A DNA stretch of 64,000 nt from Cyanobium sp. AMD-g (lineage in GTDB: Bacteria > Cyanobacteriota > Cyanobacteriia > PCC-6307 > Cyanobiaceae), in assembly GCF_024346395.1 (NCBI RefSeq), contig NZ_JAGQCW010000001.1:372001-436000 (forward strand), in the 5' to 3' direction. Numbering within the stretch: position 1 is the first letter of the stretch; each line of letters opens with the position of its first letter. Positions 1-64,000 of the stretch are shown here, one piece after another. The notes under the pieces were generated by a model that was not told where the DNA came from, searched no databases, and worked only from the letters and a program-made list of their open reading frames with translations. The position numbers were made by a program, and so were the translations under genes.

Positions 1-308
1 CAGCCGGCGTCGTCGGAGGCGGTATCGAAACCGGAACCCACCGCCTCAGCCACCGGAGCGGCGCCCGGCCGGAAACCTGCCGCCCAGATGGCGCGGGTGC
101 GGCCATGGAGCGCCTCGCCGTCCAGCCCCCAGAGCCGCAGAATTTTTTCCAGGTCATCGCGGATGTCGGCGGCTCCTGGAAAACCCGCATAGCGCATCTG
201 CAGCCTGGCTGCATCGACCAGGTGCTCGTCCTGGGGGCGCTCCACCGCCAGCAGCCGGTCGACCGTCTCCCGGTCGCTGGCATGGAGGGGATGGTTCTGG
301 TCGTCCAT
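1..308 (-). CDS. DUF3288 family protein (3' end beyond window)
   Basis: The reverse strand reads from an ATG at 308 through 102 sense codons to the window edge, so the C-terminus is missing. The N-terminus (MDDQNHPLHASDRETVDRLL) and the later LRMRY-like segment, here LQMRYAGFPGA, followed by a leucine-rich helix match my memory of DUF3288, a small cyanobacterial family of unknown function. It is probably soluble, since no hydrophobic segment is seen. It is divergent from the ABC exporter that starts at 346, so the short gap between them must hold both promoters. No biochemical role can be given. Confidence 0.75.
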   Translation of the reverse strand, partial: MDDQNHPLHASDRETVDRLLAVERPQDEHLVDAARLQMRYAGFPGAADIRDDLEKILRLWGLDGEALHGRTRAIWAAGFRPGAAPVAEAVGSGFDTASDDAG

Positions 309-345
309 GGACCCTGGTGAGCGATGCCTAGGTTAGGAGCCCCCG

Positions 346-2112
346 ATGCCCCGTCCCTCCTGCATGAGCGCCCTGCGGCTGGATCTGATCGGGCGCTACC
401 TCCGTCCGCACAGGCGCACGGTGCTGGTGGGGGCCGGTGCCCTGGTGGTGGTGAACCTGCTCGGGGTGGCGATCCCCCTGGTGGTGCGGCAGACGATCAA
501 CGCGCTCAAGCCCGGCTTCGTGCTCGGCGATGTGCTCGGTGTGGCGGGTCTGATCATCGTGATGGCCACGGTGATGGGGGCCACCCGCCTCTATTCGCGC
601 ATGCTGGTGTTCGGGGTCGGCCGGCAGGTGGAGGCGAGCCTGAAGGAGCGGATCTTCGACCACGTGCTCACCCAGGACCCCGGCTGGGTGCAGACCACCG
701 GCAGCGGCGAGGTGATCAGCCGGGCCACCAGTGATGTGGAGAACATCCGACGGCTGCTCGGTTTCGCCCTCCTCAGCCTCACCAACACGGTGCTGGCCTA
801 TGCCCTCACCCTGCCGGCGATGCTGGCGATCGACCCCCTGCTGAGCCTGGCAGCCGTCTCGCTCTATCCCGGCATGCTGATGGTGGTGCGCCTGTTCGGC
901 GGCCGCATGATGAAGCAGCAGCGCCGCCAGCAGGAGGTGCTCGCCAACCTCAGCGATCTGGTCCAGGAGGATCTCAGCGGCATCGGCGCCATCAAGATCT
1001 ACGGCCAGGAGGCCACCGAGGAGAAGGCCTTCGCCGACCTCAACAAGGTGTATCTGGATGCCCAGCTCTCCCTGGCCCGCACCCGCAGCACCCTCTTTCC
1101 CCTGCTGGAGGGAATCGCCTCCCTCAGCCTGCTGCTGCTGCTGGCCCTGGGCAGCGGCCAGCTGGAAAGCGGCCGGCTCAGCATCGGCGATCTGGTGGCC
1201 CTGATCCTGTTCGTGGAGCGCCTGGTCTTCCCGACCGCTTTGCTGGGCTTCACACTCAACACCTTTCAGACCGGCCAGGTGAGCCTGGAGCGGGTGGAAG
1301 CCCTGCTCAGCCACCCCCCCGCCATCGTGTCGCCCGCCGATCCCCTGCCCCCCGGTCGCCCGGCCCTCGGCGCCGTCGTGGCCAGGGGACTCACGGTCCG
1401 TTACCCGGGGGCGGAGCGGCCGGCGCTGGAGAACCTCAGCTTCGAAATCCGCCCCGGTGAGCTGGTGGCGGTGGTGGGGCCTGTGGGTTGCGGCAAGACC
1501 ACGCTGGCCCGGGCCCTGGGCCGGATGGTGGAAGTGCCCGCCGACCAGCTGTTCCTCGATGGCGTCGACGTCACCCGGCTGCAGCTGGGCGATCTGCGGC
1601 GCCAGGTGGCCCTGGTGCCCCAGGAGGGGTACCTGTTCACCGCCAGCCTTGCCGACAACCTGCGCTACGGCGATCCCGAGGCCGGCATGGAGCGGGTGGA
1701 GGAGGCCGCCCGCCAGGCCCGGCTGGAGGGGGACATCAAGGGCTTCCCGGACGGCTATCGCACCCTGGTGGGGGAGCGGGGCATCACCCTGAGTGGCGGC
1801 CAGCGCCAGCGCACCGCCCTGGGGCGGGCGTTGCTGGTGGAGGCCCCGCTGCTGGTGCTCGATGACGCCCTGGCCAGTGTCGACAACACCACGGCGGCAG
1901 GGATTCTGCGTTCGGTGCGCGAAGAACAGCGGCGCACGGTGGTGATGATCAGCCACCAGCTCTCGGCGGCGGCGGCCTGCGACCGGATCCTTGTGCTCGA
2001 AGCGGGTCATCTCGTCCAGGAGGGCCACCACAACGACCTGCTGCAGCAGGAGGGCACCTACCGCCGGCTCTGGGACCGGGAGGAGGCCGTCCGCCAGCTC
2101 CAGGCCGCCTGA
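346..2112 (+). CDS. ABC transporter half-exporter, MdlA-like (TMD-NBD)
   Basis: A 588-residue half-transporter with an N-terminal membrane domain (about residues 15-320, several hydrophobic helices) and a C-terminal ATPase (about 345-580). Walker A is GPVGCGKTT near residue 378, the signature is LSGGQRQR near 482, and Walker B plus D-loop is LVLDDALASVD near 503. The residue after the Walker B aspartate is Asp rather than the usual catalytic Glu, as in MdlA-type subunits, which work in heterodimers. It probably exports a hydrophobic or drug-like compound, but the substrate cannot be read from sequence. An in-frame ATG at 364 is an alternative start. No partner subunit is adjacent. Confidence 0.9.
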   Translation: MPRPSCMSALRLDLIGRYLRPHRRTVLVGAGALVVVNLLGVAIPLVVRQTINALKPGFVLGDVLGVAGLIIVMATVMGATRLYSRMLVFGVGRQVEASLKERIFDHVLTQDPGWVQTTGSGEVISRATSDVENIRRLLGFALLSLTNTVLAYALTLPAMLAIDPLLSLAAVSLYPGMLMVVRLFGGRMMKQQRRQQEVLANLSDLVQEDLSGIGAIKIYGQEATEEKAFADLNKVYLDAQLSLARTRSTLFPLLEGIASLSLLLLLALGSGQLESGRLSIGDLVALILFVERLVFPTALLGFTLNTFQTGQVSLERVEALLSHPPAIVSPADPLPPGRPALGAVVARGLTVRYPGAERPALENLSFEIRPGELVAVVGPVGCGKTTLARALGRMVEVPADQLFLDGVDVTRLQLGDLRRQVALVPQEGYLFTASLADNLRYGDPEAGMERVEEAARQARLEGDIKGFPDGYRTLVGERGITLSGGQRQRTALGRALLVEAPLLVLDDALASVDNTTAAGILRSVREEQRRTVVMISHQLSAAAACDRILVLEAGHLVQEGHHNDLLQQEGTYRRLWDREEAVRQLQAA

Positions 2113-2241
2113 GCGGACCGCAGAGCCCCTGGCGCCAGCTGGGCGAGGTTTCTAACAGTTGTTGAGTTCCACCATCGAGGGGCGGTGGCTGGGCTTACCT
2201 GGAAGGGCCGTGGTTCCCTCACCGCCTGCCACGCCGTTCCC

Positions 2242-2520
2242 ATGGCCCCCACACCGTCGCCTCTCAGCCAGACGCTCAACGTTCGCTGCACCCTGACCTT
2301 CGGTGACATCTACGGCCAGGTCCTGATCTGGATGGCCGTGATCTTCGTGAGCCTGGCGGCGGGTCTGGCCCTGATGGGGGCAAGCCGGCCCCTGTTCGCG
2401 CTGGTGGGGGTGGGCCTGATTCTGGTGCTGTCGCTGCCCTTCCTGCTGTTCGCCTTCATCACCACCCTGCTCAACCACATCGCCCTGGTGCCGCAACAGG
2501 ACCGTCAGGGGGCTTCCTAG
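2242..2520 (+). CDS. small two-helix membrane protein, unknown function
   Basis: A 92-residue protein with two hydrophobic stretches (about residues 30-52 and 55-80) and a short polar tail. I start it at the ATG at 2242 because the frame upstream of it gives an unlikely leader. It lies between the ABC exporter and msrA on the same strand with small gaps and may be co-transcribed with them. I do not recognise a named family. It could be a conserved cyanobacterial inner-membrane protein. Confidence 0.6.
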   Translation: MAPTPSPLSQTLNVRCTLTFGDIYGQVLIWMAVIFVSLAAGLALMGASRPLFALVGVGLILVLSLPFLLFAFITTLLNHIALVPQQDRQGAS

Positions 2521-2546
2521 GGTTGGGTCCCTGACGGCACATCACC

Positions 2547-3263
2547 TTGTTCGGCCTCTTCAACAGCCCTGCGGGCAGCGCTGGCAACACGGGCGCCGCG
2601 GGCGTCCACGCCGTGCTGGGCACCCCGCTGGCGGCCCCGCTGACGGAGGCCCAGGCGGAGGCCCAGTTCGGCTGCGGCTGCTTCTGGGGGGCGGAGAAGG
2701 GTTTCTGGCGCCTGCCGGGAGTGGTCACCACCGCGGTGGGCTATGCCGGTGGCCAGCTGGCCTCCCCCACCTACGAGCAGGTCTGCAGCGGCCGCAGCGG
2801 CCACGCCGAGGTGGTGCGGGTGGTGTGGGACACCCATCAGGTGTCCTTCGCCGATCTGCTCAAGCTGTTCTGGGAGTGCCACGACCCCACCCAGGGCAAC
2901 CGCCAGGGGAACGACCGCGGCAGCCAGTACCGATCCGCCATCTTCGTGGACGACCCCGCGCTGCTGGCCCTCGCCGAGGCCAGCCGCCAGGCCTACCAGG
3001 CGGCTCTCGACGCCGCCGGGGCTGGAGCCATCACCACCGAGATCGGCGCCGGCAGACGCTTCCACTTCGCCGAGCCCTACCACCAGCAGTACCTGGCCAA
3101 GCCGGGAAGCCGCCCTTACTGCTCCGCCCAGCCCACGGGAATCCGCCTCGGCCCCTTCCCCGGCGCCACCTATCTCCTTCCCGCCAGCGTGTGGGAAAGC
3201 TATGACTGGGCCATCCCCCATTGCGTCCTTCGCGGCGACAATGCGCCGATCGCCCTCGTCTGA
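2547..3263 (+). CDS. msrA: peptide methionine-(S)-sulfoxide reductase
   Basis: MsrA reduces the S-epimer of methionine sulfoxide in proteins. The active-site motif GCFWGAEKGFW lies near residues 44-54, followed by family blocks TTAVGYAGG, HAEVV, LFWECHDPTQGNRQGNDRGSQYRSA and FHFAEPYHQQYLAK (in pieces). A YCS after the PYHQQYL block could supply the recycling cysteine. The C-terminus continues about 40 residues past the point where short MsrA proteins end and carries another cysteine (HCVLR). No ATG fits upstream of the motif, so TTG at 2547 is taken as start. Length is 238 residues. It is one of several oxidative-damage genes in the window (see bcp at 5636). Confidence 0.92.
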   Translation: MFGLFNSPAGSAGNTGAAGVHAVLGTPLAAPLTEAQAEAQFGCGCFWGAEKGFWRLPGVVTTAVGYAGGQLASPTYEQVCSGRSGHAEVVRVVWDTHQVSFADLLKLFWECHDPTQGNRQGNDRGSQYRSAIFVDDPALLALAEASRQAYQAALDAAGAGAITTEIGAGRRFHFAEPYHQQYLAKPGSRPYCSAQPTGIRLGPFPGATYLLPASVWESYDWAIPHCVLRGDNAPIALV

Positions 3264-3274
3264 CCGCCCCCTCC

Positions 3275-3583
3275 ATGGCCGCCCCCCCGCTGCTCGCGCT
3301 CGGACTCCTGCCCCTGCTGGCGATGCAGTCCCCCTGGTGGGAGAACTACGACATCCGCGAACGGTTCCTCTGCGGTGACCGCGTCTCGGTGGTGCTGGAG
3401 CGCAACGCCTCCCAGGCCTCCCTGATCGCCGGCCGCACCCAGTCGACCCTGTTCCGGGAGGAATCGGACGCTCCGGGCCTTCGCTACCAGAACGAGAGCC
3501 TGCGGGTGATCCTGCGCGGCGATGAACTCACCCTCGAACAACTGCCCATTCGACGCATCTGCGTACGCAGCGAACAGGTATGA
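3275..3583 (+). CDS. exported MliC-like small protein
   Basis: A 102-residue protein beginning with a short hydrophobic signal-like segment (residues 1-17, ending LLAMQS). The mature part resembles the MliC/lysozyme-inhibitor fold: a cysteine in FLCGDRVSVVLERNAS, a central GRTQSTLF strand, a LRYQNES turn and LRGDELTLEQ, then a second cysteine near the end. This similarity is judged by eye and is weak to moderate. If right, it would be an envelope protein that binds C-type lysozyme or a related ligand. It heads a three-gene run with ATGA and GTGA overlaps to the next two genes, suggesting one transcript. Confidence 0.6.
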   Translation: MAAPPLLALGLLPLLAMQSPWWENYDIRERFLCGDRVSVVLERNASQASLIAGRTQSTLFREESDAPGLRYQNESLRVILRGDELTLEQLPIRRICVRSEQV

Positions 3584-3741
3584 AGCCCCTCTCCGATCGG
3601 GTGGTGATCGTGGCCCTGATCGCCGCCGTCGGAATCTGCTTCGCCCTGGCCTTCTGGACCGTGCGTCTGCATCCCTCCGGCGAACCGCCTCTGCAGTGGC
3701 GCCAGGGGCCCAGTGCCCAGGCGCCGGCCTTCCTGTCGTGA
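3580..3741 (+). CDS. 53-residue single-helix membrane protein
   Basis: A short protein with one clear transmembrane segment (residues about 8-26, VVIVALIAAVGICFALAFW) and a polar C-terminal tail. Its ATG overlaps the stop of the upstream gene (ATGA at 3580) and its stop overlaps the GTG start of the next gene (GTGA at 3738), which argues that it is real and translationally coupled. No family was recognised. Confidence 0.6.
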   Translation: MKPLSDRVVIVALIAAVGICFALAFWTVRLHPSGEPPLQWRQGPSAQAPAFLS

Positions 3742-4094
3742 GGGACCCCGCCGAGGACCGGGACGAGCCCAGGCGCCAGCTGCATCCGCTGCCCAAGGGG
3801 CTGGTGGAGCTCTACGGGTTGCTGGCCGTGCTGTTCGTCCTGGTACCGGAATGGATGGCCGGCGGCGCCCTGAAGGGCTTCAGGGAGGGTCGGGAAGGCT
3901 CCGAGCTGCCCCTGCCGTCGATGGCCTGGCAGCGGCTGCCGGAACTGCAGCTGGCCACGATGGGGCTGGCGGAGCTGCGGCTGATGGCCCGGCGCGAGCG
4001 CCTCTGTGGCTACACGGTGATGGGGCGCCAGCGCCTCACCAATCGCCTGATGCGGCGCCTGTCCAGACGCCGCGGCACGCCCAGGACGCTGTGA
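3738..4094 (+). CDS. hypothetical protein with one membrane segment
   Basis: A 118-residue protein starting at a GTG that overlaps the preceding stop codon. It has a hydrophobic segment (about residues 24-44, LVELYGLLAVLFVLVPEWMA), a middle stretch predicted to be helical, and a basic, arginine-rich C-terminus (LMRRLSRRRG). The basic tail might contact nucleic acid or membrane, but that is only a guess. It ends just before the tRNA-Pro gene. I do not recognise the family. Confidence 0.6.
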   Translation: MRDPAEDRDEPRRQLHPLPKGLVELYGLLAVLFVLVPEWMAGGALKGFREGREGSELPLPSMAWQRLPELQLATMGLAELRLMARRERLCGYTVMGRQRLTNRLMRRLSRRRGTPRTL

Positions 4095-4108
4095 TAGCTT
4101 CATTCCGC

Positions 4109-4182
4109 CGGGGCGTAGCGCAGCTTGGTAGCGCACCACTTTGGGGTAGTGGGGGTCGTGGGTTCGAATCCCGCCGCTCCGA
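4109..4182 (+). tRNA. tRNA-Pro (anticodon GGG)
   Basis: A 74-nt cloverleaf. The acceptor stem pairs CGGGGCG with CGCTCCG (one G-U pair), followed by discriminator A. The anticodon loop is TTGGGGT on a CCACT/AGTGG stem, giving anticodon GGG. The T-arm is GTGGG-TTCGAAT-CCCGC. The 3' CCA is not encoded. A strong hairpin terminator lies about 60 bases downstream. Confidence 0.95.
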
Positions 4183-4239
4183 TTCAGCCGGTCCACCGAA
4201 CGTTCCGCCAATGGGGTCGTCGGTTGTTGTTCGTTCCTT

Positions 4240-4267
4240 CAGCTGATCCCATCAGCTGATTTTTTTT
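4240..4267 (+). terminator. rho-independent terminator after tRNA-Pro
   Basis: A perfect 8-bp inverted repeat, CAGCTGAT-CCC-ATCAGCTG, runs directly into a T-rich tract (A then eight T). This is a textbook intrinsic terminator for the tRNA transcript. It also ends just before the convergent gene that stops at 4302. Confidence 0.85.
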
Positions 4268-4301
4268 GGCCCGGATCGGTTTGCCGGAGCCTGGCGACGC
4301 C

Positions 4302-4583
4302 TCAGTGCAGCCGGGTGGCGACGTTGAAGCGCACCAGCCAGAGGTTGACGCGCCGACGCAGGCGGGGCGGCACCTCCTGCACCAGCTGGAACAGCTCCTG
4401 GGAGGCCAGGCGGCGCAGGGCGCGGACATCGACCCGCCAGAGGGCTTCCGCCTCCCGGATCAGCCGTGCCCAGGTGCGGGCTGTCTGCCAGCGGCGCACG
4501 CGATGCTGCGCGGGTTCGGCGCCCTCACCGGAGCTGGTTGGCAGCCGGGTGACCATGACGGCGGCGCCGAAACAACACTCCAA
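4302..4583 (-). CDS. small hypothetical protein, basic
   Basis: A 93-residue protein, rich in arginine and predicted to be mostly helical (for example LIREAEALWRVDVRALRRLA). A second ATG ten codons in (MVTRLP) is an equally possible start. No cysteine pattern or membrane segment is obvious. It sits downstream of the exonuclease gene on the same strand, with an 84-base gap. I do not recognise the family. Confidence 0.5.
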   Translation of the reverse strand: MECCFGAAVMVTRLPTSSGEGAEPAQHRVRRWQTARTWARLIREAEALWRVDVRALRRLASQELFQLVQEVPPRLRRRVNLWLVRFNVATRLH

Positions 4584-4667
4584 GGGTGGGGAGGCGGCGG
4601 CGAAGCGCCCCGGATCATCGGATCTGCTTCAACCATCGAAACAAAAACGGAAGATCCGGCGCCGGCC

Positions 4668-5534
4668 TCAGGCACTTCTGGCCAGGACTTCGCTGGCGGA
4701 GGGATCGGGCACCAACTGGACCGCAAAGGGCAGGGCCTCCGCCTCACGCCGGCTCAGTCGTCGGCTCCAGGCCCTTGGCACCGCTTCGTTCCAGCGGAAG
4801 CCAGCTTCCCTGGCGCGGTGACGCTCGGCATAGGGAAGGTCCGCCCGGTAGAGACAGCGGGGCTCCAGGGCGGCCTGCAACAGGGCCTCCAGGTCGGTGC
4901 AGCGCTCGAACACCTGGGCCAGGTAGATGCAGTCGGTCAGGGCCCGGTGGGCCGCCCACACCGGCACGCCGTAGGCCAGGGCCAGATCACGGACGGAAGG
5001 GGTGCTGCGCAGCTGGCGCTCCGCCGGCCAGCGGATGTCCTCCATCGAGCAGATCCAGGGGCGATCCAGCACCGGCAGCGGCCCCAGGCCGAACCACTGA
5101 CGGTCGAAGGCGACGTTGTGGGCCACCAGGGCCTCAGAGGCTGCCACCATGGCCCGGAAGCAGGCCAGGGCGTCCTGCCAGGGCTGTTCCAGGCGCGTCA
5201 CGGCGGCGGGGATGCCGTTGATGCCCTCGGCGGGGTTAACAGCACAGGGCATCAGGAAGGACACCTGGGTGAGCACGGCCCGGTGGGGCACATGGAAGAG
5301 GATCGCCCCCACCTCGATGCACTGGCCCTGCAGGCTGGAGAGTCCGGTGGTCTCCGTGTCGAGGATCAGCAGGGTCTCCGGAACCCGGGGCAGGGCCCGT
5401 GCCGGGCGGCTGGCGCAGGCGGGCAGGGACAGGGGGGCCGAGCGGGTCGCGGCGGCAGCGGGCGGCTCGACAGGCACCGGCGCGGCCATGCCCAGCAGAT
5501 CGTTCTGCTGCCAGAGACCGGGTTGCTCCTGCAT
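4668..5534 (-). CDS. 3'-5' exonuclease, DnaQ/DEDDh family
   Basis: A 288-residue protein with the DEDDh nuclease core: ExoI motif LILDTETTGL (near residue 57), ExoII motif LVAHNVAFDRQW (about 140) and ExoIII motif WAAHRALTDC (about 192). These carry the metal-binding acids and the catalytic histidine. The C-terminal part holds a repeated AEGFRW-like element (REAGFRWNEA) also found in other cyanobacterial DnaQ-like proteins. It may proofread or trim nucleic acid ends. It is not linked to a polymerase gene here, so it could be a stand-alone epsilon-like exonuclease or an oligonucleotide nuclease. The first 50 residues are low-complexity. Confidence 0.88.
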   Translation of the reverse strand: MQEQPGLWQQNDLLGMAAPVPVEPPAAAATRSAPLSLPACASRPARALPRVPETLLILDTETTGLSSLQGQCIEVGAILFHVPHRAVLTQVSFLMPCAVNPAEGINGIPAAVTRLEQPWQDALACFRAMVAASEALVAHNVAFDRQWFGLGPLPVLDRPWICSMEDIRWPAERQLRSTPSVRDLALAYGVPVWAAHRALTDCIYLAQVFERCTDLEALLQAALEPRCLYRADLPYAERHRAREAGFRWNEAVPRAWSRRLSRREAEALPFAVQLVPDPSASEVLARSA

Positions 5535-5635
5535 CGGGCGCCGTCCGCACGCACCCCCATCGTCGCAAGCCGGGCAAGGCCCCGACGGGGCCGAGCTTCC
5601 TAGGCTGGGCGAACCCCCAGTCCTCCCCGCCTTCC

Positions 5636-6100
5636 GTGGCTCCAGCCCTCGCCCCCGGCGACACCGCCCCCCTGATCGCCCTCCCCGACCAGGACGGCAC
5701 GGAACGGCGCAGTGACCAGCTGGACGGCAGGGCCCTGGTGCTGTTCTTCTACCCCAAGGACGACACCCCCGGCTGCACCATGGAGGCCTGCGCCTTCCGC
5801 GACAGCTACACCGACCTGCAGGAGCTCGGAGCCGCGGTGTGGGGCGTCAGCGGCGACGATGCCGCCAGCCACCGGCGCTTCGCCAACCGGCACCGGCTGC
5901 CGTTCCCCTTGCTGGTGGATGGCGGCAACCGGCTGCGCAAGGCCTTCGGCGTGCCCAGCGTGCTGGGCCTGCTGCCCGGCAGGGTCACCTACGTCATCGA
6001 TGGCCACGGGGTGGTCCGCCACGTGTTCAACAACCTGCTGGACGGCCCGGCCCACCGGCGCGAGGCCCTGGAGGCCCTGCGGGGCCTCCAGGCGTCCTGA
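5636..6100 (+). CDS. bcp: peroxiredoxin Q/BCP, thiol peroxidase
   Basis: A 154-residue protein that reduces hydroperoxides using thioredoxin-type donors. The motif FFYPKDDTPGCTMEACAFRD contains the peroxidatic cysteine and a second cysteine five residues later, as in PrxQ/BCP. GTG at 5636 is chosen because it places the family's usual N-terminus (APALAPGDTAP) at the start; the open frame upstream is non-coding. It is divergent from the exonuclease gene at 5534, so the 100-base gap holds both promoters. Confidence 0.93.
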   Translation: MAPALAPGDTAPLIALPDQDGTERRSDQLDGRALVLFFYPKDDTPGCTMEACAFRDSYTDLQELGAAVWGVSGDDAASHRRFANRHRLPFPLLVDGGNRLRKAFGVPSVLGLLPGRVTYVIDGHGVVRHVFNNLLDGPAHRREALEALRGLQAS

Positions 6101-6131
6101 GCCACGCCGTGCCTAGGGAGGGACAGGGCCG

Positions 6132-6860
6132 ATGACACCGTGGCGACAGCAGGGGGAGCTCTGGACCCTGGAGCCCACGGGCCGGCCCCGGGGGCTGATC
6201 GAGTTCATCGGCGGCAGCTACCTGGCCGCCACCCCCCAGCTGAGCTACCGGCGCTTTCTTGAGGCCCTGGCCGCCCGGGGCTGGCGGATCCATGCCTGGA
6301 GCTACGTGCCGGGCTTCGACCACCAGGCCCAGGCCAACGCCGCCTGGCGCCTGTTCCGCCAGGTGCGGGAGCAGCAGGCCGGGCCGGCCGACGCCACCCT
6401 GATCCGCCTGGGCCACAGCCTCGGCTGCAAGCTGCACCTGCTCGCCCCCGATGGCGGCCGACGCTGTGATGGCCTGGTGGCGCTCAGCTTCAACAACTTC
6501 TCGGCCGAGCGCTCGATCCCCTTCCTGGCCGAGCTGGGCCAGCAGTTCCGCTTCCGCAGCGAGTTCAGCCCCTCCCCGGAGGACACCCTGCTCCAGATCG
6601 GCAGCAGCTACCGCCAGCCCCACAACCTGCTGGTGCGCTTCAGCCGCGACGGCATCGACCAGAGCGGCCGGCTGATCGGCGTGCTGCAGGCCAGGGCCGG
6701 CGATGCCTCCAGCCTGGTGGAGCTGCCCGGGGATCACCTCACCCCGGCCAGCGGCGGCCTGCGCAAGCAGTTCCTGGGGGAGTGGGCCGATGATCCGGCC
6801 CGCCAGCGGGGCATGGAGCGGCTGGCCGAGCAGATCAGCGCCTGGAGCGGGGCTGCCTGA
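6132..6860 (+). CDS. DUF1350 family protein, alpha/beta-hydrolase-like
   Basis: A 242-residue protein. It starts with a glycine-rich LIEFIGGSY strand-turn and carries GHSLGCK near residue 97, resembling the nucleophile elbow of alpha/beta hydrolases, plus the FNNFSAERSIPF block that I associate with DUF1350 of cyanobacteria and plastids. A histidine in LPGDHLTP near the end could complete a triad. Substrate and pathway are unknown. It follows bcp by 31 bases on the same strand and may share its transcript. Confidence 0.8.
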   Translation: MTPWRQQGELWTLEPTGRPRGLIEFIGGSYLAATPQLSYRRFLEALAARGWRIHAWSYVPGFDHQAQANAAWRLFRQVREQQAGPADATLIRLGHSLGCKLHLLAPDGGRRCDGLVALSFNNFSAERSIPFLAELGQQFRFRSEFSPSPEDTLLQIGSSYRQPHNLLVRFSRDGIDQSGRLIGVLQARAGDASSLVELPGDHLTPASGGLRKQFLGEWADDPARQRGMERLAEQISAWSGAA

Positions 6861-6881
6861 GGCCATCCGGGACGAAGAGCC

Positions 6882-8855
<1,974 letters not shown>

Positions 8856-8935
8856 GGCAAAGCCTGCCGGGCGGGCTGGGGCATGGTGCATTCAACCGCA
8901 GACAGGCCACGCTGGAGGGACACGGCTCCCTTCCC

Positions 8936-9388
8936 ATGCCCGCCTGGCTGACGATCCTGCTGGTGATGGGCCTGGTGATCGCCGTCCTGACCCCGAGCCG
9001 CCAGCAGTTCGCCTGGTTCCTGCGGCTGCGGCGGCCGCGCTGGCTGACCTTCGAGCGCTGGATCCCCGTGATCTGGTCGGTCGTCTACGTCTGCTTCTAC
9101 GCCTCGGCCCTGATCCGCTGGTGGGCTGGTGGGGTGACGGCGCCGCTGGCCATGGTGGGCTTCCTCGTGCTGCTCGTTCTGGTGCAGAGCTACACGCTGC
9201 TGATCTGCCGCACCCGGCGGCTCGCCTGGGGAACGGCGGCGGGCCTGGCCGGCTGGCTCTGGGGACTGGGCCTGGCGCTGGCGCTGCTGGCCGTGTCACG
9301 GCCCGCCAGCCTGCTGCTGCTGCCCTTCCTGCTCTGGAGCCCGATCGGCACCTTCGTCACCTGGCGGATGCAGCGGCTGAACCGCTGA
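8936..9388 (+). CDS. TspO/MBR-like membrane protein
   Basis: A 150-residue protein almost entirely of hydrophobic helices (about five), rich in tryptophan and arginine at helix ends (WFLRLRRPRWL, WIPVIWSVVYVCFY). This pattern matches TspO/MBR proteins, which bind tetrapyrroles or related ligands in the membrane. The PxW and WxxxY elements agree. A second, longer TspO-like gene lies at 23870. Ligand and role are inferred from family only. Confidence 0.72.
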   Translation: MPAWLTILLVMGLVIAVLTPSRQQFAWFLRLRRPRWLTFERWIPVIWSVVYVCFYASALIRWWAGGVTAPLAMVGFLVLLVLVQSYTLLICRTRRLAWGTAAGLAGWLWGLGLALALLAVSRPASLLLLPFLLWSPIGTFVTWRMQRLNR

Positions 9389-9488
9389 GGCCCCCAGGCC
9401 CTGAAGCACCGATCGGGCCGATCAGGGCTGCTCATCGCTGCTTGGCAAGTTCGCCCGGCGGCGTTAGCCAGGGGGCGAACCCACGGGA

Positions 9489-9815
9489 ATGGAGCGGAAG
9501 GCCATGGAGGAGCAGCCCATCACACCCCATGCCGGCCCGACACGCGACGCCGATGGCAACCTCACCTACGTGGGGGACGACGGTCGCCGCTACGTGGTGG
9601 GTCTGCCGCCGGACATCGATGAGGACAACGTCGAGAAGGTGATGACCCTGCTGCGGGGCGGCACCGGGCTGTTCCAGCAGATCGAGGCCCTCTGCCACCG
9701 CTGGATCCATGAGGTGGGCGGCAGCGAGCTCGATGAGCGGGCCGCCCTGGTGCTGCTGCTCACCACCCTGGAAACCGCCCTGGAGGACCGTTACCCCGAG
9801 AACGATCCGTCCTGA
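9489..9815 (+). CDS. conserved hypothetical protein (about 108 residues)
   Basis: A soluble, acidic protein with a strand-turn N-terminal half (DGNLTYVGDDGRRYVVGLP) and a helical second half (HRWIHEVGG, ALVLLLTTLETALEDRY). ATG at 9489 is the first start; ATG at 9504 is also possible and has a GGAAGG ribosome-binding-like site just upstream. Its stop overlaps the next gene's start (TGATG at 9813), so the two are probably translated together. I do not recognise a named family. Confidence 0.6.
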   Translation: MERKAMEEQPITPHAGPTRDADGNLTYVGDDGRRYVVGLPPDIDEDNVEKVMTLLRGGTGLFQQIEALCHRWIHEVGGSELDERAALVLLLTTLETALEDRYPENDPS

Positions 9816-10489
9816 TGCAGGCTGGGGGCATGCCCCAGCGACCTGCCGCCTGCCTGTTCGATCTCGACGGTCTGCTGCTGGACACCGAGCCCTCCCATGC
9901 CAGGGCCTGGCAGGAGGCCTCCAGCCGCTTCGGCCGCCCCCTCTCCGGGGCCGAACTGCTCAGCCTGCGGGGCCGGCGGCGCCTCGACTGCGCCAGCCAG
10001 GTGCAGCAGTGGATCGTTGCCGCCGGCGGGCCGCCGCTCAGCGTCCAGGAGTTGCTGGCCGTGCGTCAGCCGATCGCCGAAGCCCTGCTGGCCAGCGCAC
10101 CGGCCATGCCCGGCGCCGAGGCCCTGGTGCGTCGTTGCGCGGCCATGGGGATCCCCATGGCCCTGGCCACCAGCAGCGCACACCAGGCGGTGGCGATGAA
10201 GGTGGCCCCCCACCCCTGGATGGCCCTGATCCGCGAACGGGTCCATGGCGATGACCCGGAGCTGGGAGGCGGCAAACCCGCCCCCGACCCCTTCCTGCTG
10301 GCGGCGCGGCGCCTGGGGGTGGCACCCACGGCCTGCTGGGCGTTCGAAGACTCCAGCGCCGGTGTGGCCGCCGCCCTGGGCGCCGGCTGCCGGGTGCATG
10401 TGCTGCTGCCTCCGGGGGTGGGCTGCCAGGCCTACCCCGAGGGGGTGATCTGCCTCAACTCCCTGGAGGAGGTGGAACTGGATCAGTAA
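9815..10489 (+). CDS. HAD-superfamily hydrolase (beta-phosphoglucomutase-like)
   Basis: A 224-residue HAD hydrolase. Motif I is FDLDGLLLDTEP (nucleophile Asp and general acid Asp near residues 16 and 18), motif II is the TSSAH turn, motif III is the lysine in GGGKPAPDPF, and motif IV is FEDSSAG. The helical cap after motif I places it with subfamily I phosphatases and mutases such as beta-phosphoglucomutase or phosphoglycolate phosphatase. The exact substrate is unknown. It overlaps the previous gene by one base and the convergent solanesyl synthase by 7 bases. Confidence 0.85.
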   Translation: MQAGGMPQRPAACLFDLDGLLLDTEPSHARAWQEASSRFGRPLSGAELLSLRGRRRLDCASQVQQWIVAAGGPPLSVQELLAVRQPIAEALLASAPAMPGAEALVRRCAAMGIPMALATSSAHQAVAMKVAPHPWMALIRERVHGDDPELGGGKPAPDPFLLAARRLGVAPTACWAFEDSSAGVAAALGAGCRVHVLLPPGVGCQAYPEGVICLNSLEEVELDQ

Positions 10490-11454
10490 AGACGGCTGAG
10501 CACAAACTCAGGCAGGGCGCGCAGGGCGCTGCGGGGCTCCGAGGGGGGCAGCCACTCGATCGCCTCATGGGCCTCGCGGGCGAAGCCCTCGGCCAGGGCG
10601 CGGGCACGGCCGATGGCCTCGCAGCCGCGCACCATGGCCAGGGCCTGGTCGAGGTCGCCGGCTTCGCAGAACTCCCGCTCGATCAGCCCGGCCAGGGCCG
10701 GCCGCTCCTCAAGGGCGTAGAGCACCGGGGCGGTGAGGTAGCCCGAGGCCAGGTCACTGGCGGCGGGCTTGCCCAGTTGCTGGTCGCTGGCGGTGAAATC
10801 GAGGATGTCATCCACCACCTGGAAGGCCAGGCCGAGCTGGCGGCCGAAGCGGTAAAGGGCGTCGAGGCGCGGTTCAGGCAGACCGGTGAGCACCCCGGCG
10901 GCACGGGCACTGTTGGCGATCAGCGACGCCGTCTTGCAGTAGCTCTTCTCGAGGTAGGTCTCGAAACTCTGGCCCGTGTCGTAGCGGAACAGTCCCTGGC
11001 GCACCTCGCCATCGGCCAGGTCCATGATCACGCGGGACAGCAGTTTCACCACCTCGAGATCGTCGAGGTTGGCGAGGTGCCAGCTGGCCTGGGCGAAGAG
11101 AAAATCGCCGGCCAGCACCGCAACGCGATGGTTGAAGCGGCTGTGCACCGTGGCCACGCCCCGGCGGGTGGCCGCCTCATCGACCACGTCATCGTGAACA
11201 AGCGAGGCGGTGTGGATCATCTCGGTGATCTCCGCCAGCCGCCGGTGGCGGGGGCTGAGGCCGCCATCGGGGGCGATGGCCCGCGACAGCAACAGCACGA
11301 TGCCCGGCCGCAACCGCTTGCCACCGGCCGCGAACAGGTGCTCGGCAGCGGCCTGAAGAATCGGATGGCCGGCGCCGATCAGGCTGCGCAGATCGGCCAG
11401 CAGGGCATCGAGGTCGGACTCCACCGGCTGGAGCAACTCTGCAACCGTCGCCAC
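10483..11454 (-). CDS. sds: solanesyl (all-trans polyprenyl) diphosphate synthase
   Basis: Builds the long isoprenoid tail of plastoquinone by head-to-tail condensation. Both aspartate-rich motifs are present: HDDVVDEAATRRG (first) and VVDDILDFTA (second), with GGKRLRPGIV before them. The start is taken as GTG at 11454 because a GGAGG site lies six bases upstream and this gives the family length (323 residues); the frame is open further upstream but is shadow of murI. The role in plastoquinone fits the nearby ubiD, which acts on the quinone ring precursor. Confidence 0.92.
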   Translation of the reverse strand: MATVAELLQPVESDLDALLADLRSLIGAGHPILQAAAEHLFAAGGKRLRPGIVLLLSRAIAPDGGLSPRHRRLAEITEMIHTASLVHDDVVDEAATRRGVATVHSRFNHRVAVLAGDFLFAQASWHLANLDDLEVVKLLSRVIMDLADGEVRQGLFRYDTGQSFETYLEKSYCKTASLIANSARAAGVLTGLPEPRLDALYRFGRQLGLAFQVVDDILDFTASDQQLGKPAASDLASGYLTAPVLYALEERPALAGLIEREFCEAGDLDQALAMVRGCEAIGRARALAEGFAREAHEAIEWLPPSEPRSALRALPEFVLSRLY

Positions 11455-11491
11455 GTCACCTCCACGATGAATGGATCCTAGGGGCCATGCC

Positions 11492-12316
11492 TCAATAGGC
11501 GCGGGTGGGCGACTGCAGGCTGACGCTGCGCACCGCCGGGCGGCTTCCCAGCCAGGCCGCTGCCGCGGTGGCGAAGGCCTCGGCGGGCCCGGTGACACAG
11601 AAACGGGTGCGCTCCAGGGGCGGCCGCACCGACTCCAACGCCTGGTCGACCTCGGGGGAATCGCCCAGGCTGGCCAGCAGGGGCCCGAGGCGCTGGGCGG
11701 CCGCCAGCGCGGGATCCACCAGCTGCACATCCGGGGGGAGCAGCTCGGCCAGCAGCGCCCGCAGCAGCGGGTAGTGGGTGCAGCCCAGAACGATGGTGTC
11801 CACGTTCGCCGCCAGCAGCGGGGCCAGATAGTTGGCGGCGGCGGCCCGCAGCTCAGGAGCCTGCAGATCACCCGCCTCGATCAGGGGCACGAAGGCGGGA
11901 CAGCCCATCTCCAGCACCCGGGCCGAGGGGCGGCAGGCCTGGATCGAGCGCCGGTAGGCGCCACTGGCGGCGGTGGCCGGGGTGGCCAGCACCCCGACAT
12001 GGTCGCTGGTGAGTTCGCTGGCCAGGCTGTCGATCAGCCCCACCACGGGCACGCCCGCTTCGCCCACGGCCACATCGAGGGCCAGAGCATTGGAGGTGTT
12101 GCAGGCCATCACCAGCACCCCCACCCCCTGCAGGCGCAGCCAGTGAACCACCTCCGAGGCGATCGCCCGGATCTCCTCCTTCGAGCGCTGCCCATAGGGG
12201 ACCCGGGCCGTGTCCCCCAGGTAGAGGCAGGGGGAGTGGGGATACAGGGCGTGAACCTGGCGCAGCACCGTCAGCCCACCGAGGCCGCTGTCGAACAGGC
12301 CGACGAGCAGGCTCAC
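11492..12316 (-). CDS. murI: glutamate racemase
   Basis: Converts L- to D-glutamate for peptidoglycan. The two catalytic cysteine motifs are seen: MACNTSNA (about residue 72) and LGCTHYPLL (about 182), plus FDSGLGGLT near the N-terminus. Length is 274 residues. It lies between the solanesyl synthase and the cell-wall amidase, all on the minus strand. The amidase stop and murI start overlap (ATGA at 12313-12316), so those two wall genes are translationally coupled. Confidence 0.95.
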   Translation of the reverse strand: MSLLVGLFDSGLGGLTVLRQVHALYPHSPCLYLGDTARVPYGQRSKEEIRAIASEVVHWLRLQGVGVLVMACNTSNALALDVAVGEAGVPVVGLIDSLASELTSDHVGVLATPATAASGAYRRSIQACRPSARVLEMGCPAFVPLIEAGDLQAPELRAAAANYLAPLLAANVDTIVLGCTHYPLLRALLAELLPPDVQLVDPALAAAQRLGPLLASLGDSPEVDQALESVRPPLERTRFCVTGPAEAFATAAAAWLGSRPAVRSVSLQSPTRAY

Positions 12317-13413
12317 GAGGCCCCCTGCAGGAAATTGAGGATGCCGGTGGAGATCGCCACGGCCAGGCGGCGCCGGAAGTTGGGATCGGCCAGGCGGGGC
12401 GCATCAAGGCTGCCAGTGACGAAGCCCATCTCGGTGAGCACCGCCGGCATCACCGTGCGACGGATCACGAAGAAGCGGCCCGGGCGGGCGCCGCGATCGG
12501 GCGTCCCTGGCGACATCGCCATGATCTGGGACTGGATCGCCTGGGCCAGCCGCAGGGAGCTGCCCGACTGGAAATAGAACGTCTCGACGCCGTTCACATC
12601 GGGGCGGGCCATGCTCAGGGCATTGGCGTGGATGCTCACGAAGACATCAGCGTTGCTGCTGTTGGCCAGCGACACCCGCGGCGGCAGGTCAACGTCCACA
12701 TCCGAGGTGCGCGTCATCAGCACCTGCACCCCCCGGGCCTGGAGCAACTGGGCCACCTGAAGGCTGACATCCAGCACCACGTCGGTTTCCCGCAGACCAC
12801 CGATCCCCACGGCTCCCGGGTCAGGCCCGCCGTGGCCGGGGTCGATCACCACCCGGAATCGCCCCCGGGGCACCGCCGGCAGACCGTCGGTGGAGAGCGG
12901 CCGTCCCGAGGTGGCCCGTCCCCTGGTGCTGAAGCCACTGGGGCGGGAGGCGGTCCAGGACGAAGGGGTGGCGTCCATGTCGCCCTCGCCGACATTGCGG
13001 GTGAAGCCACTCAGGGGCAGACCGGTGAGGGTGAGCCGCCAGCGATCGCGGGACGTGCCCACCAGACGCAGCTGACGCGGATCCAGGCGGGTGCCGGGCC
13101 TGAATTCGAGCACCAGCCGGGTGGTGCCGGAATCGGGCCGGCCGATGCGCACTTCCCGCACCAGGCCGCCGACGGGCACCGAACGGCTGCGCTGTGGGGC
13201 ACCGGGCAGGTCCACCCACACCCGGGGGCCGGTGGGGCCGGAACCTTCCTCGTAGAAGGCCTGCAGACGCACCCCCGGAGAGGTGCGCAGCTCCAGCACC
13301 CCCTCGCGGCTGAGGCGCCAGGCGGAAAGGGCGCTCGCCGCCTGGGCGGGCAGGGCCCCGAGCAGCAGGGGCAAGCTCAGCAACCAGGCGAATCGCGACG
13401 CACGCACTCCCAT
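12313..13413 (-). CDS. N-acetylmuramoyl-L-alanine amidase (AMIN + Amidase_3)
   Basis: Cleaves the bond between N-acetylmuramic acid and the stem peptide, usually for daughter-cell separation. A signal peptide covers about residues 1-26 (LLSLPLLLGALPAQA). An AMIN-type beta domain follows (about 30-140), then a zinc amidase domain (about 185-360) with IDPGHGGPDPGAVG, RETDVVLD, VSIHANA and TEMGFVT supplying the zinc ligands and catalytic Glu. ATG at 13413 is preferred over GTG at 13419. It is coupled to murI and downstream of the nitrilase-family gene with almost no gap. Confidence 0.93.
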   Translation of the reverse strand: MGVRASRFAWLLSLPLLLGALPAQAASALSAWRLSREGVLELRTSPGVRLQAFYEEGSGPTGPRVWVDLPGAPQRSRSVPVGGLVREVRIGRPDSGTTRLVLEFRPGTRLDPRQLRLVGTSRDRWRLTLTGLPLSGFTRNVGEGDMDATPSSWTASRPSGFSTRGRATSGRPLSTDGLPAVPRGRFRVVIDPGHGGPDPGAVGIGGLRETDVVLDVSLQVAQLLQARGVQVLMTRTSDVDVDLPPRVSLANSSNADVFVSIHANALSMARPDVNGVETFYFQSGSSLRLAQAIQSQIMAMSPGTPDRGARPGRFFVIRRTVMPAVLTEMGFVTGSLDAPRLADPNFRRRLAVAISTGILNFLQGAS

Positions 13414-13419
13414 GGACAC

Positions 13420-14238
13420 TCAGAAAAGGGCCGGGTGACGGTGCTGCAGGCTCGGCATCTGGGCACGGACCCTGGCCTCGTGGGCCATGTCGACCGGGGC
13501 CATCGCCAGACCCGGCTCCACCCCCGCATCGGCCATCACGGTGCCCCAGGGGTCGATCACCAGGGCATGGCCATGGGTCTGGCGGCGGCCGTAGTGGAGC
13601 CCCGTCTGGGCGGGCGCCAGCACGTAGGCGGTGTTCTCGATCGCCCGGGCCTGGAGCAGCACCTGCCAGTGGTCCTTGCCGGTGTAGGCGGTGAAGGCGG
13701 CCGGGATCATCAGCAACTGGGCGCCGGCACCGGCCAGCTGGCGGTAAAGCTCCGGGAAGCGGACGTCGTAACAGATCGACAGGCCGACGCGGCAGAGCCC
13801 TGGCACATCAACCACGGGCGGCAGCTCGTGACCGGGTTGCACCGTTGCGGACTCCCGGTAGGTGATGCCGTCGGGCAGGTCCACGTCGAAGAGGTGGATC
13901 TTGTCGTAACGGGCCAGGAGCTGGCCTTCCCGGCCCACCAGCTCGGCGCGGTTGAAGGTCTGGCCCTCACCGGCCGGCACCGGAAACCCCCCTCCCAGGA
14001 GGGTCACCTGGTAGCGGCGAGCCATGGTGACCAGGAAACGGCTGCAGCGCTCGGCCAGCACCGGTGCCAGCTCCAGCCGGCGGGCATCGTCGCCCATGAA
14101 GGCGAAGTTCTCGGGCAGACCGACCAGGTCAGCGCCTCGGCGGGCCGCCAGCTCGATCAGTTCCTCCGCCGCCGAAAAATTGACGTCCGGGTCCGGCGTG
14201 CTGGTGAGTTGCAGCGCCGCTGCCAGAAAACTGCTCAC
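13420..14238 (-). CDS. carbon-nitrogen hydrolase (nitrilase superfamily, Nit-like)
   Basis: A 272-residue member with the E-K-C triad: Glu in VGLPENFAFMG (near 43), Lys in RYDKIHLFDVD (near 113) and Cys in LSICYDVRFPE (near 151). The motif set resembles Nit1/Nit2-type omega-amidases or deaminated-glutathione amidases, which clear side products, but substrate cannot be fixed from sequence. It runs directly into the amidase gene downstream, suggesting one transcript. Confidence 0.88.
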   Translation of the reverse strand: MSSFLAAALQLTSTPDPDVNFSAAEELIELAARRGADLVGLPENFAFMGDDARRLELAPVLAERCSRFLVTMARRYQVTLLGGGFPVPAGEGQTFNRAELVGREGQLLARYDKIHLFDVDLPDGITYRESATVQPGHELPPVVDVPGLCRVGLSICYDVRFPELYRQLAGAGAQLLMIPAAFTAYTGKDHWQVLLQARAIENTAYVLAPAQTGLHYGRRQTHGHALVIDPWGTVMADAGVEPGLAMAPVDMAHEARVRAQMPSLQHRHPALF

Positions 14239-14299
14239 CGCCGGACCGCTCCAAGACCGGCGAATCGTAAGGGAGCCGCCAAGCGGGGCAAGGCGCGGC

Positions 14300-15055
14300 T
14301 CAACTGGCGCGCAGAACCCCAGGTTCGGCCTGGATCGGCACGATCTCCAGACTGTCCACGGCGGCGCAGCAGGCGAAATCGGCGTCGTGGTTGCCGAGGC
14401 CGATCAGGCGCTGGCCATGGCTGGCGCTGCGCAGGCAGGTCTCGGTGTCATGGCGCCACTGCTGCCAGAGGGCCAGGGCCGCCAGCATTTCGTCGTTGGC
14501 GCAGCGGACCCCCATGTGGGGGGCCACGGCCAGCTCGATCGCGGCCGAAGCCACCGCCCCCGCCGCCAGGCTGTCCTCGAGGGAGTAATCGCCCTCCCAG
14601 CCGCTGCCCACGATCCACACCCGCAGGGCCTGGCGCTCGATCAGGCGCCGGGCCACGGCGGTGCGGTTGGGCAGGCAGGCGGTGAGCAGCAGGGGCACGT
14701 CCTGGACCCGGTCGAGGGAGCGGGTGCCGTTGGTAGTGCTCAGGAAAATGCGCTTGCTCTCGACTCGCTCACGGGTGACCGCCGGGGGGGAGTTGCCCAG
14801 GTCGTAGCCCTCCACCCGCTTGCCACCACGCTCGCCGGCCCGCAGCCGACGGGCGGCCGGCCAGTCGGCGGCAGCCGCTTCGAGGGCACCCAGATCGGCA
14901 AAGGCCTGGATCGCCTCGGCACCGTTCTGCAGCGCCCAGGCGATGGTGGTCGTGGCCCGCAGCACGTCGATGACCACGGCCGCATCGGGGCCGTCCTCCT
15001 CAGGAGAACGCAGGGGGGGAACCGCTTCGGAGGTGTGGAAGTAGGAGAGCAGCAC
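14300..15055 (-). CDS. comB: ComB family, probable 2-phosphosulfolactate phosphatase
   Basis: A 251-residue protein matching the ComB family: [16 protein letters not shown] near residue 30, [10 protein letters not shown] near 106 and GCxG-like [10 protein letters not shown] near 127. ComB removes phosphate from phosphosulfolactate in coenzyme M synthesis; many cyanobacteria keep this gene without the rest of the pathway, so its true role here is uncertain. The start is GTG at 15055. It is divergent from ubiD with a 61-base gap that includes one GCGATCGC octamer. Confidence 0.88.
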
Positions 15056-15116
15056 GGGACGCGATCGCTACGGGGGTGCGTCACAGTAGGCAGCAGCTCG
15101 ACAGCGCAGGACGACG

Positions 15117-16703
15117 GTGGCGAGGGTGGTGGCTGAAGGAATCGGGAGCGGCAAGGCGCTCGGGCGGCAGCGCAATCTGCGCGATTTCCTGGCGTTGCTG
15201 GAGAAGCGCGGCCAGCTGCGGCGCATCACGGCGCCGGTGGATCCGGATCTGGAACTGGCGGCCATCGCCGATCGGGTGCTGGCCATGGGCGGCCCGGCCC
15301 TGCTGTTCGAGAACGTGATCGGCTCCCCCATGCCGGTGGCCGTGAACCTGATGGGCACCGTGGAACGGGTGCTGTGGAGCATGGGCATGGAACGGCCTGA
15401 GGAGCTCGAAGGCCTTGGTGAACGCCTGGCCCTGTTGCAGCAGCCCCGGCCGCCGAAGGGCCTCAAGGAGGTGATGAAGTTCGGGGGGGTGTTCTGGGAT
15501 CTGGTGCGGGCCCGGCCCGACCTCGACCTCACCCCCCCCTGCCACCAGCAGGTGTTCAAAGGCGATCAGGTGAACCTGGAGTCCCTGCCACTGCTGCGCC
15601 CCTGGCCGGGGGATGCGGGCGGGGTGATCACCCTCGGGCTGGTGATCACCAAGGACCCCGAAACCGGCGTTCCCAACGTCGGCGTCTACCGGCTGCAGCG
15701 CCAGTCGATCAACAGCGCCACCGTGCATTGGCTGAGCGTGCGGGGCGGCGCCCGGCACCTGCGCAAGGCGGCGGCGATGGGCCGCAAGCTCGAGGTGGCC
15801 GTGGCCATCGGAGTGCACCCGCTGCTGGTGATGGCGGCCGCCACGCCAATACCGGTGCAGCTGAGCGAATGGCTGTTCGCCGGGCTCTACGCCGGCGAGG
15901 GGGTGCGACTGGCCCGCTGCAAAACCCTCGATCTGGAGGTGCCCTCCCACAGCGAGGTGGTGCTGGAGGGCACGATCACCCCTGGCGAGGTTCTCCCTGA
16001 CGGTCCCTGCGGCGACCACATGGGCTTTTACGGCGGTGAGGAGGACTCTCCCCTGGTGCGCTTCCACTGCGTCACCCAGCGCCGTGAGCCGATCTTCCTG
16101 ACCACCTTCAGCGGTCGTCCGCCGAAGGAAGAGGCGATGCTGGCGATCGCCCTGAACCGCATCTACACGCCGATCCTGCGCCAGCAGATTCCCGAGATCG
16201 TCGACTTCTTCCTGCCCATGGAGGGCCTCAGCTACAAGCTGGCGGTGATCGCCATCGACAAGGCCTATCCGGGCCAGGCCAAGCGGGCGGCCATGGCCTT
16301 CTGGAGCGCCCTGCCCCAGTTCACCTACACCAAGTTCGTGGTGGTGGTCGACAAATCGATCGCGATCCGCGATCCGCGCCAGGTGATCTGGGCGATCAGC
16401 GCCCAGGTGGATCCGCAGCGCGACCTGTTCGTGCTGGAGGACACCCCCTTCGATTCGCTCGATTTCGCCAGCGAACGGCTGGGGCTCGGGGGGCGGCTGG
16501 CGATTGATGCCACCACCAAGATCGGTCCGGAGAAGCGCCACGACTGGGGCCAGGCCCTGGGCCGGGATGCCGCCCTGGAGGCACGGGTGGATGGTCGCTG
16601 GGGCGAACTGGGCCTCGACGATCTGGGCCAGGGCGAGCCGGATCCCGCCCTGTTCGGATACACCCTGGAGCACGTGCTGGAGCGCCTGGCCGCCGGACGC
16701 TGA
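15117..16703 (+). CDS. ubiD: UbiD-family decarboxylase
   Basis: A 528-residue prenyl-FMN-dependent decarboxylase. Family blocks include NLMGTVERVLWSMG, QRQSINSATVHWLS, and DGPCGDHMGFYGG, with the LxxxRI-like stretch ALNRIYTPIL later. In cyanobacteria this enzyme is thought to decarboxylate the 4-hydroxybenzoate-derived ring in plastoquinone synthesis, which fits the nearby solanesyl synthase. GTG at 15117 is the start used; GTG codons at 15126 and 15129 are alternatives. The stop overlaps the ATG of the Rrf2 gene (TGATG). Confidence 0.92.
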   Translation: MARVVAEGIGSGKALGRQRNLRDFLALLEKRGQLRRITAPVDPDLELAAIADRVLAMGGPALLFENVIGSPMPVAVNLMGTVERVLWSMGMERPEELEGLGERLALLQQPRPPKGLKEVMKFGGVFWDLVRARPDLDLTPPCHQQVFKGDQVNLESLPLLRPWPGDAGGVITLGLVITKDPETGVPNVGVYRLQRQSINSATVHWLSVRGGARHLRKAAAMGRKLEVAVAIGVHPLLVMAAATPIPVQLSEWLFAGLYAGEGVRLARCKTLDLEVPSHSEVVLEGTITPGEVLPDGPCGDHMGFYGGEEDSPLVRFHCVTQRREPIFLTTFSGRPPKEEAMLAIALNRIYTPILRQQIPEIVDFFLPMEGLSYKLAVIAIDKAYPGQAKRAAMAFWSALPQFTYTKFVVVVDKSIAIRDPRQVIWAISAQVDPQRDLFVLEDTPFDSLDFASERLGLGGRLAIDATTKIGPEKRHDWGQALGRDAALEARVDGRWGELGLDDLGQGEPDPALFGYTLEHVLERLAAGR

Positions 16704-17158
16704 TGCTGCGCCGCAGCGGCATCTACGCCCTCAAGGCCCTGCTGGAGCTGGCCCTGGATCCGCCGCGCTGGCAGTCGGTGAACGCGCTGGCCCTGGCCCA
16801 GGACCTGCCCGCCCCGATGCTGGAGCAGCTGATGCTCAAGCTACGCCGGGCTGAGCTGGTGGAGTCGCGGCGCGGCCGACAGGGGGGCTACCGGCTGCGG
16901 CGCCTGCCCGCCGACCTGCCCCTGGCCGCGATCCTGGCGGCGGTGGACGCTCCGGCCGCCAGCCTGATGGCCGCCACGGAGCCGACGGAGCCGGAGGAAG
17001 ACCCCCAGCCCAGCGACCGCGTCACCCGGGTGCTCAACCGACGCCTGCTGCAGGCCCTGGAGCGGGAACTGGACCGGCTCACCCTGGAGGACCTGCTCTT
17101 TGATCTGCGCAGCGCCCAGGCGGCCTTCAGCGAATCCGGGGGTCTGCTGCTGGGCTGA
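16703..17158 (+). CDS. Rrf2-family transcriptional regulator without cysteines
   Basis: A 151-residue protein with the winged-helix start typical of Rrf2 (MLRRSGIYALKALLELAL, LxxVESRRGRQGGYRLRR). IscR- and NsrR-type members bind an iron-sulfur cluster through three cysteines; this protein has no cysteine at all, so it cannot bind a cluster that way. It is coupled to ubiD by a one-base overlap and may regulate it or sense another signal. Its 3' end overlaps the convergent methyltransferase by 32 bases. Confidence 0.82.
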   Translation: MLRRSGIYALKALLELALDPPRWQSVNALALAQDLPAPMLEQLMLKLRRAELVESRRGRQGGYRLRRLPADLPLAAILAAVDAPAASLMAATEPTEPEEDPQPSDRVTRVLNRRLLQALERELDRLTLEDLLFDLRSAQAAFSESGGLLLG

Positions 17159-17912
17159 GCCGGGCCGTTCCGATGAACACCACGTCCAGATCCTGGTCGA
17201 AGGCCACCTGGAAGCCGCCGGTGCGCAGGTAGTGAAGCAGCCGGCCCAGGGTGCGCAGCGGACCACGGCCGAAGAGATCCATGCCCTGCATCCGGATGGC
17301 GCTGAAGCCACGGGCCAGCAGCCAACCCTCGAGGGCCTCCGGTGTCACGAACCGCTCCCAGTCGTGGACACCGGCCGGTATCAGCCGCAGCAGCGTCTCC
17401 AGCAGCCAGATCATGGTGAGCCGCGAGCGGAAGGTGCGATTGATGGTGTCGAAGCAGAAGATTCCTCCGGGGGCCAGAACCCTGGCGATCTCCGCGATCA
17501 CGGCGTCCGGACGGTCGACATGCTCCAGCACATCGACGCAGATCACCACATCGAAACGTTCGGAGGCGAAAGGGAGTTGCTCCGCCAGTCCCACCCGGTA
17601 ATCGATCGCCAGACCCACGTCGGCCGCATGGCTCCGGGCCGCATCAATGCAGGGGCCGGAACGGTCGACGCCGCTCAGACGGGCGCCACGACGCGCCAGG
17701 AATTCACAGGTATAGCCGCCGCCACAGCCCACATCCAGGACGCGAAGATCTCTCCATTGGGCAACAGACTGATCAAAACAGAGAAAGCGCAGTGGATTGA
17801 GTTGATGGAGCGGAAAGATGGTGGCGTTCTCATCCCACCAGACGGCCGCCTGTTGATCGTAGAATGAGAGATTGTTGCGCAACAAGGTGACGGCGCCGTC
17901 GGTTTCGATCAT
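17127..17912 (-). CDS. UbiG-like SAM-dependent methyltransferase
   Basis: A 261-residue class I methyltransferase resembling 3-demethylubiquinol O-methyltransferase. Motif I is VLDVGCGGGYTCEFLARRG; later blocks are LPFASERFDVVICVDVLEHVD and the GGIFCFDTINRT strand. In cyanobacteria a UbiG-like enzyme need not make ubiquinone, so the substrate (a quinone or other small molecule) is open. ATG at 17912 is used. The 5' end overlaps the divergent glycosyltransferase start, and a perfect palindrome lies in that overlap zone. Confidence 0.82.
   Translation of the reverse strand: MIETDGAVTLLRNNLSFYDQQAAVWWDENATIFPLHQLNPLRFLCFDQSVAQWRDLRVLDVGCGGGYTCEFLARRGARLSGVDRSGPCIDAARSHAADVGLAIDYRVGLAEQLPFASERFDVVICVDVLEHVDRPDAVIAEIARVLAPGGIFCFDTINRTFRSRLTMIWLLETLLRLIPAGVHDWERFVTPEALEGWLLARGFSAIRMQGMDLFGRGPLRTLGRLLHYLRTGGFQVAFDQDLDVVFIGTARLSPAADPRIR
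17872..17885. promoter_or_regulatory. perfect 14-bp palindrome at divergent starts
   Basis: TTGTTGCGCAACAA is its own reverse complement. It sits inside the first codons of the minus-strand methyltransferase and immediately before the GTG start of the plus-strand glycosyltransferase. A dimeric repressor could use it as an operator. It could also be chance, since it is coding for at least one gene. Confidence 0.3.
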
Positions 17913-18630
17913 TATCCCGACCCTCAATGAAGCCGGTCACCTGGGACGCACCCTCAACCAGCTGGAGATCCTCGATCCGGCTGCCGATGAGGTGATCGTG
18001 GTGGATGGCGGCAGCACCGATGCCACCCTGGCCAGGGCCCACGTGCACGGCTGCCGGGTGATCTGCTGCCAGCACGTGGGGAGGGCGGTGCAGATGAACC
18101 GGGGGGCAGCTGAGGCCCGCGGCGAGATCCTCTGCTTCGTTCACGCCGACACCCTGGTGCCGTCGGATCTGGTGCTGCTGGTGAGATCCACCCTGGCCGA
18201 TCCGGCCACCAGCTGCGGGGGCTTCATCGCGCTGATGCGGGGTGCCCGGAGCACCCGCTGGGGCGTGAGCCTGCACAACGCCCTCAAGACCCACTACGCA
18301 GCGCTGCTGTTCCGGCCCCATCGCTACGTCCTGAAGGGGTTCCGGGTGCTGTTCGGTGACCAGGTGATGTTCTGCCGGCGGCGCGACTTCGAGCGCTGCG
18401 GGGGCTTCGACGACAGCCTGCCGATCATGGAGGACGCCGATCTCTGCGAGCGCCTGGGCCGGCTGGGCCGCATCCGTCAGCTCAACCGGGTGGTGGAATC
18501 CTCCGACCGCCGGGTGGCGCGCTGGGGGTCCTGGAAGGCCACCGGGGTCTACCTGTGGATCGGCCTGCTGTGGGGCCTGGGCATGCCGGCCCCACGGCTG
18601 AAGCGTTTTTACGGCGACATCCGCGAATGA
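17887..18630 (+). CDS. family 2 glycosyltransferase (TIGR04283-like)
   Basis: A 247-residue GT2 enzyme. The N-terminal SVSIIIPTLNEAGHLG and VIVVDGGSTDAT are the nucleotide-sugar binding strands; FVHADTLVP carries the metal-binding acidic motif, and MEDADLCERL is the catalytic-loop acid region. The pattern matches the TIGR04283 group often found near redox or selenium genes. GTG at 17887 is preferred; TTG at 17872 would extend it by five residues and include the palindrome. A hydrophobic stretch near the C-terminus (YLWIGLLWGLGM) may touch the membrane. Confidence 0.82.
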   Translation: MTAPSVSIIIPTLNEAGHLGRTLNQLEILDPAADEVIVVDGGSTDATLARAHVHGCRVICCQHVGRAVQMNRGAAEARGEILCFVHADTLVPSDLVLLVRSTLADPATSCGGFIALMRGARSTRWGVSLHNALKTHYAALLFRPHRYVLKGFRVLFGDQVMFCRRRDFERCGGFDDSLPIMEDADLCERLGRLGRIRQLNRVVESSDRRVARWGSWKATGVYLWIGLLWGLGMPAPRLKRFYGDIRE

Positions 18631-18633
18631 GCC

Positions 18634-19320
18634 TCAACCGTTGAGGGTCCAGTCGTAAGGGAGGTAGCTCAGCCTGACATCCGCCGGCAGGGCCAGCTCC
18701 GGGCGATAGCGGCCCACGTAGGCCGCGATGGAGGGGGCTACCGCCAGAAAGTCGCGGGCGTACCACTGGAAGATCCGGCTGACGAACAGACGTCCGTTGA
18801 CCGGATCGAAGCGCAGCTTGTGCGGATGCTGCAGAAAGCGCAGGGCGTCCTCCTCCAGCTGGGCCTCAAGCCGCTCGGCCCGGTAGGCCTCAGGCCGCAG
18901 CAGGGGGCAGCCGCCAGCGGCGCAGACCAGGGCGAAATGGAGGCGAGGGTCACCGAAGCGGGGCCGAAGAATCGCGTGCTCGATGCGGTTGAGGCTGAGG
19001 GACTGGCCCTGGAGGCTGATCACCGGCCGCGAGAAGAAGGCCAGGAACGCCGGCCAGTTGGGGACCGCCGCGAAGGTGGGGCGAATCGAGGCCAACGGGA
19101 AGCGCGCCAGCACCTGGCGGATCACCAAGGCGTTGTAGAGGTTGATCCACAGGGCCATGGCCTCGGCCCTGGAGTCAGGCTCAGGATCAAAGGGCCGCTG
19201 GTCCGCCAGCCAGTCCTCCAGTTCTGCTGCACCCTGGCGCTGCCAGGTGGCGTAATCCACCCGCCCACGGTCGTCAACATGGCGGCGGAGCAGGCCATCC
19301 CAGGCGGCGACATCGATCAT
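18634..19320 (-). CDS. DUF547 domain protein
   Basis: A 228-residue protein with DUF547 blocks: AMALWINLYNALVIRQVL, LSLNRIEHAILRPRFGDPRLHFALVCAAGGCPLL and the C-terminal LSYLPYDWTLN. The conserved Cys-His layout suggests a papain-like or thiol-enzyme fold, but no activity is known to me. ATG at 19320 places the start just before the domain; ATG at 19350 or 19395 would add an arginine-rich leader. It is convergent with the GT2 gene (3-base gap). Confidence 0.82.
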   Translation of the reverse strand: MIDVAAWDGLLRRHVDDRGRVDYATWQRQGAAELEDWLADQRPFDPEPDSRAEAMALWINLYNALVIRQVLARFPLASIRPTFAAVPNWPAFLAFFSRPVISLQGQSLSLNRIEHAILRPRFGDPRLHFALVCAAGGCPLLRPEAYRAERLEAQLEEDALRFLQHPHKLRFDPVNGRLFVSRIFQWYARDFLAVAPSIAAYVGRYRPELALPADVRLSYLPYDWTLNG

Positions 19321-19414
19321 CGGGAAACCCCCCAGGACCCATCGTTCCATGCCCCTGCCAGTGACTGGAGATCCGTACCGGGGGCGCCACGGCAACGATT
19401 CCTACGCTGGATCC

Positions 19415-19744
19415 ATGGTTCCCGCCCCCTCCCTGCCCGATCCCACCGGCCCGCTGCTGGAGGAGATCCTGGTGCCGCTGCTGCAGGACTACGCCGAGTC
19501 CTTCGATCGCGGGCTGCTGCTGCTGGAGCATTGCCCGCAGACGGTGATGGCCGCCGCTGAGCAAGCCGACCTGCGCCAGCGGCTCGATGAAGCCCGCCGC
19601 TCCCTGACAGCGGCCCGGTCGCTGCGGGCCGCCGCCCCCAAGCCCATGGGCCTGTCCATGGAAACGATCACCCCCTGGCACCGGCTGGTGGTGGAGGTCT
19701 GGAGCCTGTCGGCCAAGTTGCGGGCGATCGGCATCCGACCCTGA
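19415..19744 (+). CDS. DUF2605 family protein
   Basis: A 109-residue helical protein. [25 protein letters not shown], then a charged helix, then the [19 protein letters not shown] block fit DUF2605, a cyanobacterial family without known function. The start ATG at 19415 is chosen because the upstream extension is rich in Gly/Arg and overlaps the divergent gene. It is followed by aroA on the same strand after 40 bases. Confidence 0.75.
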
Positions 19745-19784
19745 ACGGGGAGCCGGAACCGGCCGCTCCATAGGATCCCTCCAG

Positions 19785-21146
19785 TTGGCGCAACAGCTCT
19801 TGTCCTCCTCCGCGGGTGTCGATGCGAGCCGGGCCGCCCTGCCGGCGCCCCTGGTGCTGCCGGCCGGCGGCAGCCTGCGGGGCAGCGTCACGGTGCCCGG
19901 AGACAAATCGATCTCCCACCGCTCGCTCCTGTTCGGGGCGATCGCCGAGGGCACCACCCGCATCGAGGGGCTGCTGCCCGCCGAAGACCCCCTGAGCACC
20001 GCCGCCTGCCTAAGGGCCATGGGCGTCACGGTCTCGCCGATCGCCGCCGGCCAGGTGGTGACCGTCGAGGGGGTGGGCCTCGACGGGCTGCAGGAACCCG
20101 CCGCCGTGCTCGATTGCGGCAACTCCGGCACCACCATGCGGCTGATGCTGGGATTGCTGGCCGGCCGGGCGGGGCGCCACTTCGTTCTCAGCGGCGATGC
20201 CTCCCTGCGCTCGAGGCCGATGCGCCGGGTGGGGGCCCCCCTGTCCCAGATGGGCGCCCGCATTCACGGACGCGAGGACGGTAACCTCGCCCCCCTGGCG
20301 GTGCAGGGGCAGACCCTGCACGGCAGCGTCATCGGCACGCCGGTGGCCTCGGCCCAGGTCAAGAGCGCCCTGCTGCTGGCCGCCCTGACGGCGAACGGGC
20401 CCACCACCGTGATCGAACCGGCCCCCACCCGCGACCACAGCGAGCGGATGCTGCGGGCCTTCGGCGCCGACCTGGAGGTGGATGGCGACCAGGGGCGGTT
20501 CATCACCGTGCGGCCCGGACCCGCCCTGCGGGGCCAGACCGTGGTCGTGCCTGGCGACATCAGCTCCGCCGCGTTCTGGCTGGTGGCGGCGGCGATCACC
20601 CCGGGGGCCGAGCTCACGGTCGAGAACGTGGGGCTGAACCCCAGCCGCACGGGCATTCTCGATGTACTCGCCGAGATGGGCGCCCGGATCACGGTGCTCA
20701 ACAGCCGTGACGTGGCCGGCGAGCCGGTGGGGGATCTGCACGTCCAGCACGGACCGCTGCGGGCCTTCCGCATCGAAGAGCCGATGATCCCCCGCCTGGT
20801 GGATGAGATTCCCGTGTTGGCGGTGGCGGCCTGCTGCGCCGAAGGCCTCAGCCGCATCAGCGGCGCGGCGGAACTGCGGGTGAAGGAAACCGACCGCCTG
20901 GCGGTGATGGCCCGCCAGCTGACGGCCATGGGGGCCCGGCTCGAGGAGCACGCCGATGGCCTCAGCATCGAAGGGCCCACCCCGCTGCACGGGGCCGAGG
21001 TGGACAGCGAGACCGATCACCGGGTGGCGATGAGCCTGGCGGTGGCCTCCCTGGTGGCCCGGGGCGACACCCGCCTGGGGCGGCCGGAGGCGGCCGCCGT
21101 CTCCTACCCCGGCTTCTGGGATGACCTGGCCCGCCTGCGCCACTGA
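19785..21146 (+). CDS. aroA: 3-phosphoshikimate 1-carboxyvinyltransferase (EPSP synthase)
   Basis: Joins phosphoenolpyruvate to shikimate-3-phosphate in aromatic amino-acid synthesis; it is the glyphosate target enzyme. Signatures are [31 protein letters not shown], and the late [14 protein letters not shown]. Length is 453 residues from TTG at 19785, the only reasonable start before the domain except an in-frame GTG about 23 codons later. The last 26 bases overlap the start of the next gene. Confidence 0.95.
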
Positions 21147-22047
21147 GACGGCAGAGACACTCCCGTGGCCGGAGCTGCTGCCCCGGCGGGGGGGCGACGG
21201 CAGCTTCAGCCTCTACAGCGGCGCCTTTGACGAGGGCTTCCACAGTGCCGCCGGCGCCCTGCGGGAGGCCAATGAGAAGTTCGTGGTCCCGGCGGCGCTC
21301 GAGCGCTTCGCCCCGGGCCGGCAGCTGCTGGTGGCGGAGGTGGCCGTCGGCACCGGCACCAACACCGCCGCGCTGCTCGGCGCCGTCGCCGCCGCTGGGC
21401 TGGAGCTGGACTGGTGGGGCCTGGAGCTGGACCACCGACCCCTGGCCCTCGCCCTGGCGGACGACGGCTTCCGGGCCCAGTGGCCCGCCGCGGTGATCGG
21501 CCGGCTGGAGGGCCTGGCCGGCGGCGACCGGTTGCGGCTCGGCGATGCCCGCCGCCGGCTGCCGGAGCTGCTGGACACGCTGGCCGGCCGCTGCGACCTG
21601 GTGCTGCTGGATGCCTTCTCCCCCCAGCGCTGCCCCCAGCTCTGGAGCCTGGAGTTCCTGGGGCGGCTGGTGCGGCTACTGCGTCCCGACGGCCGGCTGC
21701 TCACCTACAGCTCCGCGGCGGCGGTGCGCCGCTGCCTGCTGGATCTGGGTCTGGACGTGCAGGCGATCCGGCCGACGGGGGGCGGATCCGGGCGCTGGAG
21801 CGCCGGAACGGTGGCCAGCCTCACCCCCCTGGCCCCCCATCCGGCCCTGCGGCCCCTGGAGCCCTTCGAACGGGAGCACCTCTCCAGCCGTGCCGGCCTG
21901 CCCTACCGGGACCCCCGCGGCAACGCCAGCGCCGCCGAGATCCTGGAGCGGCGGCGGCGGGAGCAGCAGCGCAGCTCCGCCCCACCGGGGAGGCTGCGGC
22001 CGCCGGCGGATCCCGGTGGACTGGGCCGCTCCGAAGGGCACCGGTAG
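21121..22047 (+). CDS. MnmC-like methyltransferase (tRNA wobble-uridine type)
   Basis: A 308-residue protein with the DUF752/MnmC methyltransferase pattern: [34 protein letters not shown] (SAM binding), [17 protein letters not shown] and [12 protein letters not shown]. In bacteria this domain finishes mnm5s2U at the tRNA wobble position; the FAD oxidase half of bifunctional MnmC is absent here. The C-terminal 50 residues are arginine/proline-rich and probably disordered. It overlaps aroA by 26 bases in another frame, so the exact start is uncertain. Confidence 0.8.
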
Positions 22048-22076
22048 ATTCCGGCGCAGACACCCCGCCGCCGCCG

Positions 22077-23453
22077 ATGCTCGCCGTTGCCGTCCTGGCC
22101 GCCGGGAAAGGGACCCGCATGAAGAGTGCCCTGCCGAAGGTGCTCCAGCCCCTGGCCGGAGCCACCCTGGTGGAACGGGTGCTGGGCAGCTGCCACCGGC
22201 TCGCCCCCGACCGCCAACTGCTGGTGGTCGGGCACCAGGCTGAGCGGGTGGAGCGCACCCTGGCTGGCGTGGAGGGCCTGGAGTTCGTGCTGCAGCAGCC
22301 CCAGAACGGCACCGGCCATGCGGTGCAGCAGCTGCTCGGGCCGCTGGAGGGCTTCGAAGGCGAGCTGCTGGTGCTGAACGGCGACGTACCGCTACTGCGG
22401 CCGGAGACCCTGGAATCCCTGCTGACCACCCATCGAAGCAGTGGCGCGGCGGTGACCCTGCTCACCGCGCGGCTGGCTGACCCGACCGGCTACGGCCGCG
22501 TCTTCGCTGATGGGGGGGGGCAGGTGAGCGGCATCGTGGAGCATCGTGACTGCACGGACGAGCAGCTCGGCAACACCCTCACCAATGCCGGCATCTACTG
22601 CTTCGACTGGGCCCGGCTGGCGGCGGTGCTGCCCCAGCTGAGCAGCGACAACGACCAGGGCGAGCTCTACCTCACCGACACCGTGGCCCTGCTGCAGCCA
22701 GCCATGCACCTGGCGGTGGACGACCCCAACGAGGTGGCCGGCATCAACGACCGCCTGCAGCTGGCCCACTGTGAGGCGGTGCTGCAGGAGCGGTTGCGGC
22801 GTCACTGGATGGCGGAGGGGGTGAGCTTCACCGATCCCGCCAGCTGCACCCTCAGTGAGCACACCCGCTTCGGCCGCGATGTGCTAGTGGAGCCCCAGTG
22901 CCATTTCCGCGGCGTCACCAGCATCGGCGAGGGCTGCCGTATCGGCCCGGGCTGTCTGATCGAGAACAGCCAGCTGGCCGCCGAGGTGGAAGTGATCCAT
23001 TCGGTGCTGCGCGACAGCCACGTGGAACGCGGCTGCGTCATCGGGCCGTTCGCCCAACTGCGGGCCGGGGCCCACCTGGCCGAAGGCTGCCGCATCGGCA
23101 ATTTCGTGGAAGTCAAGAACAGCCGGCTGGGGGAGGGCTGCAAGGCCAACCACCTCAGCTACCTGGGCGATGCCGACCTGGGCGCCGAAGTGAACATCGG
23201 GGCCGGAACGATCACCGCCAACTTCGACGGGGTGCGCAAGCACCGCACCGTGATCGGTAGCGGCAGCAAGACCGGTGCCAATTCGGTGCTGGTGGCGCCG
23301 ATCACCCTCGGCGCCGGGGTCACGGTGGGGGCCGGCTCCACCCTCACCAAGAACGTGCCCGCCGGGGCCCTGGCCCTGGGCCGGGCCCGCCAATTGGTGA
23401 AGGAAAACTGGAACGCCGCCGCACCCCGCCAGGAGCAGGAGGTGGCGGGGTGA
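22077..23453 (+). CDS. glmU: bifunctional UDP-GlcNAc pyrophosphorylase / GlcN-1-P acetyltransferase
   Basis: Makes UDP-N-acetylglucosamine, the precursor of peptidoglycan and surface sugars. The N-terminal uridyltransferase has [17 protein letters not shown] and the C-terminal acetyltransferase shows left-handed beta-helix hexapeptide repeats (for example [16 protein letters not shown]) and the GNFVEVKNS-type block. Length is 458 residues from ATG at 22077. The open frame continues far upstream but that part is out-of-frame reading of the preceding gene. Confidence 0.96.
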
Positions 23454-23501
23454 ATCCCTGATTCCTGGCCTAGTCTCAGCTCTGGACGTTGCCAGAGACC
23501 C

Positions 23502-23873
23502 ATGGCCATCAATCCCGTCATCTGGTTTGAGCTCTACGTCGACGACATGGCCCGGGCCCGGGCCTTCTACGAGACCGTGTTCCAGCTGACGCTGGAGCCC
23601 ATGTCCGATGCGGGCATGGAGTACTACGCCTTCCCGATGCAGGACGACCAGCTGGGGGCCGGAGGCGCCCTGGCGAAAATGGAGGGCATGGCCCCGGGTG
23701 GGGGCGGCACCCTGATCTATTTCCACTGCGACGACTGCGCCGTGGAGGAAAGCCGGGTGGCTGGCGCCGGTGGCACGGTGCTTAAACCGAAGATGTCGAT
23801 CGGCCCCTACGGCTTCATGAGCCTGGTGCGCGACACCGAAGGGAACACCATCGGGCTCCACTCCCAGGCATGA
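23502..23873 (+). CDS. VOC (glyoxalase/bleomycin-resistance fold) protein
   Basis: A 123-residue VOC-fold protein: WFELYVDDMARARAFYETVF at the N-terminus, LIYFHCDDCAVEESRV in the middle and LVRDTEGNTIGLHS at the end, in the usual two-module layout. Candidate metal ligands are the acidic and histidine residues in these strands. Substrate is unknown. Its stop overlaps the ATG of the next gene (ATGA at 23870). Confidence 0.85.
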   Translation: MAINPVIWFELYVDDMARARAFYETVFQLTLEPMSDAGMEYYAFPMQDDQLGAGGALAKMEGMAPGGGGTLIYFHCDDCAVEESRVAGAGGTVLKPKMSIGPYGFMSLVRDTEGNTIGLHSQA

Positions 23874-24418
23874 CGCCATCGGTCCCTGCCGCCCGCTTCC
23901 GCTGGTGGCATGGCGCCGCGATCCTGGTGGCCGCCAATGCCGTCAGCTTCTGGCCGGCGGGGGTGCTGGGCGATGCCGCCTTCTACACCAGCTTCCGCCT
24001 GCCCCCCTACGCCCCACCGGACTGGCTGTTGGCCCCCCTGTGGCTGGTGCTGAACATCACCTCCCTCGTGGCCCTGGCGCGGGTGGCCAACCTGGATGTG
24101 CCAGACGGCGCCGGCCGGCGCCGGGCCTTGGTGCTGGTCTCGGAAGCGGCGGGGTGGCTGCTGTTCGCCGTGTTCACCACCTTTTTCTTCTGGCTGCACA
24201 GCCCTGTGCTGGCAGCGGTGGATACGGTGGCGGGGCTGGGGGTGGCCGCCGTGAGCGTGGCGGCGGCGGCCAAGCTGGATCGGCCCGCCGCCGGCCTGAT
24301 CGGCCTGCGGCTGCTGTGGCTGCTGCTGGCCAGTGCCGTGGCGGTGAGCGTGGCCCTTCACAACCCCGACCCGTTCCTAGCCGCCGCCCCGGCGCCAGGT
24401 GTGGAAGCGCTCCAGTAG
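23870..24418 (+). CDS. TspO/MBR family protein (second copy type)
   Basis: A 182-residue membrane protein. LPPYAPPDWLLAPLWLVLNITS closely follows the TspO pattern (PPxWxFxxVWxxLY), with five hydrophobic helices in total. TspO proteins bind porphyrins and take part in stress or tetrapyrrole handling. It is coupled to the VOC gene upstream and its 3' end overlaps the convergent oxidoreductase by 42 bases. It differs clearly from the TspO-like protein at 8936. Confidence 0.82.
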   Translation: MTPSVPAARFRWWHGAAILVAANAVSFWPAGVLGDAAFYTSFRLPPYAPPDWLLAPLWLVLNITSLVALARVANLDVPDGAGRRRALVLVSEAAGWLLFAVFTTFFFWLHSPVLAAVDTVAGLGVAAVSVAAAAKLDRPAAGLIGLRLLWLLLASAVAVSVALHNPDPFLAAAPAPGVEALQ

Positions 24419-26572
24419 GGCCAGGGTGCGCTGGGGGGCGTGGGCCTTCTTCCAGCTCCCGGCGACGTACTTGTTGGCCTCGGCGAGGGTGGGATAGGCG
24501 TGGATCGCGCCCATCACCTTGCCCAGGCCCAGGTTCCACTTCATCGCAAGGACGAACTCAGCCAGCAGCTCCCCGGCCTGCTCCGCCACGATCGTGACCC
24601 CCAGGATCCTGTCCTTGCCCGGCACGGTGAGCACCTTCACGAAGCCGATCTGAGCCGATTCGACGATGGCCCGATCCAGCTCGGCCAGGTCGAAGCGGGT
24701 GACCTCGAAAGCCACCCCCTGCTCGATCGCCTCGGACTCGCTCAGCCCCACCCGGGCCACCTCCGGATCGGTGAAGGTGGTGCGGGGAATGACGCGGCCA
24801 TCGACGGCGAAGCGCAGCGGATCAAAGAGCCCGTTCACGGCCGCGTACCAGGCCTGGTGGGCCGCCGTGTGGGTGAACTGCCAGGGGCCGGCCGCGTCTC
24901 CGGCGGCGTAGATGTTGGGGTAAAGCGTCTGCAGGTGGGGGCTGGTGGTGATCGTGCGGCCGGTGGGAATGCCCAGGGCCTCGAGGCCGTGGCCCTCCAG
25001 CCGGGCCTGGCGGCCCACGGCGCAGAGCAGCTCGTCGGCCTCCAGGCAGACGGTCTGGCCGTCCAGCGCGGCCAGCACGCGCACACCCCCGGTTGGCCCA
25101 GGCTCAACGCGCTCCAGCCGGCAACCGGTATGAACACGGACGCCGTCGCGCTCCAGCGCTTCGCGCACAAGCGCCCCCACCTCAGGATCTTCCCGGGGCA
25201 GGAGCCGGGCGTTGCGTTGCAGCAGGGTCACCGACAGGCCCAGCTGGGCCAGGGCCTGGCCAAGCTCGCAGCCGATCGGGCCGCCGCCCAGCACCACCAG
25301 GCTGGGCCTCGGGGATGGGTGCTCCGCCAGGGCGTCCCAGAGGGTTTCACTGGTGAGCACCCGCACCGAAGCCATGCCGGGCACCTCAGGGATCACCGGC
25401 GCGGCACCGGTGGCCAGCACGATGGCGCGGGCTGACAGCACGGTCTCGGTGCCATCGGCGGCGGTGATCGCCACCTCCCAGGGGCTGATCAGGCGGGCCT
25501 GGCCAAGCCGCACATCCACCCCCAGGGCGGTGTAGCGCTCGACGCTGTCGTGGGGGGCGATGGCCGCCACCTTCTGCCGCACCCGATCCAGCACCTGGCG
25601 CAGATCCACCTGGGGCTCGTGGGGAATGAGGCCATAGCGGTCGGCGTGGCGCAGGCGCGCGGCGAGGCGGGCGGAACTGATCAGGGCCTTGCTGGGCACG
25701 CAGCCGGTGTTGAGGCAGTCGCCGCCCATGCGCTGCCGCTCCACCAGGGTCACCTTCGCCCGCACCGTGGCGGCGATGTAGGCGGTGACGAGGCCAGCCG
25801 CCCCGGCTCCAATGACGATCAGGTTGCGATCGAAGTGGCGGGGGCGGCTCCAGGGGCGGTAGAGCCGCCAGAGCCGCCAGCGGGCCAGCAGCAGCTTCAC
25901 GATCCAGGGCAGCAGGCCGAGCAGGGCGAAGGAACCGACCAGGGCCGGCGAGAGCAGGCCGCTCAGGCTGGTGAGCTGGGCCAGCTGGGTGCCGGCGTTC
26001 ACGTAGACGAGGGTGGCCGGCAGCATGCCCAGCTGGGACACAACGGCAAACGAGCGCAGGGGCATGGGGGTGAGGCCCATCAGCAGGTTCACCAGGAAAA
26101 ACGGCACCACGGGCACCAGCCGCAGACTGAGCAGATAGGCGGCCCCGTCACGGCGGACGCCCGCCTCGATCGGCCCCAGGCGGTGGCCGAAGCGGCGCCG
26201 CACCGGCTCCCGCAGCAGGGTGCGGGCCAGCAGGCAGGCCGCAGTGGCGCCGAGGGTGGATCCCAGCGACACCAGAACCGTGCCCTGCATCAGGCCGAAG
26301 ACGGCGCCGCCCGCCAGCGTGAGCGCGGTGGCGCCCGGCAGGGAGAGACCCGTCACCAGCACGTACACCAGCAGGTAGCCGGCGGCGGTGGCCAGCGGAG
26401 CCGCCTGGCGCCAGGCCACGAGCTGGGCACGGGAGGCCTGCAGGGCGGCGAGATCCAGTTGGCGATACCACCCCTGGCTGAAGAACAGGATCACCCCAGC
26501 CAGCACAAGGGCAATGGCCAGCAGACGCCCAACGGGTGCGCCGGGGGGATCCTCCTGGGCTGGGGAGCTCAC
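24377..26572 (-). CDS. TVP38/TMEM64 membrane domain fused to dithiol-disulfide oxidoreductase
   Basis: A 731-residue fusion. Residues about 1-230 are a TVP38/TMEM64 (VTT) membrane domain with GLSLPGATALTLAGGAVFG and LRLVPVVPFFLVNLLMG. Residues about 245-731 are a mercuric-reductase/lipoamide-dehydrogenase-type flavoprotein: FAD motif VIGAGAAGLVTAYIA, redox motif GGDCLNTGCVPSKAL with both cysteines, NAD(P) motif VVLGGGPIGCELGQALA, and the C-terminal dimer part with HAYPTLAE. The N-terminal cysteine pair needed for Hg(II) uptake is not seen, so the substrate is open. GTG at 26572 overlaps the upstream stop (GTGA). Confidence 0.9.
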   Translation of the reverse strand: MSSPAQEDPPGAPVGRLLAIALVLAGVILFFSQGWYRQLDLAALQASRAQLVAWRQAAPLATAAGYLLVYVLVTGLSLPGATALTLAGGAVFGLMQGTVLVSLGSTLGATAACLLARTLLREPVRRRFGHRLGPIEAGVRRDGAAYLLSLRLVPVVPFFLVNLLMGLTPMPLRSFAVVSQLGMLPATLVYVNAGTQLAQLTSLSGLLSPALVGSFALLGLLPWIVKLLLARWRLWRLYRPWSRPRHFDRNLIVIGAGAAGLVTAYIAATVRAKVTLVERQRMGGDCLNTGCVPSKALISSARLAARLRHADRYGLIPHEPQVDLRQVLDRVRQKVAAIAPHDSVERYTALGVDVRLGQARLISPWEVAITAADGTETVLSARAIVLATGAAPVIPEVPGMASVRVLTSETLWDALAEHPSPRPSLVVLGGGPIGCELGQALAQLGLSVTLLQRNARLLPREDPEVGALVREALERDGVRVHTGCRLERVEPGPTGGVRVLAALDGQTVCLEADELLCAVGRQARLEGHGLEALGIPTGRTITTSPHLQTLYPNIYAAGDAAGPWQFTHTAAHQAWYAAVNGLFDPLRFAVDGRVIPRTTFTDPEVARVGLSESEAIEQGVAFEVTRFDLAELDRAIVESAQIGFVKVLTVPGKDRILGVTIVAEQAGELLAEFVLAMKWNLGLGKVMGAIHAYPTLAEANKYVAGSWKKAHAPQRTLALLERFHTWRRGGG

Positions 26573-27819
26573 GGCTGCCTCCCCTCGGGCTGGAGCGGTG
26601 GTGGGCGCTGGACCACCGGAGCCGCGGCGGCGAGGATCTCGGCCCGGTCGCCGCTCAAGGGCGGGACGATGCGCTCGCCATTGATCAACCGTTTGGTGCG
26701 TTTGGCCGTCTCCCCGGTGGCGACGACCTGACGGTCCCAGCCCTCGGTGTACAGGGCCCCCCAGGGACCCAGATCCAGGATGGTCGTGTACCAGTCGATC
26801 CGCAGCGGCAACAGCGGCAGGCCCAGCAGATCGCAGACGGCGTTGTGCCCGGCGAACCGGCCCATGGGCCGGCCGTGCTGACAGGACATGACCGTGCTGT
26901 GGCCATCCTCCAGGGACAGGCGGGCACTGTCGCCGGCGGCGAACACACCGCCCAGCCCCTCGACCCGCAGAGCGGCATCGACCGGCAGCCGGCCGAGGGC
27001 ATCGGTGGGCACGCCGCAGGCGGCGGCCAGCGGGTTGGCGCGCATCCCGGCACACCAGACCACCGTCTCCGTGGCGATGACTTCGCCGGAATCGAAGCGG
27101 ATCGACGACCCATCAAGGCCGTCCACCCGGACCCCGAGCCGCAGCTCCACGTCCAGGCCGGCCAGGGCCTCTTCGATCACGGGCCGGGCCGAATCCCCCA
27201 TGTCGGAGCCCACCTGGGGGTTGTGGTCCACCAGCACGACGCGCACCGGCCCGACCAGATCGGCACGCTCCTGCACGGCCCGCAGACGGGCCGGCAGCTC
27301 GCAGGCGGCCTCGATACCGGTCAGGCCGGCCCCCACCACCACGGCCGTGAAGCGGCCCGGACCCCCGCGACGTTCCGCCAAGGCCTCCAGGTGCTGCTTG
27401 AGCCGGGAGGCGCCGCCGTAGGTGTCCACATCGAAGCCATGCGCAGCCAGGCCAGGGACCGGAGGCCGCAGCAGCTGGCTGCCCAGGGCAACGACCAGCC
27501 GGTCGTAGGGAAGGATCAGGGGGCCAGCCTCGCTCAGCACGCGGACGGTGTGGGCGGCCGTGTCCAGGTGGCTCACCTCCCCCACCAGCCAGCTCACCCC
27601 GGCGGGGCCGAGCACCGCCTCCAGCGGAATCCTCAGCGGCGAGAGGTCGGCCTCGTAGTTGCGCACGCGGAGGCCATGGAAGGCATCACGGTTGACGAGA
27701 AGCACCTCGATGGTGTCGGGGCCGATCCCCATCAGGTCAAGCTGCCGGGCGGCCGCAAGGGCACTCCAGAGCCCGGCAAAGCCACCGCCCAGCACCAGGA
27801 TTCGCTGGGCTCCGATCAT
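26569..27819 (-). CDS. NAD(P)/FAD-dependent oxidoreductase, type II NADH dehydrogenase-like
   Basis: A 416-residue two-dinucleotide-fold flavoprotein. FAD motif is ILVLGGGFAGLWSALAA, NAD(P) motif is AVVVGAGLTGIEAACEL, and the late FAD contact is GVFAAGDSARL. This matches NDH-2 type enzymes, which pass electrons from NAD(P)H to quinone without pumping protons. It is coupled by GTGA overlap to the TVP38-reductase fusion, so the two flavoproteins are probably made together. No transmembrane helix is evident. Confidence 0.87.
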   Translation of the reverse strand: MIGAQRILVLGGGFAGLWSALAAARQLDLMGIGPDTIEVLLVNRDAFHGLRVRNYEADLSPLRIPLEAVLGPAGVSWLVGEVSHLDTAAHTVRVLSEAGPLILPYDRLVVALGSQLLRPPVPGLAAHGFDVDTYGGASRLKQHLEALAERRGGPGRFTAVVVGAGLTGIEAACELPARLRAVQERADLVGPVRVVLVDHNPQVGSDMGDSARPVIEEALAGLDVELRLGVRVDGLDGSSIRFDSGEVIATETVVWCAGMRANPLAAACGVPTDALGRLPVDAALRVEGLGGVFAAGDSARLSLEDGHSTVMSCQHGRPMGRFAGHNAVCDLLGLPLLPLRIDWYTTILDLGPWGALYTEGWDRQVVATGETAKRTKRLINGERIVPPLSGDRAEILAAAAPVVQRPPPLQPEGRQP

Positions 27820-27892
27820 GGGTCTCCGGCCAGGGGGGGGGGCATCACCGGGTATGGATCAGACCCGAATCAGGCTATCGAGCCCACCGCCC

Positions 27893-30007
27893 TCACCCCC
27901 CGGCCGCCACCAGCCCCGAATGCCGGATCAGGGCCTCCGGGCTCGGAGCCCGGCCCCGGAAAGATTCGAACACCTCGCCGGGGTGGCGGCTGCCGCCGAG
28001 GCTGAGCACTGTCTCGCGAAAGCGGCGGCCGGTGGCCCGGATCGCCGCCTCGTTCTCCAGGCCCACCTCCTCAAAGGCGCTGAAGGCATCGGCGCTGAGC
28101 ACCTCAGCCCACTTGTAGGAGTAGTAGCCGGCGGAGTACCCACCGGCAAAGATGTGACCGAAGGAGCAGAGGAAGGCGTCCTCCTCGATCGGCTCCAGCA
28201 CGGTGGTGGTGGTGGCGATCTCCCGGCGCAGCTGCTCCGGCGTCCTGCCGCACTCCGGCGTCCATTGGCTGTGCAGCCGCAGATCGGTGAGGGCGAAGTG
28301 CACCTGCCGCAGGGTGGCGGCACCGCCCATGAAGGTGCGGGCGGCCCGGAGCTTGGCGAATTCCGCCTCCGGCAGCGGTTCACCGCTCTGCCAGTGGCGG
28401 GCCATGCCCATCAACGTGGCGTGGTCGTAGCACCAGTTCTCCATGAACTGGCTGGGCAGCTCGACGGCATCCCACTCCACATTGTTGATGCCGGCCGCCT
28501 GGGGGCGCTCGACGGTGGTGAGCATGTGCTGCAGCCCGTGGCCGAATTCGTGGAACAGGGTCTCCACCTCCTCGAAGGTCATCAGGCTGGGGGTCTCACC
28601 CACCGGCGGACTCTGGTTGCAGACCAGGTAGGCCACCGGCAGCACGGGTTGCCCCGCGGCATCCAGCGAACGCACCAGGCACTCATCCATCCAGGCGCCA
28701 CCACGCTTGCTGCCTGGGCGGCTGTAAGGATCCAGATAGAAGGCGGCCAGGGGCTGGCCGCTGCCGGCGTCATCGACCCGGAAGAAGCGCACGTCCGGAT
28801 GCCAGACAGGCGCCTCTCCATCGGCAGGCCGGATGCGGAGGCCGAAGAGGCGATCACAGAGCCCGAACAGGCCATCGAGCACCCGGGGCAGGGGGAACCA
28901 GGGCCGCAGGGCTTCGCTGTCGAGATCGAAGGCCTCCTGGCGCCGCACTTCAGCCCAGAAGCTGACGTCCCAGGGTTTGAGATCCGCCGCTTCGGCCGCC
29001 CCCTCCCGGGCCGCGCAGGCGCGCAACGCCTCCAGTTCCAGCAGCGCCACCGGGTAGGCGGCGGTGCGCAGATCCTCCAGCAGGGCCTCCACCTCAGCCA
29101 CCGAGCCGGCCATTTTCGACGCCAGGCTGACCTCGGCCCAGGAGCCATAGCCGAGCTGATGGGCCTGCTGCCGCCGCAGGGTGAGAATCCGCTCGATCGC
29201 CGGCCAGTTGCCATCGGTTTCTCCCGAGGCACGGCTCACATGGGCCTTGTAGGCAATTTCACGCAGGTCGCGGCGGCGGCTGTACTTCAGGAACGGGCCG
29301 AAGCGGGGCATGTCGAGCCCCAGCAGCCAGGGCCCCGCAGCGGCCGTGGCCTGGCCATCGCCGGCATCACGGGCGGCCTGGGCCAGCTGTTCTTTAAGGC
29401 TTTCGGGCAACCCCTCCACCTCGCCCGGGTCGGTGAGACGCAGGGTCCAGCCGTTGGTGGCATCCAGCACCCGGTTGCCGAAGCCAGTGGCCAGCTCCGC
29501 CAGCTCCTGGCTGGCGGCGTTGAAGGCCTCCTGGGCCTCACCCTCCAGCCCCACGCCCCGCAGTTCCATGTCGCGCAGTTCCGCCGTCAGGATCCGCTCC
29601 TGGGTGGCATCGAGCCCGCCCTGGGCCTGGAGGCTGCGCAGCGCCTCGAACAGCACCCGGCTCTGGCCGGCGCGGTTGCCGAAGGCGACCACCGCCCCCT
29701 GTTGGCTGGCGTGGGCCTCCCGCAGTTCAGGGCTGTTGCAGACGCCGTTGAGGTGGCTCACCACCCCCCAGCTCCAGCGCAGCCGTTCGCCCAGGCGCTG
29801 CAGGGGATCCATCACTTCGGCCCAGCCCAGGGGCCGCCCAGAGGCGGCGGCCGCCGCCAGGTCGGTCTCGAGCCGGTCCAGCTCCGCCTGCAGGCCGCTC
29901 AGCAGTTCAGGGATGTGGGCCCTCACCTGGTCGGGGGTGATGGCCTCGAAGCGGGGCAGACCCTCTCCGGCCAGCAGGGCAGGGGGACTCTGGAGGGTGC
30001 TGGTCAT
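27893..30007 (-). CDS. oligopeptidase A (M3 zinc metallopeptidase)
   Basis: A 704-residue cytosolic peptidase that degrades short peptides, including released signal peptides in other bacteria. The zinc site TLFHEFGHGLQHML lies near residue 480, with the third ligand Glu in VEWDAVELPSQFMENW about 25 residues later. Length fits PrlC/OpdA. It lies between the NDH-2-like gene and ndhD on the minus strand with gaps of 60-75 bases. Confidence 0.94.
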   Translation of the reverse strand: MTSTLQSPPALLAGEGLPRFEAITPDQVRAHIPELLSGLQAELDRLETDLAAAAASGRPLGWAEVMDPLQRLGERLRWSWGVVSHLNGVCNSPELREAHASQQGAVVAFGNRAGQSRVLFEALRSLQAQGGLDATQERILTAELRDMELRGVGLEGEAQEAFNAASQELAELATGFGNRVLDATNGWTLRLTDPGEVEGLPESLKEQLAQAARDAGDGQATAAAGPWLLGLDMPRFGPFLKYSRRRDLREIAYKAHVSRASGETDGNWPAIERILTLRRQQAHQLGYGSWAEVSLASKMAGSVAEVEALLEDLRTAAYPVALLELEALRACAAREGAAEAADLKPWDVSFWAEVRRQEAFDLDSEALRPWFPLPRVLDGLFGLCDRLFGLRIRPADGEAPVWHPDVRFFRVDDAGSGQPLAAFYLDPYSRPGSKRGGAWMDECLVRSLDAAGQPVLPVAYLVCNQSPPVGETPSLMTFEEVETLFHEFGHGLQHMLTTVERPQAAGINNVEWDAVELPSQFMENWCYDHATLMGMARHWQSGEPLPEAEFAKLRAARTFMGGAATLRQVHFALTDLRLHSQWTPECGRTPEQLRREIATTTTVLEPIEEDAFLCSFGHIFAGGYSAGYYSYKWAEVLSADAFSAFEEVGLENEAAIRATGRRFRETVLSLGGSRHPGEVFESFRGRAPSPEALIRHSGLVAAGG

Positions 30008-30068
30008 CGCCGGGTGGCCGCATCGATGGAAGAACCCATTTCAGCCCACCCCGGTGCCGGATGGCGGG

Positions 30069-31667
30069 TCAGCCGAGGGCGGCCAACCGTCCCATGGCCA
30101 CGGCCCCATGGCTGGCCAGTTCGGACGCCAGGCCGTTGGTGCTGGCCTCATACAGGTTGATGGCCACCCGCGGCCAGAAGCCGATCACCAGGGTGGGGAC
30201 CAGCAGGGTGAGTCCGATGACAAGCTCGCGGGGCTTCATGTCGCCCACCACCGCCAGGGCCGGGATGCGTGGACCGAAGAAGACCCGCCGGCACAGGGAA
30301 AGCAGATAGACGGGGGTGAGCACCAGGCCGATGGCGGCCAGGAAGATGGCGATGACGCGGAAGCCGATCGTGAAGCCCTCGTAGGAGGTGACACCGAGGA
30401 AGACGGTGATCTCGCTGATGAAGCCGCTCATTCCCGGCAGGGCCAGGGAGGCCAGGGAGCTGGCCAGGAAGAAGGCGAAGGTGATCGGCAGCACCTTGGC
30501 CAGGCCACCCATGTTGGGAATCGAGAGGGTTTCTGTGCGCTCGTAAAAGACGCCGGTGACGAAGAACATCGCCGCGGCGATCAGACCATGGCTGATCATC
30601 TGCAGCATGGCGCCGCTCATGCCGAGGGCATCGATGGCGCCGATGCCCAGCAGCACGAAGCCCATGTGACTCACCGAACTGCAGGCGATGCGGCGCTTGA
30701 CGTTGTCCTGGGCAAAGGCGTTCAGCGCCCCATAGACGATGTTGATGATGCCGAGCACGATCAGGGCCGGGGCCAGGCGCAGATGCACCTCGGGAAGCAT
30801 CTGCACGTTGAAGCGCAGCAGGGCATAGCCCCCCATCTTCAGCAGCACGCCCGCCAACAACATCGACACCGGCGCATTGGCCTCGCCGTGGGCATCGGGC
30901 AACCAGGTGTGCAGCGGGAACATTGGCAACTTCACACCGAAACCCACCAGGAAGCCCAGATAACAGAGCAGGCCGAAGGTGCCACCGGGGGAACGGGCCG
31001 CCAGTTCGCTGAGGTTGAGGGTGAAGGTATCGCCGGAGAGGGCCAGGGCCAGGCCGCTGATCAGGATCAACAGGGAGGCGGTGGCGGTGTAGAGAATGAA
31101 CTTGGTGGCGGCGTACTGGCGCTGCTTGCCGCCCCAGATGGCGATCAGCAGGTAGACAGGCACCAGTTCCAGCTCCCAGGCCAGGAAAAACAGCAGGAAA
31201 TCCTGGGAGAGGAACACCAGGCTCTGGGCGGTGGCCTGGACCAGGAGCAGCCCGAAATAGAGGCGCGTCTTGAGGCGGATGTTCCAGCTGGCCGCCACCG
31301 ACAACAGGGTGACAAGCCCACTGAGCACCACCAGCGGGGCCGAGAGACCATCGGCCGCCAGGGACCACTCCAGGCCGAGGGCCGGCACCCAGGACACCCG
31401 CTCCACCAACTGAAGTTCCGACAGGCCGCCATCGAAATGGCGGGCGAACACCCACAGGATCAGGGCGAAATCCACCCCGAGCACCCCCAGGGCAAACGTG
31501 CGTGGCAGGCGGGGATCGCTGCCATCACCGGGGAGCAGAGGCATCACCAGCGCCGCGGTGGCCGGCAGCAGCACGATCAGGCTGAGCCAGGGGAAAGCGC
31601 CGCCCTCAGGAAGGACGGAAGGTAACGAAGAGGACGCGAGCGAAAGAGGCAGGCTGGCGTCCATCAC
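30069..31667 (-). CDS. ndhD: NAD(P)H-quinone oxidoreductase subunit 4 (NDH-1)
   Basis: A 532-residue proton-pumping subunit of the cyanobacterial NDH-1 complex in the thylakoid membrane, with about 14 hydrophobic helices. Recognisable blocks include [17 protein letters not shown] and [15 protein letters not shown], and the [10 protein letters not shown] helix. NdhD paralogs serve either respiration/cyclic flow (D1/D2) or CO2 uptake (D3/D4); the thrB-glk-thrS neighbourhood suggests the D1 type, but this was not tested. ATG at 31664 is an alternative start. Confidence 0.93.
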
Positions 31668-31774
31668 TGAGGGGTGCTCCAGGCAGGAAGTATGGCGGTC
31701 GAGGCGGCCTCCAGGGAGGTTGTCCCGAAGCGGCAGAGCCTATCAGCTGAGTAGATCTACTCAGCGTGGATGTT

Positions 31775-32749
31775 CTAGTTGCCCGAGATGGCCTGTGGGC
31801 GGCTCCCCTCGGCCAGGGGGGCCCAGCTGCTGCCGCGATCCTGGACTCCAAGCACGGCGCTGTGGCTGCTCACCCCCTCCTCCTGCCAGGCGCGGGTCAT
31901 GGCCTCCCCCACCGCTTCGGCAGAGCCGGCGGGGGCCAGGGCCAGCAGGCTGGGTCCGGCGCCGCTGATCACACAGCCCCAGGCGCCGGCCTCCAGGGCC
32001 GCCTCCCGCACGGCACGGCCCCCCTGGATCAGCCCCCAGCGGTAGGGCTCGTGGATGCGGTCGTGCATGCCATCGGCGATCAGGTCGCCATTGCCGGTGC
32101 GCAGCCCCTGCAGCAGCAGGGTGAGGGCCCCCAGATTCATCACCGCATCGCTGATCGGGATGCTGCGGGGCATGGCGCGGCGTGCCTCGCTGGTGCTCAA
32201 CCGGATCGTGGGAATCGCCACCACCGCCTTCACCAGTGGGTTCCACTCGCAGCGCACCACCCGCCAGCGATGGGAGGCGGCCCGCGCCGTCAGGCACAGG
32301 CCCCCCAGCAGAGAAGGAACGACATTGTCTGGATGGCCTTCGATGTCGATGGCCAGCTCCAGCAGTTTTTCCCGGCTGAGCGGCTCCCCCACCAGCGCGT
32401 TGGCGCCGATCAGGCCCGCCACGATGGCGGTGGCGCTGCTGCCCAGCCCCCGGGCGGGGGGCACGGCCAACTGCACCCGCGCCTCCAGGGCCACCGCTTC
32501 CAGCCCCACCTCCCGCCAGACCCGCTGGGCGGAGCGGTAGACGAGGTTGTCGGGGCCGCCACGCAGGTGGGCCCCCTCCGGGCCCTCGATGATCAGCTCG
32601 AAGCGCTCACCGCCCCCCTCGATCACGCGCAGCTCGAAGCGGTTGCCGAGGGCCAGGGCAGCGCCGAGGCAGTCGAATCCCGGGCCGATGTTGGCGGTGG
32701 TGGCCGGAACCTCCACCACCACCCCCTGGCCGATCTGGGGCCGGACCAT
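31775..32749 (-). CDS. thrB: homoserine kinase
   Basis: GHMP-family kinase that phosphorylates homoserine for threonine synthesis. PATTANIGPGFDCLGAALAL is the substrate-binding start and PPARGLGSSATAIVAGL is the GHMP phosphate loop (near residue 95); VISGAGPSLLALAP is motif 3. Length is 324 residues. It sits between glk and ndhD on the minus strand. Confidence 0.95.
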   Translation of the reverse strand: MVRPQIGQGVVVEVPATTANIGPGFDCLGAALALGNRFELRVIEGGGERFELIIEGPEGAHLRGGPDNLVYRSAQRVWREVGLEAVALEARVQLAVPPARGLGSSATAIVAGLIGANALVGEPLSREKLLELAIDIEGHPDNVVPSLLGGLCLTARAASHRWRVVRCEWNPLVKAVVAIPTIRLSTSEARRAMPRSIPISDAVMNLGALTLLLQGLRTGNGDLIADGMHDRIHEPYRWGLIQGGRAVREAALEAGAWGCVISGAGPSLLALAPAGSAEAVGEAMTRAWQEEGVSSHSAVLGVQDRGSSWAPLAEGSRPQAISGN

Positions 32750-32802
32750 ACGTGACCTGTCGTTGGGCTCAGTGTTGCAGCCGACGCTTTGCTGTGCTGG
32801 CC

Positions 32803-33834
32803 TCAGCCCAGCAGCATCCGGGCCCGGCAGGCGGCGCTGAAGCTGCCCACCGCCGGATCCAGCACGGCGGTGATCGGCATCGGCTCCAGGGTGGAGCGCA
32901 GCCGGCCCTTGTTCAGAAAGGGCTCCAGGAAGGAGCGCGTGCGCAGGCTGTCGAGCAGCTTGGCGGCCGTGCCCCCCGCCAGCCAGAGCCCACCCCGGCT
33001 CAGGGAGGCCAGGGCCAGATCACCACAGACGCTGCCGTACGCACCAAGCCACAGGTCCAGGGCGTCGGCCGCCAGCCGGTCGCCGGCGGCGGCGGCCATG
33101 GCCACCTCGGCGGGCAGGTCGGCGCGTGCGGGCCCATCGCCGGCGTCGCACCAGAGCCGGGCCCTGGCGCTGAGGGGATGGTCGCCGTCGGGATGGCGGC
33201 AGCAGAGGAGCCAGCGGGCCACATGGCCCAGGCCCGTACCGCTGACCACCCGCTCGATCGAGACCCGTTCGAGGTCCAGATCGTCTTTCAGCCACTGCTT
33301 CAGCTCCCACTCCGGCTGGCAGCGGGGGGCGAATTCCCCATGGGCCGCTTCGCTGGGGATGGCCCGCAGACCAGCGCTGGTGGGCAGACCCATGGCCACC
33401 CCCAGCCCAGTGCCGGCCCCCAGCACCAGCAGCGGCGCCTGCGGGTCGCGGCGACCCTCCCGCACGGGCGCCACCTGGGCGGCCTCGAGATGGGGAAGGC
33501 CGTAGATGAGCACGGCGAAGTCGTTGACCAGCTCCAGATTCGGCAGACCGCAGCTGCGGGCCAGGCCGTCCGTGTCGAGGCGCCACGGGAGGTTGGTGAG
33601 CTGGGCCTGCCCCCCCTCCACCGGTCCGGCCACGGCGAAACAGGCGGCGGCGGGAGGCGTTCCGCCAGCCACGCCGGCGGTGGCCAGGAAGTGGCACACC
33701 ATCGGAGCCAGGTCGTCCCAGGCCGCCGAGACGAAGCGCTCCTCCAGCAGCCGTTCGAGCCCGCCTGTGTCCGAGCGCCAGAGGCTCAGCAGGGTCTTGG
33801 TGCCACCGATGTCGCCCGCCAGCAGGAGGGTCAT
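32803..33834 (-). CDS. glk: glucokinase
   Basis: A 343-residue ATP-dependent glucokinase. LLAGDIGGTKTLLSLW is the phosphate 1 motif, LVNDFAVLIYGLP carries the catalytic Asp, and VLGAGTGLGVAM is the phosphate 2 / adenosine region. It would phosphorylate glucose released from glycogen or sucrose. Its ATG overlaps the stop of thrS (ATGA at 33831-33834). Confidence 0.93.
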   Translation of the reverse strand: MTLLLAGDIGGTKTLLSLWRSDTGGLERLLEERFVSAAWDDLAPMVCHFLATAGVAGGTPPAAACFAVAGPVEGGQAQLTNLPWRLDTDGLARSCGLPNLELVNDFAVLIYGLPHLEAAQVAPVREGRRDPQAPLLVLGAGTGLGVAMGLPTSAGLRAIPSEAAHGEFAPRCQPEWELKQWLKDDLDLERVSIERVVSGTGLGHVARWLLCCRHPDGDHPLSARARLWCDAGDGPARADLPAEVAMAAAAGDRLAADALDLWLGAYGSVCGDLALASLSRGGLWLAGGTAAKLLDSLRTRSFLEPFLNKGRLRSTLEPMPITAVLDPAVGSFSAACRARMLLG

Positions 33835-35678
33835 GCCAGGGCCAGGGTGGCCAGCCGGCCGGCATTGGCTGCCGAGGCGGCGGACACCAGGGCGTCAGCC
33901 TCGACGCTGCCCAGATCCCCCTGGCGGCGACTGCGCAGGCTGACGCGGCGGGTCTCGGCCTCCCGGGCACCGATCACCCCCAGCACAGGGATCTTCATCT
34001 GCTCACCGTTGCGGATCAGCTTGCCCAGCCGATCGCCGCTGTGGTCGATGCCGGCGCGGATGCCGGCGGCCGCCAACTGGCCCTTGAGCTCTTCGGCCCA
34101 GGGGAGGACTTCATCGGTGACGGGCAGCAGCCGCACCTGCTCGGGGGCGAGCCAGAAGGGGAAATCGCCGGCGTAGTTCTCCACCATCACGCCGAAGAAG
34201 CGCTCCAGGGAGCCGAAGATGGCGCGGTGGATCATGATCGGCCGGCAGCGGCTGCCATCGGCCGCCACGTAGTGGAGATCGAAGCGCTCCGGCAGATTGA
34301 AGTCGAGCTGGATGGTGGAGCACTGCCACATCCGGCCGATGGCGTCCTCGATCTTGAGGTCGATCTTGGGGCCATAGAAGGCCCCGCCCCCCTCGTCCAC
34401 CTTGTAGGCCCAGCCTTTGCGCTCCAGGGCCTCCACCAGGCCGGCGGTGGCCAGTTCCCAGACGCTGTCCTCGCCAATCGATTTCTCCGGTCGGGTGGAG
34501 AGGTGGATCTCGTAGCTGCGGAAGTCGAAGGTGGAGAGGATGCGCTCGGTGAGGTTCAGCACCTGAAGGATCTCATCGGAGATCTGCTCCGGCAGACAGA
34601 ACACGTGGGCGTCGTCCTGGGTGAAGCCGCGCACCCGCATCAGCCCGTGCATCACCCCGGGCCGTTCGTAGCGGTACACCGTGCCGAGCTCGGCCCAGCG
34701 GATCGGCAGTTCCCGGTAGGAACGCAACCGGCTGGCGTAGGTGAGCACATGGAAGGGGCAGTTCATCGGCTTGAGCTGGTACTGCCGCTCGTCCACCGCC
34801 ATCGGGCCGAACATGCTCTCGCTGTAGAAATCGAGGTGGCCCGAAGTCTTCCAGAGGTTGAGGTCGGCGACGTGGGGGGTGTACAGCAGCTCGTAGCCGT
34901 CCTCGAAGTGGGCCGCCCGCCAGAAGTCCTCGATCAGCAGCCGCATGCGGGCGCCGCGGGGATGCCAGAACACCAGGCCAGCGCCCGCCTCCTCTTCGAT
35001 CGAGAAGAGGTCCAGGTCGGTGCCGAGGCGCCGGTGGTCGCGGCGCAGGGCTTCCTCCTTGCGCCGCTTGTGCTCCGCCAGCTGCTCCGGGGTCTCCCAG
35101 GCGGTGCCATAGATGCGCTGCAGCTGGGCGCGTTTCTCGTCGCCGCGCCAGTAGGCCCCGGCCACGCTCTCAAGGGCGAAGGCCTTGGGGTGAAGCTCGC
35201 CGGTGTTGGCGACGTGGGGACCGGCGCAGAGGTCCCACCATTGGTCTCCCAGGGTGTAGAGGGTGATCGGCTCGGTCAGTCCGGCCAGGATCTCCAGTTT
35301 GTAGGGCTCGTTCTGGCCCCGGATGCGGCGCTCCGCCTCCTCCCTGCTCACCTCGATCCGCTCCAGGGGCAGCTTGCGGGCGATGATCTTGCCCATCTCC
35401 TTCTGGATCGCCTTCAGGTCGGCCTCGGTGAAGGGATCCGGATGGTCGAAGTCGTAATAGAAGCCGCTCTCGGTCCAGGGACCGATGGTGACCTGGGCCC
35501 GGGGGAACAGCTTCTGCACCGCCATGGCCAGCACATGGCTCATCGAGTGGCGGATCCGCAGCAACTGGGGGCTTTCGCTGGTTTTCGGCAGCGCGATGGC
35601 GGCGCCGTCTGCGACGACACCACTGGAGGCGGCGGGGCTGGAGGCCGGTGGCACCGGTGAAGGGGGCGCGGACGTCAT
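33831..35678 (-). CDS. thrS: threonyl-tRNA synthetase lacking the TGS domain
   Basis: A 615-residue class II synthetase. It begins with a short low-complexity leader, then goes straight into the editing (SAD) domain (RHSMSHVLAMAVQKLFP, FYYDFDHP, CAGPH); the N-terminal TGS domain of E. coli ThrRS is missing. The catalytic core has KPMNCPFHVL, RPGVMHGLMRVRGFTQDDAH and MIHRAIFGSLERF with the zinc Cys-His-His set. The anticodon domain is C-terminal. A TGS-less form is, as I recall, usual for some Synechococcus. ATG at 35678 is preferred to 35687. Confidence 0.95.
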   Translation of the reverse strand: MTSAPPSPVPPASSPAASSGVVADGAAIALPKTSESPQLLRIRHSMSHVLAMAVQKLFPRAQVTIGPWTESGFYYDFDHPDPFTEADLKAIQKEMGKIIARKLPLERIEVSREEAERRIRGQNEPYKLEILAGLTEPITLYTLGDQWWDLCAGPHVANTGELHPKAFALESVAGAYWRGDEKRAQLQRIYGTAWETPEQLAEHKRRKEEALRRDHRRLGTDLDLFSIEEEAGAGLVFWHPRGARMRLLIEDFWRAAHFEDGYELLYTPHVADLNLWKTSGHLDFYSESMFGPMAVDERQYQLKPMNCPFHVLTYASRLRSYRELPIRWAELGTVYRYERPGVMHGLMRVRGFTQDDAHVFCLPEQISDEILQVLNLTERILSTFDFRSYEIHLSTRPEKSIGEDSVWELATAGLVEALERKGWAYKVDEGGGAFYGPKIDLKIEDAIGRMWQCSTIQLDFNLPERFDLHYVAADGSRCRPIMIHRAIFGSLERFFGVMVENYAGDFPFWLAPEQVRLLPVTDEVLPWAEELKGQLAAAGIRAGIDHSGDRLGKLIRNGEQMKIPVLGVIGAREAETRRVSLRSRRQGDLGSVEADALVSAASAANAGRLATLALA

Positions 35679-35797
35679 AAAGGGCACCTGTTGAAGGCAT
35701 GGTATCGAGGCCCACCGGTGGGCCCCTCCCCCACGGCGCCACCCAGGGACCTTTGACGCCCAGCAGCGGCCCTAAGTTGGGGGAGCTGAGCACCGTG

Positions 35798-36331
35798 ATG
35801 GCTGCCCGACCCACGCCAGGACCCGTCCAGAGCCCGGAACAGCGGCCAGCACCCAGCCGCCCCGCGGGGTTGGCACTGAACCGCGCCGCCGAACGGCGCA
35901 GTGTCGCCCTCAGCTACCTGCTGTGGTGCACCTGCCTGGTAGGGCTGTGCGGCCTGCCGCGCTTCTACAACCGCAAACCCCTCAGCGGCACCCTCTGGCT
36001 GCTCACCTTCGGGCTCTGCGGTATCGGCCAGCTGCTGGATCTGGTGTTGGTGCCGGACATGGTGCGTCAGGCCAACCAGTCCCTGCTGCTGGAGGAGGCC
36101 CTGGCCGGGAGCGACACGGCGGCCTATCCACCGATCGAACGGCAGTTGCTGCAACTGGCCCGACGGGCCGGCAAGGCCGGCTTCACCCTCAATGATGCCC
36201 TGCTGGAACTCCACCTGCCCCCCCAGGCCAACAGCAGCGTGGTCAGTGCCGAGATCGAGAAGCTGTTGATCAGCGACCTGCTCGATGTGGGCAATGACGA
36301 ACGGGGACGGGTGGTCTACCGGGAACCCTGA
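35798..36331 (+). CDS. TM2-domain membrane protein
   Basis: A 177-residue protein. After a proline-rich N-terminus it has a TM2-type two-helix hairpin (about residues 40-90): ALSYLLWCTCLVGLCGLPRFYNRKPLSG, then LWLLTFGLCGIGQLLDLVLVP. The C-terminal part (about 110-177) is soluble and looks like a small winged-helix-like fold (LARRAGKAGFTLNDALLEL). ATG at 35798 is chosen; the frame is open upstream to 35699. It is divergent from thrS. Function unknown. Confidence 0.75.
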   Translation: MAARPTPGPVQSPEQRPAPSRPAGLALNRAAERRSVALSYLLWCTCLVGLCGLPRFYNRKPLSGTLWLLTFGLCGIGQLLDLVLVPDMVRQANQSLLLEEALAGSDTAAYPPIERQLLQLARRAGKAGFTLNDALLELHLPPQANSSVVSAEIEKLLISDLLDVGNDERGRVVYREP

Positions 36332-36337
36332 GCCCGC

Positions 36338-37099
36338 TCAGGCGCTGGCGAGCCGGCGCAGCCGCTCCAGTTCCCGCTGGTAGAAGCGCTGCAACTCGCT
36401 GCGGTCCTTCACCGGCTGGCCGTAGTGGCTGACACCATCAAGCGTCGGCAGGGAGGCCCACTCCGGCGCCAGCCGTGCCAGCACCTCAGCCGTCAGGCCA
36501 TGGCGATCGAAGCCCTTCAGCGCCCCCCGCTCGTGCACCAGGTGCAGCGCGGCCTGATCCTGGCTGGCGGGACGGAAATCCCGGAGCTGGAGCTCCGAGG
36601 CGGCCTGGTCCCAGGTGGTGGGAAGGAACTGATAGGCCCCGGCGGCGGCGCTGGCGTACCGGCGCCGCACGACGATGTCCGGATGGCGGCTGAGATCGTC
36701 GAAGCGATCACCGCCGTAGAGCACCTGGTAACCCTCCTGGCTGCCACCGGTCCAGGTGCCTTCGGCGAAGCGGATCGTGTTGAGCAGGGCCCGCCGTTCC
36801 GGGGTGATGCCGTAGGGGCCGCCCGCCGGTGGCCGCCCTGCTGCCTGCGTCGGTCGGGCGGCGGCCTGCACCACATGAGACGCCGCCGCCGGGGGCACCG
36901 GCGCGGCCGGCCTCTGCACCATCGGCAGCAGCAGCAGCAGCACCAGGGCGAGTGGGCCGTGCTGGTGCGGCTTCGGTGGTGACTGGAAAGGGCGACGCAA
37001 GAGCAAGCGGTCGTCAGGGGACCCTGACCTTGCCCAGGCCCAGCCCCCGAAAGCGAGACCCCTGCGCCCGTACTGGACAGAACGGGGCCCAACGTGCAT
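36338..37099 (-). CDS. lambda-R-like muralytic enzyme (GH104) with N-terminal membrane anchor
   Basis: The C-terminal 150 residues follow the phage lambda endolysin pattern: LLNTIRFAEGTWTGG (catalytic Glu), GYQVLYGGDRFDDLSRHP, AAAGAYQFLPTTWDQAA, SQDQAALHLVHERGAL, and a final WASLP. Such enzymes cut peptidoglycan glycan strands as lytic transglycosylases. A hydrophobic segment before it (LALVLLLLLPMVQ) would export or anchor it. The start is uncertain: ATG at 37099 gives 253 residues, TTG at 37006 or 37000 gives a more normal signal. No other phage genes are nearby. Confidence 0.8.
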   Translation of the reverse strand: MHVGPRSVQYGRRGLAFGGWAWARSGSPDDRLLLRRPFQSPPKPHQHGPLALVLLLLLPMVQRPAAPVPPAAASHVVQAAARPTQAAGRPPAGGPYGITPERRALLNTIRFAEGTWTGGSQEGYQVLYGGDRFDDLSRHPDIVVRRRYASAAAGAYQFLPTTWDQAASELQLRDFRPASQDQAALHLVHERGALKGFDRHGLTAEVLARLAPEWASLPTLDGVSHYGQPVKDRSELQRFYQRELERLRRLASA

Positions 37100-37304
37100 G
37101 GGCCGCCCGGGCGGGAGACCATCTCTCAGGAAAACTTCAGTTCGGAGCGGGCGATGACCGACCCCGTGCTGGCCGCCGGCCGCGCCGACCCGGCACCACC
37201 CATGACGCCTTACAACCTCGACGAACGATCAGCTGTGGTGATCAATACATAACGAATGATTCACGCTTTGCGACAGCGTCTTGCCATCGGAAGGTCGCAA
37301 CGCT

Positions 37305-38342
37305 TCAATTCAAACCCAGAAATCCCAGGGCGCCGCGCACCCGCTGCAGTGTGGCTCCGGCCACGGCCGCAGCCCGCTCCCGCCCGTCCCGCAGAACGGC
37401 CTCCAGGCTGGCCGGATCGCTGCGCAACTCGGCGTAGCGCTGCTGGACGGGCCGCAGGGCTTCCACCGTGGCCTCCGCCAGCAGGGGCTTGAAGCCACCC
37501 CAGCCCATGGCGGCGCACTCCGCTGCCGCGCGCTCGCGGCCGACGCCGGACAACAGGGCGTAGAGCCCCAGCAGGTTGTCGGCCTCCGGCCGCTCCGGGT
37601 TGCCGAATTCCAGGCCCATGACCGGATCGGTCTTGGCCCGCTTGATCTTGCGGGTGATCAGCTCAGGAGGGTCCAGCAGGGTGATGCGGGAACCCTCATT
37701 GGGATCGCTCTTGCTCATCTTGGCGCGGCCGTCGGTCAGGCTCATCACCCGGGCCCCCTCCTTCAGGATCAGGGGCTCGGGCACCTTGAGAATCGGGTGC
37801 TCCGGGTCGGGGGCGTAGCGGGCGTTGATGCGCTGCTGGGCGATGTCGCGAGCCAGTTCGAGGTGCTGCTTCTGGTCCTCCCCCACCGGCACCCGATCGG
37901 CGTCATAGAGAAGGATGTCGGCAGCCATCAGCACCGGGTAATCCAGCAGCCCGACGGAGACGTTGTCGCCCTGCTTGAGCGCCTTCTCCTTGAACTGGAT
38001 CATCCGCTCCAGCCAGTTGAGCGGCGTCACACAGTTGAGCAGCCAACACAGCTCGCTGTGGGCGCTCACCTGGCTCTGGACAAACACCGTGGCCCGCTGC
38101 GGGTCGATACCGCAGGCCAGGTAGAGGGCGGCGGTGGTGAGGGTGTCCTCGGCCAGGCGCTTCGGATCGTGGGGCACCGTGATCGCGTGCAGGTCGACCA
38201 CGCAGAAGAAGGTCTCGTGGCTGTCCTGCAGATCCACCCAGTTGCGGATCGCCCCGAGCCAGTTGCCCAGGTGCAGGGCGCCGGTGGGCTGGACGCCGGA
38301 GAGCACCCGGGGCCGCGCCGGCGCGGTGCTGATCTGGTTCAC
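37305..38342 (-). CDS. trpS: tryptophanyl-tRNA synthetase
   Basis: A 345-residue class I synthetase that charges tRNA-Trp. The HIGH-type motif is TGALHLGNWLGA near residue 25 and the KMSKS motif is AKMSKSDPNEG near 200. The start overlaps the upstream gene's stop (ATGA at 38339-38342). A 205-base gap (37100-37304) separates it from the muramidase gene; I see nothing distinct in that gap besides AT-richer sequence near 37240. Confidence 0.96.
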   Translation of the reverse strand: MNQISTAPARPRVLSGVQPTGALHLGNWLGAIRNWVDLQDSHETFFCVVDLHAITVPHDPKRLAEDTLTTAALYLACGIDPQRATVFVQSQVSAHSELCWLLNCVTPLNWLERMIQFKEKALKQGDNVSVGLLDYPVLMAADILLYDADRVPVGEDQKQHLELARDIAQQRINARYAPDPEHPILKVPEPLILKEGARVMSLTDGRAKMSKSDPNEGSRITLLDPPELITRKIKRAKTDPVMGLEFGNPERPEADNLLGLYALLSGVGRERAAAECAAMGWGGFKPLLAEATVEALRPVQQRYAELRSDPASLEAVLRDGRERAAAVAGATLQRVRGALGFLGLN

Positions 38343-38902
38343 GCGTCCGGGGTGGCGTTGACCTCAGCTTCGGCCGCGGCGATCAGGGCTTCGGCAGGCT
38401 CGGCGACGGCGTCCGGAGCCACCTCGACGGCCTCAGACGTTGCTTCAGCCGCCTGCTCCTCCGCAGGGGCTTCGGGCTCACTCACCTCGACGGGGACCGG
38501 GGGCTTGCTGGGACGGGCGAAGGGATCGATGCGGACGGCTCCCTGGCCGCCACGGCCGCCGGAGCGGGGTTGGCCGTCGCCGCCAATGACGCGGCGGGGC
38601 TCACCACCACCGCGGGAGACGGGGGCGCGAGAGCCCGCCTGGGCCTTGTGCTCGGCGACCAGGGCCTCGAGCTGCCCCTTTTCCAACTGGTCGGCCAGGG
38701 TGCGCAGGGCAAATCCCAGCACCGCCACGGTGGAGCGCAGGCCGAAGGCGTCCTGAAGGGCGCGGGCCGCCTGAAGCTCGTTATCGCTGAGGCGGATGCG
38801 GAAGCCGCCCGGCTCCCGGTTCGGCCCGGAACGGCCGCCGCGCTCGGGGGAGTCCCCCCGGCCGGTGCCCACGGGGTGAGGGGTGTTGGTGTCGTCGCCC
38901 AT
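38339..38902 (-). CDS. conserved hypothetical protein with low-complexity acidic tail
   Basis: A 187-residue protein in two parts. Residues about 25-95 are ordered: GGRSGPNREPGGFRIRLSD, NELQAARALQDAFGLRSTVAV, LGFALRTLADQLEKG, perhaps a ribbon-helix-helix-like fold. Residues about 130-187 are rich in Ala, Glu and Pro (SEPEAPAEEQAAEATSEA) and probably disordered. It is coupled to trpS. I recall similar proteins next to trpS in other Synechococcus but know no function. Confidence 0.65.
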   Translation of the reverse strand: MGDDTNTPHPVGTGRGDSPERGGRSGPNREPGGFRIRLSDNELQAARALQDAFGLRSTVAVLGFALRTLADQLEKGQLEALVAEHKAQAGSRAPVSRGGGEPRRVIGGDGQPRSGGRGGQGAVRIDPFARPSKPPVPVEVSEPEAPAEEQAAEATSEAVEVAPDAVAEPAEALIAAAEAEVNATPDA

Positions 38903-38917
38903 GGCCGCAGCCTGCAA

Positions 38918-39514
38918 TCAGGGGCAAGTGTCGCGCATCGACGGCCGGCCGCCGGCCGCCCCAGGCTCCAGCCACAGCAGCCGATGCCTGCCCAGGCGTG
39001 CCGGGCCCTCCCGCCGGGCCAGCACCAGCAGCGGCACGGGCCGTGGGCTCTCCAGGGCGAAGCGCTGTCGGTACTGCTGGAGAAGCTCAAGGTAGGTCTC
39101 CAGGGTCCAGCCCTGGGTCCCCCGTTCCTGGGCGGTCCAGTACTTGCGCAGGGCGTCCCGGCAGGCGTCGGCTCCGAAGTCCTCCCAGCAGACCCGTTCG
39201 GCCTCCCACGCCGACAGGCCGGCCGCCACCAGCTCCCGGTAACGGCATAACTCGGGGGCCTCCTGGCTGCAGTCCGGGGGCAGCCGCTGGGCGAGATGCT
39301 CCACCGAGACCCGGCTCAGGCGCAGCCAGCAGCGCTCCAGCAACAGCACCGGCAGGCCGCCGTGCCAATGGTCGGAGCGGCGCAGTTCATCGTGGGCGCG
39401 GCGCAGTTGCTGCAGATGGTCTTCCAGCAGGAAGAGGCCATCCACCGTCGCTGCCAGGCCGGCACGGGCATCGGAAGACGGCACGGAGCGGACCCGGACG
39501 ACACCACAAATCAT
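38918..39514 (-). CDS. conserved hypothetical protein, helical, Trp-rich
   Basis: A 198-residue soluble protein rich in Leu, Arg and Trp (LLLERCWLRLSRVSVEHLA, WTAQERGTQGWTLETYLELLQQYR). No motif tied to a function was recognised. ATG at 39514 is preferred; the frame is open upstream to 39583 with a proline-rich leader. It lies 15 bases upstream of the coupled hypothetical-trpS pair and may be co-transcribed. Confidence 0.6.
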   Translation of the reverse strand: MICGVVRVRSVPSSDARAGLAATVDGLFLLEDHLQQLRRAHDELRRSDHWHGGLPVLLLERCWLRLSRVSVEHLAQRLPPDCSQEAPELCRYRELVAAGLSAWEAERVCWEDFGADACRDALRKYWTAQERGTQGWTLETYLELLQQYRQRFALESPRPVPLLVLARREGPARLGRHRLLWLEPGAAGGRPSMRDTCP

Positions 39515-39620
39515 GCTGCGTCCCGCCGGGGTCTGCAGGGGCGTCGGCTGAAGGGAGCTGGTCGGGGGTGTGAGCCCCGGCACTTCTGAGCTAGAGAGGC
39601 ATCGCCGCCGGCAGCCCCCC

Positions 39621-41054
39621 GTGACGCCCCAGGATCCCCTGCGCCCAGCCGCACTGTCCTCGCTGCTGTTCTCACCGCTGTCCTCACCGCTGTCCTCACC
39701 GCTGTCCTCGCTGCTGTCCGCCGGCTGGGGCCGGCAGGCCCTGCTGCTGGCCGGGGGCGTGCTGGGGGGCGAATGGATCCTGCGGGCGCTGCCCGGAGAA
39801 GGCTGGGGCCTGATGGGACTGGCGGGGCTCGCCGCCGGCTGGTGGTGGCTGGGGCGGCGGCCCTCCCGGCTGGCGGCGCCGACGTTGCCGAGCAGTTTCG
39901 AGGCCTGGTTGCGGCGCTGCGACGCCTTGCTGCTCCAGTTCGAGCAGCTGGAAGGGGAACCCGGCGCGGGCCAGGCGCGACGCCGTCAGGCCCTCGCCGC
40001 CCTGCGCGAGGAGGGGGCCCGGAGCGGTCTGCATCTGGCCCTGGTGGGCTCCATGGCCCCTGACCCCGCCTGGGCACCCCAGCTGCAGCGGGCCCTGCGC
40101 GGCCGGCTGGCCCTCTGCCTGCGCTGGGGCGAAGCCCTGCCGGCGGTGAGCCCGGAGCGCCGCTGGCCGGACGGCCTGGCCGCCGCCGATGTGGTGCTGT
40201 TCCACCTGAAAACCCCCCTGCGGGCGGCCGATCTGCGTTGGCTGGAGGCGGTACCGGCGGCACAGCCGATCTGGCTGCTGGTGCAACCGGACGCTCCCTG
40301 CGACCTCCAGGGCCTGACGGCCGAACTGGTGTCCCAATGGCCGGCCGCCGTGCCGGAGCGGCTGCTGAGCTGGGATGGCAACCCCGAAAACCTGAGCGAC
40401 AGCCTGCAGCCGCTGGCCCATTGGCTGAACAGCGAAGCCACGGCCCTGCGGCGGGGCACCCCGCTGCGGCGCAGCGCAGAGCTGCACCGCCACTGGCAGG
40501 CGGAGCTGGAGCGCCTGCGGCGGCAACAACTCGTTCAGCTGCAGCAGCGCACCCAGTGGCTGGTGGCGGCGGGGGTGTTCGCCGCCCCCCTGCCCTCGCT
40601 CGATCTGGTGGTGCTGGCGGCGGCCAACGGCCTGATGCTGCAGGAGATGGCCCGTCTCTGGGACTGCCCCTGGAGCGTGGAGCAGCTCAAGGCCGCCGCC
40701 GTCGAGCTGGCCAAGGCCTCGCTGCTGCTGGGGGTGGTGGAGTGGAGCAGCCAGGCCCTGGCGGCCGCGGTGCGTCTCCACGGCGCCACCTGGCTGGTGG
40801 GCGGGGCGCTCCAGGCCCTGAGCGCGGCCTACCTCACCCGGGTGGTGAGCCATGCCATGGCCGATGTGCTGGCCCTCTCGGCTGGCGTGGAGGCGCCGGA
40901 CCTGGAGCGCATCAAGAGGGAGGCGCCCCTGCTGGTGGCGCGGGCGGCCGAGGCCGAAAAGCTCGACTGGCCGGGGTTCCTGCAGCAGGGACGCGACTGG
41001 ATCAGCCAGCAGCTGGCATCGCCGGCGAGCAACTCGCTGCCAGCCAGCTCATAA
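39621..41054 (+). CDS. DUF697 / YcjF-like membrane protein with degenerate GTPase region
   Basis: A 477-residue protein. The C-terminal half (about 270-470) has the DUF697 pattern with paired hydrophobic helices (LVAAGVFAAPLPSLDLVVLAAANGLML, AYLTRVVSHAMADVLAL). The middle region (about 130-260) has strand order like a small GTPase (LHLALVGSMAPDP, ADVVLFHLKTPLRAADL, PIWLLVQPD), but the P-loop GxxxxGK[ST] is absent. The N-terminus carries an SPLS repeat and two hydrophobic segments. GTG at 39621 is preferred; GTG at 39570 is possible. Confidence 0.75.
   Translation: MTPQDPLRPAALSSLLFSPLSSPLSSPLSSLLSAGWGRQALLLAGGVLGGEWILRALPGEGWGLMGLAGLAAGWWWLGRRPSRLAAPTLPSSFEAWLRRCDALLLQFEQLEGEPGAGQARRRQALAALREEGARSGLHLALVGSMAPDPAWAPQLQRALRGRLALCLRWGEALPAVSPERRWPDGLAAADVVLFHLKTPLRAADLRWLEAVPAAQPIWLLVQPDAPCDLQGLTAELVSQWPAAVPERLLSWDGNPENLSDSLQPLAHWLNSEATALRRGTPLRRSAELHRHWQAELERLRRQQLVQLQQRTQWLVAAGVFAAPLPSLDLVVLAAANGLMLQEMARLWDCPWSVEQLKAAAVELAKASLLLGVVEWSSQALAAAVRLHGATWLVGGALQALSAAYLTRVVSHAMADVLALSAGVEAPDLERIKREAPLLVARAAEAEKLDWPGFLQQGRDWISQQLASPASNSLPASS
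39654..39713 (+). repeat. five tandem 12-bp units inside the DUF697 gene
   Basis: Five consecutive copies of a CTGTCCTCACCG-like unit (two exact, the others with one or two changes) run without gaps. Twelve is a multiple of three, so the repeat adds in-frame SPLS/SLLS residues and copy number could change without breaking the frame. Confidence 0.85.
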
Positions 41055-41163
41055 AGAATATTCATGAAGCCTCTTCATCACTTTTCATTGCGCTTCAGCC
41101 CGATTGCCTGAAGGATCATTGCGGGATCGCCGCATCCAGAACGGCGTTACTTAATGTGAATTG

Positions 41164-41180
41164 ACCTCCCTTGCGGAGGT
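41164..41180 (+). promoter_or_regulatory. hairpin in the psbA upstream/leader region
   Basis: ACCTCC-CTTGC-GGAGGT forms a perfect 6-bp stem. Its right arm is a strong Shine-Dalgarno-like sequence, but lies about 31 bases before the psbA ATG, too far to serve that start directly. No T-tract follows, so it is not an intrinsic terminator. A TTAATGT at 41151-41157 could be part of a -10 element; I could not assign a convincing -35. Confidence 0.4.
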
Positions 41181-41211
41181 ATTTCTGAACTCTTCCACCC
41201 GTCTTACTTCC

Positions 41212-42288
41212 ATGACCACTGCCCTCCGCAGCGGCCGCTCCGGAAGCTGGGAAAGCTTCTGCAGCTGGGTCACCTCCACCAACAACCGCATCTATGTCGG
41301 TTGGTTCGGTGTGCTGATGATCCCCTGCCTGCTGGCCGCCACCATCTGCTTCATCGTCGCCTTCATCGCGGCGCCCTCCGTCGACATCGACGGCATCCGT
41401 GAGCCCGTCGCCGGCTCCCTGATCCAGGGCAACAACATCATCTCCGGTGCCGTTATTCCTTCGAGCAACGCCATCGGCCTGCACATCTACCCCATCTGGG
41501 ACGCCGCCAGCCTCGACGAGTGGCTGTACAACGGTGGCCCGTACCAGCTGGTGGTCTTCCACTTCCTGATCGGCATCTCCGCCTACATGGGCCGGCAGTG
41601 GGAGCTCTCCTACCGCCTCGGCATGCGCCCCTGGATCTGCGTCGCCTATTCCGCCCCCCTCTCGGCGGCCTTCGCGGTGTTCCTGATCTACCCCTTCGGC
41701 CAGGGCTCCTTCTCCGACGGCATGCCCCTCGGCATCAGCGGCACCTTCAACTTCATGCTGGTGTTCCAGGCTGAGCACAACATCCTGATGCACCCCTTCC
41801 ACATGCTGGGTGTGGCCGGTGTGTTCGGTGGCTCCCTGTTCTCCGCCATGCACGGTTCCCTCGTCACCAGCTCCCTGGTGCGTGAAACCACCGAGAGCGA
41901 GTCGCAGAACTACGGCTACAAGTTCGGCCAAGAGGAAGAGACCTACAACATCGTGGCTGCCCACGGGTACTTCGGTCGCCTGATCTTCCAATACGCCTCG
42001 TTCAACAACAGCCGCAGCCTGCACTTCTTCCTGGCGGCCTGGCCGGTGGTCGGCATCTGGTTCACCGCCCTGGGCGTGAGCACGATGGCCTTCAACCTGA
42101 ACGGCTTCAACTTCAACCAGTCCATCCTTGATGGTCAGGGCCGGGTGATCAACACCTGGGCAGACGTGCTCAACCGTGCCGGCCTGGGCATGGAAGTGAT
42201 GCACGAGCGCAATGCGCACAACTTCCCGCTTGATCTGGCCACCACCCAGTCGATTCCCGTCGCCCTGCGCGCCCCGGCGATCGGCTGA
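41212..42288 (+). CDS. psbA: photosystem II reaction-centre protein D1
   Basis: D1 of 358 residues with five membrane helices; binds P680, pheophytin, QB and the Mn4Ca cluster. In own numbering, TyrZ is Y160, Mn ligands are D169, E188, H331, E332, H336, D341 and A343, followed by a 15-residue C-terminal extension for CtpA processing. The residue equivalent to position 130 is Gln, as in low-light D1:1 forms. Several usually constant lumen-side sites differ: Ser for P57, Gln for Y73, Ile for F93 and Asp for E98 (standard numbering). ATG at 41212 gives the normal N-terminus. A strong terminator follows. Confidence 0.97.
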
Positions 42289-42332
42289 TCCGCGATCGGC
42301 CAGGCCCCACTGGCCTGGTGATCCTTCCCCTG

Positions 42333-42356
42333 GCCCCCTCTGCGGAGGGGGCTTTT
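42333..42356 (+). terminator. rho-independent terminator after psbA
   Basis: A perfect 8-bp GC-rich stem, GCCCCCTC-TGCG-GAGGGGGC, is followed by TTTT. It lies 45 bases after the psbA stop. A second inverted repeat (CCAGGCC/GGCCTGG around 42302-42318) sits just before it. Confidence 0.85.
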
Positions 42357-42436
42357 CTGTGGACTGGCCCGGTCACCGACCAGGGCGCACGGCCGCCAAA
42401 CTGTTCACACCAAGCTTTCTTGCTCCCCCCAGCGGC

Positions 42437-43396
42437 ATGCCCGAGCTCCGCACGGATGGCCAGGGCCTTCGCGGCCTCCGAACACATCTGACGCGGGCTC
42501 TGCTTGGCGCCGCCCTTGTCGTGCCGATGCTGGCCGGGGGCTGTGGGAGACAGGACACGGGCGGGACGCAGGACGGGCGGCCCCTGGTGCTCACCACCTT
42601 CACGATCCTGGCGGACATGGCCCGGCAGGTGGCGGGCGAGCGGGTGCGGGTGGAATCGATCACGCGGCTGGGGGCCGAGATCCACGGCTACGAGCCCACC
42701 CCCAGCGACCTGAAGCGGGCCTCGGGCGCCCAGATGGTGCTGGAGAACGGCTTCGGGCTGGAGCGATGGGCCGAGCGCTTCTACGCCGGCCTCCGGGATG
42801 TCCCCCACGTGACCCTCACGGAGGGGATCACCCCCCTGCCGATCGCCGGTGACGCCTACCAGGGCAAGCCCAACCCCCACGCCTGGATGTCCCCGCGGCT
42901 GGCGAAGGTCTACGTGGAGAACATCCGCCGCGCCCTCACCCAGCTCGACCCCGCCGGCGAAGCCACCTTCCGTCGAAACGCCGAGCGCTACAGCGCCCAG
43001 CTGGACGGCCTCGACAGGGAACTGAAGACCTCCCTGGCCAGGATCCCCCCTCACCAGCGGGTGCTCGCCACCTGTGAGGGGGCCTTCTCCTACCTGGCCC
43101 GCGACTACGGACTCACCGAGGCCTACCTCTGGCCGGTGAACGCCGAATCCCAGATCACCCCCCAGCGCATGGCCCGGTTGATTGCCCTGGTCAAGGAGCG
43201 ACGGGTGCCGGCGGTGTTCTGCGAGAGCACGGTCAGCGCCGAGCCCCAGAAGCAGGTGGCCAGGCAGTCGGGGGCCCGCTTCGGGGGGGTGTTCCATGTC
43301 GACTCCCTCTCCCTTCCGGACGGCCCGGCCCCCAACCTGCTCGAGCTGCAGCGTCATAACCTGGAGACCCTGCGAGCCGGTCTGACGGGGAGCTGA
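42437..43396 (+). CDS. mntC: metal ABC transporter substrate-binding lipoprotein (Mn/Zn type)
   Basis: A 319-residue cluster A-I binding protein. A lipobox (VVPMLAGGC) follows a hydrophobic segment, so it is anchored outside the inner membrane by lipid at Cys. Metal ligands expected for the family are seen: His in GAEIHGYEPTPSD, His in NPHAWMSPRLAK, Glu in VFCESTVS and Asp in FHVDSLS. This His-His-Glu-Asp set favours manganese over zinc. It heads an operon with the ATPase and permease, as in mntCAB. ATG at 42437 is chosen over the longer frame. Confidence 0.88.
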   Translation: MPELRTDGQGLRGLRTHLTRALLGAALVVPMLAGGCGRQDTGGTQDGRPLVLTTFTILADMARQVAGERVRVESITRLGAEIHGYEPTPSDLKRASGAQMVLENGFGLERWAERFYAGLRDVPHVTLTEGITPLPIAGDAYQGKPNPHAWMSPRLAKVYVENIRRALTQLDPAGEATFRRNAERYSAQLDGLDRELKTSLARIPPHQRVLATCEGAFSYLARDYGLTEAYLWPVNAESQITPQRMARLIALVKERRVPAVFCESTVSAEPQKQVARQSGARFGGVFHVDSLSLPDGPAPNLLELQRHNLETLRAGLTGS

Positions 43397-43400
43397 AGCC

Positions 43401-44195
43401 ATGCCCTCCGGCCAGCCTCTAGTCCACGGAAACGAGCGCATCTCGGTCCGCCATCTCTGCGTCGATTACCACGGGGTGGTGGCCGTCCACGACGCCACCC
43501 TGCATCTCGATGCCGGCAGCATCTGCGCCCTGGTGGGAATGAACGGCGCAGGAAAATCCACCCTGTTCAAAGCGCTGATGGGCTTCGTGCGCCCGTCGGC
43601 CGGCAGCATTGCCATCAACGGGCTGCCCCTGAAAGAGGCCCGCCGGGCCCGGGCGGTGGCCTACGTCCCCCAGACCGAAAGCGTCGACTGGAACTTTCCG
43701 GTCAACGTCCAGGAGGTGGTGATGATGGGCCGTTACGGCAGCATGAATCTGCTGCGCATCCCCCGGCCGCTCGACCGGGAGGCGGTGCAGGAGGCGCTGG
43801 AACGGGTGGACCTCTGGCCCCTGCGCCAGCGCCAGATCGGTGCCCTCTCCGGCGGGCAGCGCAAGCGGGCCTTCCTGGCACGGGCCCTGGCCCAGGGCGC
43901 CTCGGTGATGCTGCTCGATGAGCCCTTCAACGGCGTCGACATCCGCACCGAGAAGCTGATGATCGAGCTGTTCGAGCAGTTCCGGCGCGAGGGGCGCACC
44001 TTGATGATCTCCACCCACGACCTGGCCCACGTCACCAGCTTCTGCGACCAGGTGGTGCTGATCAACAAGACCGTGCTCGCCTACGGCGAGACGTCCTCGG
44101 TGTTCACCAGCGAGAACCTGGCCCTGACCTTCGGCGGCCTGCGGCTGGAGGCCACACCCGCGGCAGCCACGGACCCCGATCCGGGGGCGCCATGA
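43401..44195 (+). CDS. mntA: metal ABC transporter ATP-binding protein
   Basis: A 264-residue ATPase. Walker A is GMNGAGKSTLFKALMG, Q-loop is YVPQTESVDWNFPV, signature is LSGGQRKRAFLARAL, and Walker B is VMLLDEPFNGVD. The VDWNFPVNVQEVVMMGRYG stretch is typical of Mn/Zn/Fe (cluster A-I) importers. It starts 4 bases after the binding-protein stop and overlaps the permease start (ATGA at 44192). Confidence 0.92.
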   Translation: MPSGQPLVHGNERISVRHLCVDYHGVVAVHDATLHLDAGSICALVGMNGAGKSTLFKALMGFVRPSAGSIAINGLPLKEARRARAVAYVPQTESVDWNFPVNVQEVVMMGRYGSMNLLRIPRPLDREAVQEALERVDLWPLRQRQIGALSGGQRKRAFLARALAQGASVMLLDEPFNGVDIRTEKLMIELFEQFRREGRTLMISTHDLAHVTSFCDQVVLINKTVLAYGETSSVFTSENLALTFGGLRLEATPAAATDPDPGAP

Positions 44196-45064
44196 GCACC
44201 CTGCTCACCTGGTTGGTCGAACCGCTGCAGCAGGAGTTCATGGTGCGGGCCCTGCTGGTCAGCACCCTCGTCTCCTGTGTCTGCGGCCTGCTCTCCTGCT
44301 ACATGACGCTCAAGGGCTGGGCCCTGATGGGCGATGCGGTGTCCCATGCGGTGATGCCCGGCGTGGTGATCGCCTACGCCCTGAACCTGCCCTTCGCGGT
44401 GGGGGCCTTTGTCTTCGGCGTCGGCTCGGTGGCGTTGATCGGCTACATCAAGCAGATGACCCGGATCAAGGAGGACACGGTGATCGGGCTGGTGTTCACG
44501 GGCTTCTTCGCCCTCGGCCTGACACTGATCTCCAAGGTGCGCAGCAGCATCGACCTGTCGCACATCCTGTTCGGCAACGTGCTGGGCATCAGCTCGTCCG
44601 ACATCCTCCAGACGGTGGTGATCAGCCTGCTGGTGCTGACCGTGCTGGTGCTGCTGCGCAAGGACCTGATCCTGTTCTGCTTCGATCCCACCCACGCCCG
44701 CTCGATCGGCCTGCACACCGGCGTGCTGCACTACCTGCTGCTGTCGATGCTCTCGTTGGCGGCGGTGGCCGGCCTGCAGACGGTAGGGATCATCCTGGTG
44801 GTGGCGATGCTGGTGACGCCGGGGGCCACGGCCTACCTGCTCACCGATCGCTTCGACCGCATGGTGTGGCTCTCGATCCTGTCGGCAGTGCTCTGCAGCG
44901 TGGCCGGGATCTACTGGAGCTACTGGATGGATGCCTCCACCGCCGGCTGCATCGTGCTGGTGCAGACGCTGCTGTTCCTGCTCTGCTTCCTGCTGGCACC
45001 GCGCCATGGCCTGCTGGCCCAGCGGCGCCGTTCCCCGCGGGCGTCCCGCTTCCCGTCCGCGTGA
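44192..45064 (+). CDS. mntB: metal ABC transporter permease
   Basis: A 290-residue ABC-3 family permease with about eight hydrophobic helices (for example LLVSTLVSCVCGLLSCYMTLKGWALMGDAVSHAVMPG, given here as family block positions 20-55). It forms the membrane channel of the Mn/Zn-type importer. The start overlaps the ATPase stop and its own stop overlaps the next gene's GTG (GTGA at 45061), so four genes form one coupled unit. Confidence 0.92.
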   Translation: MSTLLTWLVEPLQQEFMVRALLVSTLVSCVCGLLSCYMTLKGWALMGDAVSHAVMPGVVIAYALNLPFAVGAFVFGVGSVALIGYIKQMTRIKEDTVIGLVFTGFFALGLTLISKVRSSIDLSHILFGNVLGISSSDILQTVVISLLVLTVLVLLRKDLILFCFDPTHARSIGLHTGVLHYLLLSMLSLAAVAGLQTVGIILVVAMLVTPGATAYLLTDRFDRMVWLSILSAVLCSVAGIYWSYWMDASTAGCIVLVQTLLFLLCFLLAPRHGLLAQRRRSPRASRFPSA

Positions 45065-46269
45065 GCGAGCCAGCCAACGCCGCTGCGACGCCCTCGCCAG
45101 CCGACCAACGCTGGCCCTGGTGGCCCCTGCTGCCCCTCTACCCCTACGGCCGCCGCCGCACCCTGGTGCGGGAGCTGGTCGCCGGGCGGCTGTGGAGCTT
45201 CGAGCAGGTTCAGGGGGTCTGGTACGTGGCGGTGCCGATCCGGATGCTGGTGCTGCGGGTGCGCGAAGGGCTGCTGCTCTATGCCCCGGTGGCGCCCACC
45301 GCCGAGGTGAAAGCCCAGTTGCACCAGCTGGAGGAGCGCCACGGGCCGGTGTGCACGATCGTGTTGCCCACCGCGTCGGGGCTGGAGCACAAGCTGCCGG
45401 TGCCGGCCATGGCCCGGGCTTTCCCCCGGGCCCAGGTGTGGGTGACGCCGCGGCAGTGGAGTTTCCCGTTGCCACTGCCGCCCGCCTGGCTGGGGTTCCC
45501 CGCCGACCGCACCCGGGTGCTGCTCAGCGACGGGGTACCCCACGGCGACCAGCTCGACTGGTTGCCGCTGGGCCCCCTGGATCTGGGGCTGGGCACCTTC
45601 CTTGAGATCGCCTGCTTCGATCGGGTCAGCGGCAGCCTGCTGCTCACCGATGCCCTGGTGGCGATTCCGCCGGAGCCGCCAGCGGTGTTCGATCTCGATC
45701 CCACCCCGCTGCTGTTCCATGCCCGCGAGCGGGGCGATGAACCGCTGCAGGACGATCCCGAGCGGCGCCGCAGGGGCTGGTGGCGGTTGGTGCTGTTCGC
45801 CACCTACCTGCGCCCGCGGCCCCTGGAGGTGCTGCCACTTGCCGAGGTGCTGCGCCACTGCCTGGCGCCTGGGTGCCGCGGGGCCAGGGCCCACTTCGGC
45901 TTCTACCCGTTCCGCTGGCTGCCCGGCTGGCAGGCCGATTTCGAGGCCCTCACACCAGGGCGCCGCAGCAGCCTGCAGGTGGCGGCGGTGCTGGAGCGGC
46001 TGGTGTTCCCCCGCCAGCGGGCTCCCCTGGTGGCCTGGATCCGCCAACTGGCGGGCCTGAAGGAGCTGCGCTGGGTGGTGCCGGCGCACCACGATGCACC
46101 GGTACCAACGTCAGGGGCGGACCTCACCACCCTGGCGGATGGGATCGAGGCGGGGGATTGGGCTCCTGATCAGGGGGCCTGGGAAACCCTGGCCGGCATC
46201 GACAAAACCCTGGTGCGCCTCGGCCTGGTGCCGGGTGAAATTCACCAGAGCCACAAGCCCCAGACTTAA
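45061..46269 (+). CDS. DUF4336 family protein
   Basis: A 402-residue soluble protein. LPLYPYGRRRTLVRELVAGRLW and GLLLYAPVAPTAEVKAQLHQLEE, then HKLPVPAMARAFPRAQVWVTPRQWSFP, match DUF4336, which resembles the metallo-beta-lactamase fold but without a clear HxHxDH metal motif here. Function is unknown. It is coupled to the metal transporter permease, so a link to metal supply is possible but unproven. The end overlaps the convergent DUF760 gene by 4 bases. Confidence 0.8.
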   Translation: MSEPANAAATPSPADQRWPWWPLLPLYPYGRRRTLVRELVAGRLWSFEQVQGVWYVAVPIRMLVLRVREGLLLYAPVAPTAEVKAQLHQLEERHGPVCTIVLPTASGLEHKLPVPAMARAFPRAQVWVTPRQWSFPLPLPPAWLGFPADRTRVLLSDGVPHGDQLDWLPLGPLDLGLGTFLEIACFDRVSGSLLLTDALVAIPPEPPAVFDLDPTPLLFHARERGDEPLQDDPERRRRGWWRLVLFATYLRPRPLEVLPLAEVLRHCLAPGCRGARAHFGFYPFRWLPGWQADFEALTPGRRSSLQVAAVLERLVFPRQRAPLVAWIRQLAGLKELRWVVPAHHDAPVPTSGADLTTLADGIEAGDWAPDQGAWETLAGIDKTLVRLGLVPGEIHQSHKPQT

Positions 46270-46625
46270 AGCTCGAGTTCGCCGGGGTCGTCGTCGAGGC
46301 CAGCCTCGAAACCACCGCCGCCGAGCATGGCCGATTCCAGCTCCATGCGCTGCTCCATCTGGCGCAGGAAGTAGCCCGTCATCATCGCCGAGGCCAGCAG
46401 GCCGGCGAGGTTGTCGCGGCTGGCCTGGATCTTCACCTCGAACTGCTCGCCGGGGAGCATGCCCAGCAGGCCCTGGACGTTGTGGCGGATGATGTCCTGA
46501 ATGTCGCCGGTGGCCGAGCGGGCCACCCTCTGCAGCACGTCCGGGGACTGTTCCTGCAGGTACTGAATCAGCGAATTGTCGCTGATCGCCTCGTTATCGG
46601 CGGTCAGGAACTCCGGGTTGAACAT
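46266..46625 (-). CDS. DUF760 family protein
   Basis: A 119-residue protein. NSLIQYLQEQSPDVLQRVARSA, GDIQDIIRHNVQGLLGMLP and the FEVKIQASRDNLAGLLASAMMTGYFLR block match DUF760, a cyanobacterial and plastid family. It is helical with an acidic Gly-rich tail. No enzyme function is known to me. It lies downstream of lepB on the same strand with a 49-base gap. Confidence 0.82.
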   Translation of the reverse strand: MFNPEFLTADNEAISDNSLIQYLQEQSPDVLQRVARSATGDIQDIIRHNVQGLLGMLPGEQFEVKIQASRDNLAGLLASAMMTGYFLRQMEQRMELESAMLGGGGFEAGLDDDPGELEL

Positions 46626-46674
46626 GTGCCCTCCGGTGTGCGCTGCAACACGACACGCACCCTAACGCAGTTGC

Positions 46675-47283
46675 TCAAGCGGCCTCGGCTGGGTGGGGAG
46701 AGGAGAACCCAACCGGACCGAACCGGGCCAGGGGCCAGTACCGCCAGATGGCCGTGCCGATCAGATCCGCCTCCGGCAAGGGGCCCCAGAGGTGGGAATC
46801 GAGGCTGGCATTGCGGTTGTCCCCCAGCACCAGCACCTCGCCGGCGGGCACCACGAAGGGCTCCAGGGCATAGGCCATCGGTTCCCGCGCCCAGTCCGGC
46901 TCGGCGGGGGTGCCATTGCGCCAGAGCTTGCCGTCCCTCACCTCCACCTGATCGCCGGCCACCGCCACCACCCGCTTGATCAGGGCCGTGCGCCGGTCGT
47001 AGCCAGCCTCCTGCAGCCGGACCGGCGGGTGGAACACGACGATGCGGCCCGTGCGCACACCCGAGCCGAAACGGGGCGTGAGCTTCTCCACCAGGATCCG
47101 GTCCTGGAGCTGCAGGGTGGGCAGCATCGAGCCCGACGGAATCCAGCGGGGCTCCACCACCGCCCAGCGCAGCAGCAGGGCCAGCAGCACCCAGAGCAGC
47201 AGGCGGCCGGCCTGCTGCAGCAGCCCGGTGGCCCCACCCTGGGGGCTGGAGGGGGGCTGGGTGATGGCGGGGCCGCTGGCCAT
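46675..47283 (-). CDS. lepB: signal peptidase I
   Basis: A 202-residue membrane-anchored serine protease that removes signal peptides. One hydrophobic anchor (LLLWVLLALLLRWAVV) is followed by box B EPRWIPSGSMLPTLQ with the catalytic Ser, box D with the catalytic Lys (RRTALIKRVVAVAGDQVEV) and box E LVLGDNRNASLDSHLWGPLP. The start is ATG at 47283; it is divergent from menD (GTG at 47337). Confidence 0.94.
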   Translation of the reverse strand: MASGPAITQPPSSPQGGATGLLQQAGRLLLWVLLALLLRWAVVEPRWIPSGSMLPTLQLQDRILVEKLTPRFGSGVRTGRIVVFHPPVRLQEAGYDRRTALIKRVVAVAGDQVEVRDGKLWRNGTPAEPDWAREPMAYALEPFVVPAGEVLVLGDNRNASLDSHLWGPLPEADLIGTAIWRYWPLARFGPVGFSSPHPAEAA

Positions 47284-47336
47284 GGCGAAGCCGTCGATCA
47301 GGATGATTCCCCCATCCTGAACAGTGGAGCTCCCCG

Positions 47337-49136
47337 GTGGCCGGCCCCCCGTCATCGCTGGCCAATGTGCAGGCAGCCCTGACGCTGTTGCGTGCCCTGC
47401 GCCGGGGCGGCCTCACCCATGCGGTGCTCTGCCCGGGCAGTCGATCGGCACCCCTGGCGGTGGCCGCCGCCCTGCTGGAGCCTGGCGGCCTGCGCCTGCA
47501 CACGGCTATCGACGAGCGCAGCGCCGCCTTCTTCGCCCTCGGCCTGGGCCGGGGCAGCGGCCAACCGGCGGCCGTGATCACCACCTCGGGCACGGCGGTC
47601 GCCAACCTGCTGCCCGCCGCGGTGGAGGCCGACTTCGGCTGCATCCCCCTGCTGCTGCTCACGGCCGATCGGCCGGCCCGGCTCAAGGGCTGCGGCGCCA
47701 ACCAGAGCGTCAACCAGGAGGCCTTTCTGGCCTGCAGCTGCCGCTGGCTGGGCAGCGGCGCCCCCGAAGGGCTGGCGGCGATGGCGCCCAGGGAGCTGGA
47801 GGCCCTCGCCGCCGCCGCCCTGGCCGCCGCCCAGGGGGATGGGGCCGGACGCGGCGCCGGAGCGGTCCACCTCAACCTGCCCTTCGCCGAACCCCTGCAC
47901 GCCGGCGGCGGGGAGCTGACCCAGCTGGCCGCCGCGCTCTCCAGCCAACCTGCGGACGCCGACCCCCCGCCCCCGCCAGGCAACCCGCAAGCACCTCCAC
48001 GCTTCGCCGCCGGAGACGCCGCGACCCTGGACCCGGGTCGCGCGGGCATGGTGGTGGCCGGCCCCTGGCGGGGCAACCCCGCCGCCTGGCCCGCCCATGT
48101 GGAGGCCCTGCGGTGCTGGCAGCGGCGCAGCGGCTGGCCCGTGCTGGCCGATGCCCTCTCGGGCCTGCGGGGCCTGCCGGGGCTCGATGCCGTGACGGCC
48201 TACGACCTGATCCTGGCGGAGGGCGCCTTCAGCACAGCGGCGATCGGTGGCCTGCAGGTGTTGCGCCTGGGGCCCCTGCCGGCCAGCCGTCGCCTGCAGC
48301 GCTGGCTGGCGGCCCAGGACGGGCCCCAGGTGCTGGTCAGCGAAGGGGACGGGCGCCCCCTCGACCCGATCCGGCTGGTGCGGGCCCAGTGCGGCGCCGG
48401 CCTGGCGGCCTGGCTGGCGGGCCAACCGCAGCACATCTCGGCGGGCGAGCCCGCTGGGGAATCGCTGGTGCTGGCGGACCGCTGGCACCGGGCGGAGGCG
48501 GCGGTGCAGGCGCTGCTGGAGCAGGAGCTGGCCGAAGAGCAAGGGGAACCGGCCCTGGCCCGCCGACTCAGCCGGCTGCTGCCGGCGGGGCTGCCGGTGC
48601 TGCTGGCGAACAGCAGCCCCGTGCGCGACTGGGAAAGCTTTGCCCGCCCAGGCGCCCCACCCCGGCCGATGCACGGCTTCCGGGGGGCCTCGGGGATCGA
48701 TGGCACCCTTTCGAGCGCCTGCGGCCTGGCCGAGGCCCTGGGCGAACTGGTGCTGGTGAGCGGCGATCTGGCCCTGCTCCACGACGCCAACGGCTGGCTG
48801 TGGCGAAGCCAGCTGGGGGGGCGGCTCACCGTGGTGCTGATCGACAACGGCGGCGGCGGCATCTTCGAGCAGCTGCCCATCCGCACCGAGCCGGCGGCGG
48901 CGATGGATTTCGAGCGCCTGTTCGCCATGCCCCAGGCGGTGGATCCCCTGGCGCTGGCGGCGGTGCATGGGGTGCCGGGCCGGCGGGTTGAGGGCCTGGC
49001 GGCCCTGGAGGGCTCCCTGGCCTGGGCCCGGCAGCAGCCGATGGCCCTGCTGGTGATCGCCACCGACCGGCGCCGTGATGCCGCCCTGCGGCAGCGGCTG
49101 CGCACAATGGCCGCAGCCCAGGTCACGCCCCCATGA
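47337..49136 (+). CDS. menD: 2-succinyl-5-enolpyruvyl-6-hydroxy-3-cyclohexene-1-carboxylate synthase
   Basis: Thiamine-diphosphate enzyme of phylloquinone (vitamin K1) synthesis. The 599-residue protein has the cofactor glutamate in [36 protein letters not shown] and a C-terminal ThDP motif ([13 protein letters not shown]...IDNGGGGIF). Phylloquinone is the secondary acceptor of photosystem I. Translation starts at GTG 47337, and the stop overlaps the start of menB (ATGA at 49133). Confidence 0.94.
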
Positions 49137-49987
49137 CCCCCGTTCCCCCGCCCCTGCCGAGCTGGACCAGCGCCGGCGACTACAGCGACATCCGCTTCGA
49201 GACCAGCGGCGACGGGATCGCCCGGATCAGCCTCAACCGGCCCGAGAAGCGCAACGCCTTCCGGCCGCTCACGGTGCAGGAGCTCTGCGATGCCTTCAAC
49301 CGGGTGCGGGACGACCCCTCCATCGGTGTGGTGCTGTTCACCGGCGAGGGGCCGGCCGCCGACGGCGTCTGGGCCTTCTGCGCCGGAGGCGACCAGAGCG
49401 TGCGCGGCGATGGGGGCTACCTCGACGCCTCGGGGCTGCCGCGGCTGAACGTGCTCGACCTGCAGCGGATCATCCGCAGCCTGCCCAAGGTGGTGATCGC
49501 CCTGGTGGCCGGCTACGCCATCGGTGGCGGCCAGGTGCTGCACCTGCTCTGCGACCTGAGCCTGGCGGCCGAGAATGCCGTCTTCGGCCAGACCGGGCCG
49601 CGGGTGGGCAGCTTCGATGGCGGCTTCGGCGCCGGCTACCTGGCCCGGGTGGTGGGCCAGCGCAAGGCCCGCGAGATCTGGTTCCTCTGCCGGCGTTACA
49701 ACGCCGATCAGGCCCTGGCCATGGGGCTGGTGAACGCCGTGGTGCCCCTGGAGGATCTGGAGCACCAGGGGGTGGCCTGGGCCCGGGAGGTGCTGCAGCA
49801 CAGCCCCACGGCGATCCGTTGCCTCAAGGCCGCCTTCAACGCCGAAACCGACGGCCTTGCCGGGATCCAGGAACTGGCGGGCCAGGCCACACATCTGTTT
49901 TACCGGACCAGCGAAGGCCAGGAGGGACGCAATGCCTTCCTGGAGAAACGGGACCCGGACTTTTCCGAAGCGCCCTGGCTGCCCTGA
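49133..49987 (+). CDS. menB: 1,4-dihydroxy-2-naphthoyl-CoA synthase
   Basis: Crotonase-family ring-closing enzyme of phylloquinone synthesis, 284 residues. [33 protein letters not shown], and [36 protein letters not shown] (blocks near residues 40, 83 and 122-158) are typical for MenB. The [16 protein letters not shown] block near 163 is also diagnostic. It is coupled to menD. Confidence 0.95.
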
Positions 49988-50028
49988 GCGGCCCCGGTCC
50001 ATACTTCGGTTCGTGGGAGCAGCAACCG

Positions 50029-51000
50029 GTGTCCGCCTATCCGATCCCGGACAACGAAGCGGAGCGGCAGGCGGCCCTCGACCAGCAACACATTCTGGAT
50101 GCGGAGTCCGATGAGGACTTCAATCGCATCACACGCCTGGCCAGCCAGATGCTGGGCGTGCCGACGGCCCTGATTTCCCTGGTCGATCGCCAGCGGCAAT
50201 GGTTTCTTTCCCGGGTGGGCCTGGAGGCGAGTGAAACGCCCAGGGATGTGGCCTTCTGTGCCCACGCCATCTGCTCCGACGAGGTCATGGTCGTCAATGA
50301 CGCCAGCCAGGATGAGCGCTTCAAGGACAATCCCCTGGTGACGGGGAACCCCAGCATCCGCTTCTACGCCGGTGTGCCATTGCAGACCCCCTCAGGCTTC
50401 AATCTGGGGACGTTGTGTGTGATCAGCCCCCAGCCGAGGCAACTCGCCGGCAACGAGCAACAACTGCTGAAGGACCTCGCCGGCATGGTGATTCAGCATA
50501 TCGAAGCCCGGCGCAACAGTTACCTCTGCTCCCTCACGGGCCTCAAGAACCGAAGGCCATTCTTCGATGCGGGTCTGCAAGAGTTCATTCGGGCCCAGCA
50601 GAAAGGAGAACCGTTGACCCTGATGATCTTCGGTCTGGATGATTCCCATGGTTTCTACACACGGTTCGGCCAGCAACAGGGCGATCGGTTGCTTCAGGAG
50701 CTGGCCAGACAACTGCAATCGGTCTTTGGAGAGAGCGCCCTCTGCGGGCGTGTGAGTGATGACGAGTTCGCCGTGTTGCAGACAAGCCTGGCGGGGCAGG
50801 AGGCGGTAGCCAAGGCGGAGGGCTTCCGTTCCGGATTGGCTCTCCAGGGCTGGGTGATGGAGGGAGTCCGCCATCCTCTGCCCATCAGCCTGGGCACGGC
50901 TTGCCTCGGCTCCGACGACACCAGCTTCAAGGTGCTGTTCCAACGGGCCGAAACGGCCCTGAAGCAGGCCAGGCTATCCGGGACAAGCCTTCCGGGCTGA
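50029..51000 (+). CDS. GAF domain protein with degenerate GGDEF domain
   Basis: A 323-residue signalling protein. GAF domain is about residues 25-160 (RITRLASQMLGVPTALISLVD, FCAHAICSDEVMVV). The GGDEF-type domain is about 165-320: it begins well (SLTGLKNRRPFF), but the active-site loop reads RVSDDEF instead of RxGGDEF, and the nucleotide-binding FKxxND stretch is lost (GFYTRFGQQQGD). It is therefore unlikely to make cyclic di-GMP; it might bind GTP or act as a regulator. GTG at 50029 is used. It is convergent with a hybrid kinase (12-base gap). Confidence 0.85.
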   Translation: MSAYPIPDNEAERQAALDQQHILDAESDEDFNRITRLASQMLGVPTALISLVDRQRQWFLSRVGLEASETPRDVAFCAHAICSDEVMVVNDASQDERFKDNPLVTGNPSIRFYAGVPLQTPSGFNLGTLCVISPQPRQLAGNEQQLLKDLAGMVIQHIEARRNSYLCSLTGLKNRRPFFDAGLQEFIRAQQKGEPLTLMIFGLDDSHGFYTRFGQQQGDRLLQELARQLQSVFGESALCGRVSDDEFAVLQTSLAGQEAVAKAEGFRSGLALQGWVMEGVRHPLPISLGTACLGSDDTSFKVLFQRAETALKQARLSGTSLPG

Positions 51001-51012
51001 ACCGAGCGACAC

Positions 51013-52935
51013 TCACTGGGCCAGCACGGCCGCGTGGGCCCGGGACAGGGCGGCTTGCAGGGACTCGACCCTGATGGGCTTGCCGATGAAATCATTCATG
51101 CCGCTGGCCAGGGCCTCGGCACGGTCGCAGTCACGGATGTTGGCGGTGACCGCCACGATCCAGGGCCGCAGCGTGTTGCCGGCCTGCTCCCGAATCCTGC
51201 GGGTGGCCTCAAAGCCATCCACCTTGGGCATGCGCAGATCCATCAGGATGATGTCCGGATCCAGCTGGCGATGCTGGTTCAGGGCCTCTTCCCCATCGCG
51301 CGCCACGCTGACGCCGTAGCCGAGACGCTGGAGCATCAGTTCGCAGACGCGGGCATTGACGAGATTGTCTTCCGCCAGAAGAATCCGCAACGGGTGGTCT
51401 TCGGCGAAGCTGGCTGTTGTCGGACCATCTGGCGCTGCAGGTGATTCAGGGATCGCCACCGGCAGGATCACCGTGAAAAGGCTGCCTTGACCCGGTTCGC
51501 TCTCCACCTCAATCGCGCCGCCCATGGCGACGACAAGGTGATGGCAGATGGCCAATCCCAACCCTGCGCCGCCATGGACGCGGGTGGTGGTGGAATCAGC
51601 CTGCGAAAAAGGCTGGAACAGGGACTCTCGGGCGGAGTCGGAGATTCCGGGCCCGGTGTCACGGACGCGCAAGACCAAAGGAACCCTGCCATCGGGCTGG
51701 AAAGCCTGAGTTGAAACGGTGATGGACACCTCTCCGCTCACCGTGTACTTGATTGCATTGCTGACCAGATTCACCACGATCTGACGCAGGTGGAGAGGAT
51801 CTGACAGCACGACATCGGGCAGGCCGGTGTCGAGGGAGAGGGATAACACCAGCCCTTTGGTCTGCGCTTGTTCGGCGAACAAGGCCATCACCTCGGCTAA
51901 CAGAGGCCGAAGCTGGCAGGGAGCGGAGTCGATCACCAGATGGCCGCTGTCGATCGCTGAGACGTCGAGCAGTTGGTTGAGCAACAGCAGCAGGGATTCC
52001 CCAGAGTTCCTGACCGTCTGCAGACAGGTTTGTTGGTGGGGGGTCAGGCCAGTGCTGAGCAGAATATTGGTGAGGCCAATCACCCCATTCAGCGGCGTGC
52101 GCAGCTCATGGCCCATGGTGGCCAGGAAGGTGCTCTTGGCGAGGTTGGCCTGCTGTGATGCAGCCGCCGCTTGACGGGCCAGATCAGCCGTTTCCAGGCT
52201 GGATTCCAGGGCCGAAGCCGTGGATCTCAGATAACGGCAGTGCAGGAAGCCGGCAAAGGCCGAAAGCAGGGCACTGCCTGCCAGTGAGAGACCCAGACTC
52301 AGGCGCAGGGGAAAGAGTTGCTGATTGAGGCTGGCCAGGGAGAGATCGACACCCACAATGGCCGTCGCCTTGCCGTCCTGGAATGGGGCATAGGCCGACA
52401 GGAAGCTGCCCCATTGATCGGTATAGGGATCGGAACTGACCCTGGGCTTGGCAAGCCGGGCCGCGATCAGGGCATCGGCCGGGGCGTCTGCGTAGAGCTG
52501 ACCGACAACAGGGGCGCTGAAGTGGTCTCCCGGATTCTTGAAGAAGACCGTGCTGTCCAGACCAAATCGCAGGGGCTTTGATCGACCCCTCAGGGTGTAG
52601 GCGTAAAAGATCGCCGGCACCGATGTCCTGAGCTGGATCAAGGGCTTGGAGGCCTGGCGATAGAGCTGGCTGCCCATCTGATCAGGACGGCGAATCTGGG
52701 TGTGCAGATCACCATCCATCTCCGCCGCGGTGACCATGGCCAGATCCAGCAGCCGTTGCTGGACGGACCTGAAGAGTGTCCGTTCAGCCACCCAGTAGGT
52801 GACCATCAGGGCAGAACCGGCAATGGAAAAGATTCCCAAAGCCAGCAGGATGGAAGCCCGGGACAGCTTGCGCCTTGACCCCGATGGGGCATCCAAGGTG
52901 CCCACGCCGCCCCTCATCGCATCACTCAGTATCAT
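51013..52935 (-). CDS. membrane hybrid histidine kinase (sensor-HisKA-HATPase-REC)
   Basis: A 640-residue kinase. Two transmembrane helices (about 26-48 and 210-232) flank a periplasmic sensor region of about 160 residues (contains DPYTDQWGSFLSAYAPF and AIVGVDLSLASLNQQ, resembling a Cache-like fold). The HisKA histidine is H276 in MGHELRTPLNG; ATPase boxes are NLVSNAIKYT, DTGPGIS and GGAGLGLAIC; the receiver has LLAEDNLVNAR, phospho-acceptor Asp in IILMDLRMPKVDG and the lysine in FIGKP. ATG at 52935 overlaps the upstream kinase stop (ATGA). The ligand is unknown. Confidence 0.9.
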   Translation of the reverse strand: MILSDAMRGGVGTLDAPSGSRRKLSRASILLALGIFSIAGSALMVTYWVAERTLFRSVQQRLLDLAMVTAAEMDGDLHTQIRRPDQMGSQLYRQASKPLIQLRTSVPAIFYAYTLRGRSKPLRFGLDSTVFFKNPGDHFSAPVVGQLYADAPADALIAARLAKPRVSSDPYTDQWGSFLSAYAPFQDGKATAIVGVDLSLASLNQQLFPLRLSLGLSLAGSALLSAFAGFLHCRYLRSTASALESSLETADLARQAAAASQQANLAKSTFLATMGHELRTPLNGVIGLTNILLSTGLTPHQQTCLQTVRNSGESLLLLLNQLLDVSAIDSGHLVIDSAPCQLRPLLAEVMALFAEQAQTKGLVLSLSLDTGLPDVVLSDPLHLRQIVVNLVSNAIKYTVSGEVSITVSTQAFQPDGRVPLVLRVRDTGPGISDSARESLFQPFSQADSTTTRVHGGAGLGLAICHHLVVAMGGAIEVESEPGQGSLFTVILPVAIPESPAAPDGPTTASFAEDHPLRILLAEDNLVNARVCELMLQRLGYGVSVARDGEEALNQHRQLDPDIILMDLRMPKVDGFEATRRIREQAGNTLRPWIVAVTANIRDCDRAEALASGMNDFIGKPIRVESLQAALSRAHAAVLAQ

Positions 52936-54560
52936 TCGGATGTAGCCGACGCTGTGGCTCGGCGCCAATCGCGATACCTGCCCAAGGCCACTCGAAGATC
53001 CGCCAATCGAAGTGGTTTGGAGAGAAAGTCGTTCATCCCAGCCGCTGAACACTCCTGCCGGTGGGAGTCGAATGAATAGGCTGTCAGGGCAATGATATAG
53101 AGATCAGAGTAACCTTCACTGCGCAATTGGCGTGAGGCGGCCATGCCGTCAAGGCCTGGCATGGCCACATCCATGAAGATGAGATCCACGCTTCCATTCC
53201 TGACGGACTGAATGGCCGCATTGCCGTCTCCCACCGCGTCCGCGCTTAGATGGAATCTGGCCAGCATCAACTCAAGCACCCTGCGGTTGACGCGGTTATC
53301 ATCAGCAATGAGAATTCTGATTCCAGGCTCCAAGCTCACTTCGGGATTCTCCCTGACAATCTCAGCTTGCTGCTGCGAAGCCAGCATGAACGGCAAACTG
53401 ACCGTAAAGCAACTGCCAGATCCGAGACTCGAATCGACGGAAATTCTGCCGCCCATCAATTGGCACAATCTTGAGCAGATGGCGAGGCCGAGGCCGGCAC
53501 TTTGCTGCGTCTGGGCGGGATTGGAATGGCCAATGAATTCCTCAAAGATAAGAGGTAGAGCCTCCCTGGAGATGCCAATACCCGTGTCGGAAACATGGAA
53601 CATTAGGGATCTCACGTTAGCCGTGACCTCCAAGACATCAACGCCGAGACGAACCTCCCCCTCATTGGTGTACTTACAGGCGTTCCCCAACAGGTTGAAC
53701 AGAATCTGGCGCAGCTTGAGATCATCTCCCACGAGCCATCTCGGCGTATCTGTCGGCATGCTGAGGTGCAAGCCAAGTTGTCTTACAGAGGCTTGATACT
53801 GAAAAAGATGAATAATGTCATTGAGCAAACCATGAAGGTCGAAGGTTCTGGGATTCAGTGCAAGTCGCCCGGATTCAATCTGCGAGATATCCAGAATGTC
53901 GTTGATCAGACTTAGCAGATACTCGCCGTTTTGATGAATCGTTTCGAGCATCTCCCGTTGCGGCCCCTCCATTGAGCTGCTGAGCAGCACATCCGTCATC
54001 CCAATCACAGCGTTCAATGGGGTGCGTATTTCATGGCTCATGTTGGCCAGAAACCGGGTTTTGGATTGGCTGGCTGCCAGGGCCTCATCGCGCGCCAGCT
54101 GCAACGCACGGGTTCGCTCAACCACCTGAGCCTCCAGCTGGTCACGGGCATCGATCAACTTGTCCTGGGCCTGGACAATCGCGCTCTGGTCCCGGAAGGT
54201 GAACACCAAAGACGGCTTGCCCGGCAGATCGACCGTCGCCCAGGACACCTCAATCACCTGGCGGAGAGGCGCACCCAACAATTCCCAGGTGCTGGATCCT
54301 TCTGATCCTGAGCTCCAGAACGGCTGGCCAGATCGGCTATCGCTGAGATCGTGGAGATGGGGCCTCGGGAGGATCTGGCTCAGGCCTTGGCCAAGGCTCT
54401 GCAAGCGGGACAAACCCACGAACCGATCAAACGATGCATTCGTCCATTCCACGATTCCGTTGAGATCGGTGAAGGCAAGGGCCTCATCAACAGCTCCCAG
54501 GGCCGCCTCCAGCCTCCCGAGGGTGCTGCGCAGCTGGCCGACAAGGGTCTGATCCGGCAT
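52932..54560 (-). CDS. cytosolic PAS-hybrid histidine kinase (PAS-HisKA-HATPase-REC)
   Basis: A 542-residue soluble kinase. A PAS-like domain is at about 20-125 (ALAFTDLNGIVEWTNASFDRFVGLS), then a coiled-coil linker (QDKLIDARDQLEAQVVERTRAL), HisKA with H176 in [13 protein letters not shown], ATPase boxes NLLGNACKYT, DTGIGIS and SAGLGLAIC, and a receiver with ADDNRVNRR and LIFMDVAMPGLDG. It lies 7 bases after a stand-alone PAS gene and is coupled to the membrane kinase, so all three are probably one operon. Confidence 0.9.
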   Translation of the reverse strand: MPDQTLVGQLRSTLGRLEAALGAVDEALAFTDLNGIVEWTNASFDRFVGLSRLQSLGQGLSQILPRPHLHDLSDSRSGQPFWSSGSEGSSTWELLGAPLRQVIEVSWATVDLPGKPSLVFTFRDQSAIVQAQDKLIDARDQLEAQVVERTRALQLARDEALAASQSKTRFLANMSHEIRTPLNAVIGMTDVLLSSSMEGPQREMLETIHQNGEYLLSLINDILDISQIESGRLALNPRTFDLHGLLNDIIHLFQYQASVRQLGLHLSMPTDTPRWLVGDDLKLRQILFNLLGNACKYTNEGEVRLGVDVLEVTANVRSLMFHVSDTGIGISREALPLIFEEFIGHSNPAQTQQSAGLGLAICSRLCQLMGGRISVDSSLGSGSCFTVSLPFMLASQQQAEIVRENPEVSLEPGIRILIADDNRVNRRVLELMLARFHLSADAVGDGNAAIQSVRNGSVDLIFMDVAMPGLDGMAASRQLRSEGYSDLYIIALTAYSFDSHRQECSAAGMNDFLSKPLRLADLRVALGRYRDWRRATASATSE

Positions 54561-54567
54561 GCTCGCC

Positions 54568-54915
54568 TCAGCTCAACGGACGCAGGGTTGCCGCGAACAC
54601 CCAGCTATCGCCACGGCGTTCGGCCACAATGAAATGCTCCGAGTTGATGGCCCGGTTGTCTTTACAGATGGTCATCAATTGCAGTGGATGGTTGAGAATC
54701 TGCGATTCACCGACGATCTGGAAACGGGAGAAGCCGAGATGGTGGGCATCTTGATAAGCAGCCGGCAGAATCATGGAGAGAGAATGACCCTTGAGATCGT
54801 CCAATGACCATCCATAGGTCGCCTCAAATAGATCGTTGATCTCTACAATCAACCCTTCCTGGTCGGCAGCGACAAAGGGAAGAGATTGGCGTCGTAACTC
54901 TTCAATCGTGACCAT
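54568..54915 (-). CDS. stand-alone PAS domain protein
   Basis: A 115-residue protein consisting almost only of a PAS fold: PFVAADQEGLIVEINDLFEATYGWS, LKGHSLSMILPAAYQDAHHLGF and a final beta strand region. No output domain is attached. It could sense a small ligand and dock on the kinase encoded just downstream. It is divergent from the STAS gene; the 175-base gap contains a perfect GTGTGG-TCAGAC-CCACAC hairpin but no clear promoter that I can name. Confidence 0.8.
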   Translation of the reverse strand: MVTIEELRRQSLPFVAADQEGLIVEINDLFEATYGWSLDDLKGHSLSMILPAAYQDAHHLGFSRFQIVGESQILNHPLQLMTICKDNRAINSEHFIVAERRGDSWVFAATLRPLS

Positions 54916-55090
54916 GAACCTCGCGGCTGAAGCGGCCTGCCTGGTTACGAACTGTAGCGCCGTGCTCCATGGGCTTCCTCCTACCCCCTAAGCGGAATGG
55001 GGGCGTGTGGTCAGACCCACACCCGCTCGCCACCAGCCGGCAGGTGGGTCTCAAGGCCCCAGGCCCAGACGAATGGGCTTGCGGCCATGA

Positions 55091-55468
55091 ATGGTAAACT
55101 CCTATCGATTTGAGTTTCCATGTGTGGATGATCTGTACATCCTGAAACCCATGGGCCTGCTCGACGGCCAGAGTGGTGCTGAGTTGCGGCAATCTGTCGG
55201 TTCAGTTCTGGCGGAGCAACCCAGGAACATCCTGATTGATTGCCAGGGGGTCGACTTCATGGACAGCAGCGGATTCGGCGCACTGGTTTCCGTGCTGAAA
55301 CGGGTCAAAGAGCAAGGTCAGCAACTGTTTCTTTGCGGTCTCTGCAGCCAGGTCCGCATCGTTCTGGAACTCACCGGCACCGAAAAGGTGTTCACCACGT
55401 TTCCGAGCAGTGAGGCATGCATCGCCGCGTTGGCTGACGATCCATCGGGCGGATCAACCGACCCCTGA
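55091..55468 (+). CDS. STAS-domain anti-anti-sigma-factor-like protein
   Basis: A 125-residue STAS protein. LKPMGLLDGQSGAELRQSVGS is the first strand-helix, and DCQGVDFMDSSGFGALVSVLKR holds the phosphorylatable Ser (S59 by analogy with SpoIIAA DSSG). In partner switching, such a protein is phosphorylated by an anti-sigma kinase and dephosphorylated by a PP2C phosphatase, exactly the kind of enzyme encoded convergently at 55491. No anti-sigma kinase is in the window. Confidence 0.9.
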   Translation: MVNSYRFEFPCVDDLYILKPMGLLDGQSGAELRQSVGSVLAEQPRNILIDCQGVDFMDSSGFGALVSVLKRVKEQGQQLFLCGLCSQVRIVLELTGTEKVFTTFPSSEACIAALADDPSGGSTDP

Positions 55469-55490
55469 ACCACCAGAAGGCCCGTGAAGA

Positions 55491-56663
55491 TCACGACAGC
55501 AGAGCCCGGATCACCGAGTAGTCATCGGTGAATGGCGCATTCTCCGTGACGTGGAGGATCTGGGACAGCAACCGATCCAGGCCATCGTCATCAGCAAGCA
55601 CGTTCTGGCACTGCTCCACCAGTTGCATGAAGTCGGGCAGCGTCCCCATCCCACCACCGGGCCTGGGCACCTCATAGAGGCCATCGCTGTAGACGAGCAG
55701 GCAAGCACCTTCACCAACCTCAAGGCTCTCGGTGCCATAGGTCGCGTCTTCGAACAACCCTACGGCCATGCCCTGACCTTTGAGCCAATGGCAGGGAAAC
55801 GCCCTGGTGCGGCTCCAGAGCAGGGCCGGAGGATGGCCCGCACTGGCGTAGCGCAGGGTTCGGCTGGAGGCCTGATACACCCCGTACCACAGCGTCAGAT
55901 ACCGCCCCTGGTGACGCTCCATCGGAAACCCGGAGTTCAGGGTCTGCAGCACCGCGCCAGGATCACGCAGATCAACGGGCAGGGAGCGGGAGCGCAGCTG
56001 GTTGTGAACGGAAATGGAGGGGAAGGCCGCCGCCAGGCCATGGCCGGAGCCATCGGCGAGGTAGAGGACGAAGTGGTCATCATCGAGCCAGAAGAAATCA
56101 AAGGAATCACCACCCAGTTCATGGCAGGGCTCGAAACGGGAGTCCGCCCGCACCACACCACCGATGGGCTCGGGCAGCAGGGATCGCACATAACTGGCCG
56201 CCTCCTCCAGCTCCCGATCCAGCCGCAGCTTCTGCTGATGCAACTCACTCGCCAGGAGCTTCAGTCGTTCATTGGCCTGGTGCAGGCGGATGCCGGAGCG
56301 GACCCGGGCCAGCAACTCCTCCGCATCCACCGGCTTGCTGAGAAAATCATCGGCGCCGCAGTCGAGCCCCTCCACCCGGTCTTCCACCCGGGAGCGTGAG
56401 GTGAGCAGGATGAAGTGGGTTGATTCCAGGGTCGGTTCCGCCTTGAACGCCCTGCAGACGTCCAGCCCATTCATGCCGTCCATCAGCCAGTCGCAGACGA
56501 CAACCGTGGGGGGGGAGAGACGGGCCTGCACCAGGGCACTGTCACCAGAATCCGCCACAACAATCTGGTAGCCCTGGGCGCGTAGACGGACCTCGAGGAT
56601 GCGGGAATGGATGCGGTCGTCATCCACCAGCAGGATCGAGATCGGGGCGGGACAACCTTCCAT
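55491..56663 (-). CDS. response regulator with PP2C/SpoIIE phosphatase output
   Basis: A 390-residue protein. Residues 1-125 are a receiver (LLVDDDRIHSR, phospho-acceptor D58 in VVVCDWLMDGMNGLDV, lysine in FLSKPVDAEE). A coiled coil (about 130-165) links to a SpoIIE/RsbU-type Ser/Thr phosphatase (about 175-390) with metal-binding acids in GGDSFDFFWLDDDHFVLYLADGSGHG, VYSDGLYEV and FTDDYSVI. Phosphorylation of the receiver would switch the phosphatase, whose likely target is the STAS protein next door. It follows the HNOBA kinase by 5 bases. Confidence 0.93.
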   Translation of the reverse strand: MEGCPAPISILLVDDDRIHSRILEVRLRAQGYQIVVADSGDSALVQARLSPPTVVVCDWLMDGMNGLDVCRAFKAEPTLESTHFILLTSRSRVEDRVEGLDCGADDFLSKPVDAEELLARVRSGIRLHQANERLKLLASELHQQKLRLDRELEEAASYVRSLLPEPIGGVVRADSRFEPCHELGGDSFDFFWLDDDHFVLYLADGSGHGLAAAFPSISVHNQLRSRSLPVDLRDPGAVLQTLNSGFPMERHQGRYLTLWYGVYQASSRTLRYASAGHPPALLWSRTRAFPCHWLKGQGMAVGLFEDATYGTESLEVGEGACLLVYSDGLYEVPRPGGGMGTLPDFMQLVEQCQNVLADDDGLDRLLSQILHVTENAPFTDDYSVIRALLS

Positions 56664-56668
56664 GGGGC

Positions 56669-59188
56669 TCAGGCGTCCATCGGACGGCGCTGGCGCAGAG
56701 CTTCGGTCACCCGTCCAGCCTCGACAAGCAGCTGGTCGATTCTGACCTGGGGCCAGGCCGCCGAATCGGAGCGCAGGGACTCCTCAACCTGGCCGCACAA
56801 CGTGGCCAACCGCAGGGCCCCCAGGCTGGCACTGGGGGAGCGCAGCGAATGGGCAGCAGCGATCATCGCCAGTGGATCCTGGTACTGGTGGGCCATCACC
56901 ACCGCCGAAACGAGTCGCATCGCGTCCTCGAGGTAGAGGTCGATGAGCTCCTGGAGCACGGCCGCCGCCCCGTCTCCCATGGCCTGCGCCAGCTCCTCCC
57001 AGGCGGCCGCGTCGATCGGGTCGGACCCTCCACCTGCTGGCGGTTCCGGTTGGTCGCGGGGCTGGTAGTGCTCCAGGGCGTAGGTGAGCTGGGCAGGCAC
57101 GATCGGCTTGGCCAGGAAGTCGTCCATGCCGGCCTGGAGGCAGGCCTGACGATCCTCCGGACGGCCATGGGCGGTCATGGCGATGATCCAGGGCTGCACG
57201 AACGGAGCCGGCAGCCGCCGGATGGCCCGCGTGGTCGCATAACCATCAAGCTCCGGCATCTGCACGTCCATGAACAGCACGTCGAAGGGGGTCTCCTGCA
57301 CGGCTGCGAGCGCCTCTGATCCTGAAGCCACGGCGTCGGCCCGGTAACCCAGCCGCTGCAGCAACTGAAGCGCCAACTGGCGGTTCACGGGGATGTCATC
57401 GACAACAAGCAGCCGCAGCGGCAGACGGTCGGCGAGGCGATGGGGGCCGCCCCGGGGGGCAGATTCGCGCGTCAGCGTTGGTGGACCGGCCAGCTGCCGC
57501 TCCAACGGGCTCTGCCCTTGCTGCATCAGGGCCAGGCGGAGCTGTTCGAGTCGCACAGGCTTGGAGAGCATCACAGACGGCGTCTGGGCCAGGGATGCCA
57601 GCTCGGACACCATGCACCTGTCGGCCAGGACGATCCAGGGGTGCGCCTGAAGCAAGGGGTCGTGCAGAAAGGCTGGCGGGGATGCCTCCCCTTCGCAGCA
57701 CAGCAGCCGCCCATCGATGACCACCACCCCATGGCCGAAGTCGCCGATCGGGGACGGGGCGGTCCGCATGGGGATCTGGCAGAGATCGGGGGCGTTCACC
57801 GACAGGCCCATCCAGGTCAACTGCTTCTGGAGCACGGCGCGCAGGGTGGAATTGCCGACCAGCAGCAGGATGGCGGACGCCGGCGGCACCAGGGGCTCCT
57901 GGCTGCTGCTGGCCTGGGGGGCCGGGTCAAGATGCAGCAGCACGTTGAAGGTGAAGACACTGCCTACGCCTTCCTGGCTGGCCAGGTTGATCGAGCCCCC
58001 CATCAACTCACACAGGCGCCGTGTGATCGCCAGACCAAGGCCCGTGCCGCCGTAGCGCCGGGCGGTGGAGGGATCAGCCTGGCGGAAGGGCTCGAACAAC
58101 TGGGGAATCAGCGTGTCGGACACGCCAATGCCGGTGTCCCGGATCTGAAACGTGAACTGGCACGGTGTCGGCTGGCCGGCCTCGGCGGCCTGGGGCTCCG
58201 CTGAAACCGTGACGACGACCTCGCCCTGGGGGGTGAATTTGACCGCATTGCTCAGCAGGTTCCAGAGGATCTGGCGCAGACGGGTGAGGTCGCCGATCAC
58301 GGCCGTGGGCAGGCTGGGCTCGATGTCGAGGATCATTTCCAGCGGCTTGTCCAATAGGCGGGACACGCTCAGATCGAGGGCCTCTTCGATGCAGATGCGG
58401 AGGTTGAAGCGCTGCTCATCCAGCTGCATGGCGCCGGATTCGATCTTCGAAAAGTCGAGAATGTCATTGATGATCGTCAACAGGGAGTCGGTGCTGCTGT
58501 TGATGATCTCGACATACTCCCGCTCGATGGGCTCCAGCTGGGAGTCCTGAAGCAGACCAGCCATGCCGATGATGGCGTTCATCGGCGTTCTGATCTCATG
58601 GCTCATCATCGCCAGAAAGGTATCTTTGGCAGCATTGGCTGCTTCAGCCGCCTCCTTGGCCGCCTCCAGCTCCGCATTGAGCGAGGAAAGGCGCTGGGTG
58701 GACTCCCGTAGCTCACCCCGCTGTGCCGTGAGAATCGCATTGAGCTGCTGGCTTTCCGTGAGTGCCACATTCCTGGCCTGCAGCAGGTAAAGAAAGTCAA
58801 TCAGGGAGTCATGCAGTGGGAAGTCATTGATCTTCAGACCGAGAGACTTGAGATCCTCCAGCTGCAGCAAACAGGGCGTACCGACGAACAACAACTGTTC
58901 CTTCTGATCAAGGCAACAGATCTGGCCCTTGAGTTGCAAAGGGATGGCTTCAGCTTTGAGAATCACATGCCGATCCAAGCAGTCACGCAGACTGGTGAAT
59001 GACATGGGCACATCCGGGCGCAGAAGCTGGAAGTGGTTGCTGAGAAGCTGCCCCACCAGATCCGTGACAGGAAGAATGCGACGCAGGACAGAACCGGCCG
59101 ACTCAATCCGCAGCTCACCGTCAACGATGAAGTGAAAAGGGAACAGATGATCGAGAAGATGGGCCGATAATGGCACTGATGTCGCCAT
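56669..59188 (-). CDS. HNOBA-domain hybrid histidine kinase with REC and HPt (H-NOX partner)
   Basis: An 839-residue kinase. Residues about 12-145 match the HNOBA (H-NOX-associated) domain: [71 protein letters not shown] coiled coil (about 145-190) leads to HisKA with H197 in [12 protein letters not shown] and ATPase boxes [17 protein letters not shown] and [11 protein letters not shown] pseudo-receiver lacking the acidic pocket (about 435-560), a true receiver with [11 protein letters not shown] and [12 protein letters not shown] (about 595-715) and a C-terminal HPt with [14 protein letters not shown] follow. The H-NOX gene is 16 bases upstream. Confidence 0.93.
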
Positions 59189-59204
59189 CAGGAACGAAGA
59201 ACTC

Positions 59205-59804
59205 TCATTCGTGCCTCACACCGGGATCAGGCTGAGAAGCCTCGGGATCGGATGCCGGGGACAGACGAACATGGAAAAGGTCGGTGGCGTCGCCCTGATC
59301 GCGAGACGCAATCTGATCGACCTCCAGGGGGGTTTGAAAGCGTTTCCCCAGGCCGTGAAGCAGGCCAGTCACCATCGGTGCCAGGCCTCGGCGTTTGGAT
59401 CGATACTCCAGTTGCATGGACGCATCGGCACTGTGTTGGCAACGGAACGAGGGAGGTTGCAGTTCAGGGAAGGCAATGGCGGCACGGGCGTGCAGATTGT
59501 CAAGCTGATCGAGGAATTCCGGCAAGGTTTCGCCCGTGCTCTCAAGAAGCTGTTCGTAACCCTCGCTGGCCGTGTAGGTGATCCAGTACTCCCCAAAGGC
59601 CTGCATGATCTGATCTCCCGAGAGGCCCAGTTCCTGCGTGGCCGCCGCCACGAGCCGATGGGTGACGTCGTCAGGATAGGCCTGGTACGTGGAAAAGAAA
59701 TCCAGATCCTGGAGATCGGCCCGCGCCTTGATGCGCTGCCAGACGTCCTCACCATGGTGGCTGGCAACCATCTGCTGGATGGCCCGATTGACAAGCCCGT
59801 ACAT
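59205..59804 (-). CDS. H-NOX heme-nitric-oxide/oxygen-binding sensor
   Basis: A 199-residue H-NOX protein. [49 protein letters not shown] and [24 protein letters not shown] are family blocks. The heme-ligand histidine is H105 (DNLHAR) and the YxSxR heme-propionate motif is Y134-S136-R138. At the place where the O2-binding type of Thermoanaerobacter has a distal tyrosine, this protein has a nonpolar residue (GLAPM), so it should prefer NO over O2. The C-terminal 30 residues are polar. It is the first gene of the operon with the HNOBA kinase and the receiver-phosphatase. Confidence 0.95.
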
Positions 59805-59856
59805 CGTTGAACATCCAATGGGTTGAATTTAGCCCAGTGGGGCAGGCGAGGCTGCT

Positions 59857-60918
59857 TCAGGCCACGCCAGGCAGTTGATCGAGGCACCACTGGAAATCGC
59901 GGCCTACCTGCTCACGCACGGGCTGGTGATTGAACAGGCGCCCGCGCGTGGCCAGAATCTCCGGCAAGGCCGATACGGGATCCAGGCTGGCCAGATCACA
60001 GCCGGGCAGGTCAAGTCGTCGGCAGAGGTCCCTGCCCTTATTGGAATAGTGGAGATGATAAGGAACCCGCCCCGCCGCCAGCGACAGAACGGCCGTGTGG
60101 AACCGGACGGCAATCACACTGTCCACCAGAGCGAACAAGGCCATGGCGAGTTGCCAGCTCGGCACGGCTGAATCGTCGACGAACGGGTTGAGGATGGCGG
60201 TTCCGGGGGCCCGTTCCTGGATGGCGGCGGCCACCTCGAGATCGTTGTCAGAGCCATAGGCTGCCGATTGGATCAACACGATGGGCTTGAGTCCGGCCCC
60301 GCTGAGTTCATGGCTGAGCCTGGCCATCCTGTCAACGAAGGAGTCATTATCGTGGCCGTACATGCTGTCGAAACCACGCACCGACAGCACGGCAGCCTGT
60401 AACGGATCAATCCCTAGCCGCTCCAGGCCTTGCCGGGCTCTGGCCGTCGCCAGGGGGGAGCTCTCCAGCACAAAGGCGATGTCGTAGGACAACCGTGCGT
60501 GCACCCCTGCCTCACACAGGCGCTGGTGACTTTCAGCGTCTCGCACACAGACAGCCGCCAGGCGCTTCATAGAGCGCTGCAAAAGTAGAAAGCTGAGGCC
60601 GTGGCAGGAGCGAGGAATCGACTGGCCAAACAGGATCGTGCGCTTCGGACTGTGCCTCAGTTCAACCAGGTTATTGAGGAACGCCTTGGTGACAGACCAT
60701 TCACGGGAATTGTTGAAGATGTCCCCGCCAACGCTGACATATGCATCGCAGTTCCTAGGGCGATCAGGCAAGAACGTGACACCAAGGGTGGCATCGGGGC
60801 ATTCATCCTGAACGCAGCCCACCAGCTCCACATCAGGCAACAACTTGCGGAAAGCACTATAAATAGCGGCATCCCCAAGATTCAGGGTGCTGTAGGCGTT
60901 GATCAGGCCAATGCGCAC
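59857..60918 (-). CDS. polysaccharide pyruvyl transferase family protein
   Basis: A 353-residue protein of the pyruvyl-transferase family, which adds ketal pyruvate to surface sugars. The N-terminus has LINAYSTLNLGDAAIYSAFR and SVGGDIFNNSREW; later blocks are ILFGQSIPRS, CVRDAESHQRL, and VDSVIAVRFHTAVLSLAAG with the conserved RxH. It lies 52 bases upstream of the H-NOX gene on the same strand, at the edge of the lower-GC polysaccharide region. Confidence 0.85.
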   Translation of the reverse strand: MRIGLINAYSTLNLGDAAIYSAFRKLLPDVELVGCVQDECPDATLGVTFLPDRPRNCDAYVSVGGDIFNNSREWSVTKAFLNNLVELRHSPKRTILFGQSIPRSCHGLSFLLLQRSMKRLAAVCVRDAESHQRLCEAGVHARLSYDIAFVLESSPLATARARQGLERLGIDPLQAAVLSVRGFDSMYGHDNDSFVDRMARLSHELSGAGLKPIVLIQSAAYGSDNDLEVAAAIQERAPGTAILNPFVDDSAVPSWQLAMALFALVDSVIAVRFHTAVLSLAAGRVPYHLHYSNKGRDLCRRLDLPGCDLASLDPVSALPEILATRGRLFNHQPVREQVGRDFQWCLDQLPGVA

Positions 60919-60939
60919 GGGAGAAAACAGATAAAAAAA

Positions 60940-60984
60940 ACTGTTAAGGGAAAGCTGCGGAAACTTCTAACCCGTAATGCATGA
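60940..60984 (+). pseudogene. possible C-terminal remnant of a glycosyltransferase
   Basis: The plus strand here reads TVKGKLRKLLTRNA then TGA. This closely parallels the C-terminal end of the GT8 protein encoded in the opposite direction at 61132 (VKGKLRRLIRSA then stop). Only about 14 codons match, so this may be a gene-tail fragment left by recombination or a chance likeness of a basic tail. Confidence 0.25.
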
Positions 60985-61131
60985 TTCCAGAGTCAAGCTG
61001 GAGCACGCCGTCAGATCTCATCGTATCAGCCCACCGCAGAAGGAAGCGACGGGATGGCAAGGATACCTGGTGTGATGGGCTGAGCCAGGTAATCAACGTA
61101 GAACACTTCTCTCGTGGCAGTAAAAACTGGA

Positions 61132-62022
61132 TCAGGCAGATCGAATGAGTCGCCGCAGTTTGCCCTTCACCATCTCGAAAGTAGGAACAGTACGTACAAA
61201 CCTACGATAGGCCGCTGCTATGCCCAATAGTTGAGCCGGACGCTGACCGGTAAAGGCCGTTCGGTCAAGCAGTGCAAACCATCGATCTTGAAAGTTTGCG
61301 GCATAATCAGCGTGCCAGGGCTTGACTTTCCCCAAGAAATGGATAATGCCATCTGAAAAGTTAGAATCGGCCCTTCCCTTAGAGGTATTCCATTTCGGAT
61401 CGAGGACCAACCAATCGCCAGCCAAGACGATATTCAGAGCATCCTGATCCATTTGGTCCAGCAGATCGTAGTTGTCCTGTGCAACCGAAAGAGCCTTCGC
61501 CTGGATCTCATGCTGTCGCCATGCGTCCAGATCCATGACAATGACACCTGAATTAAAGTACTGATGAGGATTGTCTAACTTCAGCTTCTCACGCAGGCGC
61601 TGCTGCTGTTGAGGAGTGTCGATGCCACCATCAATAACACAAGCACTGGATTTCCCATGCAGATCGAGAAGCTGCAGCTCGTTTAGATCCGAGCAAACAA
61701 TCAGATCTGTATCCAAGTAGATGCAGCGAGAGACATTCGCCAGATATTCCGGGATAAAGAAGCGGGCATAAGGGGATTTACTCTTGACAAGCAGCGTGCT
61801 GCGGAAGTTATTGACCCGCTCAAGATCAAAATCAATGAAGCTGATTGCACCGAGATTGGAGGTTTGCCAGGAGTTGGAGAGTTGCTGCTTATCGGCCGGG
61901 GATAGATCGACGCAAATGACGTAGACGTTGATGGTAGTACTACAAGCTTCCAAAGCAGAACGAACAGTAACCGCCGCCCCCAAAAGATAATTCGCCGTTG
62001 CAACGATCACAATGTTGACCAT
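61132..62022 (-). CDS. family 8 glycosyltransferase
   Basis: A 296-residue GT8 enzyme of the type that adds galactose or glucose to lipopolysaccharide or capsule. NIVIVATANYLLGAAVTVRSAL begins the fold; CIYLDTDLIVCSDLNEL holds the DxD metal motif; YFNSGVIVMDLDAWR, DQDALNIVL and HFLGKVKPW are later family blocks. ATG at 62022 is used; the frame is open to 62175. Codon use is less GC-rich than in the rest of the window, a sign of possible transfer. The 213-base stretch 60919-61131 downstream has a 7-bp inverted repeat TACCTGG/CCAGGTA (61064-61091). Confidence 0.88.
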   Translation of the reverse strand: MVNIVIVATANYLLGAAVTVRSALEACSTTINVYVICVDLSPADKQQLSNSWQTSNLGAISFIDFDLERVNNFRSTLLVKSKSPYARFFIPEYLANVSRCIYLDTDLIVCSDLNELQLLDLHGKSSACVIDGGIDTPQQQQRLREKLKLDNPHQYFNSGVIVMDLDAWRQHEIQAKALSVAQDNYDLLDQMDQDALNIVLAGDWLVLDPKWNTSKGRADSNFSDGIIHFLGKVKPWHADYAANFQDRWFALLDRTAFTGQRPAQLLGIAAAYRRFVRTVPTFEMVKGKLRRLIRSA

Positions 62023-62740
62023 CGTAGCTCTTGGAACCATGCCATCCCATTTTAGCTCAGCACTGTGTTTCAGATACGTCAGGCTGGCGGTTTGGCCGCA
62101 AAATCTGACATGACTAAGGTGATTGCAAATCGTTTGGCTCTTGGCGCCTGCCTGTGGCCGGGGGGAATCGGTCAATGTCCATTGATCAAGTCCTCGTCTA
62201 CATGCTGGCCTTCAGCAAGTGGGTTGCATGAAGATGAACGACTCGGGGCCACAACAAGGCAATCAGAGTCAACATCAGGACAGGCAAAGAAGCACCCACT
62301 CTTTCGCGTGTGGCGAGACTTTTTTTGCTGGTTCGTATCAGGCATTGTTCAGAGGGGGATCCAGGGCTGAGTCATGGCTTGACCAACGCTTCGGATCTGG
62401 GCGGATCTGTTTGGCGCCACGCCATCGGCCCGAGCGCTGTGCTGTCGTGCAACACTGCCTGCTGGCCAGCCCAGCCACTTGGCGACGAAGCGACTGTGCG
62501 GGGCAAGTCTTGGAGATCGGCGGCTGTGGGAGGCGCAGAGACAACCGAAGACTGAAGGGCCAGCCAGGGACCATCCAGACACACATTGAACCGGTCCTGC
62601 GTCCAGGTGACGGGAATCATCAGGCGATTGCGTGAGCACGCGTCCATCTCGCCCAGGGTGAAAACCCGTAGCTGGCAGTCTGTGGATACGCTACCGTTGT
62701 CTGAGCAAGCCAAAAAGGGAACTCCCCCAGATCGACACAG
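62023..62740. other. 0.7 kb stretch without a confident gene
   Basis: Short frames occur on both strands (for example plus 62065-62370 and 62219-62635) but none shows a recognisable motif, and they overlap each other. The stretch must contain promoters for the divergent GT8 and Wza-like genes. It may also hold remains of a decayed gene. I saw no transposase, RNA gene or terminator in it. Confidence 0.4.
62372..62713 (-). CDS. doubtful small hypothetical protein
   Basis: A 113-codon frame on the minus strand with fairly GC-rich third positions in its middle part (around MDACSRNRLMIPVTWTQDRF). No motif or ribosome-binding site stands out. It could be a real small gene divergent from the Wza-like gene, or part of a decayed one. 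Included only because it is the most gene-like frame in this stretch. Confidence 0.2.
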   Translation of the reverse strand: MACSDNGSVSTDCQLRVFTLGEMDACSRNRLMIPVTWTQDRFNVCLDGPWLALQSSVVSAPPTAADLQDLPRTVASSPSGWAGQQAVLHDSTALGPMAWRQTDPPRSEALVKP

Positions 62741-63784
62741 ATGTCGAAACTTCCATTATGGCTTCTCGGACTTACTTGCTTTTTTGGCACTGCAGGATCG
62801 GCATGGGCATTACCGATCTCACCAGGGGATCGGGTCAAGTTGACAATCCCGGAAGGGGAAGAATTCAGTGGAATCTTTGAAATCAATCTGAACGGGGAGC
62901 TTGAACTTCCCTTTTCCAAGGGGATCTACGCTGTGGGTCTTGAGCCGGAGCAGCTTCAGAAGCGTGTTTATCAAGCCCTGGTACAACAAGGCTTTTTTCA
63001 GCCATCTTTTCTCAGGGTCAGTCTGAGTGTCATCCAATGGGCACCTGTCCCGGTCTTTGTCATTGGATCTGCTTTTCAGCCTGGACGGCTATTGATCAAC
63101 GAGTTAAGTGACGTCGAACAGACCCAGACTCCTGTTCAACTTTCAGGGCAAGCCCCGCTCAATCGTATGCTCACAACGGCACTCCGACGTGCGGGAGGCA
63201 TTACTCCCACTGCCGATGTGGCTGCGATACAGGTGAAACGAGGTTCAAAAAGGCAAGTGATTGACATGTCCGGAGCTTTCACGGGGGAACCTTTTAACGA
63301 CATCCCACTCATTGCCGGTGATCAAGTCATTGTTCCGGACACTGGTACCGTCAATCCACTCATCGTTCGCCCTTCTCAGATCACGCCGGCTGAAGTTGAG
63401 ATTAACATCTCAAATCTGACCGTTCCAGCGGCTGGAAATTCTGTTGCTGGCATTGGCTCTCAAGCCAGGAATTTTCCCTATGGATCTCGTCTCTCCCAGG
63501 CGGTGATCTCGGCCAACTGTGCTGGTGGAACCATGGTCACCAATGCGCGACGCCGAGCCATCCTGGTGAGGACTGAAAGGATCTCGGGCAAGACGACAGT
63601 CTACGAAAGAGGGGTAGAAGATCTGCTTCGCACGTCTACAGACAGCAGCAACAATCCCTATCTCATGGCAGACGATGGTGTTGCTTGTTATGACTCCAAG
63701 GTGACCAACTTCCAGGCTGTCCTTGGCATTCTGACTCAGTTTCTGAATCCAGCTGTTTTGATTTATGATCGCAGTATTCCCTAG
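62741..63784 (+). CDS. polysaccharide export protein, Wza-like
   Basis: A 347-residue outer-membrane auxiliary export protein. A signal peptide covers about 1-24 (LLGLTCFFGTAGSAWA) with no lipobox Cys. The polysaccharide export domain follows (about 25-110: SPGDRVKLTIPEGEEFSG, GELELPFSKGIYAVGL, LSVIQWAPVPVFVIG), then SLBB-like repeats (about 105-200: LTTALRRAGGITPTADVAAIQV, DIPLIAGDQVIVPDTG). It would form the export channel for a surface polysaccharide. A further gene starts 7 bases downstream. Confidence 0.87.
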   Translation: MSKLPLWLLGLTCFFGTAGSAWALPISPGDRVKLTIPEGEEFSGIFEINLNGELELPFSKGIYAVGLEPEQLQKRVYQALVQQGFFQPSFLRVSLSVIQWAPVPVFVIGSAFQPGRLLINELSDVEQTQTPVQLSGQAPLNRMLTTALRRAGGITPTADVAAIQVKRGSKRQVIDMSGAFTGEPFNDIPLIAGDQVIVPDTGTVNPLIVRPSQITPAEVEINISNLTVPAAGNSVAGIGSQARNFPYGSRLSQAVISANCAGGTMVTNARRRAILVRTERISGKTTVYERGVEDLLRTSTDSSNNPYLMADDGVACYDSKVTNFQAVLGILTQFLNPAVLIYDRSIP

Positions 63785-63790
63785 AACCGA

Positions 63791-64000
63791 GTGAAAGACT
63801 CTCCACAGATCATCAGAAGACTCAGGCCTAAGGTGCAGGCTGTGCAAGAACCCTTGGGCAAGGCAACGCGCCTGTTTGCTGAACAGTTCCGAAATATTCC
63901 TGGGTTGAAAGTACCCGATCCAAAGGGATGGTGGAAAAGGCTGAGTCGAACCGACAAGCTACGCTGGAGTCGATATCTTTTCGTATCCACTTGTACGAAT
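63791..64000 (+). CDS. start of a gene running off the window (possible polysaccharide chain-length/export partner)
   Basis: From GTG at 63791 the frame is open for 70 codons to the window end. The visible part is polar and basic (IIRRLRPKVQAVQ, GWWKRLSRTDKLRWSRYLF) and ends where a hydrophobic segment may begin. Position right after a Wza-like gene suggests a Wzc-type chain-length regulator/tyrosine kinase or a related membrane protein, but no diagnostic motif is reached. Confidence 0.5.
   Translation, partial: MKDSPQIIRRLRPKVQAVQEPLGKATRLFAEQFRNIPGLKVPDPKGWWKRLSRTDKLRWSRYLFVSTCTN

What the first reader, a model, noticed from the sequence alone, without database searches (positions are those of the whole stretch)
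55091..56663. Receiver-gated PP2C phosphatase convergent with its probable STAS substrate
The REC-SpoIIE protein has intact phospho-acceptor and phosphatase metal residues, and the STAS protein has the DSSG phosphoserine site. They lie tail to tail, 22 bases apart. This is an RsbU/RsbV-like pair controlled by two-component phosphorylation. The missing piece, an RsbW-type anti-sigma kinase, is not in the window.
Basis: partly seen in the sequence, partly recalled or inferred. Interest (0 to 1): 0.6.

Follow-up and report, generated by a model that had tools for sequence, protein, structure and literature searches.

The report
Gas-sensing switch for slime-making enzyme
In this photosynthetic bacterium a phosphatase and its likely target protein, found side by side, appear to be part of a larger conserved switch in which a nitric-oxide-type gas sensor controls the enzyme that starts building the cell's outer slime sugar, which would be an unusual direct use of a switch normally known from gene regulation.

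Summary
In detail: a REC-SpoIIE(PP2C) protein (55491-56663, -) and a STAS protein with DSSG (55091-55468, +) lie tail to tail, 22 bases apart. Of 299 genomes of the order, 24 hold a REC-PP2C ortholog, and 24 of 24 keep the convergent STAS. The "missing" RsbW-type kinase exists about 17 kb away, just outside the window, at the end of an exopolysaccharide (EPS) gene cluster, directly behind a STAS domain fused to the initiating sugar transferase (STAS-PGT) that also carries DSSG. This kinase is in 23 of the 24 REC-PP2C genomes (27 of 299 overall). In four cyanobacteria of another family the order is STAS-PGT, RsbW, STAS, then convergent REC-PP2C and its kinase. In the window the phosphatase is the third gene of an H-NOX / hybrid kinase with Hpt / REC-PP2C run. 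Best reading: a phosphorelay-gated partner switch acting on EPS initiation, with H-NOX as sensor here and other sensors elsewhere. The parts are known kinds: the STAS-sugar transferase fusion is in print (all4160), and SypE/SypA and HmpUVW are close precedents. The assembled circuit, with an enzyme as candidate effector, did not appear in ten searches of an open-licence library. All activity is inferred.

The parts
55091..55468 (+). Stand-alone STAS protein (RsbV/SpoIIAA-like), DSSG at residues 58-61, candidate phospho-Ser59
   Evidence: Pfam STAS 4.2e-21; TIGR00377 76.2 bits, cut-off 53.45; first Ser of DS[SNG]G kept in 27 of 27 sequences read, the window's included; convergent with REC-PP2C in 24 of 24 genomes
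55491..56663 (-). REC-linker-SpoIIE/PP2C phosphatase (RsbU-like response regulator)
   Evidence: Pfam; REC and PP2C residues invariant in 22 of 22; best solved relative 3eq2/3f7a, profile match 2.3e-49 over residues 3-330
56669..59188 (-). HNOBA-HisKA-HATPase-REC-Hpt hybrid kinase (H197, D641, Hpt H780; their roles recalled from the families), 5 bases upstream of REC-PP2C
   Evidence: Pfam; residue positions
59205..59804 (-). H-NOX haem gas-sensor protein, 16 bases upstream of the hybrid kinase (His105; Y134-x-S136-x-R138; roles recalled)
   Evidence: Pfam HNOB 6.8e-52; aligned over residues 1-182 to Alr2278, 3.4e-73; positions
54568..54915 (-). Small PAS-like protein, divergent from STAS (175 bases between the starts)
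   Evidence: TIGR00229 8.7e-9; Pfam PAS 0.003, below cut-off; synteny
52932..54560 (-). Hybrid histidine kinase (HisKA-HATPase-REC), possible extra input
   Evidence: Pfam; it is the best-matching reference for the kinase beside stand-alone Hpt and REC-PP2C in 6 of the 8 loci with a stand-alone Hpt
51013..53052 (-). Second hybrid histidine kinase; start uncertain (overlaps its neighbour by 121 bases)
   Evidence: Pfam; matches in 14 of the 23 other REC-PP2C loci, one of them a fragment
59857..60918 (-). Polysaccharide pyruvyl transferase, first EPS gene beside the signalling genes
   Evidence: Pfam PF04230 8.9e-25
61132..62175 (-). Family 8 glycosyltransferase of the EPS cluster
   Evidence: Pfam 2e-45
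62741..63784 (+). Polysaccharide export protein (Wza-like), start of the EPS gene run that leaves the window and ends with STAS-PGT (L023:8036-9073) and RsbW (L023:9070-9570)
   Evidence: Pfam Poly_export 1.7e-6, 28.5 bits against cut-off 28

Best explanation
The pair is the phosphatase and antagonist half of an RsbU/V/W-type partner switch that belongs to an EPS locus. Signal: H-NOX acts on the HNOBA hybrid kinase, and phosphate runs His197 to Asp641 to Hpt His780 to Asp58 of REC-PP2C. Output: the RsbW-type kinase at the far end of the EPS cluster phosphorylates Ser59 of the free STAS protein and Ser77 of the STAS domain on the initiating sugar transferase (STAS-PGT); REC-PP2C removes these phosphates. 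Free, unphosphorylated STAS then binds RsbW and competes it away from STAS-PGT, so that chain initiation is set after translation, without a sigma factor. By analogy with SypA and HmpV, phosphatase on would mean EPS on, and NO on H-NOX would lower it. Shown by sequence: domains, intact residues, conserved gene pairing and co-occurrence. Inferred: every phosphotransfer, binding step and direction.
For: Convergent pair in 24 of 24. RsbW (E 0.001 or better) in 23 of 24 REC-PP2C genomes and 4 of 275 others (Fisher 2.9e-29, relatedness ignored); the one miss, G252, ends at a contig edge inside STAS-PGT. STAS-PGT directly before RsbW in 23 of 23, IDSSG in 24 of 24 loci read. RsbW-profile hit within 1.5 kb of 24 of 30 STAS-PGT genes (20 of 26 outside the own genus) against 0 of 20 sugar transferases without STAS, read with 3 kb flanks. 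Four genomes of another family (L298-L301): STAS-PGT, RsbW, STAS in one run, then convergent REC-PP2C and a kinase; L299 has H-NOX too. Hpt next to REC-PP2C in 24 of 24: fused to the HNOBA-type kinase in 15 (Pfam-tested in the window; the other 14 by aligned match), fused to another kinase in G273, stand-alone in 8. The second-best STAS match in the own genome is the STAS-PGT domain, 38% over 72 residues. RsbW E54 and N58 invariant in 22 of 22. In G010 both REC-PP2C and STAS-PGT are broken as assembled.
Against: No activity shown. In this genome the pair is 17 kb from RsbW and could use the second set at 760 kb. Shared descent and linkage inflate the co-occurrence. Of 20 STAS-PGT loci read widely in other cyanobacteria, 14 lack REC-PP2C and 5 lack RsbW in the stretch; L302 has STAS-PGT, RsbW and REC-PP2C but no separate STAS was seen in 20 kb; L305 has a free STAS with neither. 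In G204 RsbW is 526 kb from REC-PP2C and lacks the DxG motif. In G177 REC-PP2C is in two frames while STAS-PGT and RsbW are open. RsbW of this locus matches solved RsbW weakly (profile 2.7e-6) and is below the NCBIfam RsbW cut-off (21.6 of 145 bits). In Synechocystis a kinase of this type, Slr1861, controls a sigma factor (PMC12329169, passages).
Confidence: 0.6

Rival explanations
1. Classical switch: REC-PP2C dephosphorylates the free STAS, which frees a sigma factor from RsbW; EPS and other genes are then controlled at transcription. The STAS on the sugar transferase is a by-stander or a feedback point.
For: RsbW-type kinases classically bind sigma factors (recalled), and in Synechocystis Slr1861/Ssr1600 controls SigC (abstract and passages of PMC12329169).
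Against: No sigma-factor domain among the proteins of the locus that were scanned; three ORFs stay open: L023 4-1299 and 1316-2644 (no Pfam hit) and L023 7141-7596 (not scanned). RsbW adjacency follows the STAS fusion on the sugar transferase: 24 of 30 against 0 of 20.
Confidence: 0.2
2. SypA/HmpV-like: the free STAS itself is the output and acts on an unknown partner; RsbW and REC-PP2C only set its phosphorylation.
For: SypA and HmpV are described this way (passages). Free STAS is the partner kept beside REC-PP2C in 24 of 24.
Against: A fused STAS-PGT with the same motif lies directly before RsbW, which gives a simpler target.
Confidence: 0.15
3. The pair works with the second set of the genome (STAS, RsbW, cNMP-PP2C at L024 4089-6195) in a general stress response, and its place beside the EPS genes is accidental.
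For: The second set is complete and its RsbW scores higher with HATPase_c_2 (69.6 against 48.9 bits).
Against: The second RsbW is found in 14 of the 24 REC-PP2C genomes, the EPS-linked one in 23 of 24; synteny with EPS genes is kept across families.
Confidence: 0.05

Closest known systems
SypE/SypA of Vibrio fischeri (syp polysaccharide locus)
   Same: Response-regulator Ser phosphatase acting on a STAS protein inside a polysaccharide locus, with phosphorelay input (PMC4517449 and PMC10120452, passages); an H-NOX pathway is said to act, likely through the Hpt domain of SypF, on the same polysaccharide genes (PMC8738867, passage).
   Different: SypE carries kinase and phosphatase functions on one protein; here the kinase is a separate gene and a second STAS is fused to the sugar transferase. 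SypA's target is stated to be unknown.
HmpU/V/W of Nostoc punctiforme
   Same: Cyanobacterial phosphatase/STAS/kinase switch of the hormogonium motility and polysaccharide locus, with STAS as output on an undefined effector (passages in PMC8256260 and PMC6495340; the original paper was not seen).
   Different: No receiver, H-NOX or STAS-sugar transferase link was mentioned in the passages seen.
all4160 of Anabaena (glycosyltransferase with N-terminal STAS, heterocyst envelope polysaccharide)
   Same: STAS plus sugar transferase on one chain, tied to a polysaccharide (one sentence in PMC8256260; passages on its expression in PMC4390870; the cited paper is not held).
   Different: No partner kinase or phosphatase is described in what I saw.
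IcfG/Slr1861/Slr1856 and Ssr1600 of Synechocystis
   Same: Cyanobacterial phosphatase, RsbW-type kinase and several STAS substrates for one kinase (PMC12329169, passages).
   Different: The target shown there is SigC; not described as an EPS locus.
H-NOX/HnoK-type relays; Alr2278 H-NOX of Nostoc
   Same: H-NOX with a hybrid kinase that passes phosphate to an Hpt (PMC6759604, abstract and passages); nearest solved H-NOX is Alr2278.
   Different: Outputs in the passages seen are c-di-GMP enzymes, quorum sensing, transcription or the syp genes; a PP2C as direct output was not mentioned, though the syp relay also reaches SypE.
REC-PP2C response regulator 3eq2/3f7a (Pseudomonas RssB type, name recalled)
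   Same: Best solved match, over receiver and phosphatase, 2.3e-49.
   Different: The window protein scores far below the NCBIfam cut-off for Pseudomonas RssB (122.9 of 700 bits).

Membership tests
RsbU/V/W-type partner switch | PP2C (SpoIIE family) phosphatase with intact metal Asp residues | tested here: met
   SpoIIE 2e-36; D186, D204, D327, D381 invariant in 22 of 22 (their metal role is recalled)
RsbU/V/W-type partner switch | STAS protein with phosphorylatable serine | tested here: met
   DSSG in the window; first Ser in 27 of 27 sequences read, window included
RsbU/V/W-type partner switch | HATPase_c_2 kinase with N-box Glu/Asn, encoded with the others | tested here: met
   HATPase_c_2 48.7 bits, cut-off 27.4; E54, N58 in 22 of 22; same locus, about 17 kb away. 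It is below the NCBIfam RsbW equivalog cut-off
RsbU/V/W-type partner switch | Kinase phosphorylates STAS, phosphatase reverses it, kinase switches partner | not testable with these tools
   needs biochemistry
RsbU/V/W-type partner switch | Sigma factor as third partner (classical form only) | tested here: inconclusive
   none among the proteins scanned in the locus; three ORFs of the locus and sigma factors elsewhere in the genome not resolved
H-NOX/HnoK-type relay | H-NOX with proximal His and YxSxR, next to a histidine kinase | tested here: met
   HNOB 6.8e-52, HNOBA kinase adjacent; residues (meaning of the motif recalled)
H-NOX/HnoK-type relay | NO-bound H-NOX changes kinase activity | not testable with these tools
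   needs biochemistry
SypE family | RsbW-type kinase and phosphatase outputs on one receiver protein | tested here: not met
   only Response_reg and SpoIIE on the window protein
STAS-sugar transferase (all4160-like) | N-terminal STAS and C-terminal Bac_transf on one chain | tested here: met
   L023:8036-9070: STAS 3.3e-12, Bac_transf 1.4e-62; orthology to all4160 itself not tested
HmpU/V/W | Orthology to the Nostoc proteins | not tested
   sequences not compared

The most novel reading that the evidence does not exclude
A partner switch whose direct effector is an enzyme: RsbW and the free STAS compete for the STAS domain of the phosphoglycosyl transferase that starts EPS chains, and a gas-sensing H-NOX phosphorelay sets the balance through a receiver-gated PP2C. 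The module is built for exchange: the sensor changes between species while Hpt, REC-PP2C and STAS are kept, and it is found in several cyanobacterial families.
Probability: 0.45. Interest if true: 0.78.

Novelty: new variant of a known kind. Interest (0 to 1): 0.62.

Why it matters
For SypA in Vibrio and HmpV in Nostoc, what the STAS protein acts on is stated to be unknown (passages). Here the same kind of switch sits beside a STAS domain fused to the first enzyme of the sugar pathway, which names a target that one serine change could test. If true, slime and biofilm production in cyanobacteria would be set directly by gas or other signals without new transcription, and the sensor could be exchanged between species while the output stays.

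Tried and rejected
Rejected: that the kinase is missing from the genome. Rejected as main partner: the second set at 760 kb, whose RsbW was not found in 10 of 24 REC-PP2C genomes. Set aside, only for lower scores and long frames: HATPase_c_2 hits on contigs 3, 4 (two) and 9. The HATPase_c_2 frame at C1:337 kb, the second-best hit, and the STAS at C1:369 kb were looked at as ORFs only. SpoIIE-type matches of about 26-35% identity, which most genomes of the order hold (276 of 299 have some match), were taken as other phosphatases by score and identity alone.

It gave three cyanobacterial relatives of 43-47% (Moorena, Rivularia, Spirulina; convergent STAS in 3 of 3), four others of 29-33% (three Rhodobacteraceae-type, one Poribacteria), and otherwise matches whose best segment ended at or before residue 198, mostly the receiver. 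Ten paper searches around the parts showed no title or abstract start about this combination; passages of nine papers were read, none whole. No structure was predicted. The labels ALG14-, Wzc- and Wzy-like rest on my reading of the sequence; the ALG14 reference used was in a wrong frame, so its rows there, and in later scripts that reused the file, are not evidence. The control has one STAS-profile hit near a plain sugar transferase (L326, 26 bits).

Full report
What was claimed and what is there. The REC-SpoIIE protein has D14/D15, D58, T88 and K110 in the receiver and D186, D204, D327 and D381 in the phosphatase domain, invariant in 22 of 22 aligned sequences, the window's included (two of the 24 orthologs, G010 and G177, were left out of that alignment because their frames are broken). 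The STAS motif is D58-S59-S60-G61; the alignments with SpoIIAA chains show Ser at the place of S59 in 1th8_B and Ala in 1tid_B. That this is the phosphorylated serine of SpoIIAA is recalled.

The pairing is conserved. Of 299 genomes of the order, 24 hold a REC-PP2C ortholog, and in 24 of 24 a STAS match lies tail to tail beside it. In 15 of these an H-NOX match lies upstream; 21 of 299 genomes have H-NOX at all, so six have H-NOX without a REC-PP2C ortholog. In three of the 15 the H-NOX frame is cut or split as assembled (G059, G104, G133) while the kinase and REC-PP2C frames are open.

The gene run. On the minus strand of the window: H-NOX (59804-59205), HNOBA-HisKA-HATPase-REC-Hpt kinase (59188-56669), REC-PP2C (56663-55491). 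STAS reads towards them, and its start faces a PAS-like protein and two hybrid kinases (54915-51013). The nine REC-PP2C genomes without H-NOX keep an Hpt immediately before REC-PP2C: fused to another kinase in G273, stand-alone in 8 of 8 others. So the sensor changes while Hpt, REC-PP2C and STAS stay, which supports the phosphorelay input.

The missing kinase. Seven HATPase_c_2 hits exist in the genome. One, L023:9070-9570, overlaps by four bases the end of L023:8036-9073, which is a STAS domain fused to a bacterial sugar transferase. The STAS part has D76-S77-S78-G79 and the transferase part an Asp-Glu pair at 249-250 (that this pair is catalytic in such enzymes is recalled). Both genes end a run of EPS genes that starts in the window: pyruvyl transferase, family 8 glycosyltransferase, export protein, flippase-type protein, three family 2 glycosyltransferases and a family 28 protein by Pfam; two more ORFs look like a co-polymerase and a polymerase by eye only (no Pfam hit).

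Co-occurrence. The EPS-linked RsbW is found in 27 of 299 genomes: 23 of the 24 with REC-PP2C and 4 of the 275 others. The missing one, G252, is cut by a contig edge within STAS-PGT. In 20 of 23 the two lie on one contig within about 45 kb; in G204 they are 526 kb apart, in G208 and G286 on different contigs. Fisher's test gives 2.9e-29, without correction for relatedness. The four RsbW-only genomes show at most a C-terminal piece of STAS-PGT before it: 58 residues at a contig edge in G152, 45 in G141, 42 in G291, none in G186, whose RsbW is split. The other RsbW of this genome (760 kb) is found in 14 of the 24.

Beyond the order. Of 386 genomes of the phylum, 254 have some match to the STAS-sugar transferase. 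The tool kept 30 loci: 24 have an RsbW-profile hit within 1.5 kb, 20 of 26 if the four of the own genus are left out (one of those four, G010, has the gene in two frames). The first 20 rows of the same list that cover the transferase part only (G010 left out), read with 3 kb flanks, have none. The profile was built from the own family. I read 20 of those 26 loci over 20 kb (14 kb for one): 15 have RsbW and 6 have REC-PP2C (L298-L302, L307; a seventh listed hit, L316, is a receiver only). In L298-L301 the order is STAS-PGT, RsbW, STAS on one strand, then REC-PP2C and a hybrid kinase converging on them; the kinases of L298 and L299 have HNOBA and Hpt by Pfam, and L299 has H-NOX. This puts the four output parts side by side and is the strongest single argument that they work together. 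L302 has no separate STAS in the stretch read. Among named genomes, Moorena, Rivularia and Spirulina have REC-PP2C with convergent STAS; RsbW is clear in Moorena (105 bits), weak in Spirulina (28 bits) and not seen in Rivularia.

Loss together. In G010 the EPS run is shortened in the stretch read, REC-PP2C has a stop inside and STAS-PGT is in two frames. In G177 REC-PP2C is in two frames while the other parts are open, which does not fit a strict rule. Assembly errors are not excluded.

How it probably works. See Best explanation. Precedents: NO-bound H-NOX lowers autophosphorylation of its kinase, which passes phosphate to an Hpt, in Vibrio parahaemolyticus (abstract and passages of PMC6759604); in V. 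fischeri an H-NOX pathway is said to act, likely through the Hpt domain of SypF, on the syp genes (passage of PMC8738867), and SypE switches between kinase and phosphatase on SypA Ser56 (passages of PMC4517449). One kinase acting on several STAS proteins is described for Slr1861 (passages of PMC12329169). The gas bound by this H-NOX, the sign of each step and the identity of the true substrate are not shown here.

Novelty. The fused STAS-glycosyltransferase all4160 is in print (PMC8256260, one sentence), so that part is not new. Ten searches of an open-licence library listed no paper whose title or abstract start was about H-NOX with REC-PP2C, or about an RsbW beside a STAS-sugar transferase; subscription papers, including the original Hmp and all4160 papers, were not seen. 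I file it as a new variant of the partner-switch kind.

A D1-like (psbA) ORF at 41161-42288, recognised by eye, and the cyanobacterial relatives place it among cyanobacteria; its family contains many genomes of 1.4-1.8 Mb, which suggests the Synechococcus/Prochlorococcus family (inference).

Noticed in passing
window 50098-51000 (+): GAF-GGDEF protein (GAF 9.4e-17, GGDEF 4.5e-23) whose signature reads SDDEF, ending 12 bases from the end of the hybrid kinase at 51013; possibly an inactive cyclase tied to the same signalling genes.
   Followed up: partly
L024 4089-6195 (G000:C1:760 kb): A second, compact STAS / RsbW-type kinase / cyclic-nucleotide-binding PP2C set.
   Followed up: partly
L142, L149, L150 (G059, G104, G133): H-NOX truncated or split while the hybrid kinase and REC-PP2C stay open: sensor decay with output kept, as assembled.
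   Followed up: partly
L141 (G010): Shortened EPS cluster with both REC-PP2C and STAS-PGT broken as assembled.
   Followed up: partly
L145 9160-10023 (G063): Two STAS genes in tandem facing REC-PP2C instead of one.
   Followed up: no
L184 10138-10491 and L187 5249-5605 (G141, G273): Extra STAS copies 48-49% identical to the window STAS; no REC-PP2C match in the stretches read; a CBS-type ORF near the one in L184 by eye.
   Followed up: partly
six genomes: G030, G135, G143, G149, G159, G283: H-NOX without a REC-PP2C ortholog in the same order; what their H-NOX controls was not looked at.
   Followed up: no
window 42212-45064 (+): ORFs that look like a metal-binding protein, ATPase and permease of a manganese/zinc ABC transporter behind a psbA-like gene (by eye).
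   Followed up: no
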